Shown here in pieces: positions 1 through 64,000 of a stretch of 64,000 bases of DNA. Source of the stretch: Micropruina sonneratiae (GTDB lineage Bacteria > Actinomycetota > Actinomycetes > Propionibacteriales > Propionibacteriaceae); the NCBI RefSeq assembly GCF_025972045.1, contig NZ_JAPDHX010000002.1, forward strand, positions 310,001-374,000. The letters run 5' to 3'. Under the pieces are notes generated by a model, which did no database searches, was not told the DNA's origin, and saw only the letters and a program-made list of their open reading frames with translations. Made by a program: the position numbers and the translations under genes. The first letter of the stretch is position 1. Each line of letters starts with the position of its first letter.

Positions 1-1
1 G

Positions 2-163
2 CTTAGCCCGAACCAGCAGCTAACGGCCCTCGGCAACGGGGTGCTCCCGCTCCAGGCCGTCGCCGCCCTCACCGAGCTCAAGCTGTCTTGGGAGCCGACA
101 CGACCGGCTTCGGTGCTCGGCAGTCTCGACGCCGGATACACATCTGTGCTGAGCGTTGATTGA
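2..163 (+). CDS. C-terminal tail of a DNA (cytosine-5-)methyltransferase (cut by window edge)
   Basis: The open frame runs from the window edge to a TGA at 161-163, giving 53 residues. It contains LTALGNGVLPLQAVAAL, which matches the C-terminal signature of phage- and element-type C5 methyltransferases (usual form ALGNGVVPQQA). That segment belongs to the target-recognition/C-terminal lobe. The catalytic part lies outside the window, so activity cannot be judged. Such genes are common cargo in actinobacterial integrative elements and prophages, which fits the decayed genes that follow. Confidence 0.7.
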   Translation, partial: LSPNQQLTALGNGVLPLQAVAALTELKLSWEPTRPASVLGSLDAGYTSVLSVD

Positions 164-371
164 GGGTTTTCGTGATCCATGTGAACTGCTAACTGCACAG
201 AGTCTCAACCTAATGTGCAGTGATAGGATTGATGTCTGTGGCGCACCGAGTCACTGCTCGCGACGGCCACAGGCGTTTCCGTCCTTCCTCCTGAGCTGTG
301 CCATCTGCGTGGTCAGCGTCACCGCCGGCGTCGCCTCAGACACCGCCGAAGAACGTGGAAGAGGAATGTGA

Positions 372-929
372 ATGACAGCAGATGCGACCGACTGGCTCGA
401 CCAAACGAGGTCGAAGCTGAAGCGTGGAAATGTGGTTCTGTTCCCCAAGAACAGTCCGCTGTTCGGTGAGCTGAGCCACATCATCGACCGCGAGAGCCAC
501 AAGGTGATGGTTCTCTGGGCGTTCGACTTCGCCTCGCAGGCCGTCGAAACACTGAGGCGACGTTACCCAGAAGAGACGCGCCCACAAGTTGCTCTCGACA
601 CGACTCGTGCATGGGCGGCTGGCGAGGTCAAGATGCCAGTTGCAAAGCGGGCTATCCTGGCCTGTCACGCGTTCGCGAAGGAGTTGGACTCCCCGATCGA
701 TATTGCCCTGTGTCATGCCGTCGGGCAAGCTTGCGGAGTCGTCCACGCGAATGGGCATGCACTTGGGTTTCCGGTTTACGACCTCACTGCGATCGTGCTG
801 GGTAGCGGAGTCGACAACTGTCGAGAACCTGTCGAGCGGCGTGTCAGCGAGTACATCGATCGCATCACGTACTGGCGGGAACACCAGGCGGACTACAAGG
901 GTCCATGGGCGCAGTTCATGACGCGATAG
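372..929 (+). CDS. Imm-5-like (putative immunity) domain protein, copy 1
   Basis: This 185-aa, mostly helical protein has a GAGG Shine-Dalgarno-like stretch just before the ATG at 372. Its core (residues ~40-135) follows the Imm-5-like pattern: a hydrophobic helix ending in LWAFDFASQ, then a segment ending in RPQVALDTTRAW, then helices with HAFAKE and a GQACGVVHANGHALG block. The same pattern recurs in the proteins at 1787 and 2306, so the three are paralogs. The family name comes from its presence among polymorphic-toxin immunity genes. No toxin gene is visible here, so the true role is open. The C-terminus (DRITYWREHQADYK) is longer than the core. Its 3' end faces the regulator gene at 955-1716. 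Confidence 0.6.
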   Translation: MTADATDWLDQTRSKLKRGNVVLFPKNSPLFGELSHIIDRESHKVMVLWAFDFASQAVETLRRRYPEETRPQVALDTTRAWAAGEVKMPVAKRAILACHAFAKELDSPIDIALCHAVGQACGVVHANGHALGFPVYDLTAIVLGSGVDNCREPVERRVSEYIDRITYWREHQADYKGPWAQFMTR

Positions 930-954
930 CGACCTGCCACAGGGTGCTCGCAGC

Positions 955-1716
955 TCAGGTAGGCGGATATCGATGCTCTTCTGGCGCATTGAGCGGACCG
1001 AAGATCGGTCCGTCAAAGGCATTGATGTACGCGAAGAGTCGGGCAGCACCGTTCATCTGGGCGAGTCCGCGTAGTCTGAGCTGACTCCGCCATTCGGCCA
1101 ACATCCCTTTGAGTGCCTGGATGCTGCCAGCGTCTCGAAGCTCGACCAAGACGGTTCTGATGGTGCTGAGCGGTTGGCCTCCCCGGCGGAGCAGGTGCGC
1201 CAGCTCGGCGTCACGAACATCCTGAGCGTGGTACTGGCGGTGTCCGGTGTGTGCGTCGCGCTGCGGATTGAGCACTCCGGCGCGTTCCCAGGCCCTTAGC
1301 GTGGCTGGGCTGATCCTGAGGTGGCCGGCAAGTTCGCCGATGCTGTACCTGACCCGTGTTCCGCGCACTTCTGGCGGGATGTCCGCCCCGAGATGTTTCA
1401 ACGCCGTCTCGACTGTTCTGAGCGTGTCGCGGTCACGAGCCAAGAGGGCATGGCCCTGATCGACGAGTTCTAGCGCCTCGTCTAGGGCGCCACGGGTTAC
1501 GGCAAGCATGATGCGACGGCTGAACGGATAGCCGCAGGCGGGGATGAGGGCCATATAGGCTGCCACGCCCGCCGCATGAGCGGCGGTGTAGTCCCGGTAG
1601 CCGCTTGGGCTGCGCTGAGCCCGAGGGATGAGGCCGGCTTCCTCGTAGTTGCGGATCGCCTGCGTGGAGAGGCCGTGCTCGCGGGCGATGTCGATGGACC
1701 TCACCTTGACCTCCAT
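955..1716 (-). CDS. TioE-type transcriptional regulator with two MerR helix-turn-helix domains
   Basis: The protein has 253 aa from the ATG at 1716 (MEVKVRSIDIAREHG). An upstream alternative start adds 16 unlikely residues. Residues ~5-75 form a first MerR-like wHTH (IAREHGLSTQAIRNYEEAGL). Residues ~130-200 form a second one (YSIGELAGHLRISPATLRAWE, then GHRQY). Two MerR domains in one chain are the hallmark of TioE-family regulators, described from thiocoraline-type gene clusters. It is divergent from the Imm-5-like gene at 1787, with a 70-bp gap that holds an inverted repeat, so it probably controls that gene and perhaps all three Imm-5-like genes. The ligand is unknown. Confidence 0.8.
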   Translation of the reverse strand: MEVKVRSIDIAREHGLSTQAIRNYEEAGLIPRAQRSPSGYRDYTAAHAAGVAAYMALIPACGYPFSRRIMLAVTRGALDEALELVDQGHALLARDRDTLRTVETALKHLGADIPPEVRGTRVRYSIGELAGHLRISPATLRAWERAGVLNPQRDAHTGHRQYHAQDVRDAELAHLLRRGGQPLSTIRTVLVELRDAGSIQALKGMLAEWRSQLRLRGLAQMNGAARLFAYINAFDGPIFGPLNAPEEHRYPPT

Positions 1717-1747
1717 TTGAGGGTTGGAGTGGCACCTGGCTGGCTTC

Positions 1748-1764
1748 TTGGCGACAAGTGCCAA
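1748..1764. promoter_or_regulatory. Inverted repeat TTGGC-N7-GCCAA, candidate MerR/TioE operator
   Basis: A perfect 5-bp inverted repeat sits in the 70-bp gap between the divergent double-MerR gene and the Imm-5-like gene. An overlapping CTTG-N4-CAAG repeat (1747-1758) shares its centre region. A -10-like GATACT lies at 1777-1782. MerR regulators bind inverted repeats within their target promoters, so this is the natural operator candidate. It is short enough to arise by chance in GC-rich DNA. Confidence 0.35.
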
Positions 1765-1786
1765 CGGTTATTCAGGGATACTATTG

Positions 1787-2266
1787 ATGAACATGGCACA
1801 GCACAGCGGCACCGTACCAGGAGACTTCGATCTGACGATGGGCGAGCTCCGCACCGTCGTGCGTTACGTGGTGATGCATGCCGAGGACGTGCTCGATGTG
1901 TTCGAGCAGGCCGTGCCCGATGATCCGCGTCCCCGTGCCGCGATCGAGGCGGCCTGGACGTTCGTCAACGGGGCGAACCGAACCAAGCTGCAGCGCGTCG
2001 CGTCGCTCGACGCTCACCGGGCCGCTCGCTCTGCTCCCTCCGAAGCTGCACGGCTCGCCGCACAGTCAGCCGGGGATGCGGCGTCCGCGGCGTACCTGCA
2101 TCCGATCGCTCAGGCGAGCCAGGTCGGTCACATCCTGCGTGCTGCTGCAAATGCGGCCCACATCGCGGAGCTGACAGCCGGAGGCGACCCCACCCTCGGC
2201 GATGCGTTGCTGAACAGGTCTCGACAGCGAGCGACAGCGGTGCTCAGTGATGTCCTCCGCCGGTAG
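1787..2266 (+). CDS. Imm-5-like (putative immunity) domain protein, copy 2
   Basis: This 159-aa helical protein starts at ATG 1787 (MNMAQHSG); ATG 1793 is a close alternative. A TTG start at 1724 would extend it into the operator region and is unlikely. It carries the family signature PDDPRPRAAIEAAWTFV followed by Ala-rich helices with DAHRAAR and AAYLHPIAQASQ, and it aligns by eye with the copies at 372 and 2306. It is divergent from the double-MerR regulator and 39 bp upstream of copy 3, probably forming a two-gene unit. No signal peptide or membrane segment is seen, so it is probably cytoplasmic. Confidence 0.6.
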   Translation: MNMAQHSGTVPGDFDLTMGELRTVVRYVVMHAEDVLDVFEQAVPDDPRPRAAIEAAWTFVNGANRTKLQRVASLDAHRAARSAPSEAARLAAQSAGDAASAAYLHPIAQASQVGHILRAAANAAHIAELTAGGDPTLGDALLNRSRQRATAVLSDVLRR

Positions 2267-2305
2267 CCGCACCCCCCGTGTGGGCGAAGTCGCGTCAGCC
2301 AGTTG

Positions 2306-2974
2306 ATGCACTCACTCGATCAGTCCCTACGCAAGTCTGAGGGTGCCAACTCAGGTCGAGCGCAGCTCGCGAAGGACCGGCCAAGAACCAAGACACCGGG
2401 CGCACTCACTCTCAGTGAGAACGACCGCCGAATCCTCGCCTTGTGGGCCGCTGACTGTGCCGAGCGTACGTTGCCGCTGTTCTTGGCCGAGGCGCCCGAT
2501 GACCCGAGGCCACGCGAAGCTATCGAAGGAGCGCGGGCTTTCGCGCGCGATGAGATACGCATCGGGGTAGCACGCGCGTTGGCTGCCAGCGCCCACGCTG
2601 CGGCGCGTGAGGTCTCTAGCCCCGCGGCTATCGCGGCGGCCAGGGCAACAGGCCACGCTGTCGCGACCGCTCATATGGCGTCCCATGCTCCAGGGGTTGC
2701 ATACGGTGCTCTCGCACTTTCCCACGTCGAACCGGAAGGAGAGAAGGCCGCCCACGACGAGATTTTGTGGCAGCTCGACCATGCCTCTGCCGAGGTTAAG
2801 GCAGTTATGCGGAAGCTGCCTCCTCGGAAAGAAGGGAAGGGACTGCTCGCGAGGCTTGTCCAACAGCTCCAGTCGGGTTTGACCAGCGCACCTGAACACG
2901 ACTACTTCACCCAAGACTCGATGGAGCGCCGTAGTGGAAAGCGACCTCCGAACACCAGCCGAACTCTCTCCTAA
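2306..2974 (+). CDS. Imm-5-like (putative immunity) domain protein, copy 3
   Basis: This 222-aa protein has the clearest Imm-5-like core of the three. After a ~38-residue polar leader comes NDRRILALWAADCAERTLPLF, then PDDPRPREAIEGARAFARDEI, then Ala-rich helices with ATGHAVATAHMASHAPGVAYGA. The helix LDHASAEVKAVM follows. The last ~50 residues are basic, Ser-rich and probably disordered. It lies 39 bp downstream of copy 2 in the same direction. The original context of the family suggests immunity, but no partner toxin lies within this window. Confidence 0.65.
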   Translation: MHSLDQSLRKSEGANSGRAQLAKDRPRTKTPGALTLSENDRRILALWAADCAERTLPLFLAEAPDDPRPREAIEGARAFARDEIRIGVARALAASAHAAAREVSSPAAIAAARATGHAVATAHMASHAPGVAYGALALSHVEPEGEKAAHDEILWQLDHASAEVKAVMRKLPPRKEGKGLLARLVQQLQSGLTSAPEHDYFTQDSMERRSGKRPPNTSRTLS

Positions 2975-3028
2975 CGGGCGCTCCTGCCTATAGGTCCTAG
3001 TGGCTGAGGTGTCGAGGCCGGGTTCGAC

Positions 3029-3454
3029 ATGGAGGCGGAGCACGCGACCGGATGGAGTCAGTTCCAGCCGTTGATGGCTCGCACACACACGGCGCATCGC
3101 CCGGTAAGTCCAGCGGCATACGACTGCGTGAGGGTCATGGTCATATGGGATGGCTCCGCGATTATTTTCAGCGAGTTCGGGCAGCAGGCGGTCAAACTCG
3201 GTGACGTGATTGTGCTTGGCGCAAATACGCTATTCGGAGGTGAACCAGAAGATCGAGTCACTTTGACTACGATTTACGCGGATACCGACTATGTAATCGA
3301 CCAAGTGTTCTGGCAACACGTCGGCATCCTGCACGATCGGCTCGATGCGCAGGATTTCGCGGCGACGAACTACACCGAGCCGGCGCAGATCCTCCGGCTT
3401 GGCGAGGATCGGGCCGGCATGCTCATGCCGTGGCTGGACGAGCTGGTTGCGTAG
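3029..3454 (+). pseudogene. N-terminal fragment of an AraC-family regulator (no DNA-binding domain)
   Basis: This 141-residue frame matches the cupin-like N-terminal half of a family of AraC regulators (VSPAAYDCVRV, DVIVLGANTLFGGEP, TDYVIDQVFWQH, YTEPAQILRLGEDRAGMLMPWLDELVA). Full-length members are roughly twice as long and end in two AraC helix-turn-helix motifs. Here the frame stops right after DELVA and the HTH half is absent; helicase remnants follow. It is therefore a truncated gene, although the short product could still be made. It fits the picture of a recombined element end. Confidence 0.7.
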
Positions 3455-3598
3455 TTGAGTCCCCGATCGTGGTGTAGCGCGGTCGTCGAGATCGTCACCG
3501 GCGTGTACGTCGGACGAAGACGCGGCCGAACCCACTACGCAGCGAACCTGATGTCCACCACCCCGAAGTCGTCCTGGCCGTGGGTCAAAGCCTCCTGC

Positions 3599-4138
3599 TC
3601 CCTCGCGCACCTTCAACACGAGCGCGTCCGCGGGTTGCTGCTCTCGGTTGAGTGCAGCGTAGCCGCAGACCAGCGGCAACGGATGGTCGATGACTTCTCA
3701 AAGGCCGGCCGCGGCGCCGTCCTGGTCGCCCAGGTCGTCGCCGGCGGTACCGGCCTCAACATCCAGGCAGCATCCGTGATCATCATCTGCGAACCGCAAC
3801 TCAAACCCACGATCGAAGCCCAAGCCATCGCCCGCGCCGACCGCATGGGACAAGTTCAATCCGTCCAGGTCCACCGACTGCTCTCTGAAGAAGGCGTCGA
3901 CCAACGCATCACCGAGATCCTCGCCACCAAGAGGCAACTGTTCGACGAATACGCCCGCCTCAGCGAAACCAAGGACAGCTCACCAGAGGCAGTCGACATC
4001 TCCGAAGCCGAACTCGCCCGCGAGGTCGTGGCGGCCGAACGCCAGCGCCTGTTCCAAGGTCTCCCTACCGCGTCCTCGCCGAGCGATGAACGCCACGGGT
4101 TGGCCACGGTCACACCATCTGAGTCGACCGACCGGTGA
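3599..4138 (+). pseudogene. C-terminal fragment of an SNF2-type helicase
   Basis: Only the RecA2 end of an SF2/SNF2 helicase remains. Visible parts are the motif IV-V region (VLVAQVVAGGTGLNIQAAS), the motif VI region (QAIARADRMGQ), and a tail with VDISEAELAREVVAAERQRLF that is usual for actinobacterial members. Everything upstream (Walker A, DEAH box) is missing. The DNA just 5' of about 3600 does not continue the homology, so the junction with the AraC fragment is a deletion scar. Helicases of this type are often carried by mobile or defence islands. Confidence 0.75.
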
Positions 4139-4384
4139 TCGAACAAGTGGACCCCGCTGACAGCAGGATGGCGGAGTGCCGTGTCTTCGACCCGGAGGGC
4201 CGGACCGATCGCTATGCTCCCGATTGGGCGTTCCGGTTCGCCCATCTCTGAGCCCGAAGGCCCGCGCGCCAAGGGCTGCGAGGACAAGGCTCCCCAGGGG
4301 TCACCGGATCTGCGTTGGCACCATGCAACTCGACTGACAGGTGCCCCGGCGCGGCGGGTGCACCGTTTCTTAGGAGTGGCATCG

Positions 4385-4975
4385 ATGTCCAATCAGAATC
4401 GGAAACGTCGCGTCCGCGCACGCATGAAGGCGACAGGCCAGAAGTACACCTCAGCCTTCCGCGACCAAGAGACCCGCGAGTCGCTACGGGCACCCAACCA
4501 GCACCCAGACCCGGTGGCGCTGCTCGGTCGGCAAGTCTGCGACAACTGCGGAGGACCCGTCCGGTGGGTCAGCCCTGACGAACTCAGGAAGGTGAACCCC
4601 ACGGCCTACGCTGAGGCCGCTGAGGTCTTCGGCCAGGCTGCCCTGATGCGCGGGAACGCATGGATCTGCCTGAACTGCGACAGCATCGGCTTCACCAGCG
4701 AACCAGAGGGCGACTTCGCCGACGTCGCACAACTCCCGGGCATGTTGAGCATCCCGGACGTGGATCACTGCGAGATGTGTGGCATCCCAGTCGAATGGGT
4801 CGACCCGGCGTCAGCTGCATCGCTCGACCGAAGGGCCTTCGTCGAGGCGAGGAAGCGGCATGGCCTCCCGGCGCTGCTCGACGGCCACGCGTCAATATGT
4901 CCCGAGTGCAAGCTCATTCGCTTCTACGCACACGAACACCGCTCCTACCCCGATTTCGAGACTCCGTCCTTCTAG
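4385..4975 (+). CDS. Protein with two CxxC-CxxC zinc-ribbon-like modules
   Basis: The 196-aa product starts at the ATG at 4385, preceded by AGGAG at 4372-4376; a longer in-frame start at 4181 lacks this. The basic N-terminus (NRKRRVRARMKATGQKY) resembles the arginine-rich leader seen in many small actinobacterial DNA-associated proteins. Two similar halves follow: CDNCGG...CLNCDS (residues ~55-100) and CEMCGI...CPECKL (residues ~130-175). Each pairs two CxxC knuckles and a shared WV(S/D)P motif, indicating internal duplication. Zinc binding is likely; a nucleic-acid role is only inferred. I do not recognise a named family. Confidence 0.7.
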   Translation: MSNQNRKRRVRARMKATGQKYTSAFRDQETRESLRAPNQHPDPVALLGRQVCDNCGGPVRWVSPDELRKVNPTAYAEAAEVFGQAALMRGNAWICLNCDSIGFTSEPEGDFADVAQLPGMLSIPDVDHCEMCGIPVEWVDPASAASLDRRAFVEARKRHGLPALLDGHASICPECKLIRFYAHEHRSYPDFETPSF

Positions 4976-5056
4976 CGCGGGCGAGTCGGCTGCGTCGGTG
5001 TGCTTCGTGCGGCGTGGCGGTTCGGGTCGGTCAGCCCACCCCGGCCGACCGGGCTC

Positions 5057-5062
5057 TACGCT
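5057..5062 (+). promoter_or_regulatory. TACGCT -10 box for a leaderless transcript
   Basis: TACGCT ends 7 bases before the GTG at 5070. This TANNNT-N6/7-start layout is typical of leaderless actinobacterial mRNAs and supports GTG 5070 as the start. Confidence 0.5.
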
Positions 5063-5069
5063 TCCGACC

Positions 5070-5552
5070 GTGGACGAGTCGAGCTATTCGGGGCTGAGCC
5101 TGGTCGTGGCCATCGTGGCTGTTCTGCTATCGGCGGGTGCCCTCATCGTCGCACTGCTTGCACGGTCAGACTCACGCCGATCCGCGCTCGCGTCCGAGGC
5201 TGCCGCGGCCGAAGCCCAGCGGGAGAACGACCGCAACGACACTCTCGACCGACGCGATCGCAATGACCGGATACGAGGAGCACTCTCCGCCCACGAGGAA
5301 ACCCACCGCGACCACACCTTCCGCATCCACAATGAAGGCACCGATCGGGTGACTGGGCTAAGGGTGGTCGATCCTCCGGACCTGTCCGGATTGCCTGACG
5401 TCTTCGACCTTGACCCTCAGGGCGGGAAGTCGGAGCGGTTCGAGTTCAGATCGCCGACCAAGGAGAACAATCAACTCACCGTGATCTGGCGGGGACTCGA
5501 CGAGCCCGCGAAGATCATCGTTCGGAAGCGTTCTCGCATGTGGGTAATTTGA
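5070..5552 (+). CDS. Small single-pass membrane protein, function unknown
   Basis: The 160-aa product starts at GTG 5070. Residues ~8-31 form one strong transmembrane helix (LVVAIVAVLLSAGALIVALLA). A basic, Asp/Arg-rich helical stretch follows (residues ~32-70), then a small beta-rich domain (FRIHNEGTDRVTGLRVVDPP) that resembles an immunoglobulin-like fold found in other short actinobacterial membrane proteins. The frame is open further upstream, but only this start is preceded by a -10 box. Its role in the island is unknown. Confidence 0.6.
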   Translation: MDESSYSGLSLVVAIVAVLLSAGALIVALLARSDSRRSALASEAAAAEAQRENDRNDTLDRRDRNDRIRGALSAHEETHRDHTFRIHNEGTDRVTGLRVVDPPDLSGLPDVFDLDPQGGKSERFEFRSPTKENNQLTVIWRGLDEPAKIIVRKRSRMWVI

Positions 5553-5576
5553 CCAGACGCTGAGCTGCGGCCCTGG

Positions 5577-6376
5577 CTATCGGCCGATTGACGGTGCTGG
5601 TCCCGAGGAGCCCGGCCCGCCGGTTCCCATGCCGAACGGAGGCTCCTGGGTCATCCGCTGGGCAGGTGCGCTGGGGCTCGTGGTTCGGGGGGCGATGATG
5701 CGTCCCTGCCTGAAGTCGACGGCGGTCGGTGGCGACGGCAACGACGGCGCTGGCCGGGCGGTCGCGACGGAGAGTAGACGGGCCGCTGTGGTGACGTTGG
5801 CGGCGTTGGTGGCGGCCCGGTAGGCCTCGACCCCGGTGGGTTCGTAGCGGGGCATCGGTATCCAGGTGCCACGCCGGCGGGCCGTGAAGACGGCCTTGCT
5901 CATGTCGGTCGCGCCTTCCAGCGACCGGGAGGCCATCATGACCTGGTCCCTGCCGAAGAACAGGTTCGTGACCGCGGCCTGGTGGAGTTGGGCAGCCTCG
6001 GCCGCGATGTGCATGGCCCGCCGGCCGACCGAGCCCAGATCCTGGCCCTTCCTGCGCGCAGCGATCACCGCGGGATCGGCCCACAACTTGCCGCCTGCGC
6101 GGTGTCGACGACGGCCTGGCGAAGGTGGATGGACGCGTCGAGGTCCGCGGCAGCCTGCAGTGCCGCACCCGCAGCCTCGACTGACGCCGACGGATCACGC
6201 CCGCGTCCTCGTAGACCTCGTAGTGGTCGAGCGACTGGGCGAGCCCGCGGCCGAGTTGCTCAAGCGCCTGCTGGGCGCTGTACCCGAGGCCGACTTGAGT
6301 TCGGCCACCACCCAGGTTCCGCTGCGGCATCGAGCGTCAGGAACTCCCCGGAACGGGCGGCTGCGATGCTGGACAT
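5577..6376 (-). pseudogene. Frameshifted gene of unknown function (element-type helical protein)
   Basis: Coding signal is spread over three frames on the minus strand. It starts at ATG 6376 (MSSIAAARSGEFLTLDAAAE), jumps frame to GYSAQQALEQLGRGLAQSLDHYEVYED near 6290-6200, jumps again to EAAGAALQAAADLDASIH near 6180, and ends in the frame 6086-5577 (GSVGRRAMHIAAEAAQLH...GTWIPMPRYEPTGVEAYRAATNAA). Joined together these give one Ala-rich helical protein of about 260 aa. At least three frameshifts are needed, so it is inactivated unless these are sequencing errors. I do not recognise the family. Confidence 0.55.
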
Positions 6377-6613
6377 CGGGCTCTCCTCACATGCGTTGGT
6401 GCACATGAAGAAGGCAGCCAGAGGCTCCTGTCGGCCACGAAGGCCACGACAATCCTGGTGTCTTGTGACTACATCAGGAGGCCGGATCGGGCGCACGGTC
6501 TTGGGCTGAGATCGTGCAAGAAGACTGGGCTGACTGAACGCGTGGGCCATCTACTAGGCCCCCAGAAGGGAATTCATCACCTGAATTGTGCCCCTCACAA
6601 GGGCATACACCAG

Positions 6614-6687
<74 letters not shown>

Positions 6688-6875
6688 CCTCGGGGCGTGA
6701 ACCCCGACTCGTCACCCTACACGGTCCGTGCCGGGGCCTTCAAAACGGCGTCCGTTGGTGAGGGGCGTCCGGGCGCTCGCTCCTTGGTCACCTGCGGCAA
6801 GACTCTCACCCGCCCGATCGAACGATGCCGGCGACACGAGCCCGGGCGCCTCACGGCGCCGGACCATCGGCTCTC

Positions 6876-6881
6876 TAGACT
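6876..6881 (+). promoter_or_regulatory. TAGACT -10 box for a leaderless transcript
   Basis: TAGACT ends 7 bases before GTG 6889, the layout of a leaderless actinobacterial mRNA. It supports that start over the longer frame from 6697. Confidence 0.5.
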
Positions 6882-6888
6882 GCTGCGC

Positions 6889-8046
6889 GTGACTGCACCC
6901 ACTCCCCTGCTCCGGCCGAGTCCACTTGACGTGTCGGCCCTGTTCTCCGCCTCGTTCGAGGCACTCAAGCGCCGCCTGGGGCTGTTCCTCATGCTCGTGC
7001 TCGCACCGACGCTGCTCACGCTAATCGTGATCCTGGTCGCGTTCCTGATCGGTGGCGGCGGCGCCGTCAGCCGCAACACCGGTGCGGTCGCCACGGCCGT
7101 GATCGTGGCCGGGCTGGTGGCTGCCGTCGGCACTCTGGCCGCCGCCCTGCTGCAGCTCAAGACCTACGGAATGATGGCGCTGGGCGCCTACGAGATCGCC
7201 CAGGGTCAGCGACCCGACTTTCAGGGCCTGCTCGCCCGCACCAAGGGCTACCTGCCCCGCATGGTGTCGCTCATCCTGATGTTCGTCGGCCTGGTGATCG
7301 CGTTCTACCTGATCTTCTTCGGCGTCCTCTTCGCGGCCTTCAGGAACGGGTCGGACACCGCCGCCGGCGTCGTGGTCGGTCTGATGTTCCTGGTCTTCCT
7401 GATCGGCGTTCCGCTCTCGGTGTTCCTGTGGACCAGACTGCTCTACCTCGTGCCGATCGTCGCCATCGAACGCGTCAGTGGCATCGATGCGATGAAGCGG
7501 TCCTTCGAGTTGACCAAGGGTGAGTTCTGGCGGACCCTCGGGTATGCGCTGCTGCCCGCCCTCGCCATCTGGGCGATCAGCTTCGTGATCAACATGATCA
7601 CCAACGCCTTCTCGCCGTCGCTGGCCAGCCAGTTCCCGAGCGGGTCGGGCACCTCCCCAGCCGAGATGTTCACCCTGCTGCTCGCGACGTTGCCCGTGAT
7701 GCTGCTCTCGATCGTCCTGCAGCTGGCCGTGTCGCTGTTCACGACGCCGTTCATCCAGATCTACAAGACCTACATGTACGTCGATCAGGTGCGCCGCAAG
7801 ACGCTGCCCCAGTACGGTTACGCGCCGGGCGGGTACGGCGGCCAGGGCTTCCCGCAGCCGTACCCCGGTCAGGCTCAGCCGTACCCCGGTCAGGCTCAGC
7901 AGTACCCCGGTCATGGCCAGCAGCAGTACCCCGGACAGGCTCAGCAATACCCGGGTCAGGGCCAGCAATACCCGGGTCAGCAGCAGTACCCGGGTCAGCA
8001 GCCGAACCCGGGCCAGGGTCAGAACCAATGGCCCGGGCAGAACTGA
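6889..8046 (+). CDS. Polytopic membrane protein with a Gln-Tyr-Pro-Gly repeat tail
   Basis: The 385-aa product starts at GTG 6889. About six transmembrane segments lie between residues ~25 and 310 (for example GLFLMLVLAPTLLTLIVILV and MVSLILMFVGLVIAFYLIFF). They include AMKRSFELTKGEFWRTLGYALL, the kind of amphipathic segment seen in glycerophosphoryl-diester-phosphodiesterase-type membrane domains and DUF975-like proteins. The last ~65 residues are a low-complexity tail of QYPGQ repeats, probably cytoplasmic and disordered. It stands alone between the tRNA and the convergent der gene. No function is assigned. Confidence 0.75.
   Translation: MTAPTPLLRPSPLDVSALFSASFEALKRRLGLFLMLVLAPTLLTLIVILVAFLIGGGGAVSRNTGAVATAVIVAGLVAAVGTLAAALLQLKTYGMMALGAYEIAQGQRPDFQGLLARTKGYLPRMVSLILMFVGLVIAFYLIFFGVLFAAFRNGSDTAAGVVVGLMFLVFLIGVPLSVFLWTRLLYLVPIVAIERVSGIDAMKRSFELTKGEFWRTLGYALLPALAIWAISFVINMITNAFSPSLASQFPSGSGTSPAEMFTLLLATLPVMLLSIVLQLAVSLFTTPFIQIYKTYMYVDQVRRKTLPQYGYAPGGYGGQGFPQPYPGQAQPYPGQAQQYPGHGQQQYPGQAQQYPGQGQQYPGQQQYPGQQPNPGQGQNQWPGQN
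7858..8036 (+). repeat. In-frame tandem repeats coding QYPGQ(A/G)Q
   Basis: About nine imperfect units of 15-24 bp (core tacccgggtcag) encode the C-terminal tail of the membrane protein at 6889-8046. Variation between units is mainly silent or duplicates Gln codons, as expected from slippage in a coding repeat. Confidence 0.8.
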
Positions 8047-8082
8047 CAGCTGCCTCGGAGCTGCCACGAGAGCGTCGTTGAG

Positions 8083-8102
8083 ATCCCGGCGTTCGCCGGG
8101 AT
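8083..8102. repeat. REP-like palindrome, copy 1
   Basis: ATCCCGGCG-TT-CGCCGGGAT is a perfect 9-bp inverted repeat followed by GACGG. Near-identical copies occur at 8140, 36526 and 41420, with variants at 26820 and 36579. It lies between the 3' ends of two convergent genes and could also end transcription. Confidence 0.8.
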
Positions 8103-8139
8103 GACGGATCGTCGTTGGGCGCTGCGCCGTGGCGTCTTG

Positions 8140-8159
8140 ATCCCGGCGCTCGCCGGGAT
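8140..8159. repeat. REP-like palindrome, copy 2
   Basis: ATCCCGGCG-CT-CGCCGGGAT followed by GACGG lies in the same orientation as copy 1, 57 bases further on. Only the two central bases differ. Confidence 0.8.
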
Positions 8160-8197
8160 GACGGACACCTTCGCCGGTATGGCGGAGGGTGGGCGCG

Positions 8198-9547
8198 CTA
8201 CTTCTTTCGCTTCTCGCGGGCGCGGACCTCGATGTGCACCGGCGTCCCGGCGAAGCCGAACTCTTCCCGGAGCCGACGCTTGAGGAAGCGGACGTAGCCG
8301 GGGTCGAGTTGACCCGAGGTGAACAGTGCGAACGTGGGCGGGCAGTTGTGCGCCTGGGTGCCGAACAGGATGCGGGACTGCTTACCGCCCCGGACCGGGT
8401 GCGGATGGGCGGCGGTGACGCGTCCGAGGAAGGCGTTCAGCTTGCCCGTCGACACTCGCGTCTCCCAGCCCTCCAGGGCGGCCTCGATCGCCTTGCTCAA
8501 GCGGTCGACGCCGCGTCCGGTGAGCGCGGAAATGTTCACCGACGGCGCCCACCCGAACGCCTGAATGTCCTGCTCGATCTCCCGGTTCAGGTAGCGGCGG
8601 CGCTCCTCGTCGGTCAGGTCCCACTTGTTGTAGGCGATCACCAGCGCCTTGCCGGCCTCCTCGACCATGGTCAGCACCCGCAGGTCCTGGTCGGCGATCG
8701 GGTCGGAGGAATCGATCACCACCACGCACACCTCCGCACGCTCGATGGCGGACGCCGTGCGCAGCGAGGCGTAGTACTCGTGGCCGGACGCCTCCTTCAC
8801 CCGGCGTCGGATGCCCGCGGTGTCGATGAAGCGGTACACCACCCCACCGACCTCCACCAGCTCGTCGACCGGGTCGACGGTGGTGCCGGCGACGTTGTCG
8901 ACCACGGAACGCTGCTGTCGTGCGAGCTTGTTCAGCAGCGACGACTTGCCCACGTTGGGACGCCCCACGATCGCCACCCGGCGCGGACCGCCGATCAGCT
9001 CGTCGGTCTCCCGCGGGGCCTCGGGCAGGGCGTCCATCAGGGCGTCCAGCAGGTCACCGGAGCCGCGGCCGTGCAGCGCCGAAACCGGGTGCGGCTCGCC
9101 CAGCCCCAGGTTCCACATCATCGCCGCCTCGGCCTCGTTGCGGGCGTCGTCGACCTTGTTGGCGGCCAGCACCACCGGCTTGCGGCTGCGCCGAAGCACC
9201 TGCACGACGGCCTCGTCGACGTCCTGGATGCCGACCGAGGCGTCCACCACGAACAGCACGGCGTCGGCGGCCGCGATGGCGAGTTCGGCCTGCTCCGCGA
9301 TCTGTGCCGCCAGGCCCTTCGCGTCCGGCGCCCAGCCGCCGGTGTCGACGATGACGAACTCGCGACCGTTCCAGGTGGCGTCGTAGGAGACCCGGTCGCG
9401 GGTCACACCGGGCACGTCCTGGACGACGGCCTCACGGCGTCCGATGATCCGGTTGACGAGCATCGACTTGCCGACGTTGGGGCGGCCGACGACGGCCACC
9501 ACCGGCTTGATGGCGTCGGACTCGGTCTGCTCGGTCTGTTCAGTCAT
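8198..9547 (-). CDS. der: Ribosome biogenesis GTPase Der (EngA)
   Basis: This 449-aa protein contains two tandem GTPase domains, unique to Der, which acts in maturation of the 50S ribosomal subunit. Domain 1 has GRPNVGKS (residue ~21) with DTGGW. Domain 2 has GRPNVGKS (residue ~193), DTAG and NKWD. A C-terminal KH-like domain ends in a basic tail ([10 protein letters not shown]). It is the last gene of the pup-tyrA-cmk-der unit, and its start overlaps the cmk stop by 8 bp. A pair of REP-like palindromes follows its 3' end. Confidence 0.97.
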
Positions 9548-10223
9548 CCGTACTCTCCTCGGCGGCGTGCTCGGCGAGCGCCACCACGGTGTCGATGACC
9601 TGCTCCAGGGTGAGCAGGCTACCGTCCAGGCTGACCACGCCGTCGGCGGCGGTAGTGAAGTCGACCAGCGTGGAGTCGTCGGCGTCCCGGCGCAGGATCT
9701 GGTCGCGCAGCGCCGCGTCGTCGATCTGACCGCCGTGGTCGAGCCGGCGACGGGCCATCCGGATCTCCGGATCGGCGCTCAGCAGCAGCCGCAGGTCGGC
9801 GTCCGGGGCGACGACGGTGGTGATGTCGCGGCCCTCGGCCACGATGCCCTGCGGCGCCGCCTCGATGATGGCCCGCTGCCGCTTCACCAGGTCGGCGCGG
9901 CAGGCCGGGATGACCGCCACGGTGGACACGTTGGTCGAGACTCGCTGGGTTCGGATCTCGTCGGTGACGTCGCGCCCGTTTACCCGCACCCACTGGTGGG
10001 CCGGGTCGGTGGAGAGCTGCACGTCGGCGGCCATCACCGCCCGGGTGACCGCCTCGGGGTCCCCGCCGTCGACGCCGGAGTCGAGGTAGGCCACCGTCAC
10101 GGCCCGGTACATGGCGCCGGTGTCCAGGTAGGCGAGGCCGAGCCTCGTCGCCACCCCGCGGGCGGTGCTCGACTTGCCGGAACCGCTGGTTCCGTCGATG
10201 GCGATCACGAGTGGCTTCGACAT
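9540..10223 (-). CDS. cmk: Cytidylate kinase
   Basis: This 227-aa enzyme phosphorylates CMP/dCMP to the diphosphate using ATP. The P-loop [10 protein letters not shown] is at residues ~11-20, [10 protein letters not shown] follows, and [11 protein letters not shown] with a C-terminal RRDADDSTL region completes the CMP-kinase pattern. ATG 10223 has GGAGGACC just upstream; the frame is open further up but only as an antisense shadow. It lies 8 bp downstream of tyrA and overlaps der, the usual actinobacterial order. Confidence 0.96.
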
Positions 10224-10231
10224 GGTCCTCC

Positions 10232-11311
10232 TCAGATCGACTCGGTGTAGCGCACGGTCCAACCGGCGGCCGACATGGCGTCCTCGAGCGAGGCGCGGGC
10301 CGCCCTGGCGATCTGCACGGCCAGGTAACCGACCTCGCGATCGGGGTCGTGCTCGATGCGGACGTCCTCGACGTTGACGCCGGCGGCCTCGATGTCGGCG
10401 AACAGCCTGGCCAGCGCGCCGGGGGTGTCCGGGATGGCGACCACGACCTGGCCGTAGTCGCCGCCGGCCGTCCCGTGCTTGCCGGGCAGCGCCCTGGTGC
10501 CCCGCCTGCCCTCGGTCAGGAACCGGCGCAGGGCGTCCTGCTCGCCCCAGTGTTCGAGCAGGTCGTGCAGCGATTCGGCGACGGCCTCGAGCTCGACCCG
10601 AACCGCCTCGGAGTTGGCCTCGATGATCTGCGTCCACATCCGCGGGTCCGACTCGGCGATCCGGGTGACGTCGCGCAGCCCCTGTCCGGCCAGCTTGAGA
10701 TGCTCGCCGGGCACCTCGTTGAGCCGGGTCGCGGTCAGCGTGCTCATCAGCTGCGGCAGGTGCGACACCTGGGCGACCGCCTCGTCGTGGTGGGTGGCAC
10801 CCATGGTGACGATGCGCGCCCCGCACAGCCCGGCGAGGTGCTGGACGGCCAGCACGGCCTTGGCCTTCACGGTGTCGTGCTCGGTGATCACCCACGTGCG
10901 GTCGACGAAGAGGTCGGGACGCGAGGTCAGCGGCCCCACGCGCTGCGAGCCGGCCATCGGGTGCGAGCCGACGTAGCGGGCCAGGTTGATGCCCCGTGCG
11001 CGGAGGTCGGCCAGCACCGTTCCCTTCACCGAGCCGACGTCGGTCACGGTGGCCTTCGGGTAGGTATCCAGCGCGTCGGCGATGACGTCGGCGAGCCTGG
11101 CCGGCGGCACCGCCACCACCACCAGGCGCACGGACGCCGGATCGGCCGGATCGGTCGTCCCACACCCGCGCGACGCCGCCACCCTGGCGTGCGACGACAC
11201 GACGTCGATGAGGTGGACGTCGACGCCGGCCTTCACCAAGGCGGCACCGACCGACGCCCCGACCAGCCCGGCTCCGATCACCACCGCTGGGGTCAGGGTT
11301 GGATCCTTCAC
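10232..11311 (-). CDS. tyrA: Prephenate dehydrogenase with C-terminal ACT domain
   Basis: This 359-aa enzyme oxidises prephenate to 4-hydroxyphenylpyruvate in tyrosine synthesis. The N-terminal Rossmann motif is VVIGAGLVGASVGAAL (residues ~10-25). DVGSVKG and GSHPMAGSQ are the family's substrate-site motifs. Residues ~290-359 form an ACT domain (VVVAIPDTPGALARLFADIEAAGVNVED), which usually gives feedback control by tyrosine. The GTG start overlaps the pup stop by four bases (GTGA), so it is translationally coupled to pup. Confidence 0.93.
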   Translation of the reverse strand: MKDPTLTPAVVIGAGLVGASVGAALVKAGVDVHLIDVVSSHARVAASRGCGTTDPADPASVRLVVVAVPPARLADVIADALDTYPKATVTDVGSVKGTVLADLRARGINLARYVGSHPMAGSQRVGPLTSRPDLFVDRTWVITEHDTVKAKAVLAVQHLAGLCGARIVTMGATHHDEAVAQVSHLPQLMSTLTATRLNEVPGEHLKLAGQGLRDVTRIAESDPRMWTQIIEANSEAVRVELEAVAESLHDLLEHWGEQDALRRFLTEGRRGTRALPGKHGTAGGDYGQVVVAIPDTPGALARLFADIEAAGVNVEDVRIEHDPDREVGYLAVQIARAARASLEDAMSAAGWTVRYTESI

Positions 11312-11499
11312 TGGCCGCCCTTCTGCACGAACGAGCGGACGTACTCCTCGGCGTCGGTCTCGAGCACCGAGTCGATCTCGTCGAGGATCGCGTCGTAGTC
11401 GACGGCGGGACGGGTGCCGGACGCGAAGCCGGCAGGGTTCGGGTCGGACGGCAGTTCGTCCGCACGCTGGGTGCGCTGCCGCTGTATCCGTTCCGTCAT
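11308..11499 (-). CDS. pup: Prokaryotic ubiquitin-like protein Pup
   Basis: This 63-aa, acidic, largely disordered protein has the Pup hallmark: a C-terminal helix plus GGQ end (EEYVRSFVQKGGQ). The terminal Gln must be deamidated by Dop before PafA ligates Pup to lysines of target proteins. The middle contains the ARC-binding helix (AILDEIDSVLETDAEEYV). GGGAGAGG precedes the ATG. Pup normally follows dop directly and precedes prcBA. Here it heads tyrA-cmk-der, with dop 15 kb away. A -10-like TAGGCT lies at 11522-11527 on the minus strand. Confidence 0.95.
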   Translation of the reverse strand: MTERIQRQRTQRADELPSDPNPAGFASGTRPAVDYDAILDEIDSVLETDAEEYVRSFVQKGGQ

Positions 11500-11666
11500 G
11501 ACCTCTCCCGTCCGAACGCCCAGCCTAACGGCTCAGCCGCCGCAGCACCCACCGGCACCGGCTGGGACGCCTTCGGCGGCTCCCGGCGCTACGCAGTTCT
11601 ACCCTGTTACCCGCGGGACGACCCGGAGGTACGGTGCCAGAGGTTTGACCACCTGAGGCGGGCGAG

Positions 11667-14609
11667 ATGGAGCTTCCACTGCTGCTGGCGGGTCCGATCC
11701 TGCGCAGGGTGGACCCGGGACTGGTCAGCGTCTGGACGGCCTTCAGTTCGCCGGCCGAGGTCACCCTGGAGGTGTTCGAGGGAACGGTGGCCCACGACAC
11801 CACCAACCCCGTCTTCTGCTCCAGCGCCGACCCGCCCGACCCCAACGCTCCCCCGCCCTTCCCGGGCGCCGAGGCGATCCGGATCGGCGAACACCTCTAC
11901 CTCAGCATGGTCTCGGCCCGGCTGCCACCGGCCTCCGGCAAGGTGTTCGAGCCCGACCGGCTGTACAGCTACAACCTGTGGATCGAGGCCGACGGCGGCA
12001 CCAACAACCTGCACTCGCTGAAGCTGCTGGAGACCCACCAGGTCAGCGGCACCACCGCAGGCCCGCTCGGCTACGCCGACCGCATGCTGCCGAGCTTCGC
12101 GCTGCCGCCGAGCAGTCTCGACGACCTGCAGATCGCCTACGGGTCGTGCCGCCGGCCCGGCTACGACGACGGCGACGCCTTCGCCTGGATGGACCAGTAC
12201 CTCGCCGAGCGGGTCGGCGACCCGCGAGCCCGGCTGCACCAACTGTTCCTGGGCGGCGACCAGATCTACGCCGACGACGTCGAGGACGTGCTGATGCTGC
12301 GGGTGGTCGAGCTCGGCGTCGAGCTGATCGGCAGCGCGCCCGCCGCCAACCCGCGTCCGGGAGAGCCGGCCCGGACGCCGGTGGAACGCGTCGCAGTCGA
12401 CACGGTGCGACTGCTCAAGCGCACCGTCGACCCGGCGAACCCGGACGCCGCCTACGACGACGAACCGGCCGCCGACACCGCCGCGGACCCGTTGCCCGCC
12501 GGACCGCCCTGGTTCGGGGTCGGCAACCGGCTGTACCTCACCAACTGCAGTGCCCAGCTGACCAGCGAGGACGGCAAGAACCACCTGATCAGCCTCGGCG
12601 AGTTCGCCGCCGCCTACCTGCTCTACTGGTCGCCGGCGTGCTGGGGCGTCGAGATTCCGGGCGCGCAGCTGCGCACCGGCACGGCGAACCCGTCCGGCCC
12701 GGTGCGCTGGCTGGACGTGCTCACCGACGACCAGTCCGTCGCGCTGCCGCAGCCCGGCAACCCGATCCGGCTGCCGCAGTACACCTTCACCGACGCCACC
12801 GTCCGGGCCGAGGAGATCGCGAAGGAAGCAGCCAGGCGGGCCAAGCTGAGCCAGGCCGAGCGGGACCAGGAGGACCGGGACCGCGCCAAGGACGAGGCGA
12901 AGAAGCAGGCCAAGAAGCCCAAGGTCAGCCGCCGCAACCACCGGGTGCACCGCGAGTTCCTGAGCAACCTGTGGCGGGCGCAGCGGCTGCTGGCCAACGT
13001 GCCGACCTACATGATCCTCGACGACCATGACGTCACCGACGACTACTTCCTCACCCCGATGTGGCGGCACCGAGTGCTGGGCACCGGGCTGGGCCAGACC
13101 ATCCTGACCAACGCGATGACCGCCTACGCGCTCTTCCAGGACTGGGGCAACGACCCGCGGCGCTACGACGTGACCTCGGTGACCCGTCCCGAACTCGGCG
13201 GCCAGCAGCCCGGCGACCTGCTGCTGGCGGCGCAGAAGCTGTTCCCGGAAGGGGCGACGAAGGGACCGGACGCCGCCACCGTCACCACGCTGGCGACGAT
13301 GTTCGGCCACGATCTGGACAACCAGCCGCTGCCCAACGGCGAGTTCCTGTCGGTCAAGCCGCCGATCACCTGGCACTTCACCATCGACGGGCCCAGGCAC
13401 CGGGTGGTGGCTCTCGACAACCGCACCCGGCGCAGCTACGTCAGTGAGATCGGACCGCCCGGCAACGTGTCCAAGGAGGCGCTGGACGAGCAGATCCCCA
13501 AGCCGCCGCTGCCCGCCGGGGTCGAGGTGCTGGTGGTGATCGCTCCGCTGCAGGTGATCGGCCCGCCGGTACTGGACGAGATCGTGAACCGGGCCATCTA
13601 CCGGATCTTCGACGCCGTCCACCACAACGAGGTGGCCGAGGAGAAGAAGTCCGGCACCCGGCTGATGCCCGGAACCAACCCCGACGCGCTGGAGACCTGG
13701 GCGTTGGACGAGAACACCTTCGAGTACCTGATGTCGCGGCTGGCGGACTACGGCCGGGTGGTGCTGCTCTCCGGCGACGTGCACAACGCCGCCTCCAACT
13801 TGATGAGCTACTGGCGGGGTACCAGCAACGCGCCGGCGCGAATCGCCCAGTTCACCTCCAGCGGCTTCAAGAACGTGATGCCGGTCTACCTGCAGGCCCT
13901 CGACGCCAAGGTGATGCTGTTGCAGCAGTTGCTCCGGGCCAAGCTGGGCGTCGAACGGCTGGGCTGGACGCAGCCCGAGCAGGACCTGGTGCTGCTGCCG
14001 CCCGGACGCACCGAGGACGACCTGGTGGCGATCACCCGCGCCAAGCTGCTACGCAGCCCGGTGCTGCTGCCCACCCACGGCTGGATCGACGACAACGCAG
14101 CCGGCGAGGACGACGACGCGAAGCGGTCCCGGCTGAACCCGGCCAGGCCGCCGGAGTGGCGTTGGCGGGTCACGCCGCTGCTGGACGTCCGCCCCGACGT
14201 GGTGCCCGACCCGCCGCCGGAGGATCCGAACGCGGCGCGTCCGACCCCGATCCGCGCGTTCCCGCTGGACGAGGCGACGATCGAAACCCAGGCCGCCGAC
14301 CCGGCCACCACGTTCGACGCGCTGCGCCAGGTGGCGGTGCGGCACCAGCACGCGTTGGAACGGATGCGCAACACCCGCCAGATGCTGTTCCGCTCGAACT
14401 TCGGCATCTGCCGCTTCGAGAGCACCGGCAGCCTGATCACCGCCGTCGGCGAGGTGTACACCGAGGCGGTCGACCCCGACAGCCAGCTGCCGGTGATGGC
14501 GCCGTACCTGGTGCACCGGGCGCCGCTGGGCCCGCTGTTCGAGGATCCGCCCGAGCGGCTGCGCCGGTTCGCGATCGAGCCGGCGCCGATCCCGGAGCCG
14601 ACGACATGA
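11667..14609 (+). CDS. Large PhoD-like metallophosphatase, first gene of the five-gene block
   Basis: This 980-aa protein has calcineurin-type metal-site motifs of PhoD-like phosphatases. They are AYGSCR (157-162), FLGGDQIYADD (194-204), ILDDHDVTDD (450-459) and LLSGDVHNAA (700-709). An N-terminal beta domain (1-155) precedes the catalytic core, as in PhoD. It is about twice the usual length and has no signal peptide, whereas classical PhoD enzymes are exported. A Lys/Glu/Arg/Ala-rich, probably coiled-coil segment (~380-430) is inserted before the DDHD motif, and ~270 residues follow the last motif. Its stop overlaps the start of the next gene (ATGA). Phosphatase or phosphodiesterase activity is inferred; the substrate is unknown. 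Confidence 0.8.
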   Translation: MELPLLLAGPILRRVDPGLVSVWTAFSSPAEVTLEVFEGTVAHDTTNPVFCSSADPPDPNAPPPFPGAEAIRIGEHLYLSMVSARLPPASGKVFEPDRLYSYNLWIEADGGTNNLHSLKLLETHQVSGTTAGPLGYADRMLPSFALPPSSLDDLQIAYGSCRRPGYDDGDAFAWMDQYLAERVGDPRARLHQLFLGGDQIYADDVEDVLMLRVVELGVELIGSAPAANPRPGEPARTPVERVAVDTVRLLKRTVDPANPDAAYDDEPAADTAADPLPAGPPWFGVGNRLYLTNCSAQLTSEDGKNHLISLGEFAAAYLLYWSPACWGVEIPGAQLRTGTANPSGPVRWLDVLTDDQSVALPQPGNPIRLPQYTFTDATVRAEEIAKEAARRAKLSQAERDQEDRDRAKDEAKKQAKKPKVSRRNHRVHREFLSNLWRAQRLLANVPTYMILDDHDVTDDYFLTPMWRHRVLGTGLGQTILTNAMTAYALFQDWGNDPRRYDVTSVTRPELGGQQPGDLLLAAQKLFPEGATKGPDAATVTTLATMFGHDLDNQPLPNGEFLSVKPPITWHFTIDGPRHRVVALDNRTRRSYVSEIGPPGNVSKEALDEQIPKPPLPAGVEVLVVIAPLQVIGPPVLDEIVNRAIYRIFDAVHHNEVAEEKKSGTRLMPGTNPDALETWALDENTFEYLMSRLADYGRVVLLSGDVHNAASNLMSYWRGTSNAPARIAQFTSSGFKNVMPVYLQALDAKVMLLQQLLRAKLGVERLGWTQPEQDLVLLPPGRTEDDLVAITRAKLLRSPVLLPTHGWIDDNAAGEDDDAKRSRLNPARPPEWRWRVTPLLDVRPDVVPDPPPEDPNAARPTPIRAFPLDEATIETQAADPATTFDALRQVAVRHQHALERMRNTRQMLFRSNFGICRFESTGSLITAVGEVYTEAVDPDSQLPVMAPYLVHRAPLGPLFEDPPERLRRFAIEPAPIPEPTT

Positions 14610-17600
14610 GCGCCTCGTCCGTGCTGCGCGCCCTGGCCGGCGAGGTGGTCGACTTCATCGTCTTCGTCGGCAAGCTGCTCACCGACCCCACCGCTCGCCA
14701 GGCCCGCGAGGCCATCCTGCGCGATCTCGGCGCCCAGGGCGAGGCCGGAAACCTGGTGCTGCCCACGGCCCCGCTGGCGTCGGTCCAGGCCTATCGCGAC
14801 GCCGTCGACAGCGACCTGCAGGCCGACATCGCCGCGGCGGGCGACATCGCCGTGCTGCTCGGCGCGATCATCGACCAGATCGAGTCGTGGGGCGGCAGCG
14901 ACTGGTCCGGGCGCACCGACACGTTCGTCAACAGCCTGTTCGACGTGCTCGGCAGCACCTACGTGCGGCAGCGCTGGCCCAAACTCTTCCTGATCATCGA
15001 GGCGATGGCGGTCGCCTCGGACCTGACCGGCTCGTACGGCCCCGGCGACCAGGCGCTGCCGCACCGGGCCGGCGGCTATCACGCCGGCCGGTTCTTCCAG
15101 TCCTTCGCCACCATCGTGTCGTTCGTCTGGAACCCGGGACGCACCCTGGACGACCTCGACGACACCCACGAGGGGGCGTCCGGTTCGAGCCTGCAGACCG
15201 CGCGCGACTCCGGCTTCCTGTTCGTCGACGGGTTGATCCGCGGCATCCTCGCCGCCATCGCCGTGATCGACCAGACCAAGGACGAGTTCGACGAGAACAT
15301 GCTCAGCGACGTGATCGTCGGCTGGGACGCCCCCGGGCTCGACATCGACTCCGACCAGCGGCCCGCGGCCGCCGACGTGCTCGCCAGCCGGATGGTCTCG
15401 CTGGCCCTGCGCCACGACGGCGACTCGGCCACCGAGGAACTGAAGCTGAGCTGGCTCTACCTGCCCCGCCGGATCGGCACCCCGGCCCGTCCGCACCAGG
15501 TGTTCCTGGCCCTTGGCGGCTCGCTCGGCATCGACCAGGTGCTCAACCCGCAGCACGTCAGTGCCGCGCCCGAGTGGCGGTTCCGGGCGGCGGTGAAGGG
15601 CGACGCCGGCGCGGCCCTGCTGATCGGCGGCGCCGACGGCATCCAGGCCAGCCCCGAGGCGTCCGGGCTGGAGGCGACGATCGGCTACGTCGCCAAGCCT
15701 TCCGAGAGCGGCATCAGCTACGCGCTGCCCCGAGCCACCGGCATGCGGGTGGAACTCGGCGGCATGTCGTTCCTGCTCACCCTGTCTGCCACCGGCGCGC
15801 GGGTGGTGGCCCAGTTCGACGACTGCGCCCTGGTGGTGGACGGCTCCAGCGCCGACAGCTTCGTCCGCAAGCTGCTCGGCGGCAAGCCCTACCGCACCAT
15901 GTTCGGCTTCTCGCTGGGCTACGACTCCAACCTCGGGTTCATCAAGGAGCTGCACCGGGTCAAGGGCAAGGACGCCACCACCACCCAGCCGGTGCCGTTC
16001 GACTCCACGGGACCCGCGGGGCCGTCCACTCTCGACCTGACGCTGCCGCTGGGCGGCGGCAACCTGTTGGGCAGCGGCATCAACCTGCTCGAGCTGGTGG
16101 TCCGGCTGGCCGGCCGACGGGCCGACGCCCCCGCCACCGGCTGGGCGGTGGCCGCCGGCGCGCTGGTCACGTTCAGCGCCACCTGGGGGCCGGTCTACCT
16201 CAAGGTCGACCAGCTCGGCCTGCTCGCCGAAATCGGCACGACCAAGCTGCAGAAGGACCGCAACCTGAAGCTGGTCGACGCCCACGTGGACGCCGCGCTG
16301 CCCACCGGGGTCGCGATCAACATCGACACCGGTGCGTTCAGCGGCGGTGGGGCCGTGCACCGCGATCCGGCCAGCGGTGACTACTACGGCGCCGTCGTGC
16401 TGCGGGTCGGCAAGCGGGTGACGCTCACCTGCCTGGGCCTGGTCTCCACCCGCGACGGGCAGGGCAACCCGCTCACCTCGTTCATCCTGATCGGCACCCT
16501 TGAGCACCTGGGGCTGACCGCCGGCTTCATCACCCTGGACGGCCTGGGCCTGCTGTACGCCGCGGACCGCACCCTGGACGTACCCGCGGTACGCACCGCA
16601 CTGCCCTCCGGCAAGCTGAAATACCTGCTGTTCCCGGCCGACCCGATCAAGACGCTGCCCGAGATGGTGGCCGGCCTGCGCACGTTCTTCCCGCCCCGGG
16701 AAGGCACCCACATCTACGGGTTGCTGGTCAAGCTCACCTTCGGCCCCGCCGCCAACCCGCTGCTGCGCGCCGACCTGGCGCTGATGCTCGAACGTGACGG
16801 CACCACCGACAGCTCCCGGCTGCTGGTGCTCGGCCGGGTGAGTTCGGTGCTGCCGCAGGAGAAGGCGCCGCTGCTGACCCTGAACCTCGACGTGGTGGGC
16901 GAGTTCGACTTCGACTCCGGCTTCGCCGCCCTGGACGCGGTGCTGTACGAGTCGAAACTGTTCGGCCGGTTCGCCCTGACCGGGGCGGCCGCGTTCCGGC
17001 GCGCCCGGGGTCAGGGATTCGCGCTGGCCATCGGCGGGTTCAACCCGCGCTTCACCGCGCCGGTCGGCTTCCCGGTGGTGCCCCGGGTCACGGTGGCGCT
17101 GACCAGCGGCGACAACCCGAAGCTGATCATCGAGGCCTATCTCGCGATCACCCCCAACACGCTGCAGTTCGGCGCCACCGCCTCGCTGTACGCGGCCGCC
17201 TTCGGCTTCTCGATCGAGGGCTACATCGGCTTCGACGTGCTGGTGAACTTCTGGCCGCCGCACTTCATCGCCGACTTCAAGGCCGGGATGCAGCTCAAGC
17301 GCGGCAGCCGCAGCCTGTTCAAGGTGGACGTCAGCGGCACCCTCGAGGGGCCGCTGCCGCTGCGGGTGGCCGGCAAGGCCAGCTTCGGCATCCTGTGGTG
17401 GGACTACACCGTCGGCTTCGACAAGGTGCTGATCGGCGGCAGCGATTCGCTGGTCAGCGAAGCCCTGGACGTGCTGCTCGAACTGGTCGGCCGGCTCAAC
17501 GACCCGCTCAGCTGGCGCACCGAACTGCCGACCACCGCCGGGCAGCTGGTCGGGGTCCGCACCGACCCGGCGGCCGGCGGCCTGACCTTGCACCCGTTGG

Positions 17601-18115
17601 GCCGGCTGGTCGTGCAGCAGGGATTCGTGCCGCTGAACCTCGATCGCGACATCGACCGGGTCGGCGCCTTCGTGCCCGCCCGCGAGCGCCGCTTCGCGAT
17701 CACCTCGGCCCAGCTCGGCGACCGGGTGATCACCGAGCTGGACAAGGTGCACGACGAGTTCCCCGACAGCCAGTTCTTCGAACTGACCGAGGCGCAGCGG
17801 CTGTCGGCGCCGGGAATGACGGTGCGCGAGGCCGGGGTGAGCTTCGGCAACGACGACTACGCCACGGACGCCGGCGCCGGCGTGGCCGCCCCGTTCGCCT
17901 ACACCGAGATCGTGGTCGGCCCGGACGGCGTGCCGGTGCTGCAGCCGCAACCGCAGCCGGCGCCGTCCACCCACGTGCTGGCCGGGCTGCGGATCAGCGC
18001 GTCCGCGCGGGCCCTGACCCGCACCTCGGCCACCGAGCGGTTCAGCGGTGTGCCGCGTCCGGACGCGCCGCGGCTGGCCACGCTGGGACTGGCCCGGACC
18101 GCAGGGGTGTCATGA
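14606..18115 (+). CDS. DUF6603-type large beta-rich protein
   Basis: This 1169-aa protein has an N-terminal helical part (1-120) and then long alternating beta-strand sequence. Residues ~550-935 match my recollection of the DUF6603 pattern: GFALAIGGFNPRFTAP, then KLIIEAYLAITPNTLQFGA, then GFSIEGYIGFDVLVNFWPPHFIADF, then GILWWDYTVGFD. The strand-rich, glycine-spaced repeats suggest a long beta-solenoid or groove, possibly for lipid or polymer contact; this is inference. There is no signal peptide or transmembrane helix. The start overlaps the phosphatase stop and the stop overlaps the next start, so the three genes are translationally coupled. No function is known to me for DUF6603. Confidence 0.7.
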   Translation: MSASSVLRALAGEVVDFIVFVGKLLTDPTARQAREAILRDLGAQGEAGNLVLPTAPLASVQAYRDAVDSDLQADIAAAGDIAVLLGAIIDQIESWGGSDWSGRTDTFVNSLFDVLGSTYVRQRWPKLFLIIEAMAVASDLTGSYGPGDQALPHRAGGYHAGRFFQSFATIVSFVWNPGRTLDDLDDTHEGASGSSLQTARDSGFLFVDGLIRGILAAIAVIDQTKDEFDENMLSDVIVGWDAPGLDIDSDQRPAAADVLASRMVSLALRHDGDSATEELKLSWLYLPRRIGTPARPHQVFLALGGSLGIDQVLNPQHVSAAPEWRFRAAVKGDAGAALLIGGADGIQASPEASGLEATIGYVAKPSESGISYALPRATGMRVELGGMSFLLTLSATGARVVAQFDDCALVVDGSSADSFVRKLLGGKPYRTMFGFSLGYDSNLGFIKELHRVKGKDATTTQPVPFDSTGPAGPSTLDLTLPLGGGNLLGSGINLLELVVRLAGRRADAPATGWAVAAGALVTFSATWGPVYLKVDQLGLLAEIGTTKLQKDRNLKLVDAHVDAALPTGVAINIDTGAFSGGGAVHRDPASGDYYGAVVLRVGKRVTLTCLGLVSTRDGQGNPLTSFILIGTLEHLGLTAGFITLDGLGLLYAADRTLDVPAVRTALPSGKLKYLLFPADPIKTLPEMVAGLRTFFPPREGTHIYGLLVKLTFGPAANPLLRADLALMLERDGTTDSSRLLVLGRVSSVLPQEKAPLLTLNLDVVGEFDFDSGFAALDAVLYESKLFGRFALTGAAAFRRARGQGFALAIGGFNPRFTAPVGFPVVPRVTVALTSGDNPKLIIEAYLAITPNTLQFGATASLYAAAFGFSIEGYIGFDVLVNFWPPHFIADFKAGMQLKRGSRSLFKVDVSGTLEGPLPLRVAGKASFGILWWDYTVGFDKVLIGGSDSLVSEALDVLLELVGRLNDPLSWRTELPTTAGQLVGVRTDPAAGGLTLHPLGRLVVQQGFVPLNLDRDIDRVGAFVPARERRFAITSAQLGDRVITELDKVHDEFPDSQFFELTEAQRLSAPGMTVREAGVSFGNDDYATDAGAGVAAPFAYTEIVVGPDGVPVLQPQPQPAPSTHVLAGLRISASARALTRTSATERFSGVPRPDAPRLATLGLARTAGVS

Positions 18116-20919
18116 CCGAGACGAGCCTGCTGTTCCTGCCCTGGGTGCGCCGGGGCGGCACGGTCGCCCTGCCGCCGGACGACCGGGCCGGGCATCCGGC
18201 GAACCAGGTCGGCACGACGGTCGGGGTGAGCGTGAACGGCAGCCCCGGCGCGGCGGTGCCGGTGCAGCTGCTCGGCCCGGGCGCGGTCACCGGGGTGGCG
18301 CCGCAGCAGGTGATCCGGACCGACCCGGCGCCCAACGCCCAGAACTTCGAATCGAACTACCTCGCCCTGGTCGAGTTCGACGACCCCGGCCTGCCGTGGC
18401 TGTTCACCCCGGCCTCCGCCAGCGGCGGCAGGCTGCGCCCCTGGCTGTGCCTGGTGGTGGTGCGCGAGCAGCCGGGTGTGCAACTGCAGCCTGCCGGCAC
18501 GAGTGCGCTGCCGGTGTTGCGGATCGGCGCGCCCGCCCGTCCGGAACTGGAGCTGCCCGACCTGGCCGACTCGTGGGCGTGGGCGCACGCGCAGGTGGTC
18601 ATGACCGGGGGCTCCGGCGGCGCGGACGTGGCGGCGGCGCTGGCCGGCGACCCGGCCCGCAACCTGTCCCGGCTGGTCTGCGGCCGGCTGCTGGCCGAAC
18701 AGACCGGCTACCTCGCCTGCGTGGTGCCGACCTTCGAGGCCGGCCGCCGCACCGGCCTGGGCGACGAGGTCGGCGACGCGCAAGGCCCGGCCTGGACGCG
18801 GGCCGACGGCATGGGCACCGTCGAGTTGCCGGTCTACCACCACTGGCGCTTCGCCACCGGGCCGAAGGGCGACTTCCAGTCGCTGGCGCTGGCGATCCGT
18901 GGCCGCCCGGTCGAGGACGGCTTCGGGCTGCGGCCGCTCGACCTGTCGACCGCCGGCCTCGGCCTGAGCGGCACCGACGACGCCCAGGAACTGCTCGGCG
19001 GCGCCCTGCTGGCCCTGGACGCACCCACGCAACGCTGGTCGGACGCCGCCCTGCCCGGCCGTTTCGCCACCGCTCTGCGGTCGGTGCTGAACGCGCCGGA
19101 CGCCGCTACTGCCGGTCAGCCGCTGCTCGCTCCACCGCGCTACGGTTCGGCCTACCGCTCACCCGCCGCGCTCGCGTCCGGCGCCGACCGGTGGTACGAG
19201 CAGCTGAACCTCGACCCGGCCGCCCGGGTCGCGGCCGCGCTGGGCACGCTGGTGGTGCAACGCCAGCAGGAGACCCTGGTCGGCGCGGCCTGGGACCAGT
19301 CGGTCGACCTGGGCGCTGGCACCCGGCTGGTCGGCCTGGCCGCCCTCGGGTTCGCGATGGCACAGAGCCTGCACCGCCGGCACATCGCGCCGTTGTCGCC
19401 GCAGGCCGGCCTGTTCGTGCTGGCTCCGCTGCGGGGCGCCCTGATGGCCGCGCCGGCCGCCACCGGCGGGCAGAGTTTCGCGGCGCAGTGGGCGCAGGCG
19501 GACCTGCCGGGGGCCACGCTCGGCTCGGCGGTCCGCCGGGTGACCCGGCTGCGAGGCCCAGCCGTCCGCACCGCCGAGCGGGACGGCACCATGCCGCCGC
19601 TGCTGGACTGGATCGGCAGCATGGTGCCCGGCGCGGTCGTGGCCCGCGGCTTCGGCGCTCCGGACGGTCCGCTCACCTTCGACGCGGTCGGCTCGACCCT
19701 GCCGCCGCCCGTCCCGCTGCCCTGGGCCGCGCTCACCGCAGCGGCGGTCACCGCCTCGGCGCAGCAGCCGACCTTCGGCGTGTCGGCGACCCCGGCACCC
19801 ACTGCCCCCCGACCGTTCCCTCCGCTGGGCGAGGTGGCCGGCGACCTCGGCGGCGGCGCGCTCAGCCGGCCGGCGCTCCGAGCCGACGACGGGGGCGGAC
19901 CCACCCCGGTGCGGCGGCGCCGACCCCGCGACACGCCGATCACGCCACCGACCCCTCCCACGCCGGCGACCCCCGAGGACCCGCCGCATCATCCGCCGCG
20001 CAGCGACTCGGCCGCGGCCGCACTGTTCCGCACGGTGGCCGCGAAGCAGCTGACCGGGTTCGTGGCGGCGCGGCCCGACCCGGGCGCCGTCACCGGCAGC
20101 GTCTCGCTGGACGCGTTGATGACCGAGGCGGTGGCGCTCACCGCGCCGGTGCGCACCTTCACCGCCGCCCTCGGCACGCTGTTCAGCGCTCCCCCGCCGC
20201 CGGCCACCGCCGATACTCCCCTGCCCGACCTGCGCTTCACGCCCCGCTTCGACACCCCGATGGCGCACTCGCTGGCCGAGCTGGGCCAGCACTGGCTGCT
20301 GCCCGGGCTGGCCGGAGTGCCGGCCGACACCGCACTGGCGTTACGCACCAACGGCGCCTTCGTCGAGGCCTTCATGGTGGGGCTCAACCACGAGTTCGGC
20401 CGGGAGTTGCTGTGGCGGGAGTTCCCGACCCCGCTGACCGCCACCTTCTTCGACCGGTTCTGGGACGCCGCGGTGGCACCGTCGGAGCCGCCCGACATCC
20501 CGCAGTTGGCCGACTGGGGCGAGCGCACCCTGGGTGCGCCGACGCTGCGTCCGGAGCGGTTCGTGCTGCTGCTGCGCAGCGAGCTGATGCGCCGCTTCCC
20601 CGACGCCGTCGTCAGCGCCCACCGGACGGGGTCCGATCCGGCGCAGGCGCTGCTGCCGGTGTTCCGGGGCTCGCTCGACCCCGACGTGACCTTCTTCGGC
20701 TTCACCATCGCCCTGGCCGAGGCGGACGGCTACGCGATCAGCATCGCCGAACAGCCCGGCGCCCCCCGGTTCGGCTTCGAGGTGGGGCAGGCGCCGGACG
20801 GGGTCAGCCATGCGCCGGCGACGGACGCCTCCGCGGCGGCGCTGGCGGGCCGGCTGCGCCAGCTGCCCGCCCGGATCACCATGCCGATCACGGTGCTGAT
20901 GCGGGAGCCGGAATCATGA
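18112..20919 (+). CDS. Large protein of unknown function with a proline-rich hinge
   Basis: This 935-aa protein starts at ATG 18112, overlapping the upstream stop (ATGA). The N-terminal part (1-200) is beta-rich and carries FESNYLALVEFDDPGLPWLFTPA (residues ~79-101) and LRPWLCLVVVREQPGV, segments I recall only from uncharacterised proteins in comparable clusters. A Pro/Arg-rich linker (~560-633, with PPTPPTPATPEDPPHHPP) separates it from a helical C-terminal domain containing GLNHEFGRELLWREFPT and FRGSLDPDVTFFGF. No catalytic motif, signal peptide or membrane segment is seen. Size and two-domain layout suggest a structural or scaffold role, but this is speculation. Confidence 0.7.
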   Translation: MTETSLLFLPWVRRGGTVALPPDDRAGHPANQVGTTVGVSVNGSPGAAVPVQLLGPGAVTGVAPQQVIRTDPAPNAQNFESNYLALVEFDDPGLPWLFTPASASGGRLRPWLCLVVVREQPGVQLQPAGTSALPVLRIGAPARPELELPDLADSWAWAHAQVVMTGGSGGADVAAALAGDPARNLSRLVCGRLLAEQTGYLACVVPTFEAGRRTGLGDEVGDAQGPAWTRADGMGTVELPVYHHWRFATGPKGDFQSLALAIRGRPVEDGFGLRPLDLSTAGLGLSGTDDAQELLGGALLALDAPTQRWSDAALPGRFATALRSVLNAPDAATAGQPLLAPPRYGSAYRSPAALASGADRWYEQLNLDPAARVAAALGTLVVQRQQETLVGAAWDQSVDLGAGTRLVGLAALGFAMAQSLHRRHIAPLSPQAGLFVLAPLRGALMAAPAATGGQSFAAQWAQADLPGATLGSAVRRVTRLRGPAVRTAERDGTMPPLLDWIGSMVPGAVVARGFGAPDGPLTFDAVGSTLPPPVPLPWAALTAAAVTASAQQPTFGVSATPAPTAPRPFPPLGEVAGDLGGGALSRPALRADDGGGPTPVRRRRPRDTPITPPTPPTPATPEDPPHHPPRSDSAAAALFRTVAAKQLTGFVAARPDPGAVTGSVSLDALMTEAVALTAPVRTFTAALGTLFSAPPPPATADTPLPDLRFTPRFDTPMAHSLAELGQHWLLPGLAGVPADTALALRTNGAFVEAFMVGLNHEFGRELLWREFPTPLTATFFDRFWDAAVAPSEPPDIPQLADWGERTLGAPTLRPERFVLLLRSELMRRFPDAVVSAHRTGSDPAQALLPVFRGSLDPDVTFFGFTIALAEADGYAISIAEQPGAPRFGFEVGQAPDGVSHAPATDASAAALAGRLRQLPARITMPITVLMREPES

Positions 20920-23900
20920 CCACCGCGTTGAACCTCGCGCCGCTGACCGCCGACGCCCTGCTCGCCGATCCGCGGCTGAGCGCCCCGCTGGCACCCGCCA
21001 GCCACCCGCTGGCGCTGCTGCCGGTGCGACTGGAGACCCGCTACGCCGGCGACGAACTCCTGGTGCGCATCTACCCCGACCAGGTGCACGTCGACGCGCA
21101 CGATCCACGACTGTCGGCGGCCGAGCAGCAGGCCGGGAAGGACTTCTGGCGCCTGCAATGGCGCACCGGCACGAACCTGGCCCGCCAGCAGCGGGCCTGG
21201 ACGGCACTGGCCGGCCGGTACGGCGCGGGCCGGGCGGGCTGGGTGGTGCGCGCCACCCGTCCGACGAATCCGGACCGGCGGCCGACCACCGAGGTCGCCG
21301 ACGACGCGCCGCTGCCTGCCGAACCGGCCTTTCCCGCCGTCGAGGTGTCCGACGACCGCCGCACCCCGGTCGCCCGGTTGCTGCCGCAACGCTGGACGGT
21401 GACCGCCTACGCCGGCGGGCAGGTCGTGGCGGTGGCCAGCGGCGCGCCGATCACCGCCGATCCCCCCGTCGGCCCGGACCTGTCCGCGCCGCTGGTGGCC
21501 GCCGAGGACGACCACGAGACCGCCGCCGTCGACGCCGGGATGCACTGGCTGGTCGACTTCGCCGAGGCGGAGCGGCTCGGCCTGGCCGTCCGGCTGCCGG
21601 TGAGCACGCCGGTCGACCTGTTGCTCGCCACCGGCGTCGGCGGGCAGGACGCGTCGGCCGGAGCCGACCGGCTGGCCGCACTGCTGGCCGCGCAGCGCTA
21701 CTCGGCCGGCCTGGGCCTGCTGCTGCCGGAGACGCCGACCAACAACTCCGAGGCGTCCGGGTCGGGCTGGGCGAGCACCGGCGCGGGCGCCTGGAGTGCG
21801 GCGGACGTCACGCCCGCCCCCGACTCCGCCGGATCGGCCGCGGCGCGCGCCCTCGGCGTCGACCCGGAGCTGGTGGCCGACCTGCCGAACGCCGGCGACA
21901 CCGACGCGTTGCTGGCCGCGGCGATGGGCCGGGCGCTGTGGCCCGCCACCTGGGGGTACTGGCTGACCCAGTTCGTCGGGGTGGACGCCGCCGGCCACGA
22001 CTGGGCCCGCGACTTCGCCCGGCGCTTCCTGCGACCTGAGGGCCCGCTGCCGACGTTGCGGGTCGGCCGGCAGCCCTACGGCCTGCTGCCGGTCACCGCG
22101 CTGGGCCGGTACGCCGGCGACGAGCGCACCACCCGGCTGGCCCGGGTGCTGGCCGGTGTGCGGCAGGAGGGCTGGCGACCCGCGGTGGACCTGGCGCCAC
22201 GGGTCGGGCGCAGCGACGTGGCGTCCGACCTGGTCGACGTGCTGCGGCTGGAAGGACGCTCCGACGACCTGCGGTTGCGCCGCAGCATGGGCGCCCGGTT
22301 CGCCGACAACCTGCAGCGCTTCCTGTTCCGCGAGGTGACCGGGGGCGGGTTCTGGGACGCCGCCCGCGACCGGGCGCTGCCGCTGGCCAGGGCGGCCGGC
22401 CTGGGCCTGCTGCCCGGCGCGCTCGCGGTGCACGAGCCGTCCGCTCACCCGGTCACCCTGCCGCTGGTGTCGTCCGGCGCCGAGGTGGGGTTCATCGACG
22501 CACTGCTGGCCGCCGACCTCGACGCCCTGGCGTTGGGCACGGACGCACCCGAGTCGGTGCTGGCCGCCCTGCTGCGCCACGGTCTGCTGCGCGAGCATGC
22601 CGACGCCGCCGCCCGGCTGCTGTCGCTGGGTGCGGCGGACGCCGAGCTGTACGGCTTCGGCGACGACGTCACCGGCTGGGCCGCCCGGCGCGCGACCACG
22701 CTGCCCGAGGGCGACACGGTGGCGGCCCGGCTGGCCGGCGGCACTGTCCCGGCGCTGGCCGACTTCCGCGCGGCCCTGGGCACGCTGGCGCAGGCGCCGG
22801 TGCCCGTCCTTGAGCGGCACCTGCTGGGCGCGCTGGACGCGACCTCGCACCGGCTGGACGCCTGGGTGACCGCACTGGCCACGGCCCGGTTGGGGCAGCT
22901 GCGCGCCGCGGCGCCCGACGGCGTGCTGGTCGGCGGGTACGGCTGGGTGGAGGGCGTGGCGCCGACCGCGGGCCCGGCCGCCACCGAGCTGCCCGCCGAC
23001 GAGCCGGGGCCCCTGCTGGTCGCCGCGGACGACCCCGGGTTCATCCACGCGCCGTCGGTGCAGCAGGCCCAGGTGGCGGCGTTGGCCCGCAACGCGCACC
23101 TCGCCCACGGCGGCGCCCCGACCGACCCGTTCGCGGTCAGCCTGACCTCGCAGCGCGTCCGGTTGGCCCGGTGGATCTTCGACGGCGTGCGGGCCGGCCG
23201 CAGCCTGGGTGCGGTGCTGGGCTACCTGGTCGAGCGCGATCTGCACGAACGCGATCTCGACTTCGCGATCGGACCCGCCCGCGACGTCGCGCCGCTGCCG
23301 GGCCAGGAGTCGCTGCCGGCGGAGGCGCGCAGGCTGGACGGGCTGCGGCTGCACGAGCTGTGGGCGGCCGGCGAGGACCATGCGGTCGACCATCTGGTGG
23401 CGATGAACCACACGCCGAGCGACTCCGAGCGCAGCCGTGCGGTCGCCGTGCTGCGCGGCCTCAACGCGGCCGTGGACGCCGCCGCGGACGCGTTGCAGGC
23501 CGAGCAGGTGCACCAGTTCGCCCGCGGCGACCTGAGCCGCGCGGTCAGCAGCGTCGCCGATCTCGATCGCGGCCTGGCGCCGCCGCCCGACCTGGACTTC
23601 CTGGCCACGCCGCGCACGGGTGCGGCGGTCACCCACCGGGTGCTGGTGCTCGTCGATCCGGACGCCTCCCCCGCTGCGGGGTGGACCGGCCCGACCGCCG
23701 ACCCCACCGCACCCGGCTCCACGGCAGAGCCGGCCGACCCGCTGCGGTTGCCGGCGCTTTCCGCCCGGGCCGCCGCCGAGCCGGCCCTGGACGCCTGGCT
23801 CGGCTCGCTGCTGGGCCACGCCTCCGGCCGCACGCTCACCCTGGCCGGCGACCCGTCGGTCGCGGTGCCGCTGCCCGACCTGCGGCTGGCGGCGGCCGAC

Positions 23901-25073
23901 TTCGTCCAGCTGGCCGGTGGCGGCTCGGCACTGCGGGAACTGGCCGCCCGGGCGGCGGTGGCCGCGGGCCGGGACGTGGCCGGTGCGGAGCTGGTGCCGG
24001 ACGCCGACCTTCTCGCCCTGCTCGAACTGGGCGGTTCGCTGGCCGCCCTGGTGTCGTCGGCGACCGCACTGGACGGCACCGGCCTACAGCCGCCGCACGC
24101 CGACCCGCTGCCGGGGGTCGACGTGGCCGACCTGGCCGCACGCGCCGCAGCGGCCCGGCGCGCGGTGACCGCGGCGTCCGACCGGCTGGCGGACGCCCTC
24201 GGGCGTCCCGACGACATCGCGGGGCTGCAGGCGGCGGTGGTGGCCACGTGGTCGCTGGCGGTCGGCGAGGCGGGGGTGCCGACGGCCGCGTCCGGGTGGC
24301 CGGCCGCGGCCGTCCGCGTGCTGGCCGACCTCAGCGCCCGGCTGGCCGCGCCGGTCGCGGCGAGTGATGACGCCAAGGCGCTGGGCCGTGAGCTCGCGAC
24401 GCTGCAGGGGCCGGGCTTCCTCGCCGTGCCGCGCTTCGTGGTCACCGACCCCGCGGCCCTGATCGCGTCCCGCGACGACCCCGGGATGACCGGCGGCAAC
24501 CCGCTGGCGGCCGAGGTGTGGCTGACCCGGATGGAACGGGTCCGCGAGCCGCTGGCGCGGCTCGGCATCGCCCTGCGCGAGGCCGACGCCCTTCGCGGTG
24601 GCCCCGACGCGGTGCTCGACCTGACGGTGGCGCAGGTGCCCCACCGTGCGGGCGACACCTGGAACGCGCTGCCCGCAGAACACTACGTGGACGCGGCGGC
24701 GTCCCTGTTGGTGGTCGGCGGGGCGACGCTGCGACCGGGTGCGGCGCTCGCCGGGCTGCTGATCGACGAGTGGGCCGAGGTGGTGCCTGCCGCGAGCGAG
24801 ACCACCGGGGTGGCGTTCCGCTACGACCCGCCGGAGTCGATGGCGCCGCAGGCGATCCTGCTCGCGGTGCCGCCGGTGCTCGACGAGCCGTGGACCGTGG
24901 CCTCGCTCAACCAGGTGCTGGTGGAGACCCTGGAGTTGACGCACCTGCGGGTGGTGCCGCCCGAGGCGCTGGGTGCTGCCCGCCAGTACCTGCCGGCGGC
25001 GGTGCTCGCCTACAACGCCGAGGGCGACGCACCCTCCACCGACCCGAACGCGCTGACCCCGGCGGGAGGCTGA
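20916..25073 (+). CDS. Very large protein of unknown function
   Basis: This 1385-aa protein is the largest in the block and starts at ATG 20916, overlapping the upstream stop (ATGA). The N-terminus carries HPLALLPVRLETRY and VRIYPDQVHVDAHDP (residues ~31-64), followed by a helical WRLQWRTG stretch. These are recognisable only as signatures of uncharacterised homologs. A second conserved-looking patch is LRVGRQPYGLLPVTAL (~382-397), a third is RVRLARWIFDGVRAGRSLG (~750). Most of the rest is Ala/Leu-rich helix. No nucleotide-binding, protease or nuclease motif is visible. Tight coupling to its neighbours implies fixed stoichiometry in one complex. Confidence 0.7.
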   Translation: MTTALNLAPLTADALLADPRLSAPLAPASHPLALLPVRLETRYAGDELLVRIYPDQVHVDAHDPRLSAAEQQAGKDFWRLQWRTGTNLARQQRAWTALAGRYGAGRAGWVVRATRPTNPDRRPTTEVADDAPLPAEPAFPAVEVSDDRRTPVARLLPQRWTVTAYAGGQVVAVASGAPITADPPVGPDLSAPLVAAEDDHETAAVDAGMHWLVDFAEAERLGLAVRLPVSTPVDLLLATGVGGQDASAGADRLAALLAAQRYSAGLGLLLPETPTNNSEASGSGWASTGAGAWSAADVTPAPDSAGSAAARALGVDPELVADLPNAGDTDALLAAAMGRALWPATWGYWLTQFVGVDAAGHDWARDFARRFLRPEGPLPTLRVGRQPYGLLPVTALGRYAGDERTTRLARVLAGVRQEGWRPAVDLAPRVGRSDVASDLVDVLRLEGRSDDLRLRRSMGARFADNLQRFLFREVTGGGFWDAARDRALPLARAAGLGLLPGALAVHEPSAHPVTLPLVSSGAEVGFIDALLAADLDALALGTDAPESVLAALLRHGLLREHADAAARLLSLGAADAELYGFGDDVTGWAARRATTLPEGDTVAARLAGGTVPALADFRAALGTLAQAPVPVLERHLLGALDATSHRLDAWVTALATARLGQLRAAAPDGVLVGGYGWVEGVAPTAGPAATELPADEPGPLLVAADDPGFIHAPSVQQAQVAALARNAHLAHGGAPTDPFAVSLTSQRVRLARWIFDGVRAGRSLGAVLGYLVERDLHERDLDFAIGPARDVAPLPGQESLPAEARRLDGLRLHELWAAGEDHAVDHLVAMNHTPSDSERSRAVAVLRGLNAAVDAAADALQAEQVHQFARGDLSRAVSSVADLDRGLAPPPDLDFLATPRTGAAVTHRVLVLVDPDASPAAGWTGPTADPTAPGSTAEPADPLRLPALSARAAAEPALDAWLGSLLGHASGRTLTLAGDPSVAVPLPDLRLAAADFVQLAGGGSALRELAARAAVAAGRDVAGAELVPDADLLALLELGGSLAALVSSATALDGTGLQPPHADPLPGVDVADLAARAAAARRAVTAASDRLADALGRPDDIAGLQAAVVATWSLAVGEAGVPTAASGWPAAAVRVLADLSARLAAPVAASDDAKALGRELATLQGPGFLAVPRFVVTDPAALIASRDDPGMTGGNPLAAEVWLTRMERVREPLARLGIALREADALRGGPDAVLDLTVAQVPHRAGDTWNALPAEHYVDAAASLLVVGGATLRPGAALAGLLIDEWAEVVPAASETTGVAFRYDPPESMAPQAILLAVPPVLDEPWTVASLNQVLVETLELTHLRVVPPEALGAARQYLPAAVLAYNAEGDAPSTDPNALTPAGG

Positions 25074-25074
25074 G

Positions 25075-26808
25075 ATGGCGTCGATCACCACCTTCTTCCG
25101 GCTCGAACCGGACCCGCTGCGCCCTGACGTGACGCTCGGCGCCACCGCTCCGGTGCACGACCCGCTGTGGCTGCTGGGCCGGCAATGGCAGACCGGCGAG
25201 TTCGCCGGTCAGGACGGCGGCAGCCCGGTGCTGGCCCGGTGGCGCGGCGTGGCCGCCGCCCCGACCCGGTTCGTCCCCGGCGCGGTACCGCCCGAGACAC
25301 AGACCCAGGCGCCGCGGTTCGAGGCGTCCGCGGCGCCGCTGGAAACCCTGATCGAACGGGTCGGCGCCCCGCTGCCGGCCACCGCGGACGGCCTCGCCGG
25401 CCTCAGACTCGGAGTGGACACCGGTCGGCTGTTCCTGCGGGTGTTGGCCGGCCAGAGCGTCTCCCGCGACTACGCGCCCGCACTGGTGGCCGCCTTCGCC
25501 GTCCCGGTCTACCCCGACGAGGTGCTGGCCGCGACCGATCCAGCGAGCGCCGGCTTCGCCCGGCTGCACGGTGGCCGCAGCCTGGACGGCCGCCGGTTGC
25601 GCGGCGAGCTGGCCGGACGTCCGCTGCCCCGGTTCGGCGAGCAGGTGGCGCCCGCCGACCTGGCCGAGGTGCGGGCGGCCTGCGCGGACTGGCTCGCCCT
25701 GGTCGCCGACCTGTTCGCCGACGCCGACCCGGCCGCCGCCAGCTGGCAGCCGACCCGGTTCGAATACACCGCGTCGATGGCGGCCCGGCTCGGGACCGGC
25801 CCGTTCGACGAGACCACGCTGACCGCACAGCGCTACGACAGCGATGTGCTCGACTGGTACGAGTTCGACGTCAACGGCGAGGTGAACCTCGGCACCACCC
25901 CGGCCGAGGCGGGCGAGCAGCTGGTCCGCACCGTGATGCCCGCGCCGGTCACCGCGCCGGGGCTGCCGGCGCGCCGCTTCTGGGAGTTCGAGGACGCCGC
26001 GGTCAACCTGTCCGCGCTGGCACCGGCCGAGACCGACCTGGCCCAGGTGCTGCTCATCGAAACCCTGTCCGGCTACGGCAACGACTGGTTCGTGATCGGG
26101 GTGGACCTGCCGGTCGGACGGCTGGTGCGCACCGCGTCGCTGGTCGTCACCGACACCTTCGGGGTACGCACCCTGTTGCGTCCGGTCGGCACCGGCTCGG
26201 CGCAGGCGGAGGGCTGGAGCATGTTCCAGCAGGCGCTGCCCTACGACGCCGCGGCGCCCGAGGGCGCCACCGTCCGCAACCTGCTCTACCTGGCGCCCCG
26301 GCTCGCCCGTCCGGTGGTGGGGCCGGTGGTCGAGGAGGTGCTGCTGGCCCGCGACGAGCAGGCCAACCTCGGCTGGGCGATCGAGCGGATCGTCGAGTCG
26401 CCGCTGCAGTCGGCGGTGCCGCTCAGCCAGACCAGGCCGGCCGACCCACCCGGCGACCCGGACGTCGCCCCCGACTACCACCTGGCCCAGGCGCCGCCGC
26501 CGCACTGGATTCCGCTGCTGCCGGTGCGCGCCGGGGCCGGCGAACAGATCGTGCTCGCCCGCGGCTCGGTGCTCGACGTGGCGGGCGGCCGCCTGGTGCA
26601 CAGCGTCACGGACCTGCTCGGCGGCGGCCCGGACGGGGCGCTGCTGATTCCCGAGGAGGAGGTGCCGGTCGGCGGGCTGATCGTGCAGCGCAGCTACCAG
26701 GCCGCCCGCTGGACCGACGGCACCCTGCACGTCTGGGCGGCACATCGCACCAGGGTGGCCGAGTCGGTGCCGCCCAGCGGCGTCCGGTACGACTTCCTGG
26801 TGGAGTAA
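25075..26808 (+). CDS. Protein of unknown function, last gene of the block
   Basis: This 577-aa protein starts one base after the upstream stop. The N-terminus has FFRLEPDPLRPDV and DPLWLLGRQWQTGEFAGQDGG (residues ~29-49), a Trp-rich patch I recall from uncharacterised proteins in similar clusters. The middle (~230-420) is beta-rich (YEFDVNGEVNLG, NDWFVIGVDLPVG). A C-terminal domain ends in RSYQAARWTDGTLHVWAAH. No signal peptide, transmembrane helix or catalytic motif is seen. A REP-like palindrome variant lies 12 bases after the stop and may end the transcript. Confidence 0.7.
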   Translation: MASITTFFRLEPDPLRPDVTLGATAPVHDPLWLLGRQWQTGEFAGQDGGSPVLARWRGVAAAPTRFVPGAVPPETQTQAPRFEASAAPLETLIERVGAPLPATADGLAGLRLGVDTGRLFLRVLAGQSVSRDYAPALVAAFAVPVYPDEVLAATDPASAGFARLHGGRSLDGRRLRGELAGRPLPRFGEQVAPADLAEVRAACADWLALVADLFADADPAAASWQPTRFEYTASMAARLGTGPFDETTLTAQRYDSDVLDWYEFDVNGEVNLGTTPAEAGEQLVRTVMPAPVTAPGLPARRFWEFEDAAVNLSALAPAETDLAQVLLIETLSGYGNDWFVIGVDLPVGRLVRTASLVVTDTFGVRTLLRPVGTGSAQAEGWSMFQQALPYDAAAPEGATVRNLLYLAPRLARPVVGPVVEEVLLARDEQANLGWAIERIVESPLQSAVPLSQTRPADPPGDPDVAPDYHLAQAPPPHWIPLLPVRAGAGEQIVLARGSVLDVAGGRLVHSVTDLLGGGPDGALLIPEEEVPVGGLIVQRSYQAARWTDGTLHVWAAHRTRVAESVPPSGVRYDFLVE

Positions 26809-26819
26809 CGCCACCCGGG

Positions 26820-26840
26820 ATCCCGGGGCACGCCCGGGAT
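26820..26840. repeat. REP-like palindrome variant after the five-gene block
   Basis: ATCCCGGGG-CAC-GCCCGGGAT is followed by GACG. The arms differ from the main REP-like element by one extra G/C, but the flanking GACG is kept. It marks the right end of the block, between convergent genes, and is a candidate bidirectional terminator. Confidence 0.6.
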
Positions 26841-26876
26841 GACGCAGATCCACGCCGTCATCCCGCACCCGCCGGG

Positions 26877-28211
26877 TCAGCCGCCCAGGTCGGACGGCAT
26901 GGTGTGCCGGTACGGGTCGTCCAGGCGCAGTCGACGGCTCCCCTGGCGGGTGCTCAGCAGCACCCACGACCAATCCAACGCCAGCACCGCGTCCGGGTTC
27001 TCCCGGACCAGCCCGCCGCGCACCCGGGCGCGGGTGTCGGGCGGCGGCTCGTCGATCGCCCGCTCCACCTCGGCGTCGGTGCACAGCAGCGGCATCCGTC
27101 CGGCCCGCACCAGGGCGGCGTAGGGGCTGACCCCGTCGTCCAGGTCGGCCCAGGCCAGGTCGAGCTGGGCGAGGCGTGGGTGGTCCCAGCCCAGGACGTC
27201 ACGGGCCCTGAACCTCTCCAACAGGTTGAGCTTCGCGACCCAGTCCAGTTCGACGCAGCCGCTCGGGTCGGACGCCAGCCGGTCGAGGGTCTCCGACCAC
27301 AGCGTCATGACGTCGGGGTCGCCAAGACCCGAAGCCTGTAGTTGAGCGTGACAGTCCCGCTGCACCTCGATCGCTGTCACCCGGCGTCCGTCGGCCAACT
27401 CGAGTCTCGCCGTGCAGCTCAGGTCGCGACTCACCGTCTGCACCGCCCCCAGCGGGTCGGCCAGCCGTACCGGTCGCAGCACGCCCTGCTCGATGCCGGC
27501 CAGCACCGCGGCGGCCGTGCCCAGCTTGAGCAGGGTGGCGGTCTGGGAACGATTGGCGTCCCCGGCGATCAGATGCAGCCGCCGCCAGCGCGAGCGGTCG
27601 GCATGCGGCTCGTCGCGGGTGTTCACCAGGGGGCGCCGGATCGTGGTCTCCAGCCCGGTGATCGCCTCGAAGAAGTCGGCACGCTGGGACAGCTGGAAGC
27701 CGGGCCGCTGGCTCGCCTGGCCCAGGCCGACCCGCCCTGCCCCGGTGAACACCGGGCGGGTCACCAGGTAGGGCAGCAGACCCTCGACGATCCGCTCCCA
27801 GGGCGTGGCCCGGCCGAGCAGGTGGTTCTCGTGGTAGCCGTAGGACGCGCCCTTGCCGTCGGTGTTGTTCTTGAACAGCCGGACCGGGGTGCCGAGCCGC
27901 TGCCCCGCCCTGGACGCGGCGCGGGCCACGATCGCATCGCCCGCGAGATCGGCCAGCAGGGCGGCCCGCGGCGACGTGGTCTCCGGTGTGGAGTACTCCG
28001 GGTGGGCGTGGTCGACGTAGAGCCGGGCGCCGTTGCCGAGGAAGCGGTTGTGCGCGTCCTCGAACGGGATCGGGTCGCCGGAGTCGCGCCGGGCCAGGGT
28101 CGCGGGGCCGTCGTGGGCCTCCACCACCGCCGCCGACAGCACGGTCGGGTGCAGGTCGCCACGGCCGGGCGCCAGAATGCCGTACTCGGTTTCGGTCCCC
28201 AGCAGCGGCAT
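26877..28211 (-). CDS. dop: Pup deamidase/depupylase Dop
   Basis: This 444-aa protein of the glutamine-synthetase-like Dop/PafA family has GTETEYGI (residues ~5-12), NGARLYVDHAHPEYS (with the catalytic Asp), KNNTDGKGASYG, GFQLSQRADF, NTRDEPHAD and GDANRSQT. The DHAHPEYS and DGKGASYG forms favour Dop over PafA. Dop converts the Pup C-terminal Gln to Glu and also removes Pup from substrates. Only ~47 residues separate GTETEYGI from NGARLY, against roughly 80 in mycobacterial Dop, so the Dop-loop is shortened. ATG 28211 is chosen because a TACCAT -10 box ends 7 bases upstream; ATG 28220 is the alternative. Confidence 0.9.
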   Translation of the reverse strand: MPLLGTETEYGILAPGRGDLHPTVLSAAVVEAHDGPATLARRDSGDPIPFEDAHNRFLGNGARLYVDHAHPEYSTPETTSPRAALLADLAGDAIVARAASRAGQRLGTPVRLFKNNTDGKGASYGYHENHLLGRATPWERIVEGLLPYLVTRPVFTGAGRVGLGQASQRPGFQLSQRADFFEAITGLETTIRRPLVNTRDEPHADRSRWRRLHLIAGDANRSQTATLLKLGTAAAVLAGIEQGVLRPVRLADPLGAVQTVSRDLSCTARLELADGRRVTAIEVQRDCHAQLQASGLGDPDVMTLWSETLDRLASDPSGCVELDWVAKLNLLERFRARDVLGWDHPRLAQLDLAWADLDDGVSPYAALVRAGRMPLLCTDAEVERAIDEPPPDTRARVRGGLVRENPDAVLALDWSWVLLSTRQGSRRLRLDDPYRHTMPSDLGG

Positions 28212-28218
28212 GCCCCTC

Positions 28219-28224
28219 ATGGTA
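28219..28224 (-). promoter_or_regulatory. TACCAT -10 box of dop (leaderless)
   Basis: On the minus strand TACCAT is followed by seven bases and ATG 28211, the leaderless layout. It is divergent from the promoter of the DUF3054 gene 14 bases away. Confidence 0.5.
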
Positions 28225-28237
28225 GGGAGGTTGCCCC

Positions 28238-28243
28238 TAGGGT
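28238..28243 (+). promoter_or_regulatory. TAGGGT -10 box of the DUF3054 gene (leaderless)
   Basis: TAGGGT is followed by six bases and ATG 28250. With the dop box at 28219-28224 it makes a very compact divergent promoter pair, with start codons only 38 bases apart. Confidence 0.5.
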
Positions 28244-28249
28244 GGCGCC

Positions 28250-28606
28250 ATGACGTGGTGGAAAGCGTTCGGAATCGACCTGTTGGTCGTGCTGCTATTC
28301 GCGACGATCGGACGCCTCTCGCACGGCGAGGCGGCCGACCCCGCCGGCATCGCGCTGACCGCCTGGCCGTTCCTGATCGCACTGCTCGGCCTGACCGTCG
28401 CGATGATCGGCATGAAGCGCCCGACCGACTCCCTGCTGAACGGGGCCCTGATCTGGGCCGGCACGTTGGCCTTCGGCATGTGGATCAGGCACGAGTCCGG
28501 CGGCGGCGTCGAGGTCGGCTTCGTCATCGTCGCCGGTGCGTTCCTCGCCCTCGGCATGCTCGGCTGGCGGCTGATCGCGGGTCGCCGCCGTCGTGCCTCC
28601 GCCTGA
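28250..28606 (+). CDS. DUF3054-family membrane protein
   Basis: This 118-aa protein has four predicted transmembrane helices. Its conserved motifs, FATIGRLSHGE near the N-terminus, then TAWPFL and a C-terminal GWRLIAGRRRR, fit the DUF3054 family found in actinobacteria and archaea. Function is unknown. It is transcribed opposite to, and lies between, arc and dop, which are usually adjacent and co-directional, so it interrupts the Pup locus. Confidence 0.85.
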   Translation: MTWWKAFGIDLLVVLLFATIGRLSHGEAADPAGIALTAWPFLIALLGLTVAMIGMKRPTDSLLNGALIWAGTLAFGMWIRHESGGGVEVGFVIVAGAFLALGMLGWRLIAGRRRRASA

Positions 28607-28611
28607 CCCGA

Positions 28612-28627
28612 CCAACCCAGGGGTTGG
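28612..28627. terminator. Bidirectional hairpin between DUF3054 gene and arc
   Basis: CCAACCC-AG-GGGTTGG lies in the 24-bp gap between two convergent stop codons. It is short and has no U-tract, so the call is tentative. Confidence 0.4.
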
Positions 28628-28630
28628 CGG

Positions 28631-30244
28631 TCAGGGTTGCACCTGGCGGCCGCCGCGCAGGGTGCGCATGAACGTGATCCGCTCACCCTTGCGGCCCGAG
28701 ATCCGGGCCCAATCGTCGGGGTTCGTGGTGTTCGGCAGGTCCTCGTTCTCGGCCACCTCGTCGGCACAGGCCTGCAGCAGGTGGTCGAGCAGCAGCCCGT
28801 CGGGTCGGCCCGCCAGCACGTCCTTGATCGCGGCCTTCTTGGCCCGGCCGACCACGTTGGCCAGCATTGCACCGGAGACGAAGTCGCTCACGTAGAGCAC
28901 CTCACGGTCCCCGGAGGCGTAGGTGACCTCCAGGAAGCGGTTGGTGTCGCTGCGTCGGTACAGCTGGTCGACGGTGGCGTCGATCAGCGCCCGTCGAGTC
29001 CCGTCCGGGTCGCCACCGGAGGCTCCCAGCGCCATCGGCACCGTTGCGGTGAGGTACTTGGCCAGGATCTCGGCCGCCGCCGCGGCGTCCGGTCGATCGA
29101 GCTTGATCTTCACGTCGAGCCGGCCGGGACGCAGGATGGCGGGGTCGATCAGGTCCTCGCGGTTGGTGGCGCCGATGATGATCACGTTGCTCAACGATTC
29201 GACGCCGTCGATCTCGCTGAGCAGCTGCGGCACCACCGTCGACTCCATGTCGGAGCTGACCCCGCTGCCACGGGTGCGGAACAGCGAGTCCATCTCGTCG
29301 AAGAAGACGATCACCGGACGCCCGTCGGCGGCATGCTCGCGGGCGGTGGCGAAGATCACCCGGATCTGCCGTTCGGTCTCGCCCACGTACTTGTTCAGCA
29401 GCTCGGGTCCCTTGATGTTCAGGAAGTGACTGCCCACCCCGCCCAGCTGGGCGCCCAGCGAGTTGGCGACCGCCTTGGCGATCATCGTCTTGCCGCACCC
29501 CGGCGGCCCGTACAGCAGGACGCCCTTGGGTGCCGGCAGCTGGTAGCGGGCGTACAGGTCGCGGTGCAGGAAGGGCAGCTCGACGGCGTCGCGGATCTGT
29601 TCGATCTGCCGTGCCAGCCCGCCGATGTCGGCGTAGTCCACGTCGGGCACCTCGTCGAGCAGCAGGTCGTTCACCTCGGTGCGCTCCACCACCGACAGCG
29701 CCACCCCGGCGCGCCGGTCGGCGGCAACGGTCTGGCCCGCCTTGATGCCGGTCAGGGCCGGCGCGGCCACCAGCAGGCTCTCCTCTCCCGCCGAGCCGGT
29801 CACCAGCAGCCGGCCGTCGGCGAGTACGTCGGAGACCACCACGAGTTCCTGCTGGGCCGGGGCCGGGGCGAGCCCGACCAGCATCATCGCCTCGTTGAGC
29901 AGCACCGGCGTACCGATTGGAACCGCGCCGGCGTCCACCTCGGGGCCGAGCGCGACCCGCAGCACCCGGCCTCCGACCGTCACGTCGGCCAACCCGGCAC
30001 CGGGCTCACCCACCACCAGGCCGTGCGCCTGCGGCGGATTGGCCAGCGCCTCCAGTTGCGCCCGCAGCGACAGCAGGGTCTCGCGCGCCTCGCGCAGGGT
30101 GGCGTTCAGCTTCTCGTTCTGCTGCGCCAGCGACCGGGTGTCGGCCCGGGCATCCGCGAGCCGCCGCTCGGCGAGCTCGGCGGCGCGCCCGCGGGCCTCG
30201 GCCAGCGCCCGGGCCTGCGCCAGTTCGTCCAGCGGCGGGGTCAC
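28631..30244 (-). CDS. arc: AAA ATPase ARC (Mpa-type Pup-dependent unfoldase)
   Basis: This 537-aa ring ATPase recognises pupylated proteins through its N-terminal coiled coil and unfolds them. Residues ~1-60 form the coiled coil, ~65-205 two OB domains, and ~215-500 the AAA module with GPPGCGKT (Walker A, ~244), FFDEMDSLF (Walker B, ~310) and the second-region ATNREDLIDPAILRPGR. The GTG start overlaps the trmI stop (GTGA). The C-terminus is GGRQVQP. Proteasome-docking homologs instead end in an HbYX-type motif with a penultimate Tyr (e.g. QYL). This resembles corynebacterial ARC, which works without a 20S core. Confidence 0.95.
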   Translation of the reverse strand: MTPPLDELAQARALAEARGRAAELAERRLADARADTRSLAQQNEKLNATLREARETLLSLRAQLEALANPPQAHGLVVGEPGAGLADVTVGGRVLRVALGPEVDAGAVPIGTPVLLNEAMMLVGLAPAPAQQELVVVSDVLADGRLLVTGSAGEESLLVAAPALTGIKAGQTVAADRRAGVALSVVERTEVNDLLLDEVPDVDYADIGGLARQIEQIRDAVELPFLHRDLYARYQLPAPKGVLLYGPPGCGKTMIAKAVANSLGAQLGGVGSHFLNIKGPELLNKYVGETERQIRVIFATAREHAADGRPVIVFFDEMDSLFRTRGSGVSSDMESTVVPQLLSEIDGVESLSNVIIIGATNREDLIDPAILRPGRLDVKIKLDRPDAAAAAEILAKYLTATVPMALGASGGDPDGTRRALIDATVDQLYRRSDTNRFLEVTYASGDREVLYVSDFVSGAMLANVVGRAKKAAIKDVLAGRPDGLLLDHLLQACADEVAENEDLPNTTNPDDWARISGRKGERITFMRTLRGGRQVQP

Positions 30245-31149
30245 TCCGGCGCCTCCTCGACGCCGACCCCCGGTGGCCGCGGACCGGTGTAGTCGGGCCC
30301 GTACGCCCCCGGAGCCGGACGCCGCCGCCGGCGCGGGGCGGTCACCCCCGGGGCGAGCCGGCGGGTGAAGACGAGGAAGCCGGTGTGGCCGGTGGTGTTG
30401 TGTCCGGGCCGGATGGCCAGCCCCTCGGCATGCCATTGCCGGATCGACAGTTCCGAGCCGGTCGGCTCGGTGAAGCCGCCGTGGGCGCGCAGTGTGTCCA
30501 TGGTCCGGCCGAGCTGGGTGGCGGTCGCGACGTAGCAGCACAGCAGCCCACCCGGCACCAGCACCTCGCCGACGGCGTCCACGCACTCCCACGGCGCGAG
30601 CATGTCGAGAACGGCGCGATCGACCGGCTCGGGACCGATGTCGACGGCCAGGTCGCCGACCCGCACCTCCCAGGCCGGGTGCCGCGCGCCGAAGAAGGCG
30701 TCGACGTTGCGCGTGGCGATGTCGGCGAAGTCGGGACGCCGCTCGTAGGAGTACAGCCGGCCCGCCGACCCGATGGCGCGCAGCAGGTGCATGCTCAGCG
30801 ACCCGGAGCCGACGCCCGCCTCGAGGACCCGCGCGCCGGGAAAGATGTCGGTCTGCACCAGGATCTGCGCGGCGTCCTTGGGGTAGATCACCGCCGCGCC
30901 GCGGGGCATGGTGACGGTGAACTCCTCCAGCAACGGCCGGAACGCCACGTAGTCCACGCCGCCGGCCGACCGCACCACGTTGCCGTCCGGGCCGCCGATC
31001 AGCGCGTCGTGGCTGATGGCCCCCTTCGTGGTGTGGAACGTGCCGCCGGGCGCCAGCAGCACCGAGTGCCGACGACCCTTGGGATCGGTCAGGGTGACCC
31101 GCTCACCCGGCTGCAGCGCGCCGGTGCGGACCCCGTTCAACTCTTCCAT
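30241..31149 (-). CDS. trmI: tRNA (adenine-N1)-methyltransferase TrmI
   Basis: This 302-aa enzyme makes m1A58 in the tRNA T-loop from SAM. The N-terminal OB-like part has LTDPKGRRHSVLLAPGGTFHTTKG. The Rossmann fold has VLEAGVGSGSLSMHLLRAIG and LYSYERRPDFA, then VLDMLAPWE, the motifs typical of TrmI. A Pro/Arg-rich tail follows. ATG 31149 (MEELNG) is preceded by a G-rich stretch; GTG 31161 is the longer alternative. It sits upstream of arc, the standard actinobacterial order, and overlaps the preceding gene by 13 bp. Confidence 0.92.
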   Translation of the reverse strand: MEELNGVRTGALQPGERVTLTDPKGRRHSVLLAPGGTFHTTKGAISHDALIGGPDGNVVRSAGGVDYVAFRPLLEEFTVTMPRGAAVIYPKDAAQILVQTDIFPGARVLEAGVGSGSLSMHLLRAIGSAGRLYSYERRPDFADIATRNVDAFFGARHPAWEVRVGDLAVDIGPEPVDRAVLDMLAPWECVDAVGEVLVPGGLLCCYVATATQLGRTMDTLRAHGGFTEPTGSELSIRQWHAEGLAIRPGHNTTGHTGFLVFTRRLAPGVTAPRRRRRPAPGAYGPDYTGPRPPGVGVEEAPE

Positions 31150-32627
31150 CGTGCCCCCCACAAGGCCAGTTGCCAGCCAGGACCGAACGCTTCGCCGACC
31201 AGGTCGGCCCGCTGGCTGAGGAACAGCACACCGTCGGCCTCGGCGACCGGGACGACGGTCGCGTCGGCGGCGGCCTGCTTCTGGATCTCGCCCAACGCCG
31301 GCTCCTGAACCTCGGACTTGCTCGACGAGCGGATCAACTCCTCCAGGTCAGCGAGTTTGTCGGCGCTGCCCGGCAACGGGTTCTGCAGGTAGTCCTGCAG
31401 CCAGCCCAGGGCGGTGTTCGTGGTCGGCGCGCTGTCCCGCAGCTCGAGGTCGGCGTCCTCGGTCTCGGTGACGAGCTGGACGGTGATACCGAGCCGCTCC
31501 TCGAACCGGTCGCGTACCTGGTGGGCCAGATCCTCCATCCCGGGTGAGCTGTCGGTGAACCTCAACCGCAGGGAGATGCCCTTGTCGACGGTCGGCATCT
31601 TCGGGTCGCCACCGACGTCGAAGGCGTCGATGTGACCCTCGATCTGCGTCGGCAGGATCGAGGTGGCGGTGCGGTCCTGCTGCAGCGCCTTGCTGAGTGC
31701 CTGGCGCAGGGCGGCGTTGCTGCGATACCTGCTCTCGGGCAACCACACCATTTGTTGCAGCACGACCCTGGGCAGTTGCCACCGGTAGAAGGCGGCTTGC
31801 CGGTTCTCCTCCTGCGCCTCGCTGATCCGGCCCTCGAGCCGGGCGACGGCCGCCGGACTCAGCGTGCGCCAGACGATCTCGGCGCTCGCGTCGACCAGTG
31901 CCGTCTCGGCCGTGGCCGAATCGGCCCAGGTGATCCGGATTCGGTCCATGTCGGTGCCCAGCGGGCCCCGGTAGCCGGCGAACCTGGTCAGCGTCAGGCC
32001 CTTGTTGTCCCAGGAGTCGAGTTGGTACGGCCCGCTGCCGATCGGCGCCTGGTCGACCGGACGCAGCTTGTCGGCGTCGTAGGCGTCCTCGTCGACGATG
32101 GACGCCGCCGGCCCGGCCAGGCCGAAGCCGAACTGGTTGTCGGGGTACTTCAGCCGGAAACGCACCGTCCACGCGTCGGGGGTTTCGATGCTGCGCAGCG
32201 CGCCCAGCATCGACATCTGCTCGGGGGCGAGGCGCAGCGCGCGCTGAATGCTGAACTTCACGTCCGAACTGGTCAGCTGGTGTCCGCTCGAGAAGGTCAG
32301 CCCCTTCGGCAGCGTGCAGTCGAACACCGTCTCTGCGGTGTAGAGGCACTCCTTGGCCAGGTCGGGCCTCAGCAGCTGGGTGGACGGCTGCACCAGCATC
32401 AGCCTCTGGTAGAGGTCGAGAGCCACCATCGCCTCGGAGTCGTTGCGCACCCCCGCCGGGTCGGTCGTGGTCGCCCGCTGCTCGGTCAACACCGTGAACG
32501 GGCGCCCCGCCGTCGAGGAGGGCGACGTGGACGCGGTAGGCAGCGGTTCCGGCGTCCGGACGCACCCCGACAGTGCGAGTGCCCCGCAACTCAGTAGGGC
32601 GACCAACGGCCGCAGGAAGGTGGACAC
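31137..32627 (-). CDS. Family 5 extracellular solute-binding lipoprotein
   Basis: The 496-aa product has a lipoprotein signal peptide with lipobox LSGC (Cys ~22), followed by a Thr/Ser/Pro linker and an SBP_bac_5 fold of the peptide/nickel/oligosaccharide type. Typical parts are SEAMVALDLYQRLM, a YTAETVFDCTLPKGLTFSSGHQLTSSDVKFS segment, and IGSGPYQLDSW. The ligand cannot be told from sequence, and no permease genes are adjacent. A similar orphan binding protein next to trmI-arc is common in related genomes, by recollection. GTG 32627 is preceded by a TAACCT box at leaderless distance. Confidence 0.88.
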   Translation of the reverse strand: MSTFLRPLVALLSCGALALSGCVRTPEPLPTASTSPSSTAGRPFTVLTEQRATTTDPAGVRNDSEAMVALDLYQRLMLVQPSTQLLRPDLAKECLYTAETVFDCTLPKGLTFSSGHQLTSSDVKFSIQRALRLAPEQMSMLGALRSIETPDAWTVRFRLKYPDNQFGFGLAGPAASIVDEDAYDADKLRPVDQAPIGSGPYQLDSWDNKGLTLTRFAGYRGPLGTDMDRIRITWADSATAETALVDASAEIVWRTLSPAAVARLEGRISEAQEENRQAAFYRWQLPRVVLQQMVWLPESRYRSNAALRQALSKALQQDRTATSILPTQIEGHIDAFDVGGDPKMPTVDKGISLRLRFTDSSPGMEDLAHQVRDRFEERLGITVQLVTETEDADLELRDSAPTTNTALGWLQDYLQNPLPGSADKLADLEELIRSSSKSEVQEPALGEIQKQAAADATVVPVAEADGVLFLSQRADLVGEAFGPGWQLALWGARWKS

Positions 32628-32634
32628 GGTGCCA

Positions 32635-32640
32635 AGGTTA
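32635..32640 (-). promoter_or_regulatory. TAACCT -10 box (leaderless) for the lipoprotein-trmI-arc unit
   Basis: On the minus strand TAACCT is followed by seven bases and GTG 32627, the same layout as at dop and priA. It is the probable promoter of the three-gene unit that ends with arc. Confidence 0.5.
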
Positions 32641-32731
32641 GGGCCTTCCCGACCACCAGCCGACGGGCCGACGCCGGGCGGTGCGCGCTCGCGTACAGTT
32701 GGCCAGTCTCCACGAAAGGGAATCCCGCACC

Positions 32732-36508
<3,777 letters not shown>

Positions 36509-36525
36509 CCCGCTCGTCACACGAG

Positions 36526-36598
36526 ATCCCGGCGTCCGCCGGGATGACGACGTCCCGCCGGGACGACGAGCACCCATCATCCCGGGCTTGCCCCGGGA
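36526..36598. repeat. Cluster of three REP-like palindromes
   Basis: The perfect element ATCCCGGCG-TC-CGCCGGGAT (36526-36545) is followed by GTCCCG-C-CGGGAC (36552-36564) and a diverged copy ATCCCGGG...CCCGGGA (36579-36598). They start 18 bases after the metH stop and abut the broken gene at 36620-36850. Confidence 0.7.
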
Positions 36599-36619
36599 CC
36601 CCCATCGCGCACACGCCGA

Positions 36620-36850
36620 ACAGTCGCGACCCAGCGCGTCGAGCAGCCGCGAGATCGCCACGTGCAGGGCGTTGCGCCAACTGGCGGGCGGGTCGTCCCA
36701 GATCGCCTCGGCCAGTTGCTCGAGGCTCAGCAATCGTCCGGCGGCGGCCGCGAGCGCCGCCATGGCCCCCTGGGCCACCGCTCCCGGCGCGGCGCGGAGC
36801 GAGGCCTGGTCGGTTCCGGCACTGACCACCCCGGACAATCTGACGAACAC
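36620..36850 (-). pseudogene. Truncated winged-helix (SARP/BTAD-type) regulator N-terminus
   Basis: On the minus strand a frame starting at GTG 36850 reads VFVRLSGVVSAGT... and then LSLEQLAEAIWDDPP and WRNALHVAISRLLDALGRD. This is the pattern of the OmpR-like DNA-binding domain of SARP/BTAD regulators. Homology stops after about 75 residues, at the edge of the REP-like cluster, and the frame then only runs antisense through metH. It is a remnant about one quarter or less of normal size. The remaining sequence up to the PAC2 gene shows nothing I can name. Confidence 0.5.
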
Positions 36851-37038
36851 CGCCGCCCCCTCCCCGGCTCGGCCGGGCACAGCGTAACCGCCAAGCCGCG
36901 CCGATCGGCGGCAGTTCTCCGAAACCTGGATGCCAGTGGCTCGACGCACCAGTGGTCGACTGCACGGCTGGTGACCTGGTACGCAGTTTTCCGAATCGCC
37001 GGGCGGTGGAGCGGTCCGGGCGGCCGAGAGACCGTGAG

Positions 37039-37044
37039 TAGCAT
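37039..37044 (+). promoter_or_regulatory. TAGCAT -10 box of the PAC2 gene (leaderless)
   Basis: TAGCAT is followed by seven bases and ATG 37052. The box includes the upstream ATG at 37043, which argues against 37043 as the start. Confidence 0.5.
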
Positions 37045-37051
37045 GGCCGCC

Positions 37052-37906
37052 ATGGCAGAGGTGAAGTCGCTGAAGAACCTGCGCCGGCCGGCCGTGGTGG
37101 CCGCGTTCGGTGGCTGGAACGACGCCGGGGACGCCGCGAGCGGGGTGATCGATCACCTGGCTGCACTCACCTCGGCGAAGCTGGCGTTCGCGATCGACCC
37201 CGACGACTACTACGACTTCCAGGTCAACAGACCGACGATGGCGACCACCTCGGGCGGTGAGCGGACGCTGCAGTGGCCGACCACCGAGGTTTTGGTGGCG
37301 CCGCTGGCGGATCGGGATCTCGTGCTGATCGGTGGACCGGAACCCAACTTCCACTGGCGTGGCTTCAGCTCGGCGTTGGTGTCGGCGATGCGCACGGTGA
37401 AGCCCGAGATCGTGGTGCTGCTGGGCGCGATGCTGACCGATTCGCCGCACTCCCGGCCCGTCCCGGTGCACGGCTCGGCCGCCACCCAGGAGGTCGCCAC
37501 CTCGCTCAGCCTGGAGCTGTCGAGCTACGAGGGACCGACCGGCATCCTGGGCGTGCTGGCGTCGGACTGTGCGGTGGTGGGCCTGCCCACCGCGTCCCTG
37601 TGGGCCTCCGTCCCGCACTACGTGGCCGAACCGCCCAACCCGAAGGCGAGCCTGGCGCTGCTCGACCGGCTGGAGGACCTGCTGGACACGCCGCTCGACC
37701 CGGGCGACCTGCCCGAGAAGGCGCAGGACTGGGAGACCCAGGTGAACGACCTGGCCGCCGAGGACAGCGACATCTCGGCCTACATCACCGCGCTCGAGGA
37801 ACGCCGCGACGAGAACCAGCCCGAACCCCAGGGCGACGCGATCGCGGCCGAGATCCAGCGCTACCTGCGCCGGCGCAATCAGCCACCGGGGCACGCGTCG
37901 CGCTGA
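37052..37906 (+). CDS. PAC2-family protein
   Basis: This 284-aa protein of the PAC2 (proteasome assembly chaperone 2-like) family has AAFGGWNDAGDAAS near the N-terminus, DPDDYYDFQVNRP, and LIGGPEPNFHWRGFS. Members are found next to metH and the Pup/proteasome genes in actinobacteria, but the bacterial proteins' function is unproven and a direct proteasome role is doubtful. An acidic, Glu/Arg-rich C-terminus is probably a helix. It keeps its usual place beside metH even though no proteasome genes are seen here. Confidence 0.88.
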   Translation: MAEVKSLKNLRRPAVVAAFGGWNDAGDAASGVIDHLAALTSAKLAFAIDPDDYYDFQVNRPTMATTSGGERTLQWPTTEVLVAPLADRDLVLIGGPEPNFHWRGFSSALVSAMRTVKPEIVVLLGAMLTDSPHSRPVPVHGSAATQEVATSLSLELSSYEGPTGILGVLASDCAVVGLPTASLWASVPHYVAEPPNPKASLALLDRLEDLLDTPLDPGDLPEKAQDWETQVNDLAAEDSDISAYITALEERRDENQPEPQGDAIAAEIQRYLRRRNQPPGHASR

Positions 37907-37915
37907 GCCGCGACC

Positions 37916-38489
37916 TCACCAGCCGAGAAAGCCACCCAGCTGCTCGTTGACGAAGCCGGGGGCATCGAGGTTGGCGATGTGGCCTGCAACGGGCACCAGT
38001 GCGAACCGCACGCTCGGGTCGCGCCGCGGCCAGGCGGTGATCTGTTCACGGATCCGGCCCGCTCGGTCGTGGTCGCCGAGCAGCGCCAGCGTCGGGACCG
38101 GCATCCGGTAGTCGGGGTCGGGCCGCAGCGCCTCCGCCCCGAAGGACATGATCTGGGCGAAGCGGCGCTTCCCGGTGCGGTCGAGCGCCTCGGTGAGGTA
38201 GCGGCGCCCCTCGTCGGTCAAGCTGGAGACGCGCGCCGACTGGCGCAGCATCGTCCGCCAGGGGTAGACCGCGATCATCGAAGGCGCCGGCCAACCTGGA
38301 TCGGCCGTGACCGCGGGCGTCCGACGCGCACACCCCCCAGTCGGCGGGAACGGCTGCGATCTGCGGGGCGAACATGTCGCCGTCCGCGCCCGCTCCGTGC
38401 AGCAGCACCACCCAGTCACCGCTGCGGGAATCCCGCCGACGGACGAGCACCCGGCTGCCGGGTCTATCCAGCCAGGAGTCGTCGAGCAC
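37916..38489 (-). pseudogene. Decayed alpha/beta hydrolase
   Basis: The minus strand starts two bases after the pabC stop at GTG 38489 with VLDDSWLDRPGSRVLV and DWVVLLHGAGADGDMFAPQIA, the oxyanion-hole region of an alpha/beta hydrolase. After SDARGHGRS the frame shifts. The second frame ends with PVPTLALLGDHDRAGRI and VPVAGHIANLDAPGFVNEQL, the acid and His region. Total length is about 190 codons, some 80 short, and the nucleophile elbow GxSxG is missing. A frameshift plus an internal deletion make it non-functional. Confidence 0.7.
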
Positions 38490-38491
38490 GC

Positions 38492-39355
38492 TCAGAAGCC
38501 TCCCCAGGCGGCGATTCGGGCCGAGTAGTCGGCGTCGGTGGCCAGCTCGCGCCCGTCGAGCTCGACCACGGGACACACCCCGCGGATCGAGGATGCGAGC
38601 CACACGCCGTCGGCGGTGAGCAGCTCCGCGGTGGGGATCAGCGCGTAGCCGCCCTGGACGCCGTCGACGGCGGCCCGTTCGAACAGGCTGCGGACGGTGA
38701 TCGAGTCGAGGATGCCGGTGGCGCCCGGGGGTGTGGTCATCAGCTCCTCGCCGCGGCGCACGATCACCGCCGCGGTCGGCGCCTCGAGCACGTAGCCGTC
38801 GGTGGTGGTGAAGACGGCGTCATCGGCGCCGTGCCGGGCCGCCTCGCGCTTCGCCGCGGCATTGACCGCGTAGGAGAGCAGTTTCACCCCGCCCAGCAGC
38901 CACGGGGCGTCGGCGAACGCGTCGCTGGCGTAGCCGCGGCCCAGCAGCCGCACCCGCAGGCCGGCGCGGGCCGCGTGCATGGCGTCCAGGTCGAGTTCGG
39001 TGAGGGTGAGAAAGCCGGTCGGGGCCCCCGGCTTCGACTCGGGTCCGCGGGTGAGCACCAGCTTGAGCACCGCTTCGGGCACCGGCTCCCAGCCGGCCAC
39101 GGCGTCGGCGATCAACTCGCGCCAGGCGTCCTCGTCGAACGCCAGGCCCAGCGTGGCCGCCGAGCGGGCGAACCGGGCAAGGTGGGCATCCAGGTTCTCG
39201 ACCACCGGGTCCGGGCCGCCGCAGAGCACCCGCATCGCGTCGAAGCAGCCGTCACCCCGGACCAGACCCACATCGTCGGCGGTCGCGACCGGCTGCTCGG
39301 TGGGCACGACGCCGCGGCCCAGCACGGCGACCAGCTGGCGGGTCAATGCGCGCAC
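38492..39355 (-). CDS. pabC: Class IV aminotransferase, probably aminodeoxychorismate lyase
   Basis: This 287-aa PLP enzyme of fold type IV has [12 protein letters not shown] near the N-terminus, the PLP-lysine region [20 protein letters not shown] (Lys ~160), [20 protein letters not shown] and [12 protein letters not shown]. These fit PabC, which releases p-aminobenzoate from aminodeoxychorismate for folate synthesis, though D-amino-acid or branched-chain aminotransferases share the fold. GTG 39355 overlaps the rpe stop; a TTG at 39346 is an alternative. No pabA or pabB is in the window. Confidence 0.8.
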
Positions 39356-40008
39356 ACCGCGACGGCCTGCTCACGCAGTGCGATCACCATGGCGTCGGCG
39401 TCCTGCGCGCCGTACACGGCCGACCCGGCCACGAACGTGTCGGCGCCCGCCTCGGCGCAGCGTTCGATGGTGTCGACGGAGACTCCCCCGTCGACCTGCA
39501 GCCAGATGTCGCCGCCGGTCTTCGCGATCAGTTCGCGGGTGCGGCGGATCTTGGGCAGCACCAGGTCGAGGAACTTCTGCCCGCCGAAGCCGGGTTCGAC
39601 GGTCATCAGCAACACCATGTCGAGTTCGCCGAGCATGTCCGCATACGGCTCGATCGGCGTCGCCGGCCGCAGCGCCATGGAAGCGCGGGCACCCAGCGAC
39701 CGCAGTTCGCGCGCGGTCTTGATGGGGGCGTCCGAGGCCTCGACGTGGAAGGTGACCGATTCGCAGCCGGCGTCGGCGAAGGCGGGTGCCCAGCGGTCGA
39801 CCTCGGCGATCATCAGGTGGATGTCGAGGAACATGTCGGTGCCGGACCGGATGCTCTCGACGACGGGCAGCCCGATGGTCAGGTTCGGCACGAAATGGTT
39901 GTCCATCACGTCGATGTGGACCCCGTCGGCACTGGGGATCCGGGCGATCTCACCGGTGAGATTCGCGAGGTCGGCGTTCAGGATGCTCGGAGTGATCCGC
40001 ATCGTCAT
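39343..40008 (-). CDS. rpe: Ribulose-phosphate 3-epimerase
   Basis: This 221-aa TIM-barrel enzyme interconverts ribulose-5-phosphate and xylulose-5-phosphate. Conserved parts are [13 protein letters not shown] (Ser and Asn), [18 protein letters not shown] (His and Asp metal ligands), [20 protein letters not shown] and [11 protein letters not shown] 40008 is 10 bases downstream of the rsmB stop; a longer in-frame start overlapping rsmB is rejected. It lies in the fmt-rsmB-rpe order usual for actinobacteria. Confidence 0.96.
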
Positions 40009-40018
40009 GGTTCCGACC

Positions 40019-41521
40019 CTAATGGGTCGGCCCGGTCTTGCGTAGCAGGGCAAGGAACATGGCGTCGGTGCCGTGCCGGTGCGGCCACAGCTGCAGGTAG
40101 GGCCCGCGCGCGGCGTCCGGCACCTCGGGCAGCGCGGACGCCGCGTCGAGAATCCGGACGCCGGACGCGGCCTCGACGACCTCGACGGTTTCGCGCCGGT
40201 GCGGTGAGCAGGTGACGTAGGCGATCAGCCCGCCCGGCCTCGCCGCTGCGATCGCGCTGGCGAGCAGGGCGTGCTGCAGCGGCACCAGGTCGTCGACGTC
40301 GGCCGGACGACGCCGCCAACGGGCCTCGGGACGCCGCCTCAGCGCACCCAGTCCGCTGCACGGAGCGTCGAGCATGACGCGGGCGAACCTTTTCGCGGGC
40401 CAGGCCGCGCGGGTGCCGTCGGCGGCGATGACAACCGGTTTCGGCTCCGGGTAGGCGTCCAGGGCCCTGGCGACCAGGGCGGCGCGATGTGGCTGCAGTT
40501 CGCTCGCCAGCAGCCTGGTGCCGACCTGAGCGGCGATGCCGGCCAGCAGCGCAGCCTTGCCGCCGGGGCCGGCACACAGGTCCAGCCAGGGCCCCACGGG
40601 CGCGTCCGGGCGGGTGAGTGCCCAGGCGACCAGTTGCGACCCCTCGTCCTGGACGCCGGCGCGGCCCTCGCGCACGGCGTCCAGCTCGGCGGGGTTGCCG
40701 TCGGCGACGGCGCCGAACGGGGACCAGCGCAGCGGGGTGCCGCCCAACTCGGAGACCTCCGCCAGGCCCGGCCGGACCACCAGGTGCGGGGTGGGCGGGG
40801 CGTTGTCGGCCTCCAGAAGGGCGGGTAGTTCGGCTGCGGGCAGCACCTCGGCGAAGGCGTCGATGATCCATTGGGGATGCCGGGTGAGCAACGCCTCCGC
40901 GTCGGGCCGCTCGTCACGAAGCCGCCCGGCCCAGCCGTCGGCGTCCAGCGCGGCAACCTTGCGCAGGATCGCGTTGACGACGCCGGTCACCCGTTGCCCG
41001 ACCGCACCGCGCGCCAGGTTCACCGTGGCGGCGACGGCGGCATGGGCAGGGACCCGCAGGTCGAGCAACTGGTGGGCCCCGAGCCTCAGCAGGTCGACGA
41101 CGGCCGGTTGCAGCGAGCTGAGCGGGCGCCCGCCCGCGCTGGCGATGATCGCGTCGTAGAGGCCGAGGGCCCGGCAGGTGCCGGCCACCAACGTCGTGGC
41201 GAAGGCGGCGTCGCGGGCGTCCAAGCGGTCGGTGTGCTCGGCGAGGGCCAGGTTGGCGTAGGCGTCCTCGGCGCTGATGGCTCGCAGGGTCCGGAATGCG
41301 GCCAGTCGGGCCGGGTCGCTCCCCTCGCCGTTCCTGACCCGGTGGTCACCCTTGGCCCGACCGCCGACTCGGCGCGGCCCCCCGCCCCGGCCCGACCCAT
41401 CACCCCGACCCGAACCGTCATCCCGGCGAACGCCGGGATCTCTCCCCCGCTCGCCGGACCCTCCCCGCTGGCCGGACCCGCCCCGCCCGGGCCGCGCACC
41501 CCGGCTGCCGGACCCGCTCAC
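40019..41521 (-). CDS. rsmB: 16S rRNA m5C967 methyltransferase RsmB with repeat-containing N-terminal extension
   Basis: This 500-aa protein starts at a GTG that overlaps the fmt stop (GTGA). From residue ~62 ([22 protein letters not shown]) it has a NusB-like domain. It then has the methyltransferase domain with [30 protein letters not shown] (Cys in PCSG) and [12 protein letters not shown] (catalytic TC). The first ~60 residues are Gly/Arg/Ser low complexity and contain [10 protein letters not shown], the translation of the REP-like palindrome at 41420-41439. No other start codon exists in frame before the NusB-like domain, so the repeat seems to be translated. Confidence 0.92.
41420..41439. 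repeat. REP-like palindrome inside the rsmB reading frame
   Basis: ATCCCGGCG-AA-CGCCGGGAT, flanked by GTC and CTC, is the reverse-orientation copy of the element at 8083, 8140 and 36526. Unlike these it lies in coding DNA, ~27 codons after the rsmB GTG. Confidence 0.8.
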
Positions 41522-42438
41522 TCGAACGACCCGGCCTCGGCACCCAGCCCCCGGCCCCAATCGGCGGCCGCCATCGCCTTCTTCCCGGCCGGCTGCACCT
41601 GCAGCAGTTCCAGGACGCCGCGTCCGGTGCCGACATGGACGCTGCGCTTGTCGACGGCGAGCACCCCCGGGGCGAGCACCGTGCCGGCCCGCGCCCGGCC
41701 GAGCCACACCTTGACCCGCTCGCCGCGGTGGGTGGTCCAGGCGACCGGGTTGGGGTTGCAGGCCCGGATCTGCCGATCGATCGCCAGCGCCGAGGCGGTC
41801 CAATCGATGCGGGCATCGTCGACGGTCAGCTTGGGCGCCAGCGTGACGCCGTCCTCAGGTTGCGGTGTGGCGGTGGCCGTCCCGGCGGCGAGGGCGTCCA
41901 GCACCTCCACGAGCACACCGGCACCCTGCTCGGCGAGCCGCGCCAGCACGTCGCCGGCGGTTTCGGTGTCGCCGAGCGGTGAGGCGTCCCGTCGGTACAC
42001 CGGTCCGGCGTCCAGCGCCGGCACCAGGTCGAACACCGAGATACCGGTCTGTAGGTCGCCGGCCAGAATCGCGCGTTGCACGGGCGCGGCGCCGCGCCAG
42101 GCCGGCAGCAGCGAGAAGTGGACGTTCACCCAGCCGTGCTTTGGGATCGCCAGGACGTCGGCCGGGATCAGCGCCCCGTAGGCGACCACCGGGCACACCT
42201 CCGGCGCCAGGTCGCGCAGCCGGGCGACGAAGTCGGGGTCGCGGGGCCGCTGCGGCTTGAGCGTGACGACGCCGTGGTCGGCCGCCCAGGCGGCCACCGG
42301 GCTGGGCACCAACCGCTTCGACCGGCCCTGCGGGGCGTCCGGTCGGGTGACGACGGCGACCAGTTCATGATCGGACGCGGCGATCGCCGCCAGCGCCGGC
42401 AGGGCGACTTCGGGGGTTCCGGCGAACACGACACGCAT
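41518..42438 (-). CDS. fmt: Methionyl-tRNA formyltransferase
   Basis: This 306-aa enzyme formylates initiator Met-tRNA using 10-formyltetrahydrofolate. The N-terminus is MRVVFAGTPEVALPAL. The active site is HGWVNVHFSLLPAWRGAAPVQRAI (Asn, His), with a later Asp in a GD(L/T) loop and TGISVF. The C-terminal OB-like tRNA-binding domain starts near residue 205 (IDWTASALAIDRQIRACNP). The stop overlaps rsmB. Nothing marks a promoter clearly, but the interleaved inverted repeats at 42473-42520 lie upstream. Confidence 0.97.
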   Translation of the reverse strand: MRVVFAGTPEVALPALAAIAASDHELVAVVTRPDAPQGRSKRLVPSPVAAWAADHGVVTLKPQRPRDPDFVARLRDLAPEVCPVVAYGALIPADVLAIPKHGWVNVHFSLLPAWRGAAPVQRAILAGDLQTGISVFDLVPALDAGPVYRRDASPLGDTETAGDVLARLAEQGAGVLVEVLDALAAGTATATPQPEDGVTLAPKLTVDDARIDWTASALAIDRQIRACNPNPVAWTTHRGERVKVWLGRARAGTVLAPGVLAVDKRSVHVGTGRGVLELLQVQPAGKKAMAAADWGRGLGAEAGSFE

Positions 42439-42472
42439 CCGGTCAGCCTAAACGGCACCACGCACCGACGTT

Positions 42473-42520
42473 GCGCGCGTTCGGACACGTTGCGGCTGTT
42501 GGAACGCGCGCGACGTGTCC
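42473..42520. repeat. Two interleaved inverted repeats between priA and fmt
   Basis: Arm A GCGCGCGTTC (42473-42482) pairs with A' GAACGCGCGC (42502-42511). Arm B GGACACGT (42483-42490) pairs with B' ACGTGTCC (42513-42520). The order A-B-A'-B' allows alternative hairpins or a pseudoknot. It lies 35 bases upstream of the fmt start and downstream of the priA stop; the role is unknown. Confidence 0.6.
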
Positions 42521-42565
42521 GGCGGCGCGCGATGTGAGACGCCGCGGGCCGCCCGCAGGCCGTGG

Positions 42566-44515
42566 CTACAGCACTGCAGGGTCGATCCGGACCCGCAGCG
42601 CCCCGTCCTGCTTGTGAGCGGTGCGGTGGGCCTGCACCTGCTTGGCGGCCGCCACCAGGCCCGCGCCTCCCGAGATCGGCAGCCGCAGCAGCATCCGGAC
42701 GCCGTCGTCGCCGACCGGCACCGGACCGAGCGGGGCCGCGCCGACCTCGGCCTCGATGCCGGCCACCGCGTCGTCCACCGCCTGGGCGTCGCCCTCGAGG
42801 CTGACCAGCCGGGTCACCGGCGGGAAGCCGGTCTCGGCCCGATCGGCCAGTTCGCGTTCGGCGAAGCCCACCGGGTCGAGCCGGACGAGGGCCTGCACCG
42901 CCCGGGCGGACGCGTCGCCGACGATCACCACGCTGCCGTCGTCGGACGCCCCGCGCACCAACGCCACCGCGGCCAGCCAGCGCCGCAGCGCCTCCTCACC
43001 GGCCCGCAGGTCGGGCCGAGCGAGCAGCAGCTCGGCGTCGAGCAGCACCGCGGCCGCGTAGCCGCCCTCGGCGACCGGCTCGACCCCCGGGGTGGCCAGC
43101 ACCAGCGCCGGCTCGTCAGGCACCTCGGCGACCCGGTGCTCGCCGGAGGACTGCACCACCAGCGTGTTCGGAAACGCCCGGCCGAGCTCCTCCGCCGTTC
43201 GCTGCACCCCCACCCGAGGCGCCCGCAACTCGGCGGAGCCGCACTCGCCGCATCGCCACCCGTCGGGCCGGGAGCCGCACGCCCGGCACACCGGCGCCGC
43301 ACCCCGCTCGGCCCGTTCACCAGCCAACGGATGGCCGCAGTGCTGGCAGCGGGCCACCGTGCGGCACCGCCCGCAGGCCAGCCCGGCCAGGTAGCCGGCC
43401 CGCGGCACCTGCACCAGCACCGGCCCCCGCGCCAGCGCGGCCCGGATCGTCGTGAACACCTCGTGCGGCAGGCGGGAGTGCGCCGCCGGGTCGCGCCCGG
43501 CCAGCGGGCTCGCGTCGTCGGTGGCCCGGACGACGGCGCACTCCTCACGACGCACGGCGGCCGGTGCCTCGACCGGGACGAGCCAGTTGCGCGCGACCAT
43601 CGCCTGGGTCTCGGCGCTGCGGGCGTACCCCACATAGAGCAAGCCGGACTGCTCCAGGCCCGCCCGGAGCGCGGCGACCACCCGCGCATGCGGATACGGG
43701 GCGCGCGGCTCGACCCAGGAGTCGTCCCCGTCGTCGTACAGCGCCACCAGCCCGAGCTCCGCGACCGGCGCGAAGGCCGCCGCCCGGGTGCCGAGCACCA
43801 GCCGCACCCCACCCCTGGACGCCGCCAGGAACGCCCGGTAGCGCGCCGCCGGGCCCTTCTCGGCGGTCAGCGTGACGAAACTGCCCTTGCCGAACACGGC
43901 GGCGCAGCGCGCCTCGAGTCTGGCCAGGTCGGCGGCGTCCGGCACCAGAAGCAGCGCGCCGCGCCCGCCCGCCAGCGTGGCCGCCGCGGCCTCGACCAGC
44001 GCGTCCACCCAGTTGCCGACCGGCCGCGCCACCGGCGCAAGGGTGAGGGCGGCGCGGGGCGCGCGTCCATCACCCAGGGCAGCCAGGAGATGCGTGCCCT
44101 GCGGATAGTGCTCGACCACCCCCAACGGGTGCTGCGGCCGGGCCGGCGCCGGGTAGTCGATGGGGTCGGCCTTCTCGGTCAACGCGTGCCGCGGCGGCAC
44201 CGCCAGCCGCACCACGTCGGAGAAGGTGCCTGCGTAGTGGTCGGCGACCGCCCGCACCACGGCCACGATCTGCGGGGCCAGCACCGGCTCGGGCGAGACG
44301 ACCTTGAGCAGCGGCGACAGTTCACGATCGGCGTCGGAGGAACCCACCACTGCGATCACGAAGCCGTCGCGCTGGCGTCCGGCGAAACGGACCTTCACCC
44401 GGCAGCCCGCCACCACCTCACCGGCCATCGCCTCGGGGATGGAGTAATCGAAGAACCTGTCCAGGTGCGGCAACGGCACGTCGACCGCCACCCGGGCAAC
44501 CCTGGACTCGACCAC
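42566..44515 (-). CDS. priA: Primosomal protein N' (PriA), actinobacterial form without Walker A
   Basis: This 649-aa replication-restart protein has the 3'-DNA-binding N-terminal domain (VDVPLPHLDRFFDYSIPE) and the degenerate helicase body. The zinc-binding module reads CGRCRTVARCQHCG...CRACG...CGECGS (residues ~430-490). No GxGKT/S is found where Walker A should be (GGRGALLLVPDAADL), as in mycobacterial PriA, which is thought to lack ATPase activity. GTG 44515 is chosen because TACGAT ends 7 bases before it. It precedes fmt, the usual order. Confidence 0.92.
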   Translation of the reverse strand: MVESRVARVAVDVPLPHLDRFFDYSIPEAMAGEVVAGCRVKVRFAGRQRDGFVIAVVGSSDADRELSPLLKVVSPEPVLAPQIVAVVRAVADHYAGTFSDVVRLAVPPRHALTEKADPIDYPAPARPQHPLGVVEHYPQGTHLLAALGDGRAPRAALTLAPVARPVGNWVDALVEAAAATLAGGRGALLLVPDAADLARLEARCAAVFGKGSFVTLTAEKGPAARYRAFLAASRGGVRLVLGTRAAAFAPVAELGLVALYDDGDDSWVEPRAPYPHARVVAALRAGLEQSGLLYVGYARSAETQAMVARNWLVPVEAPAAVRREECAVVRATDDASPLAGRDPAAHSRLPHEVFTTIRAALARGPVLVQVPRAGYLAGLACGRCRTVARCQHCGHPLAGERAERGAAPVCRACGSRPDGWRCGECGSAELRAPRVGVQRTAEELGRAFPNTLVVQSSGEHRVAEVPDEPALVLATPGVEPVAEGGYAAAVLLDAELLLARPDLRAGEEALRRWLAAVALVRGASDDGSVVIVGDASARAVQALVRLDPVGFAERELADRAETGFPPVTRLVSLEGDAQAVDDAVAGIEAEVGAAPLGPVPVGDDGVRMLLRLPISGGAGLVAAAKQVQAHRTAHKQDGALRVRIDPAVL

Positions 44516-44522
44516 GCCTGCG

Positions 44523-44528
44523 ATCGTA
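44523..44528 (-). promoter_or_regulatory. TACGAT -10 box of priA (leaderless)
   Basis: On the minus strand TACGAT is followed by seven bases and GTG 44515. Confidence 0.5.
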
Positions 44529-44574
44529 GAGGGCGATACCGACAGCACCGTCACCGCAACCGGTCACCACGCAG

Positions 44575-44662
44575 CACCGGCCACGTGCCCCGGGGGCCGG
44601 CCCTCCCCCGGATGTTGAAGCCGGGAAGGTACAGGCACCGACCACATGCCCGGGGTCCGGCC
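44575..44662. repeat. Imperfect direct repeat upstream of priA
   Basis: CACCGGCCACGTGCCC... (44575-44602) and CACCGACCACATGCCC... (44636-44662) share about 85% of their ~27 bases by eye. They are directly followed by the inverted-repeat element at 44663. They may be part of that element or its insertion footprint. Confidence 0.5.
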
Positions 44663-44762
44663 GTTCTCAGCAACGCCTACTGCTATCACCAACGGTGACT
44701 ACTTTCGCGTCACAACACGAAAGCAGTCACCGGACCCGAAAACACTGGGCGTTGCTGAGAAC
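44663..44762. repeat. ~100-bp inverted-repeat element, copy 1
   Basis: Outer arms of 15 bp are perfect: GTTCTCAGCAACGCC (44663-44677) and GGCGTTGCTGAGAAC (44748-44762). Inner arms GGTGACT-a-CTTTCG (44694-44707) and CGAAAG-c-AGTCACC (44718-44731) pair around a 10-base loop. The RNA or single-stranded DNA would form one long hairpin. A related element lies at 60717-60814. It sits between the divergent genes at 44515 and 44875. Confidence 0.8.
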
Positions 44763-44816
44763 CGCTGGGCGCACGGAGTCCCCGCCGGCATGACGGCCAC
44801 ACCACCGGACCAGTCC

Positions 44817-44845
44817 GTGACTTCGCCGACACAAGGACCTACGCT
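44817..44845 (+). promoter_or_regulatory. Promoter of the membrane protein gene at 44875
   Basis: A -35-like GTGACT (44817-44822), a 17-base spacer and a -10-like TACGCT (44840-44845) lie 29 bases before the start codon, which has its own GGGAGG ribosome site. Confidence 0.4.
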
Positions 44846-44874
44846 CGCACTACCCCTGAGGCCGGGAGGCTCCG

Positions 44875-45240
44875 ATGTCACTGTTCGACCAGCAGCCGAT
44901 GGGGCCCGTACCGGCCCGTCGTCCGACCCTGATCCCGCACGATCCCGAGCTCGAGGGGCTCGCCGACTACCCCGACCTGCACCTGCAGGTGGTTGACCCG
45001 GTTCCGGCGGAGTTGGCCGACGCCGCGCCCTCCCCCGCACCGCGGCCCCGGCTGTGGATCAGGGTGGTCGCCTGGGCGGTGCTGGTGCCGCTGCTGCTGC
45101 AACTCGTCCTGGGGGTCCTGACGATGGCCGACCCGCAGTGGGCCCAGGGCGGACTGCAGGCGCCGTTCCTGATCAGCATCGTTCTGGTGCTCGCCGCCAT
45201 TGCCGGCGCGTGGGCGCTCTTCGTCCGTTCCCGGCGCTGA
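44875..45240 (+). CDS. Small membrane protein with two transmembrane helices
   Basis: This 121-aa protein starts at ATG 44875 with GGGAGG nine bases upstream. The first ~58 residues are Pro-rich, acidic and soluble. Two hydrophobic helices follow (IRVVAWAVLVPLLLQLVLGVL and FLISIVLVLAAIAGAWALFV) and a basic C-terminus (RSRR), so both ends should face the cytoplasm. I do not recognise a family. It is convergent with metK, with two hairpins between. Confidence 0.7.
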   Translation: MSLFDQQPMGPVPARRPTLIPHDPELEGLADYPDLHLQVVDPVPAELADAAPSPAPRPRLWIRVVAWAVLVPLLLQLVLGVLTMADPQWAQGGLQAPFLISIVLVLAAIAGAWALFVRSRR

Positions 45241-45275
45241 CCCGCCCAGCACGACTGCCGGGTTGCGCCGCCAGT

Positions 45276-45293
45276 GCCGCTCTGCAGAGCGGC
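45276..45293. terminator. Hairpin downstream of the small membrane protein
   Basis: GCCGCTCTG/CAGAGCGGC is a perfect 9-bp palindrome, 36 bases after the stop at 45240, with weaker pairing outside it. No U-tract is present. Confidence 0.45.
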
Positions 45294-45326
45294 AGCGGCA
45301 CGGCAACGCGGCACCCGCGCCGTCCG

Positions 45327-45349
45327 ACGGGCCGAACCCTTCGGCCCGT
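45327..45349. terminator. Hairpin directly after metK
   Basis: ACGGGCCGAA-CCC-TTCGGCCCGT is a perfect 10-bp stem with a 3-base loop that touches the metK stop codon. It is a strong candidate terminator for the long minus-strand unit. Confidence 0.6.
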
Positions 45350-46539
45350 CAGCCCTTGACCGCGGACGCCAGGGCGTCCGCACGGTCGGTGCGTTCCCAG
45401 GTGAACTCGGGCAGCTCGCGTCCGAAGTGACCGTAGTTGGTAGTCAGCGAGTAGATCGGACGCAACAGGTCGAGGTCGCGGATCAGGGCCGCGGGGCGCA
45501 GGTCGAACACCTGCAGCACCGCCGCGGTGATCTGCTCGAGCGGCACCTGCTCGGTGCCGAAGCAGTCGGCGTAGAAGCCGACGGGGTGGGCGCGTCCGAT
45601 CGCGTAGGCGACCTGCACCTCGCAGCGGGACGCCAGCCCCGCCGCCACCACGTTCTTGGCGACCCAGCGCATCGCGTAGGCGGCCGACCGGTCCACCTTG
45701 GAGGGATCCTTGCCGGAGAAGGCGCCGCCGCCGTGCCGGGACATGCCGCCGTAGGTGTCGACGATGATCTTGCGTCCGGTCAGTCCCGCGTCGCCCATCG
45801 GGCCACCGATCACGAACTTGCCCGTCGGGTTGATGTGCACCTTCAACCCGTCGGTCGAGACCGGGTACTGCGCCAGCACCGGCTCGACCACCTCGTGCAG
45901 GATGCCCGGCCTGATGTCGCGCTCGTACGAGGCGGCACCGGTGTGCTGCGACGACACCACGATGGTGTCCACCGCGACCGGCACGTCACCGTCGTAGCGG
46001 ATCGTCACCTGCGTCTTGCCGTCGGGCAGCAGGAACGGCAGGACCCGGTCGCGGCGCACCGCGGTCAGTCGCTGTGCGAGCCGGTGGGCGATGTCGATGG
46101 GCAGCGGCATCAACGAGTCGGTGTCGCTGCAGGCGTAGCCGAACATCAGCCCCTGGTCGCCGGCGCCCTGGGCGTCCAGCGCGTCCCCCGAGCCACCCTC
46201 GCGGTGCTCGCCGGCGTCGTCCACGCCTTGGGCGATGTCGGGCGACTGGGCGCCGAGCGAGACCAGGACGCCGCACGAGTCGCCGTCGAACGACTTGTCC
46301 GACGAGTCGTAGCCGATCTGCAGGATGCGGTCGCGGGCCAGCCGGGCGATGTCGACGTAGCCGGTGGTGCTCACCTCGCCGGCCACGTGCACGGTGCCGG
46401 TGGTGACCAGGGTCTCGACCGCGACCCGGCTGTCCACGTCCTGCGTCAACAGGGCGTCGAGGACGGCGTCCGAGATCGAGTCGGCCACCTTGTCGGGGTG
46501 GCCCTCGGTGACGGACTCCGAGGTGAACAGGCGGCTCAT
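45349..46539 (-). CDS. metK: S-adenosylmethionine synthetase
   Basis: This 396-aa enzyme makes SAM from methionine and ATP. Motifs are [20 protein letters not shown] (His and metal site), [41 protein letters not shown] (phosphate loop) and [13 protein letters not shown] 46539 shares one base with the coaBC stop (TGATG), which argues against the longer frame. With metH it supplies the methyl cycle, though the two genes are not linked. Confidence 0.97.
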
Positions 46540-47756
46540 CAGTGGGACTTCCTCACATTCACTACGGCATCGAGGATGCGATGCGCGACGAGATTCTTGT
46601 CGGCGGCGAGGCTGTCGACCACGCCGCCGCGGTCGATGATGGTGACGGCGTTGTCGGCGGACCCGAACACGGCTCCCCCGCTGACGTCGTTGAGCACCAG
46701 CAGGTCGCAGCCCTTGCGAGCCAGCTTGGCCCGACCCAGCTCCATCAACTGCTCCGGGTCGGCGGCCGTCTCGGCGGCGAACCCCACGATCACCTGCCCG
46801 TCGCAACGGCCCGCAACGAGCGACTTCAGCACGTCCGTGGTTTGCACGAACCGCACCGTCAGGCCCTCGTCGCCGGACTTCTTCAGCTTACCGTCGCTGC
46901 GCCGCTCGGGGGTGAAGTCGGCGGGGGCGGCGGCCATGATCAGCACGTCCGAATCGGACGCCGCCGCGGCCATCGCCTCGGCCAGGTCACCGGTGGACAC
47001 CACCCGGACCAGCTCGGCGGCGCCGGGCACGGGCGCCGTGATCGCCGCGGCCACCACCCGCACCTGCGCACCGCGCAGCAGGGCGGCGCGGGCGATCGCC
47101 ATGCCCATCCGGCCCGAGGACGAGTTGCCGATGAAGCGGACCGGGTCGAGCGCCTCATGGGTGCCGCCGGCGCTGACGGTGAGCCGGACGCCGACCAGGT
47201 CGCGCTCCCGGGCCGAGGCCGCGACCCGCTCGTGCAGCAGCGACAACGCCACCGCCTCGATCTGCTCGGGTTCGGGCAAGCGCCCAGGTCCGGTGTCGGC
47301 GCCGGTGAGGCGCCCGGAGTCGGGGTCCAGGACGACGACGCCCCGTTCGCGCAGGGTGGCCACGTTGGCGACGGTGGCCGGGTGCTGCCACATCTCGGTG
47401 TGCATTGCGGGCGCCATCAGCACCGGGCAGTGCGCGGTCAACAGCACGTTGGTGAGCAGATCGTCGGCCCGCCCGGACGCCGCCCGCGCCATCAGGTCGG
47501 CGGTCGCCGGCGCCACCACGACCAGGTCGGCCTCGCGGCCGAGCCGGACGTGCGGCACCTGGTCGGCGTCGCTCCACACCTGGGTGTGCACCGGGTTGCC
47601 TGACAGGGCGGCCCAGGTGGCCTCACCGACGAAGTTCAGGGCACTCGGGGTGGGCACGACGGTGACGTGATGCCCGGCCTCGGTGAAAAGCCGCAACAGC
47701 AGGCAGGCCTTGTAGGCGGCGATCCCGCCGGCCACGCCGAGCACGATGCGGCTCAT
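46539..47756 (-). CDS. coaBC: Bifunctional phosphopantothenoylcysteine decarboxylase/synthase
   Basis: This 405-aa enzyme catalyses two steps of coenzyme A synthesis. The CoaC flavoprotein half has [16 protein letters not shown], then [15 protein letters not shown] (Asn is replaced by His in the usual PAMN motif), and [14 protein letters not shown]. The CoaB half starts near residue 195 ([29 protein letters not shown]) and has [13 protein letters not shown] and VLNDVSG. It lies 7 bases after rpoZ and is coupled to metK. Confidence 0.95.
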
Positions 47757-47763
47757 CGGCGGC

Positions 47764-48102
47764 TCAGGCCAGGTCGTCGTTGAACGGGTTGATGTCGGTG
47801 AAGTCGGGGTCGGCCTCGGCCTCGGCGCGGGCGGCGGCCTCGGCCTCCGGGTCGATCTCGGTGCACTCCAGCACCCCGGCGTTCACCTCGCGCAGCGCGA
47901 TCGACAGCGGCTTCTCCTGGACGCCGGTGTCGACCAGCGGGCCCACGTTCTCCAGCAGGCCCTCGCCGAGCTGGCTGTAGTAGGCGTTGATCTGCCGGGC
48001 GCGCTTGGCGGCGAACAGCACCAGGCGGTACTTGGAGTCGACCTGGGTCAGCAGTTCGTCGATCGGCGGGTTGGTGATGCCCTCGGGGATCTGGGTAGTC
48101 AA
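47764..48102 (-). CDS. rpoZ: RNA polymerase omega subunit
   Basis: This 112-aa subunit helps assemble RNA polymerase by holding the beta' C-terminus. The core is [31 protein letters not shown], followed by [16 protein letters not shown]. The acidic tail is typical of actinobacterial omega. The only start in frame is TTG 48102, with GTGAGG about 8 bases upstream on the minus strand. It sits between gmk and coaBC as in most actinobacteria. Confidence 0.95.
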
Positions 48103-48211
48103 AGGTTCGACCTCACGGTTGGTGCGGCGCGCAGCGTCTGCGCACCTGCGGTTGTGGCGGATGTGCCCCTGCCCGACGGCACGCGCCCGACGACACGAGC
48201 ACAGGCAGAAA

Positions 48212-48763
48212 TCACAAGCCCAATAAGTCTACCAACTCATCGACGGCCCTGCCCACTTCGTCGTTCACGACGACGTGGTCGAACTCGTCCGCGGCGGCCA
48301 GTTCGGCCCGCGCGGTGACCAGCCGGCGCTCGCGCTGCTCGGCTGTCTCGGTGCCGCGACCGACCAGCCTGGCAACCAGTTCGTCCCAGTCGGGCGGCGC
48401 GATGAAGACCAGTCGTGCCTGCGGCAGCTTCGCCTTCACCTGCCTCGCGCCCTGCAGGTCGATCTCGAGAATCACCCGCTCGCCGCGGGCCAGGGCGTCC
48501 AGCACCGGCGCGGACGGCGTCCCGTAGCGGTCCCGGCCGTGGACCACCGCCCACTCCAGCAGTCCGTCGGAGGTTTCGAGTTCGTCGAAGGCGGCCGACG
48601 AGACGAACCAGTAGTGTTCGCCGTCTACCTCACCCGGACGCGGTGGCCGGGTCGTCGCCGATACCGACACCCACACCGCCGGGTGCCGCGCCTTCAACGC
48701 CCGGACGACGGTGCCCTTCCCGACGGCCGTAGGGCCGGAGATGACTGTGACGTCACCGCTCAC
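48212..48763 (-). CDS. gmk: Guanylate kinase
   Basis: This 183-aa enzyme phosphorylates GMP to GDP. The P-loop GPTAVGKGT is at residues ~10-18, [22 protein letters not shown] is the GMP-binding segment, and [11 protein letters not shown] and the [16 protein letters not shown] lid follow. ATG 48763 overlaps the mihF stop by 11 bases, so the two are coupled. Confidence 0.97.
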
Positions 48764-49070
48764 CGAACTCGGCCTTCAGGCCGGCAAGCTGGTGCCGCCC
48801 CAGTCCGCGGATGCGCCGGTTGGCGGCGATGTCGTAGCGCTCCATGACCAGGCCCGCCCGCTTGTCGCCGACCCGGGGCAACGCCTTCAACAGGTCGATC
48901 ACCTTGACGTGTGCCAGAACCTCGTCGTCGCCGGCCTGGTCGAGCGCCTGGGCCAGCGTCAACTCTCCCGAGCGCACCCGGGCCTTGAGTGCGGCCCGCG
49001 CCCGACGCGCCTCGGTGGCCGCGGCCCGAGCGGCCTGCAGTTGCTCCGTCGTCAGTTGGGGTATCGCCAC
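48753..49070 (-). CDS. mihF: Integration host factor, actinobacterial type (mIHF)
   Basis: This 105-aa nucleoid protein bends DNA and was first found as the host factor for phage L5 integration. The N-terminal helix (LTTEQLQAARAAATEARRARAALK) and the H2TH-like LLKALPRVGDKRAGLVMERYDIAANRRIRGLG segment are diagnostic. GTG 49070 has GGAGGTC just upstream; the longer frame to 49109 lacks a ribosome site. It precedes gmk-rpoZ, its usual place. Confidence 0.95.
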   Translation of the reverse strand: MAIPQLTTEQLQAARAAATEARRARAALKARVRSGELTLAQALDQAGDDEVLAHVKVIDLLKALPRVGDKRAGLVMERYDIAANRRIRGLGRHQLAGLKAEFGER

Positions 49071-49109
49071 GGTGACCTCCGGACCGCTCGTCCTGCGTTG
49101 GATTGCCAC

Positions 49110-49138
49110 AATTTACAAGGCGAACGGGGTGCTGAAAA
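49110..49138 (-). promoter_or_regulatory. Promoter of the mihF-gmk-rpoZ-coaBC-metK unit
   Basis: On the minus strand TTTTCA (49133-49138), a 17-base spacer and TAAATT (49110-49115) form a plausible promoter in an unusually AT-rich stretch of the 96-base gap between pyrF and mihF. Confidence 0.5.
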
Positions 49139-49166
49139 CCCTTGCGAAGGGGCAGTTCGGTGGCTT

Positions 49167-49985
49167 TCACCGGGTGGCGAGCAGAGTGTCGACCCGGCCG
49201 TGCAAGGCCGCGGCGTCCGGCCCGGCGGCGAGCACCTCACGGCTGGCTGCGGGCAGCACGTGCGCCACCGCGTCCCTGAACAGTCCCGGCAGGTTGGCCA
49301 CCCGGCCGCCCTGGGCGCCGATGCCCGGCACCAGGATGGAGCCGTTGAACTCGCTCGGGTCGCAGCCCAGGTCGGCGTGGGTCGCCCCGATCACGAGACC
49401 GATGGCGTGCTGCCCCGACTCGTCGTTGGCGCGCCGCGCTGCGTCGATGATTTGCTGTGCCACCGCTGCCGCGTCTTCGCCACCGGACGCCAGCTGCACC
49501 TGCCCGCCCTCGGGGTTCGACGTTCGGGCCAGCACGTAGACGCCGCGGCCGTAGCGGTGGGCACGGTCGAAGGCCGGCTGCAGCGAGCCGAAGCCCAGGT
49601 AGGGCGAGACGGTGATCGCGTCCGCCGCCAGCGGCGCCCCGTCGACCAGGTAGGCGTCGGCATAGGCCTGCATCGTCGAGCCGATGTCGCCGCGCTTCAC
49701 GTCGAGCAGGCTGAGCGCCCCCACCGCGGCGATGTCGCCGAGCACCCGTTCGAGCACGGCGATGCCCGCCGACCCGAACGCCTCGAAGAAGGCCGACTGC
49801 GGCTTGAACACTGCCACCCGTTCACCGAGCACCTCGACCACCCGACGGGTCAGCGTCTCGGCGCCGGCGGCATCCACGCTCAGACCCCAGGCCGTCAGCA
49901 GGGACGGGTGCGGATCGAGGCCGACGCAGAACGCCCCCCGCGCCTGCGTCACCCGCCGCAACCGTTCCGCGTAGCCGTCGATCAT
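49167..49985 (-). CDS. pyrF: Orotidine 5'-phosphate decarboxylase
   Basis: This 272-aa enzyme of the longer type found in actinobacteria carries out the last step of UMP synthesis. It has FCVGLDPHPSLL, FKPQSAFFEAFG, and SLLDVKRGDIGSTMQAYADAYL with the catalytic Lys-Asp array. AITVSPYLGFGSL and LVPGIGAQGG (phosphate loop) follow. The ATG overlaps the pyrD stop by four bases (ATGA). Confidence 0.97.
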   Translation of the reverse strand: MIDGYAERLRRVTQARGAFCVGLDPHPSLLTAWGLSVDAAGAETLTRRVVEVLGERVAVFKPQSAFFEAFGSAGIAVLERVLGDIAAVGALSLLDVKRGDIGSTMQAYADAYLVDGAPLAADAITVSPYLGFGSLQPAFDRAHRYGRGVYVLARTSNPEGGQVQLASGGEDAAAVAQQIIDAARRANDESGQHAIGLVIGATHADLGCDPSEFNGSILVPGIGAQGGRVANLPGLFRDAVAHVLPAASREVLAAGPDAAALHGRVDTLLATR

Positions 49986-51048
49986 GCGGTCCTCCTGGTC
50001 AGGGCGTTGATCCGGGCCGCGAGCGCGGGGCCAGAGTAGACGAATCCGGTGTAGAGCTGCACCAGCGCTGCGCCGAGGTCGAACATCGCCTCGGCGTCCG
50101 CCGAGGTCATGATCCCACCGGCGCCGATGACCGGCAGGTCGACGTGCCGGGTCAGGTAGCCGACGACCTCGCGGGCGCGCCGGGTCAGCGGCGCGCCGGA
50201 CAGTCCGCCGGCCTGTTCGGCCAGCACCAGGTCGGCCGGGTCGACGCCGTCCCGGGCAAGCGTCGTGTTGGTCGCGATCAGCCCGGCGGCGCCCGCGTCC
50301 ACGGCGGCGCCGACCACCTCGTCCAGTTGCGGATCGGTCAGATCGGGGGCGATCTTGACGAACAGCGGCGCACGGCCCGCCGCCCTGGCGACCAGTGCGG
50401 TCAGCAGCTCGACGAGCGCGCCGCCGTCCTGCAGGCTGCGCAGCCCGGGGGTGTTGGGGCTGGACACGTTGACCGCCACATAGTCGGCGTGCGGCAGCAC
50501 CACGGACAGCGAGGTGAGGTAGTCGTCCACGGCGTCCTGCACCGGTACCACCTTGGTCTTGCCGATCGAGATGCCGATCGGGATGCCCGCCCCGTCGCCG
50601 CCGCGGTAGACCCCCAGCAGCGACAGTTCGTGGTGCAGCCGGGCCGCGCCGGCGTTGTTGAAACCCATCCGGTTGACCAGCGCGCCCGAGCGCCGCAGCC
50701 GGAACACCCGCGGCTTATCGTTGCCGGGCTGGGCCTGGGCGGTGACGGTGCCGAGTTCGGCGAAGCCGAAACCGAGTGCCTGCCAGGCCAGTGCGGCACG
50801 GCCGTCCTTGTCCATGCCGGCGGCCAGCCCGACCCGTCCCGGGAACGGTATGCCGGCGACGGTGACCGGGGCGCCACGACTGCCGGCCAGCAGCCGGGTG
50901 GCCGCGACCACCCCCGGCGAGCGGCTGAACCGGGCCAGGTTGGCGATCATCGCCTCGTGCACGGCCTCGGGATCGCCGTGGTACGAACCGAACAGCAGCG
51001 GGCGAAGGATCGCCCGGTAGCCGGCGTCGACCAGGCCCACCCGCGGGT

Positions 51049-51052
<4 letters not shown>
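49982..51052 (-). CDS. pyrD: Dihydroorotate dehydrogenase (quinone), class 2
   Basis: This 356-aa FMN enzyme oxidises dihydroorotate and passes electrons to quinone at the membrane. The N-terminal helical extension of class 2 enzymes ([25 protein letters not shown]) docks to the membrane. [41 protein letters not shown] (catalytic Ser) and [14 protein letters not shown] follow. ATG 51052 overlaps the carB stop (ATGA). The frame runs on far upstream only as a shadow of carB. Confidence 0.96.
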
Positions 51053-54380
<3,328 letters not shown>

Positions 54381-54381
<1 letters not shown>

Positions 54382-55580
54382 CAGTTCTCCTGCTCGGGGC
54401 TGGGGTGGACGTCGTCGACCGGCGCGGCGCGCCCCTCGCGGCGGCGCTGCATGACCTCGACGAACCTGTCGAACAGGTACGCCGAGTCGTGCGGGCCGGC
54501 GGCCGCCTCGGGGTGGTACTGCACCGAGAACGCGAGCAGGTTGTCCTCGTCGTCGGTCAGTTCCAGCCCCTCCACGACGTCGTCGTTGAGGCAGATGTGG
54601 CTCACCCGCGCATTGCCCCAGCGGGTGGCCGTGGCGGCGTCCAGCGGGGCGTCGACGGCGAAGCCGTGGTTCTGGGCGGTGATCTCGACCCTGCCGGTGC
54701 GCAGGTCCTTGACCGGCTGGTTGATGCCCCGGTGGCCGTACTTCAGCTTGTAGGTGCCGAAGCCGAGGGCGCGGCCGAACAGCTGGTTGCCGAAGCAGAT
54801 GCCGAAGTACGGGATGCCCTCGTCGAGGACGCCCTGCAGCAGCTGCACCGGGGCGTCCGCCGTGGCGGGATCGCCGGGACCGTTGGAGAAGAACACCCCG
54901 TCGGGGGCCAGTTCGCGGACCTGGTCGATGCCGGCCGTTGCAGGCAGCACGTGCACCTCGATGCCGCGCTGGGCCATCCGGGTCGGTGTCATGTCCTTGA
55001 TGCCGAGGTCGATGGCGGCGACGGTGAAGCGCTTCTCCCCCACAGGCTCGACGACCTCCTCGACCTCGACGGTGACGTCGGCGATCAAGTCGGAGCCTGC
55101 CATCACCGGGGCCTGCAGCACCTTGGCCAGCAGCTTGCCCGGGTCGAGTTCCTCGGTGGAGATGCCGACCCGCATCGCACCCCGCTCACGCAGGTGCCTG
55201 GTCAGCGCCCGGGTGTCCAGCTCGGCGATGCCGACCACGCCCTGGTTACGCAATTCGTCGTCCAGCGAGCGGTTCGAGCGCCAGTTGGAGCGGACCCGGG
55301 ACAGGTCCCGCACGACGTAGCCGGCGACCCAGATGCGGGCCGACTCGTCGTCCTCGTCGTTCCAGCCGGTGTTGCCGATGTGCGGGGCGGTGGCGACGAC
55401 GACCTGGCGGTGGTAGCTGGGGTCGGTGAGCGTCTCCTGGTAGCCGGACATGCCGGTGGAGAAGACCGCTTCGCCGAAGGTCTCGCCGGTGGCCCCGAAG
55501 GACACGCCGCGGAAGGATCGCCCATCTTCGAGGACCAACAACGCCGGAGTCTGTTCGTGATCGAAGAAGCCTGAGGGCAT
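54381..55580 (-). CDS. carA: Carbamoyl-phosphate synthase small subunit
   Basis: This 399-aa glutamine amidotransferase feeds ammonia to CarB. The N-terminal domain has [11 protein letters not shown] and [18 protein letters not shown]. The class I amidotransferase half has [26 protein letters not shown] (nucleophile Cys) and [14 protein letters not shown] (His, Glu). GGAAAGGAC precedes ATG 55580. It is now the first gene of the carA-carB-pyrD-pyrF operon; the usual pyrR, pyrB and pyrC upstream are missing. Confidence 0.98.
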
Positions 55581-55995
55581 GGGCGTCCTTTCCCCACCTG
55601 GGCGGGATCAAACTTCGCCGAGACTATCAAGGACGCCGGACTGCTCCGACCACCGACAGGTTGTGGACGACCCCCTCCGGGCGCTCGCCCAACTACCGAG
55701 CGCTCGCGAAGGTTGGCGGTGGGCTCTAGGGCACAAGCCCGATCAGCTACCGGCGTTATGGCCCACCAACAGCCAGCACAGACGGGCCGGGCATCGCTGT
55801 CGCTCAGGCCGCAAGCAGTGTGGAGGAACCCATAGATCGAGGTAGTGCGACATAGTTATCCGCCACCGACCGAAAGCGCAACAGCGTTATCCGGCAGAAC
55901 GCCCCTCGGTGGATTCCAGCGGCGTGAGCAAGTCGAGCACGGTTCGCGTTCTCTATTGCTGTCGGGCTTCGGGAGCGACCTTCGTTCAAGCTCGT
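55581..55995. other. Intergenic region between carA and nhaA
   Basis: This 415-bp stretch has no convincing gene. On the minus strand a -10-like GATAGT lies near 55622-55627, about 45 bases before the carA start, and may be its promoter. From about 55820 onward base composition shifts toward A/T, matching nhaA, so the left border of the acquired nhaA-BCCT segment probably lies here. No PyrR-type attenuator was recognised. Confidence 0.4.
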
Positions 55996-57249
55996 CTACT
56001 CGATAGTCTCGGTGTCGGCATCGGGCAAGCCGTCGTCGTTCATGTCGCGGCGTCGGGTCTTGCGCGCATCCCATCGAAGCAGGGTCGCGGCGAGGATCGC
56101 GGCCAGGGCGGTGGCGATGAGGATCGCGATCTTCGCCCCGTCGGTGTGCTCGGTGTCGGGGAAGGACAGTTCCGCGATGAGGAGGGAGACAGTGAACCCG
56201 ATCCCGGCGAGGAACCCGACCGGGAGCAGGTCACGCAGTCCGGTCGCGTCGGGCAACCGCAGCGGAGTGAGCTTTGTCACCAGCGCGGTCGTTCCGAGCA
56301 CCCCGACGAGTTTGCCCAGAACCAGGGCGATCACGATCGCGAGAACGACAGGCTGGGCAAGTATCCCTTCCGGGCCATCACCGTCCAGGAGGGATACCCC
56401 AGAGGAGAAGAACGCGAAGACCGGAAGCGCGACCCCGCTGGAGAAGGGGCGGATCGTCTCATCGAAGCGATGAGTGCGCGGTCCCTCATCCAGGTGGATG
56501 GGGCGGGCAGGGACGGTGAATCCGAGGAGCACCCCGGCGATGGTGGCGTGGACACCGGAGGCGTGCATGAACCCCCACGCGATGACCGCGACCGGAACGA
56601 GAAGCCACCACCGGGTGCGCCGCATCCGTACCAGCACCGCATACACCGCCACTGCCGCAAGCGAAGCGGCCAGGGCGAGAGCGTCGATGGTGCCGGTGTA
56701 GAACACGGCGATCACGATGATCGCGAGCAGGTCATCGACGACGGCGAGCGTGAGCAGGAACGTCCGCAACGCCTTCGGCAGGCCCCGCCCGAAGATCGCC
56801 AGCACCGCCAACGCGAATGCGATATCCGTCGCCGTGGGGATCGCCCACCCGTGCAGGGCCTCGGTATCGCCGGTGGTGAGGATCACCACGGTGAACAAGA
56901 TCGCGGGGGTCGCCATGCCGCCCACTGCCGCGAACACCGGGACGGCAGCCTCACGCGGGTTGCGCAGGCTCCCGGCAACGATCTCGTGCTTCAGCTCGAC
57001 CCCGACGACGAAAAAGAACACGGCCAACAGCCCATCCGCTGCCCACGCCGACACGCTCAGATTCAGGTGCAGGGCTTCGGGGCCGAACGTGAGGCCCGAC
57101 AGGGCGGTATAGCTTTCATGCCAGGGCGAGTTCGCCGATGCGAGCGCGAGAGCTGCGGCGACCAGCAGCAGCATGCCGCTGACGGTTTCGGTGGTCACCC
57201 ACCGCCGGTAGCGGGCACGAGCGGAACGGACGCGGTCCAGGCGAGTCAT
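55996..57249 (-). CDS. nhaA: Na+/H+ antiporter NhaA
   Basis: This 417-aa, 12-helix membrane protein exports Na+ in exchange for protons and guards against salt and alkaline stress. The paired aspartates of the ion site are in LAVVDDLLAIIVIA. FFFVVGVELKHEIV and GWAIPTATDIAFALAVL are also diagnostic. ATG 57249 has AAGGAGA upstream; the longer frame to 57324 crosses a hairpin. It lies downstream of, and co-directional with, a BCCT transporter. Its codon use is visibly less GC-extreme than that of carA, suggesting acquisition together. Confidence 0.95.
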   Translation of the reverse strand: MTRLDRVRSARARYRRWVTTETVSGMLLLVAAALALASANSPWHESYTALSGLTFGPEALHLNLSVSAWAADGLLAVFFFVVGVELKHEIVAGSLRNPREAAVPVFAAVGGMATPAILFTVVILTTGDTEALHGWAIPTATDIAFALAVLAIFGRGLPKALRTFLLTLAVVDDLLAIIVIAVFYTGTIDALALAASLAAVAVYAVLVRMRRTRWWLLVPVAVIAWGFMHASGVHATIAGVLLGFTVPARPIHLDEGPRTHRFDETIRPFSSGVALPVFAFFSSGVSLLDGDGPEGILAQPVVLAIVIALVLGKLVGVLGTTALVTKLTPLRLPDATGLRDLLPVGFLAGIGFTVSLLIAELSFPDTEHTDGAKIAILIATALAAILAATLLRWDARKTRRRDMNDDGLPDADTETIE

Positions 57250-57334
57250 CGGTCTCCTTCGGTCGTTCCCCGAGGGCTGGATATGCCAACGAGGGTGTCG
57301 CCCAGGCTTCCCGACGCGCCACACCTGAGTTCAC

Positions 57335-57370
57335 CCGCCCCGTTCTCACAGCGCTGTGAGAACGGGGCGG
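57335..57370. terminator. 18-bp perfect hairpin between BCCT gene and nhaA
   Basis: CCGCCCCGTTCTCACAGC is directly followed by its exact complement, giving a 36-base palindrome. It lies 23 bases after the BCCT stop on the minus strand and upstream of nhaA, so it should end the transporter transcript and separate the two genes. Confidence 0.75.
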
Positions 57371-57393
57371 TGAGGACGGCCGCGAGTGTGGCG

Positions 57394-59379
57394 TTACTCT
57401 GCCGTCTTCTCGGGCGGTGTGTCATGGTGGTTGTCGCGGTGGCCGCGCCGGTTCTCTCCCACGGTGAGCGAGGCATCTCCGGATGCGGTGTGGTCCGGGT
57501 TGTCTGGACCCTTGGGCTGGATGCGGCCTGGTTCGAGGGTGCGGGTCACGTCCTCGGCCGAGACGATTGGCATCTGACCGGTGGCTGTCTCGTACCATTC
57601 CGTCAAGGCGGGGTCTTCGCTGTCGATCCCGGCGCCCGCTCCTTCGTCGGCGGCTACCTCGGTGGCTCCGAACACGAAATCGTCTCCGTGGTCGGTAATG
57701 CCTCGGCGGACGCCCTGGGCGATCGCGGCTCGCGCATACCGGTGGCGGAGCATGTAAGGGTCGGTGCGGAGTTCTTTCGCCCAGGAGATCATGATCCCGA
57801 CAACGACGATCGCGAACGGCAGTGCGGAGACGACCATGATCGATTGCAGACCCGACAGTGCCGTTTCCCCACCGGCAAGGAGCAGCGCGAGGGCTGCCGC
57901 TCCGAGCAGGATGCCCCAGGTGATCGTGACCCAGGTGGTCGGTTCGGGCTTGCCGCGCTGACTCATCGAGCCCATCACGATCGCCGCGGAGTCCGCGGAG
58001 GTCACGAAGAACAGCACGATCGAGATCATCGCGAACACTGACAGGATCGCCCCGAACGGGAGGTGCTCGAATACGGCGAACAGAATCGCTTCGGATGACC
58101 CGGCATCGCTGATCCCGAGTCCTTGGGACTCGAAGAGCATTGTGGTGCCGCCCATGATCCCGAACCAGATGATGCACACCACTGACGGGACCACGATCAC
58201 GACGGTGACGAACTCCCGTAGTGTCCGGCCGCGTGAGATCTTCGCGATGAACATCCCCACGAAGGGTGTCCAGGAGATCCACCACGCCCAGTAGTAGTTC
58301 GTCCACGACGACATGAATGCTGCCGCATCCTCACCCTGTCCCGGGTTGCGCATCAGCATCGTCCACAAGTCCCCGAAGAACGCCGCCACGCTTGCGGGAA
58401 TCATGTCGAGCAGGAACAGGGTGGGACCGGCGATGAAGATGAACAGGCCGATGACCGCGGCGATGACCATGTTGATGTTCGACAGGGCGCGGATGCCGCG
58501 CTTGATCCCTGACACCGCAGACAGTACGAACGCGACCGTCAGAACGGTCACGATGACGATCAGTCCCGTGTTGCCGAGCGGTCCGATGCCGGAGACGTAT
58601 TCCACGCCGCTGGCGATCTGCAACGCTCCCATGCCGAGGGTCACCCCGGTGCCGAACAGGGTCACGATGATCGCGAACACGTCGATCACCGCGCCGATCC
58701 ACCCTTCGGTGCGTTCACCGAAGATGGGGCGGAAGATTGCCGAGATCAGTGGGGCACGGCCCCGCCGGTACGCGGCATACGCGATGGCACCGCCGACGAG
58801 GGCGTAGAACGCCCACGCCATCGGCCCCCAATGCAGGATCGATTGCGCCAATGCATCGAGCATCGCATCGTTCGACCCGGCCTCGGAGGTGAACCCGTAG
58901 GGTACGTCGTTGAAGTACGCCAACGGTTCCGCTGGCCCCCAGAACAGGAGCCCTATCCCCATACCCGCGGAGAACAGCATCGCGATCCACGACACGGTCG
59001 AGAACTCCGGCGTCTCGTTATCGGCCCCGAGGCGGATGCCGCCCGTTCTGCCGTAACCGACGACGAACATGAACACGATCGTGAGGACCGCGAGTAACGA
59101 GAACAACCAGCCGAAGTTTTCCGTCACCCACCCCAGCGATGCTGTCCCGGCTGCGCTGATGCTGTCGGGAGCGAGGAACCCCCACAGCACCACCGCGAGG
59201 ACCGCGACTCCGGCGATGCCGAACACCGCCCAGTTCGTCCCGAACTTGCGGGGCGTGTCCTCCACACCGATCCCGGGGATCAACGCAGGGTGCGTCACTT
59301 CCCGCAGAATCTTCCTCGGTGTCGCACGGTTCACAGAGCCCTGCTTCGCGCCGCTGGATCGTTCATCACTGATCGTCAT
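57394..59379 (-). CDS. BCCT-family betaine/choline/carnitine transporter
   Basis: This 661-aa, 12-helix transporter imports compatible solutes such as glycine betaine, usually with Na+. Motifs are FSAGMGIGLLFWGPAEPLAYF (glycine-rich TM3 segment) and SSWTNYYWAWWISWTPFVGMFIAKISRGRTLREF, which includes the signature Trp box. The long hydrophilic C-terminal tail (~110 aa, acidic then His-rich) may sense osmolarity as in BetP-like proteins. GGAAAGG precedes ATG 59379. Next to NhaA it suggests a small salt-stress module gained by transfer. Confidence 0.95.
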   Translation of the reverse strand: MTISDERSSGAKQGSVNRATPRKILREVTHPALIPGIGVEDTPRKFGTNWAVFGIAGVAVLAVVLWGFLAPDSISAAGTASLGWVTENFGWLFSLLAVLTIVFMFVVGYGRTGGIRLGADNETPEFSTVSWIAMLFSAGMGIGLLFWGPAEPLAYFNDVPYGFTSEAGSNDAMLDALAQSILHWGPMAWAFYALVGGAIAYAAYRRGRAPLISAIFRPIFGERTEGWIGAVIDVFAIIVTLFGTGVTLGMGALQIASGVEYVSGIGPLGNTGLIVIVTVLTVAFVLSAVSGIKRGIRALSNINMVIAAVIGLFIFIAGPTLFLLDMIPASVAAFFGDLWTMLMRNPGQGEDAAAFMSSWTNYYWAWWISWTPFVGMFIAKISRGRTLREFVTVVIVVPSVVCIIWFGIMGGTTMLFESQGLGISDAGSSEAILFAVFEHLPFGAILSVFAMISIVLFFVTSADSAAIVMGSMSQRGKPEPTTWVTITWGILLGAAALALLLAGGETALSGLQSIMVVSALPFAIVVVGIMISWAKELRTDPYMLRHRYARAAIAQGVRRGITDHGDDFVFGATEVAADEGAGAGIDSEDPALTEWYETATGQMPIVSAEDVTRTLEPGRIQPKGPDNPDHTASGDASLTVGENRRGHRDNHHDTPPEKTAE

Positions 59380-59551
59380 CGTCGGCCTTTCCGCAGCACA
59401 CCCAGTCGCAGAAGCGCCGCTCGCGTAAAGAATCGGTCTTCTACGCTATCGGGTTCGGCGCGGTTCGCGCCTTAATGCTCGACACCGGGCACGTAGTTGG
59501 GCGAGTGGGGTGAGGCGGATGTGCCGATTGGGACGCCCGGGCGGGCCTCGC

Positions 59552-59557
59552 TACGCT
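59552..59557 (+). promoter_or_regulatory. TACGCT -10 box of the GNAT gene (leaderless)
   Basis: TACGCT is followed by six bases and ATG 59564, supporting that start over GTG 59510. Confidence 0.5.
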
Positions 59558-59563
59558 CGTTCG

Positions 59564-60589
59564 ATGACTTCTGACGGCACGACTGTTGTGACTATCCCCG
59601 AGCCGGACCCGTTGCCCGCCGGGGTGACGGCCCGGGAGGCGACCCGCGCCGACGTCCCGGCCCTGCTCGCCCTGCTGCAGGCAGAGGACCTGGCGGGCAC
59701 CGGTGAGACGTCCATGGTCGCCTCCGAGGTCGAGCACTGGTTCGACAGCGCCCGCTCCCGAGAGCGCGGCTTCACCCGGGTGTTCGAGCGCGACGGCGTC
59801 GGGGTGGGCGTGGCCCGGGTGTACCGCCACCTCGACGACAAGTACTGGGTGCAGGTGGCCGTCGACCGGACGCTGCCGGACGAGACGGTGGATGCCCTGT
59901 GGCGTTGCGGCCAGACCTGGACCGAGGCCACGGCACTGGCGATCGCGGACTCGTTCGACGTCGCGCGGCCCCGGCTCGATGCGTGGGTCAACGAGGGCGA
60001 CGCGCTCGGGCGCCGGCACCGCGAGGACGCCGGTTTCGAGCAGGTCCGTTCCTTCATCGAGATGCAGATCGACCTCGACGGCTATCAGGCTCCGGAGCCG
60101 AACCCGCTGGTGACGGTGCGTCCCCTGCGGATCGACTTCCCGGACAGCCCGGACCTGCGGTTGATGCACGAGCTGATCACCGAGTCGTTCCGGGACCATT
60201 TCGACTTCCACGAGCGCACCTTCGAGGAGTGGGCGAAGGGCCGGGCCGACGACCCGCTCGGCGACGCGACGCACTGGTACGTCGCCGAGGCGGACGGCGA
60301 GGTGGTCGGCGCGCTGATCGGCCACAACGCCTATACCGAGTCCGACAACGCCGGGTACATCGCGAACCTGGGAGTGCTGCGCGCCGGACGCGGCAAGGGT
60401 GTGGCCAAGGCGCTGCTGCACGCCAGTTTCGCGCGCTACGCGGCCGAGGGGCGGGACGCCGTCAAGCTGCACGTGGACGCCGACAGCCCCACCGGGGCCA
60501 CCCACCTCTATGAGGGCGTCGGGATGTACCGCCGGCTGGTGGGCTTCGACTTCTTCAAGTGGCCGCGAGGCAAGGGCGAAGAGGACTGA
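59564..60589 (+). CDS. GNAT acetyltransferase with two tandem GNAT domains
   Basis: This 341-aa protein has two GNAT-like halves. The N-terminal half (~20-165) is degenerate. The C-terminal half (~180-335) has the acetyl-CoA motif VLRAGRGKGVAKALL (with the R-G-x-G-x-A loop) and GATHLYEGVGM. The two-domain layout recalls mycothiol synthase and related actinobacterial enzymes, but the key features of MshD are not certain, so no substrate is named. It stands alone on the + strand between the BCCT gene and nusB. Confidence 0.85.
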   Translation: MTSDGTTVVTIPEPDPLPAGVTAREATRADVPALLALLQAEDLAGTGETSMVASEVEHWFDSARSRERGFTRVFERDGVGVGVARVYRHLDDKYWVQVAVDRTLPDETVDALWRCGQTWTEATALAIADSFDVARPRLDAWVNEGDALGRRHREDAGFEQVRSFIEMQIDLDGYQAPEPNPLVTVRPLRIDFPDSPDLRLMHELITESFRDHFDFHERTFEEWAKGRADDPLGDATHWYVAEADGEVVGALIGHNAYTESDNAGYIANLGVLRAGRGKGVAKALLHASFARYAAEGRDAVKLHVDADSPTGATHLYEGVGMYRRLVGFDFFKWPRGKGEED

Positions 60590-60716
60590 CGCGCAGGGGC
60601 CGCCACGGCGTCCGTTCCTCAGGGAGTTCGTGACTGGCGCGGTGTTTGGGCGGCGTTCTGGGGCGGTGTCTGGCCGACCCCGGGGGGCGCGTCCTGGGGC
60701 GTCCTGGGGTCGGGCG

Positions 60717-60814
60717 TTCTCATCAACGCCGACCATTGGCGGGAACGCCGACTGTTCTCGTGTTGCAACGCGAGAGTAGGCGGGTTTGTGGCGAGTAGTC
60801 GGCGTTGCAGAGAA
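60717..60814. repeat. ~100-bp inverted-repeat element, copy 2
   Basis: Outer arms TTCTCATCAACGCCGAC (60717-60733) and GTCGGCGTTGCAGAGAA (60798-60814) pair at 15 of 17 bases. A central TCTCG (60756-60760)/CGAGA (60771-60775) hairpin lies inside. The outer arm matches copy 1 at 44663 in TTCTCA(G/T)CAACGCC, and both have a nested central hairpin, so they are one family. It lies between the convergent GNAT and nusB genes. Confidence 0.7.
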
Positions 60815-60835
60815 GGGACGACCCCCGCGGCAGGC

Positions 60836-61348
60836 TCAGGCCGAGGGTGCCAGCCGGTCCCTGGCCCGGGCCAGCAGGCCGTTGAGGAAGCCCGCCGAAT
60901 CGTCGGTGGAGAGTTCCTGCGCCAACTGCACCGCCTGCTGCAGGACCACCTCGGCGGAGGTGCTGCCCTCCAGCAGCTCGTAGACGGCGATCCGGGCCAG
61001 CACCCGGTCGACCCGCGGCATCCGCTCCAACGTCCAGTCGGCTGCCAGGCACTCGCTGATCACCGGGTCGATCTCGGCCTGCCTGTCGGCGACCCCGATG
61101 ACCAGGTCGGCGGTGAACGGCCGCACCGGCGGATCGGCCTCGGCGCTGTGCACCGCCAACGACTCCCGCGCCGGGACGCCGCGCAGGTCGGCCTCGAACA
61201 GGATGTCGAGGGCGCGCTTGCGGGCCTTGGTCCGCACCGAGCCGCGTGCCGGGGCGTCGGCCGGACGGGTCTCGACCAGTTCGGCGATGGTGCCGTCTGG
61301 GGTGGTGATCCGCTTGCGCGGCGTGGGCGCCGCAGCAGGAGAGGTCAT
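60836..61348 (-). CDS. nusB: Transcription antitermination factor NusB
   Basis: This 170-aa helical protein joins NusE on rRNA boxA to prevent premature termination. After a ~45-residue polar leader the NusB fold starts with TKARKRALDILFEADLRG. It continues with DPVISECLAADWTLERMPRVDRVLARIAVYELL and ends with AVQLAQELSTDDSAGFLNGLLARA, all family hallmarks. ATG 61348 lies eight bases downstream of the efp stop. In many actinobacteria pyrR-pyrB-pyrC follow nusB; here they do not. Confidence 0.95.
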   Translation of the reverse strand: MTSPAAAPTPRKRITTPDGTIAELVETRPADAPARGSVRTKARKRALDILFEADLRGVPARESLAVHSAEADPPVRPFTADLVIGVADRQAEIDPVISECLAADWTLERMPRVDRVLARIAVYELLEGSTSAEVVLQQAVQLAQELSTDDSAGFLNGLLARARDRLAPSA

Positions 61349-61355
61349 CGGGCGG

Positions 61356-61913
61356 TCAGACCCGACCGAGGTAGCTGCCGTCGCGGGTGTCGACCTTGAC
61401 CCGCTCACCGGTGGTGATGAACAGCGGCACCTGCACCTGCAGGCCGGTCTCGACGGTGGCCGGCTTGGTGCCGCCCGTCGACCGGTCACCCTGCAGGCCC
61501 GGCTCGGTGTAGGTCACTTCGAGCTCGACCGAGGCCGGCAGGTCGATGTAGAGCGGGTTGCCCTCGTGCATGGCGACCGTGGCCGTCTGGTTCTCCAGCA
61601 GGTAGTCCTTGGCGTCGCCGACCGTGTCGTCGGGCACCGTCAACTGGTCGTAGGTGGTGGTGTCCATGAACACGTAGCCGTCACCGTCGTGGTACAGGTA
61701 CTGCATCTCGCGACGGTCGACGTTCGCGGTGTCCACCTTGGTGTCGGAGTTGAACGTGCGGTCGACCACCTTGCCGCTCAGCACGTGCTTGAGCTTGGTG
61801 CGGACGACGGTGTTGCCCTTGCCGGGCTTGTGGTGCTGGAACCACAGCACCTGCCACAGCTGACCGTCGAGGTCGAGCACCATGCCGTTCTTGAGATCGT
61901 TGGTGGAAGCCAC
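61356..61913 (-). CDS. efp: Translation elongation factor P
   Basis: This 185-aa factor rescues ribosomes stalled at polyproline. It has the KOW-like domain I ([27 protein letters not shown]) with Lys 32 in the PGKG loop, which inserts toward the P-site tRNA. Two OB domains follow, ending in [14 protein letters not shown]. Several neighbours here are rich in Pro-Pro runs. GTG 61913 has GAAGGG upstream. A TAGACT -10-like box lies at 61953-61958 on the minus strand, at the end of the preceding gene. Confidence 0.97.
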
Positions 61914-61955
61914 GTGAAAACCCTTCGTTCACCGAGTGTGAGCCGACCGCTCAGT

Positions 61956-62663
61956 CTAGCCGTGGGGCCGCTGCGGGACGAAACCGAGATCCCGGGCGGG
62001 TTCCCGGTGCCGGGCCGCGACGTCGGCGATCAACGCGGCCCGGCGCTCCGCCGCCGGCAGCGCGAACTCCTCGACGAGACCCGCGGTCTTGCCGGCGCCG
62101 GCGGCGCTCAGGCCGTCGACCACGCCGCGGACGTCGGCCGGCGTCCGGTTCTGGCTCAGCTTCGCCTTGCCCTCGATCCGGGTCACCTCCAGTTGCAGCC
62201 CGACGATCGCCCGCAACTGCCCCGCCCGGTAGGCGGGCGGCATGTCGTCCGGCCCGACCGTGGTCTCATGCGCCGCCATCAGCCGTTCGGCGGCCATCGT
62301 CGTCCAGGCCAGGTCGTCGTGCACCACCAGCCGGCCGTAGAGCTGAACGGTCACGTAGTCCCAGGTCGGCACGTACTTGCCCGACTCGGCGGCGCTCGGG
62401 TACCACAGCGACGACACGTAGTCGGTGGCCGGGGTGATCAGGAACAGCGACTCCCCGATCGCTTCGCTGCGCCACTGCTCGTTCGGACGCGCCACGTGCA
62501 GCAGCAGGCTGCCGTGCTGGCCCAGGTCGGGGTCGTAGACGTACGGCAGGTGGGTGGCCAGCAGGCCGGCGCTGGTCTGCGTGATCAGGTCGCCCACTCC
62601 CGGGGCGGCCAGGATGCGTTGCTGAAGCTCGGGCGGCATGGCGAAGTGCCGGGGCGTGTACAT
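61956..62663 (-). CDS. FMN-binding negative regulator (PaiB-type)
   Basis: This 235-aa protein of the FMN_bind_2/PaiB family starts MYTPRHFAMPP, has THLPYVYDP and HVARPNEQWRS (flavin-contact region), SLWYPSAAESGKYVPTWDY, and ends with KAKLSQNRTPADVRGVVDGL. B. subtilis PaiB represses sporulation and protease genes, but members elsewhere may be flavin or heme oxidoreductases. It lies in the aroK-aroB-paiB-efp-nusB string, eight bases after aroB. Confidence 0.88.
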   Translation of the reverse strand: MYTPRHFAMPPELQQRILAAPGVGDLITQTSAGLLATHLPYVYDPDLGQHGSLLLHVARPNEQWRSEAIGESLFLITPATDYVSSLWYPSAAESGKYVPTWDYVTVQLYGRLVVHDDLAWTTMAAERLMAAHETTVGPDDMPPAYRAGQLRAIVGLQLEVTRIEGKAKLSQNRTPADVRGVVDGLSAAGAGKTAGLVEEFALPAAERRAALIADVAARHREPARDLGFVPQRPHG

Positions 62664-62671
62664 CGCGCCCC

Positions 62672-63751
62672 CTACGCCAGCGACTCGAACGCGTTGCGCA
62701 GCACGCCCTCGTCCGGGTTGTCGAGGATCGCGCCGTGCCCCAGCTCCTCCAGGATGACGAACCGCAGCCCGTCGCCGCGGGTCTTCTTGTCGAGGTTCAT
62801 CGCTTCGCGCAGTTGCGGCCAGGCCTTGGCCGGGTAGCTGGTCGGCAGCTTGAGTGCGGCCAGGATGCGGCGGTGCCGCTCTGCGGTGTCGTCGTCGAGC
62901 CTGCCCAGCCGCCGGCTCAGCTCGGCGACGAACGTCATGCCGACACTGATCGCCTCACCGTGCCGCCAGCGGAAGCCCTCGTGTCGTTCGATGGCGTGGC
63001 CCAGCGTGTGGCCGTAGTTCAGCAGTTCTCGGCCGACGTCGCGCCCCACCGAGGTGCGCTCGCGCAGGTCCGCGCCGACCACTGCGGCCTTCACCGAGAT
63101 GGCCCGCTTGACCAACGCGCAGATCTCGTCGCCGCCCGGGTCGAGCGCCCTGGCCGGGTCGTCCTCGATGATGCTGAGGATGGCCGGGTCCGCGATGAAG
63201 CCGGCCTTGACCACTTCGGCCATCCCTGAACGCATCTCACGCTCGGGCAGGCTCTCCAGCAGGGCCAGGTCGCACAGCACGGTGTACGGCTCGTAGAACG
63301 AGCCGACCAGGTTCTTCCCGGCAGCCAGGTTGATGCCCGTCTTGCCGCCGACGGCGGCGTCCACCATGCCGAGCACGGTGGTCGGCACCGACACGTAGCG
63401 GACGCCGCGCAGCCACGTGGCCGCCACGAATCCCGCCAGATCGGTGGTGGCGCCCCCACCCAGGCCGACGATGGCGTCCGAACGGGTGAAACCGGCGCCG
63501 GCCAGAGCATCCCAGCAGGCCTGCAGGGTGGCGCCCGTCTTGGCCTGCTCGGCGTTCGGCACCTCGATCAGCAGCAGTTCGCACTCGCACGAGGCGCCGA
63601 GCCTCGCCGCCTGGTCACGCAGCAGCGGTGGATGGATGACCGCCACCCGACGCTGGTCGGCGAGGTACTGCGGGAGAAACTCCAGGGCTCCGTGGCCGAC
63701 CACCACCTGGTACGGGCTCTCGGCGGTCACGTCGATGGTCGAGATCCTCAC
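62672..63751 (-). CDS. aroB: 3-dehydroquinate synthase
   Basis: This 359-aa NAD- and Zn-dependent enzyme closes the ring of DAHP to 3-dehydroquinate in the shikimate pathway. It has VGLGGGATTDLAGFVAATWLRG, VGGKTGINLAAGKN, EVVKAGFIADP and NYGHTLGHAIERHEGFRWRHGEA (His metal ligands). GTG 63751 overlaps the aroK stop by four bases (GTGA). Confidence 0.97.
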   Translation of the reverse strand: MRISTIDVTAESPYQVVVGHGALEFLPQYLADQRRVAVIHPPLLRDQAARLGASCECELLLIEVPNAEQAKTGATLQACWDALAGAGFTRSDAIVGLGGGATTDLAGFVAATWLRGVRYVSVPTTVLGMVDAAVGGKTGINLAAGKNLVGSFYEPYTVLCDLALLESLPEREMRSGMAEVVKAGFIADPAILSIIEDDPARALDPGGDEICALVKRAISVKAAVVGADLRERTSVGRDVGRELLNYGHTLGHAIERHEGFRWRHGEAISVGMTFVAELSRRLGRLDDDTAERHRRILAALKLPTSYPAKAWPQLREAMNLDKKTRGDGLRFVILEELGHGAILDNPDEGVLRNAFESLA

Positions 63752-64000
63752 CGGTCCACCCCTTCCCACTGCGCCACGATCTGCTCCACGACCCCCCGGA
63801 CGCCCGACCGATCGGTGTCGACGGTGATCGTGGCCAGATTTTCGTACACCGGCGTCCGCTCCGCCAGCAATTTGATCAGCGTCGCCCGCAGGTTGCCCAG
63901 CAGCAACGGCCTGGCCTGGTTCAGCCCCACCCGGCGACTGGCCTGGGTGACCGACACCTGCAGCCACACGGTGAACACGCCGGCCACCGCCTCGGCGATC
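63748..64000 (-). CDS. aroK: Shikimate kinase, C-terminal part (cut by window edge)
   Basis: The frame is open to the window edge and covers the last ~83 residues. VWLQVSVTQASRRVGLNQARPLL and NLRATLIKLLAERTPVYENLATITVDT are the lid and C-terminal segments of actinobacterial AroK, which phosphorylates shikimate. The P-loop half lies outside. It is coupled to aroB by a GTGA overlap. Confidence 0.92.
   Translation of the reverse strand, partial: IAEAVAGVFTVWLQVSVTQASRRVGLNQARPLLLGNLRATLIKLLAERTPVYENLATITVDTDRSGVRGVVEQIVAQWEGVDR

What the first reader, a model, noticed from the sequence alone, without database searches (positions are those of the whole stretch)
11667..26808. Five-gene, translationally coupled block of giant proteins built around a PhoD-like phosphatase: a possible undescribed system
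Seen: five + strand genes of 980, 1169, 935, 1385 and 577 aa. Three ATGA overlaps and one 1-base gap join them. None has a signal peptide or membrane helix. Known: gene 1 has all PhoD-like metal motifs (GGDQIYADD, DDHDVTDD, SGDVH) and gene 2 looks like DUF6603. Inference: coupling and size suggest one large cytoplasmic assembly in which a phosphatase or phosphodiesterase acts with beta-rich and helical scaffold proteins. Genes 3-5 carry signatures (FDDPGLPWLFTPA, VRIYPDQVHVDAHDP, DPLWLLGRQWQTGEF) that I associate only with uncharacterised proteins. Defence, storage or particle roles are all open.
Basis: partly seen in the sequence, partly recalled or inferred. Interest (0 to 1): 0.85.

Follow-up and report, generated by a model that had tools for sequence, protein, structure and literature searches.

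The report
Undescribed giant-protein cluster with variable enzyme
Four very large proteins of unknown function travel together as one gene block in many bacteria and some archaea, paired in different lineages with different enzymes (here a PhoD-like phosphatase), which suggests an undescribed molecular machine that carries or displays enzymes.

Summary
In detail: five + strand genes (980, 1169, 935, 1385, 577 aa), three ATGA overlaps, one 1-base gap. The emphasis changes: PhoD is not the centre. Genes 2-5 are the core. Of 69 loci found with gene 4, 55 hold genes 2-5 in one order and strand, 13 reach a contig end and are incomplete, one is rearranged. On 72,556 plasmid records genes 2 and 3 hit the same 13, gene 4 hits 12 of these, gene 5 all 13 plus one. 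The core spans Actinomycetota, Pseudomonadota, Myxococcota, Acidobacteriota, Chloroflexota, a Gemmatirosa plasmid and haloarchaea. Gene 1 is one occupant of a 5' position that in other clades holds PLD, subtilase, trypsin-like, M14, M23, M64, peptidoglycan-binding, WD40 or ferritin-like genes. The block is present or absent at one site within the genus. Its genome matches neither the Hcp nor the phage-type sheath profile. DUF6603 is predicted as a long amphipathic beta sheet; the gene 5 model has no fold match. DUF6603 is named in no paper of the library. My reading: an undescribed modular assembly carrying clade-specific, often envelope-directed hydrolases. Architecture shown; assembly and delivery inferred.

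The parts
11667..14609 (+). Gene 1 (slot gene): PhoD-like metallo-phosphodiesterase, 980 aa, no export signal seen
   Evidence: PhoD profile 16.9 bits, below the cut-off of 27, but 12 of 12 aligned homologues match PhoD at E <= 0.1 (best 2.4e-11); SCR, GDQIYADD, DDH, DD and GDVH residues invariant in 12 rows
14606..18115 (+). Gene 2 (core): DUF6603 protein, 1169 aa; helical N-terminal part, then 38 predicted strands at residues 264-943
   Evidence: PF20248 E 1.5e-93; AlphaFold model; co-occurrence
18112..20919 (+). Gene 3 (core): 935 aa, no Pfam family above cut-off; N-terminal module shared with a second type of DUF6603 cluster
20916..25073 (+). Gene 4 (core): 1385 aa, no family; fused to gene 5 in 13 of 55 complete loci
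25075..26808 (+). Gene 5 (core): 577 aa, no family above cut-off; DPLWLLxRQWQxGEF and RDExANLAWAVE motifs
11500..11666 (.). Left junction of the presence/absence unit; the next gene on the left is 11308-11499 (-)
   Evidence: the flanking genes are adjacent, without the block, in two genomes of the genus
26809..26876 (.). Right junction of the presence/absence unit; the next gene on the right is 26877-28211 (-), Dop/PafA-like by recall

Best explanation
The block is an acquired module: a four-protein core (genes 2-5) plus one slot gene whose kind differs between clades (gene 1). SHOWN: the core is co-inherited in fixed order; the slot contents differ between lineages and include several kinds of hydrolase; the block is present or absent as a unit in this genus. 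INFERRED: the five proteins are translated in coupled fashion and assemble in the cytoplasm into one large complex. The DUF6603 protein offers a long amphipathic beta sheet for lipid or membrane contact. Genes 3-5 are scaffold and binding parts. The slot enzyme is the working part and acts outside the making cell, on envelope polymers of other cells or on polymers in the surroundings. It gets there without a Sec/Tat signal, by lysis or an unknown route. In this genome the working part would be a PhoD-type phosphodiesterase whose likely substrate class is teichoic-acid-like or other phosphodiesters (recalled from Bacillus PhoD, not tested).
For: Core order: 55 of 69 loci complete and collinear. 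Plasmids: 12 of 14 records with gene 5 hold all four core genes. Sample of 296 genomes of the phylum: gene 5 in 7, gene 3 in 7, DUF6603 in 9, all three in 6. Slot: 13 of 20 scanned 5' neighbours have a Pfam match: PLD x2, S8, trypsin-like (just under cut-off), M64 x2, M14, M23 x2 (one with PG-binding), LGFP, PG-binding, WD40, ferritin-like. Contiguous neighbours (77): PG_binding_1 in 6, WD40 in 5, Hemopexin in 4, Big_3_5 in 4; in 77 non-contiguous controls each is at most 1. An independently annotated plasmid has the core with WD40 directly downstream and PLD-like, DUF2235, PG-binding and Ig-like genes near it. Signal-like N-termini: 5 of 88 contiguous genes against 76 of 376 others. Presence/absence at one site. 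Amphipathic strands: alternation 2.75 against 1.52 shuffled.
Against: No experiment and no structure of an assembly. No export route is identified. 7 of 20 slot genes have no family; WD40 and ferritin-like are not hydrolases; in L051, L059, L071, L072 and L091 no same-strand gene was called within 200 bases 5' of gene 2. Slot type is largely clade-bound: 11 changes for 11 named types, whose minimum is 10, so exchange is old and an ancestral PhoD slot is possible. Neighbour counts are not independent, since several come from one locus (L053) or from related Streptomyces. Subtilase and Tle1-like phospholipase domains also occur once each among the control genes. Immunity genes were not looked for. 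The DUF6603 resemblance to beta barrels has very high rmsd, 15 A.
Confidence: 0.38

Rival explanations
1. A secreted or cell-surface nutrient-gathering or adhesion complex, like a soluble cellulosome, in which the slot enzyme feeds the maker and nothing is attacked.
For: Adhesion-type modules are inserted in or lie next to core proteins: FG-GAP in gene 3 homologues and lamin-tail domains in haloarchaeal gene 5; hemopexin and Ig-like neighbours. Many carriers are soil, water or salt-habitat organisms (record titles and sources).
Against: No signal peptides by the crude scan. Several neighbours are murein-directed, a poor nutrient choice.
Confidence: 0.25
2. A cytoplasmic assembly: a storage, stress or lipid-handling complex in which DUF6603 forms a lipid-holding sheet and the slot gene modifies its cargo.
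For: No export signals seen. DUF6603 strands have one hydrophobic face. The fold lists contain apolipoprotein B and the LPD-3 complex among lower rows.
Against: Neighbours with peptidoglycan-binding, M23 and LGFP domains are hard to explain inside the cytoplasm.
Confidence: 0.2
3. Anti-phage or other intracellular defence with a constant sensor core and variable effectors.
For: The constant-plus-variable logic, patchy distribution and presence/absence at one site resemble defence loci.
Against: No PADLOC model matches at E <= 1, no nucleotide-binding domain was found by Pfam in the core, and envelope hydrolases are unusual effectors. Surrounding genes were not surveyed for defence islands.
Confidence: 0.1
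4. A contractile or phage-derived injection system, or its effectors.
For: An Hcp gene lies beside one divergent DUF6603 cluster (L095). Phage-type sheath matches occur in 8 of 17 genomes that carry core or DUF6603 genes.
Against: The window's own genome (17 contigs, completeness 100) matches neither the Hcp nor the phage-type sheath profile; T6SS sheath families were not searched. The core is nearly absent from viral collections: 1 short match in a scan of 2.9 million contigs with two gene 5 patterns and 1 unverified phage record of 50,697. The gene 5 model has no viral fold match at E 0.001.
Confidence: 0.05

Closest known systems
PhoD family phosphodiesterases (PF09423)
   Same: Gene 1 keeps the metal-site motifs in all 12 aligned homologues, and 12 of 12 match the PhoD profile at E <= 0.1
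   Different: Divergent (window protein 16.9 bits, under the cut-off), 980 aa, no N-terminal export signal seen, overlaps a core gene
DUF6603 (PF20248)
   Same: Gene 2 is a full member
   Different: The family has no assigned function; 0 papers in the held library mention it by name or accession
Polymorphic toxin and PVC/eCIS systems (PMC3482391, passages read)
   Same: A constant part with variable enzymatic parts, including peptidases and lipases
   Different: The variable part is a separate gene; no Hcp or phage-type sheath match in this genome; no Pfam match of genes 3-5 to any injection-system part
Large amphipathic beta-sheet proteins (outer-membrane barrels such as LptD, bridge-like lipid transfer proteins, apolipoprotein B)
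   Same: Many consecutive antiparallel amphipathic strands
   Different: rmsd of 15 A at the best match; none among the 9 PDB sequence hits at E <= 1; most carriers are actinomycetes, which mostly lack an outer membrane of this kind (recalled)

Membership tests
PhoD (PF09423) | Metal-binding motifs conserved | tested here: met
   S160 C161 R162, D198, Y201, D203 D204, D452 D453 H454, D458 D459, G703 D704 V705 H706 invariant in 12 rows; which residues bind metal is recalled from the family
PhoD (PF09423) | Profile score above the curated cut-off | tested here: not met
   Window protein 16.9 bits against 27; 12 of 12 homologues match at E <= 0.1, best 2.4e-11. Called PhoD-like only
PhoD (PF09423) | N-terminal export signal, as in classical PhoD (recalled) | tested here: not met
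   Hydropathy scan; no dedicated predictor
DUF6603 (PF20248) | Profile score above the curated cut-off | tested here: met
   314.6 bits against 27
Contractile injection systems (eCIS/T6SS) | Phage-type contractile sheath (PF17482) in the genome | tested here: not met
   None in G000; 8 of the 17 genomes searched have one. Other sheath families not searched
Contractile injection systems (eCIS/T6SS) | Hcp-type tube protein (PF05638) in the genome | tested here: not met
   None in G000; 5 of the 17 genomes searched have one
Contractile injection systems (eCIS/T6SS) | T6SS-type sheath proteins in the genome | not tested
   No search made
Polymorphic toxin systems | Constant N-terminal part and variable C-terminal toxin in one protein | tested here: not met
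   The variable part is a separate gene 5' of gene 2
Polymorphic toxin systems | Adjacent immunity gene | not tested
   No systematic search was made
Known anti-phage defence systems | Match to a PADLOC model | tested here: not met
   0 of 5 proteins at E <= 1; the library dates from 2023
Outer-membrane beta barrels | Closed barrel of antiparallel amphipathic strands | tested here: inconclusive
   Best Z 13.9 with rmsd 15.0 over 332 residues; model coordinates could not be inspected for closure

The most novel reading that the evidence does not exclude
A new class of self-contained, non-phage-derived protein delivery machine, found in bacteria and haloarchaea: four giant structural proteins form a particle or conduit, with the DUF6603 beta sheet as the membrane-active part, that carries one lineage-specific hydrolase onto or into other cells without any known secretion system.
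Probability: 0.25. Interest if true: 0.92.

Novelty: categorically new. Interest (0 to 1): 0.74.

Why it matters
Four giant protein families, three of them without a Pfam match above cut-off, form a fixed gene quartet in at least five bacterial phyla plus haloarchaea, and no description was found in the searches made here. A constant core with a slot whose enzyme differs between clades is the signature of a modular machine. If it delivers or displays hydrolases, it would be a new route by which microbes act on other cells or on polymers; if it is a lipid-handling complex, it would be a new large beta-sheet lipid protein outside the known families. Either way the quartet gives a well-defined target, with natural block-free relatives as controls.

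Tried and rejected
PDB sequence searches with gene 1 and with profiles of genes 2-5 gave no match worth following. PADLOC, NCBIfam and PHROGs on the five proteins gave nothing above a cut-off; a weak TIGR02265 match in gene 3 (19.6 bits, cut-off 25) was not followed. Profile comparison of genes 3, 4 and 5 with each other found no significant homology. A short stretch of the gene 5 profile (about positions 96-199) matches inside gene 4 of the four fused proteins shown (E about 1e-8 to 1e-9), the same place as hhalign's insignificant best alignment; because my profile was built by iteration it may have drawn that stretch in, so I make no claim. Phage origin was considered and dropped. Fold searches: gene 2 lists outer-membrane barrels with very high rmsd; gene 5 has no match at E 0.001 in PDB or BFVD and none at Z 5 or more. 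No repeat found at the insertion site explains the block: GGGGACGGTTCC occurs there in some relatives but not in the window. Paper searches returned either nothing or papers that did not look related; I read passages of PMC12419801 and PMC3482391 and saw only the listing of the rest. Corrected on checking: I had first taken the three tree positions of PhoD as separate gains; the count fits an ancestral PhoD slot equally well, so I lowered confidence in the best explanation from 0.40 to 0.38.
Full report
WHAT IS THERE. Five + strand genes occupy 11667-26808 exactly as described, with ATGA overlaps at 14606, 18112 and 20916 and one base between genes 4 and 5. Gene 2 is DUF6603 (E 1.5e-93), gene 1 is weakly PhoD, and genes 3-5 have no Pfam, NCBIfam or PADLOC family above a cut-off and no PHROGs match below E 0.35. 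Hydropathy shows no signal peptide; the one borderline membrane stretch is gene 2 residues 203-221.

GENES 2-5 ARE ONE UNIT. One scan of the 84,980-species genome collection with a gene 4 alignment (one peptide pattern) gave 69 loci: 56 Actinomycetota, 8 Pseudomonadota, 2 Myxococcota, 1 Acidobacteriota, 1 Chloroflexota and 1 archaeon, by record title. Of the 69, 55 hold genes 2-5 in the same order on one strand, 13 are incomplete and reach a contig end, and one (L075) is rearranged. Genes 4 and 5 are fused in 13 of the 55. In my gene calls, genes 2 and 3 overlap or touch in 36 of 55 and genes 3 and 4 in 23 of 42; genes 4 and 5 lie less than 30 bases apart in 35 of 42. Two further tests do not start from gene 4. 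On 72,556 plasmid records, genes 2 and 3 hit the same 13, gene 4 hits 12 of these, and gene 5 hits all 13 plus one Streptomyces anthocyanicus record with gene 5 alone. In 296 genomes of the phylum, gene 5 occurs in 7, gene 3 in 7 and DUF6603 in 9, with all three in 6. The exceptions are G269 with gene 5 only, on a 3-kb contig; G261 with DUF6603 and a distant gene 3; and G204 and G246 with DUF6603 only.

GENE 1 IS THE VARIABLE PART. It was detected in 14 of the 69 loci, and also on a Salinigranum plasmid and beside the core on a Streptomyces longwoodensis plasmid. Among 20 plasmid records with a gene 1 relative only four, these two species, hold the core; two of the rest that I opened show a lone phosphatase gene among unrelated genes. 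In other core loci the gene directly 5' of gene 2 is something else. Of 20 such neighbours scanned, chosen from those listed, 13 match a Pfam family: PLD (L040, L086), trypsin-like just below cut-off (L041), subtilase S8 (L047), M64 (L065, L070), M14 (L089), M23 (L064, and L077 with a PG-binding domain), LGFP (L053), PG-binding (L056), WD40 (L044) and ferritin-like (L081, 244 bases away). Seven have none. In L051, L059, L071, L072 and L091 no same-strand gene was called within 200 bases 5'. Further neighbours carry an endonuclease/exonuclease/phosphatase domain, hemopexin repeats, PG-binding and a weak transglycosylase match. In 77 contiguous neighbours PG_binding_1 occurs in 6, WD40 in 5, Hemopexin in 4 and Big_3_5 in 4; in 77 non-contiguous genes of the same loci each of these is in at most one. 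These counts are not independent (several come from L053 or from related Streptomyces), the lists show only the first 25 families, and single S8 and Tle1-like members occur among the controls. Streptomyces sp. NBC_01724, annotated by NCBI, shows the core with WD40 directly downstream and PG-binding, PLD-like, DUF2235 and Ig-like genes near by.

NO KNOWN EXPORT. In 28 accessory proteins no 12-residue window in the first 40 residues exceeds a mean hydropathy of 1.38. Signal-like N-termini (above 1.8) occur in 5 of 88 contiguous neighbours against 76 of 376 other genes (crude, as it also flags 21 of 257 core genes, mostly short hydrophobic helices by eye). The window's genome (17 contigs, completeness 100) matches neither the Hcp profile PF05638 nor the phage-type sheath profile PF17482; T6SS sheath families were not searched. 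Of the 17 genomes searched, 5 have Hcp and 8 have the sheath.

MOBILITY. Within the genus (Micropruina, inferred because G300 has the contig length of Micropruina glycogenica NZ_LT985188) gene 5 occurs in 4 of 6 genomes. In both genomes without it the genes that flank the block here sit next to each other, 25 and 462 bases apart. Block GC is 0.743 against 0.697 for the rest of the window. On a quick tree of 63 gene 5 proteins a Mesorhizobium row sits inside a Streptomyces clade (SH-aLRT 100). Slot types mostly follow clades: 11 changes for 11 named types, one more than the minimum. PhoD rows lie in three parts of the tree, which fits an ancestral PhoD slot as well as repeated gain; M64 lies in two.

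STRUCTURE. AlphaFold (46 rows, mean pLDDT 73; mostly 85-96 over residues 530-940) gives gene 2 a run of 38 strands at residues 264-943. The strands alternate hydrophobic and polar residues (2.75 against 1.52 shuffled, 35 strands; 9 reach p below 0.05 singly). PDB matches are mainly outer-membrane barrels and ushers, best Z 13.9 with rmsd 15 A, so whether the sheet is closed, open or grooved is unknown. Gene 5 (mean pLDDT 77) has no significant fold match. Genes 3 and 4 were not folded. FG-GAP repeats are inserted in some gene 3 homologues, and lamin-tail domains occur in haloarchaeal gene 5.

MECHANISM. Shown: a co-inherited core, a slot whose kind differs between clades, a clean presence/absence unit, and no Hcp or phage-type sheath match in this genome. 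Inferred: a single large complex, a membrane- or lipid-facing DUF6603 sheet, and a slot enzyme deployed outside the cell. Many slot enzymes share action on envelope polymers: peptidoglycan, phospholipid, protein and, for PhoD, phosphodiester polymers such as teichoic acid (recalled). That makes a carrier acting on other cells my best single reading, with a secreted nutrient complex close behind.

COMPARISON. The logic resembles polymorphic toxin and PVC systems (passages of PMC3482391), but the defining parts tested are absent. A second, divergent DUF6603 cluster type shares the gene 3 N-terminal module (hhalign 92.7 and 97.1 percent), and one member (L095) has an Hcp gene beside it. This is a lead, not evidence for this block. 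No paper in the held library names DUF6603 or PF20248. That covers openly licensed papers only.

Noticed in passing
L093, L094, L095 (G204, G246, G261): A second type of DUF6603 cluster with other giant proteins: DUF6603 of up to 3233 aa, gene 3-like N-terminal modules in L093 and L095, a weak MBL-fold match in L093. In L095 a T6SS Hcp gene (PF05638, E 1.6e-14) lies beside it and a second Hcp about 2.5 kb away.
   Followed up: partly
L138 2682-2769, L140 6803-7196; relatives of the window's left junction: GGGGACGGTTCC repeats, in both orientations in L140, sit at the site of the block both where it is present (Micropruina glycogenica) and where it is absent (G296); none with up to one mismatch in the window.
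   Followed up: partly
L012 (MT835531.1): A record called 'UNVERIFIED: Bacteriophage sp.' from human faeces holds gene 3-5 homologues and part of gene 2; my guess is a bacterial contig filed as phage.
   Followed up: no
L011, L014, L087 (haloarchaea): Haloarchaeal copies have far larger gene 4 homologues (2322 to 3378 aa in my gene calls); in L011 and L087 gene 5 carries lamin-tail domains.
   Followed up: partly
L153 (Streptomyces europaeiscabiei plasmid): The quartet sits between tyrosine recombinase genes on a plasmid typed as mobilizable, a possible route of spread.
   Followed up: no
L147, L148, L149 (G299, G298, G300): Other Micropruina genomes carry Hcp-type genes beside what looks by eye like a shared neighbour family; in G298 a phage-type sheath match lies on the same contig. 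The window's genome matches neither profile.
   Followed up: no
L075 (Streptomyces rubellomurinus): The only rearranged core: genes 4-5 face genes 3-2, which lie on the other strand.
   Followed up: no
G323 (two contigs, L100 and L106): Two different gene 5 copies in one genome, so a strain may carry two such clusters.
   Followed up: no
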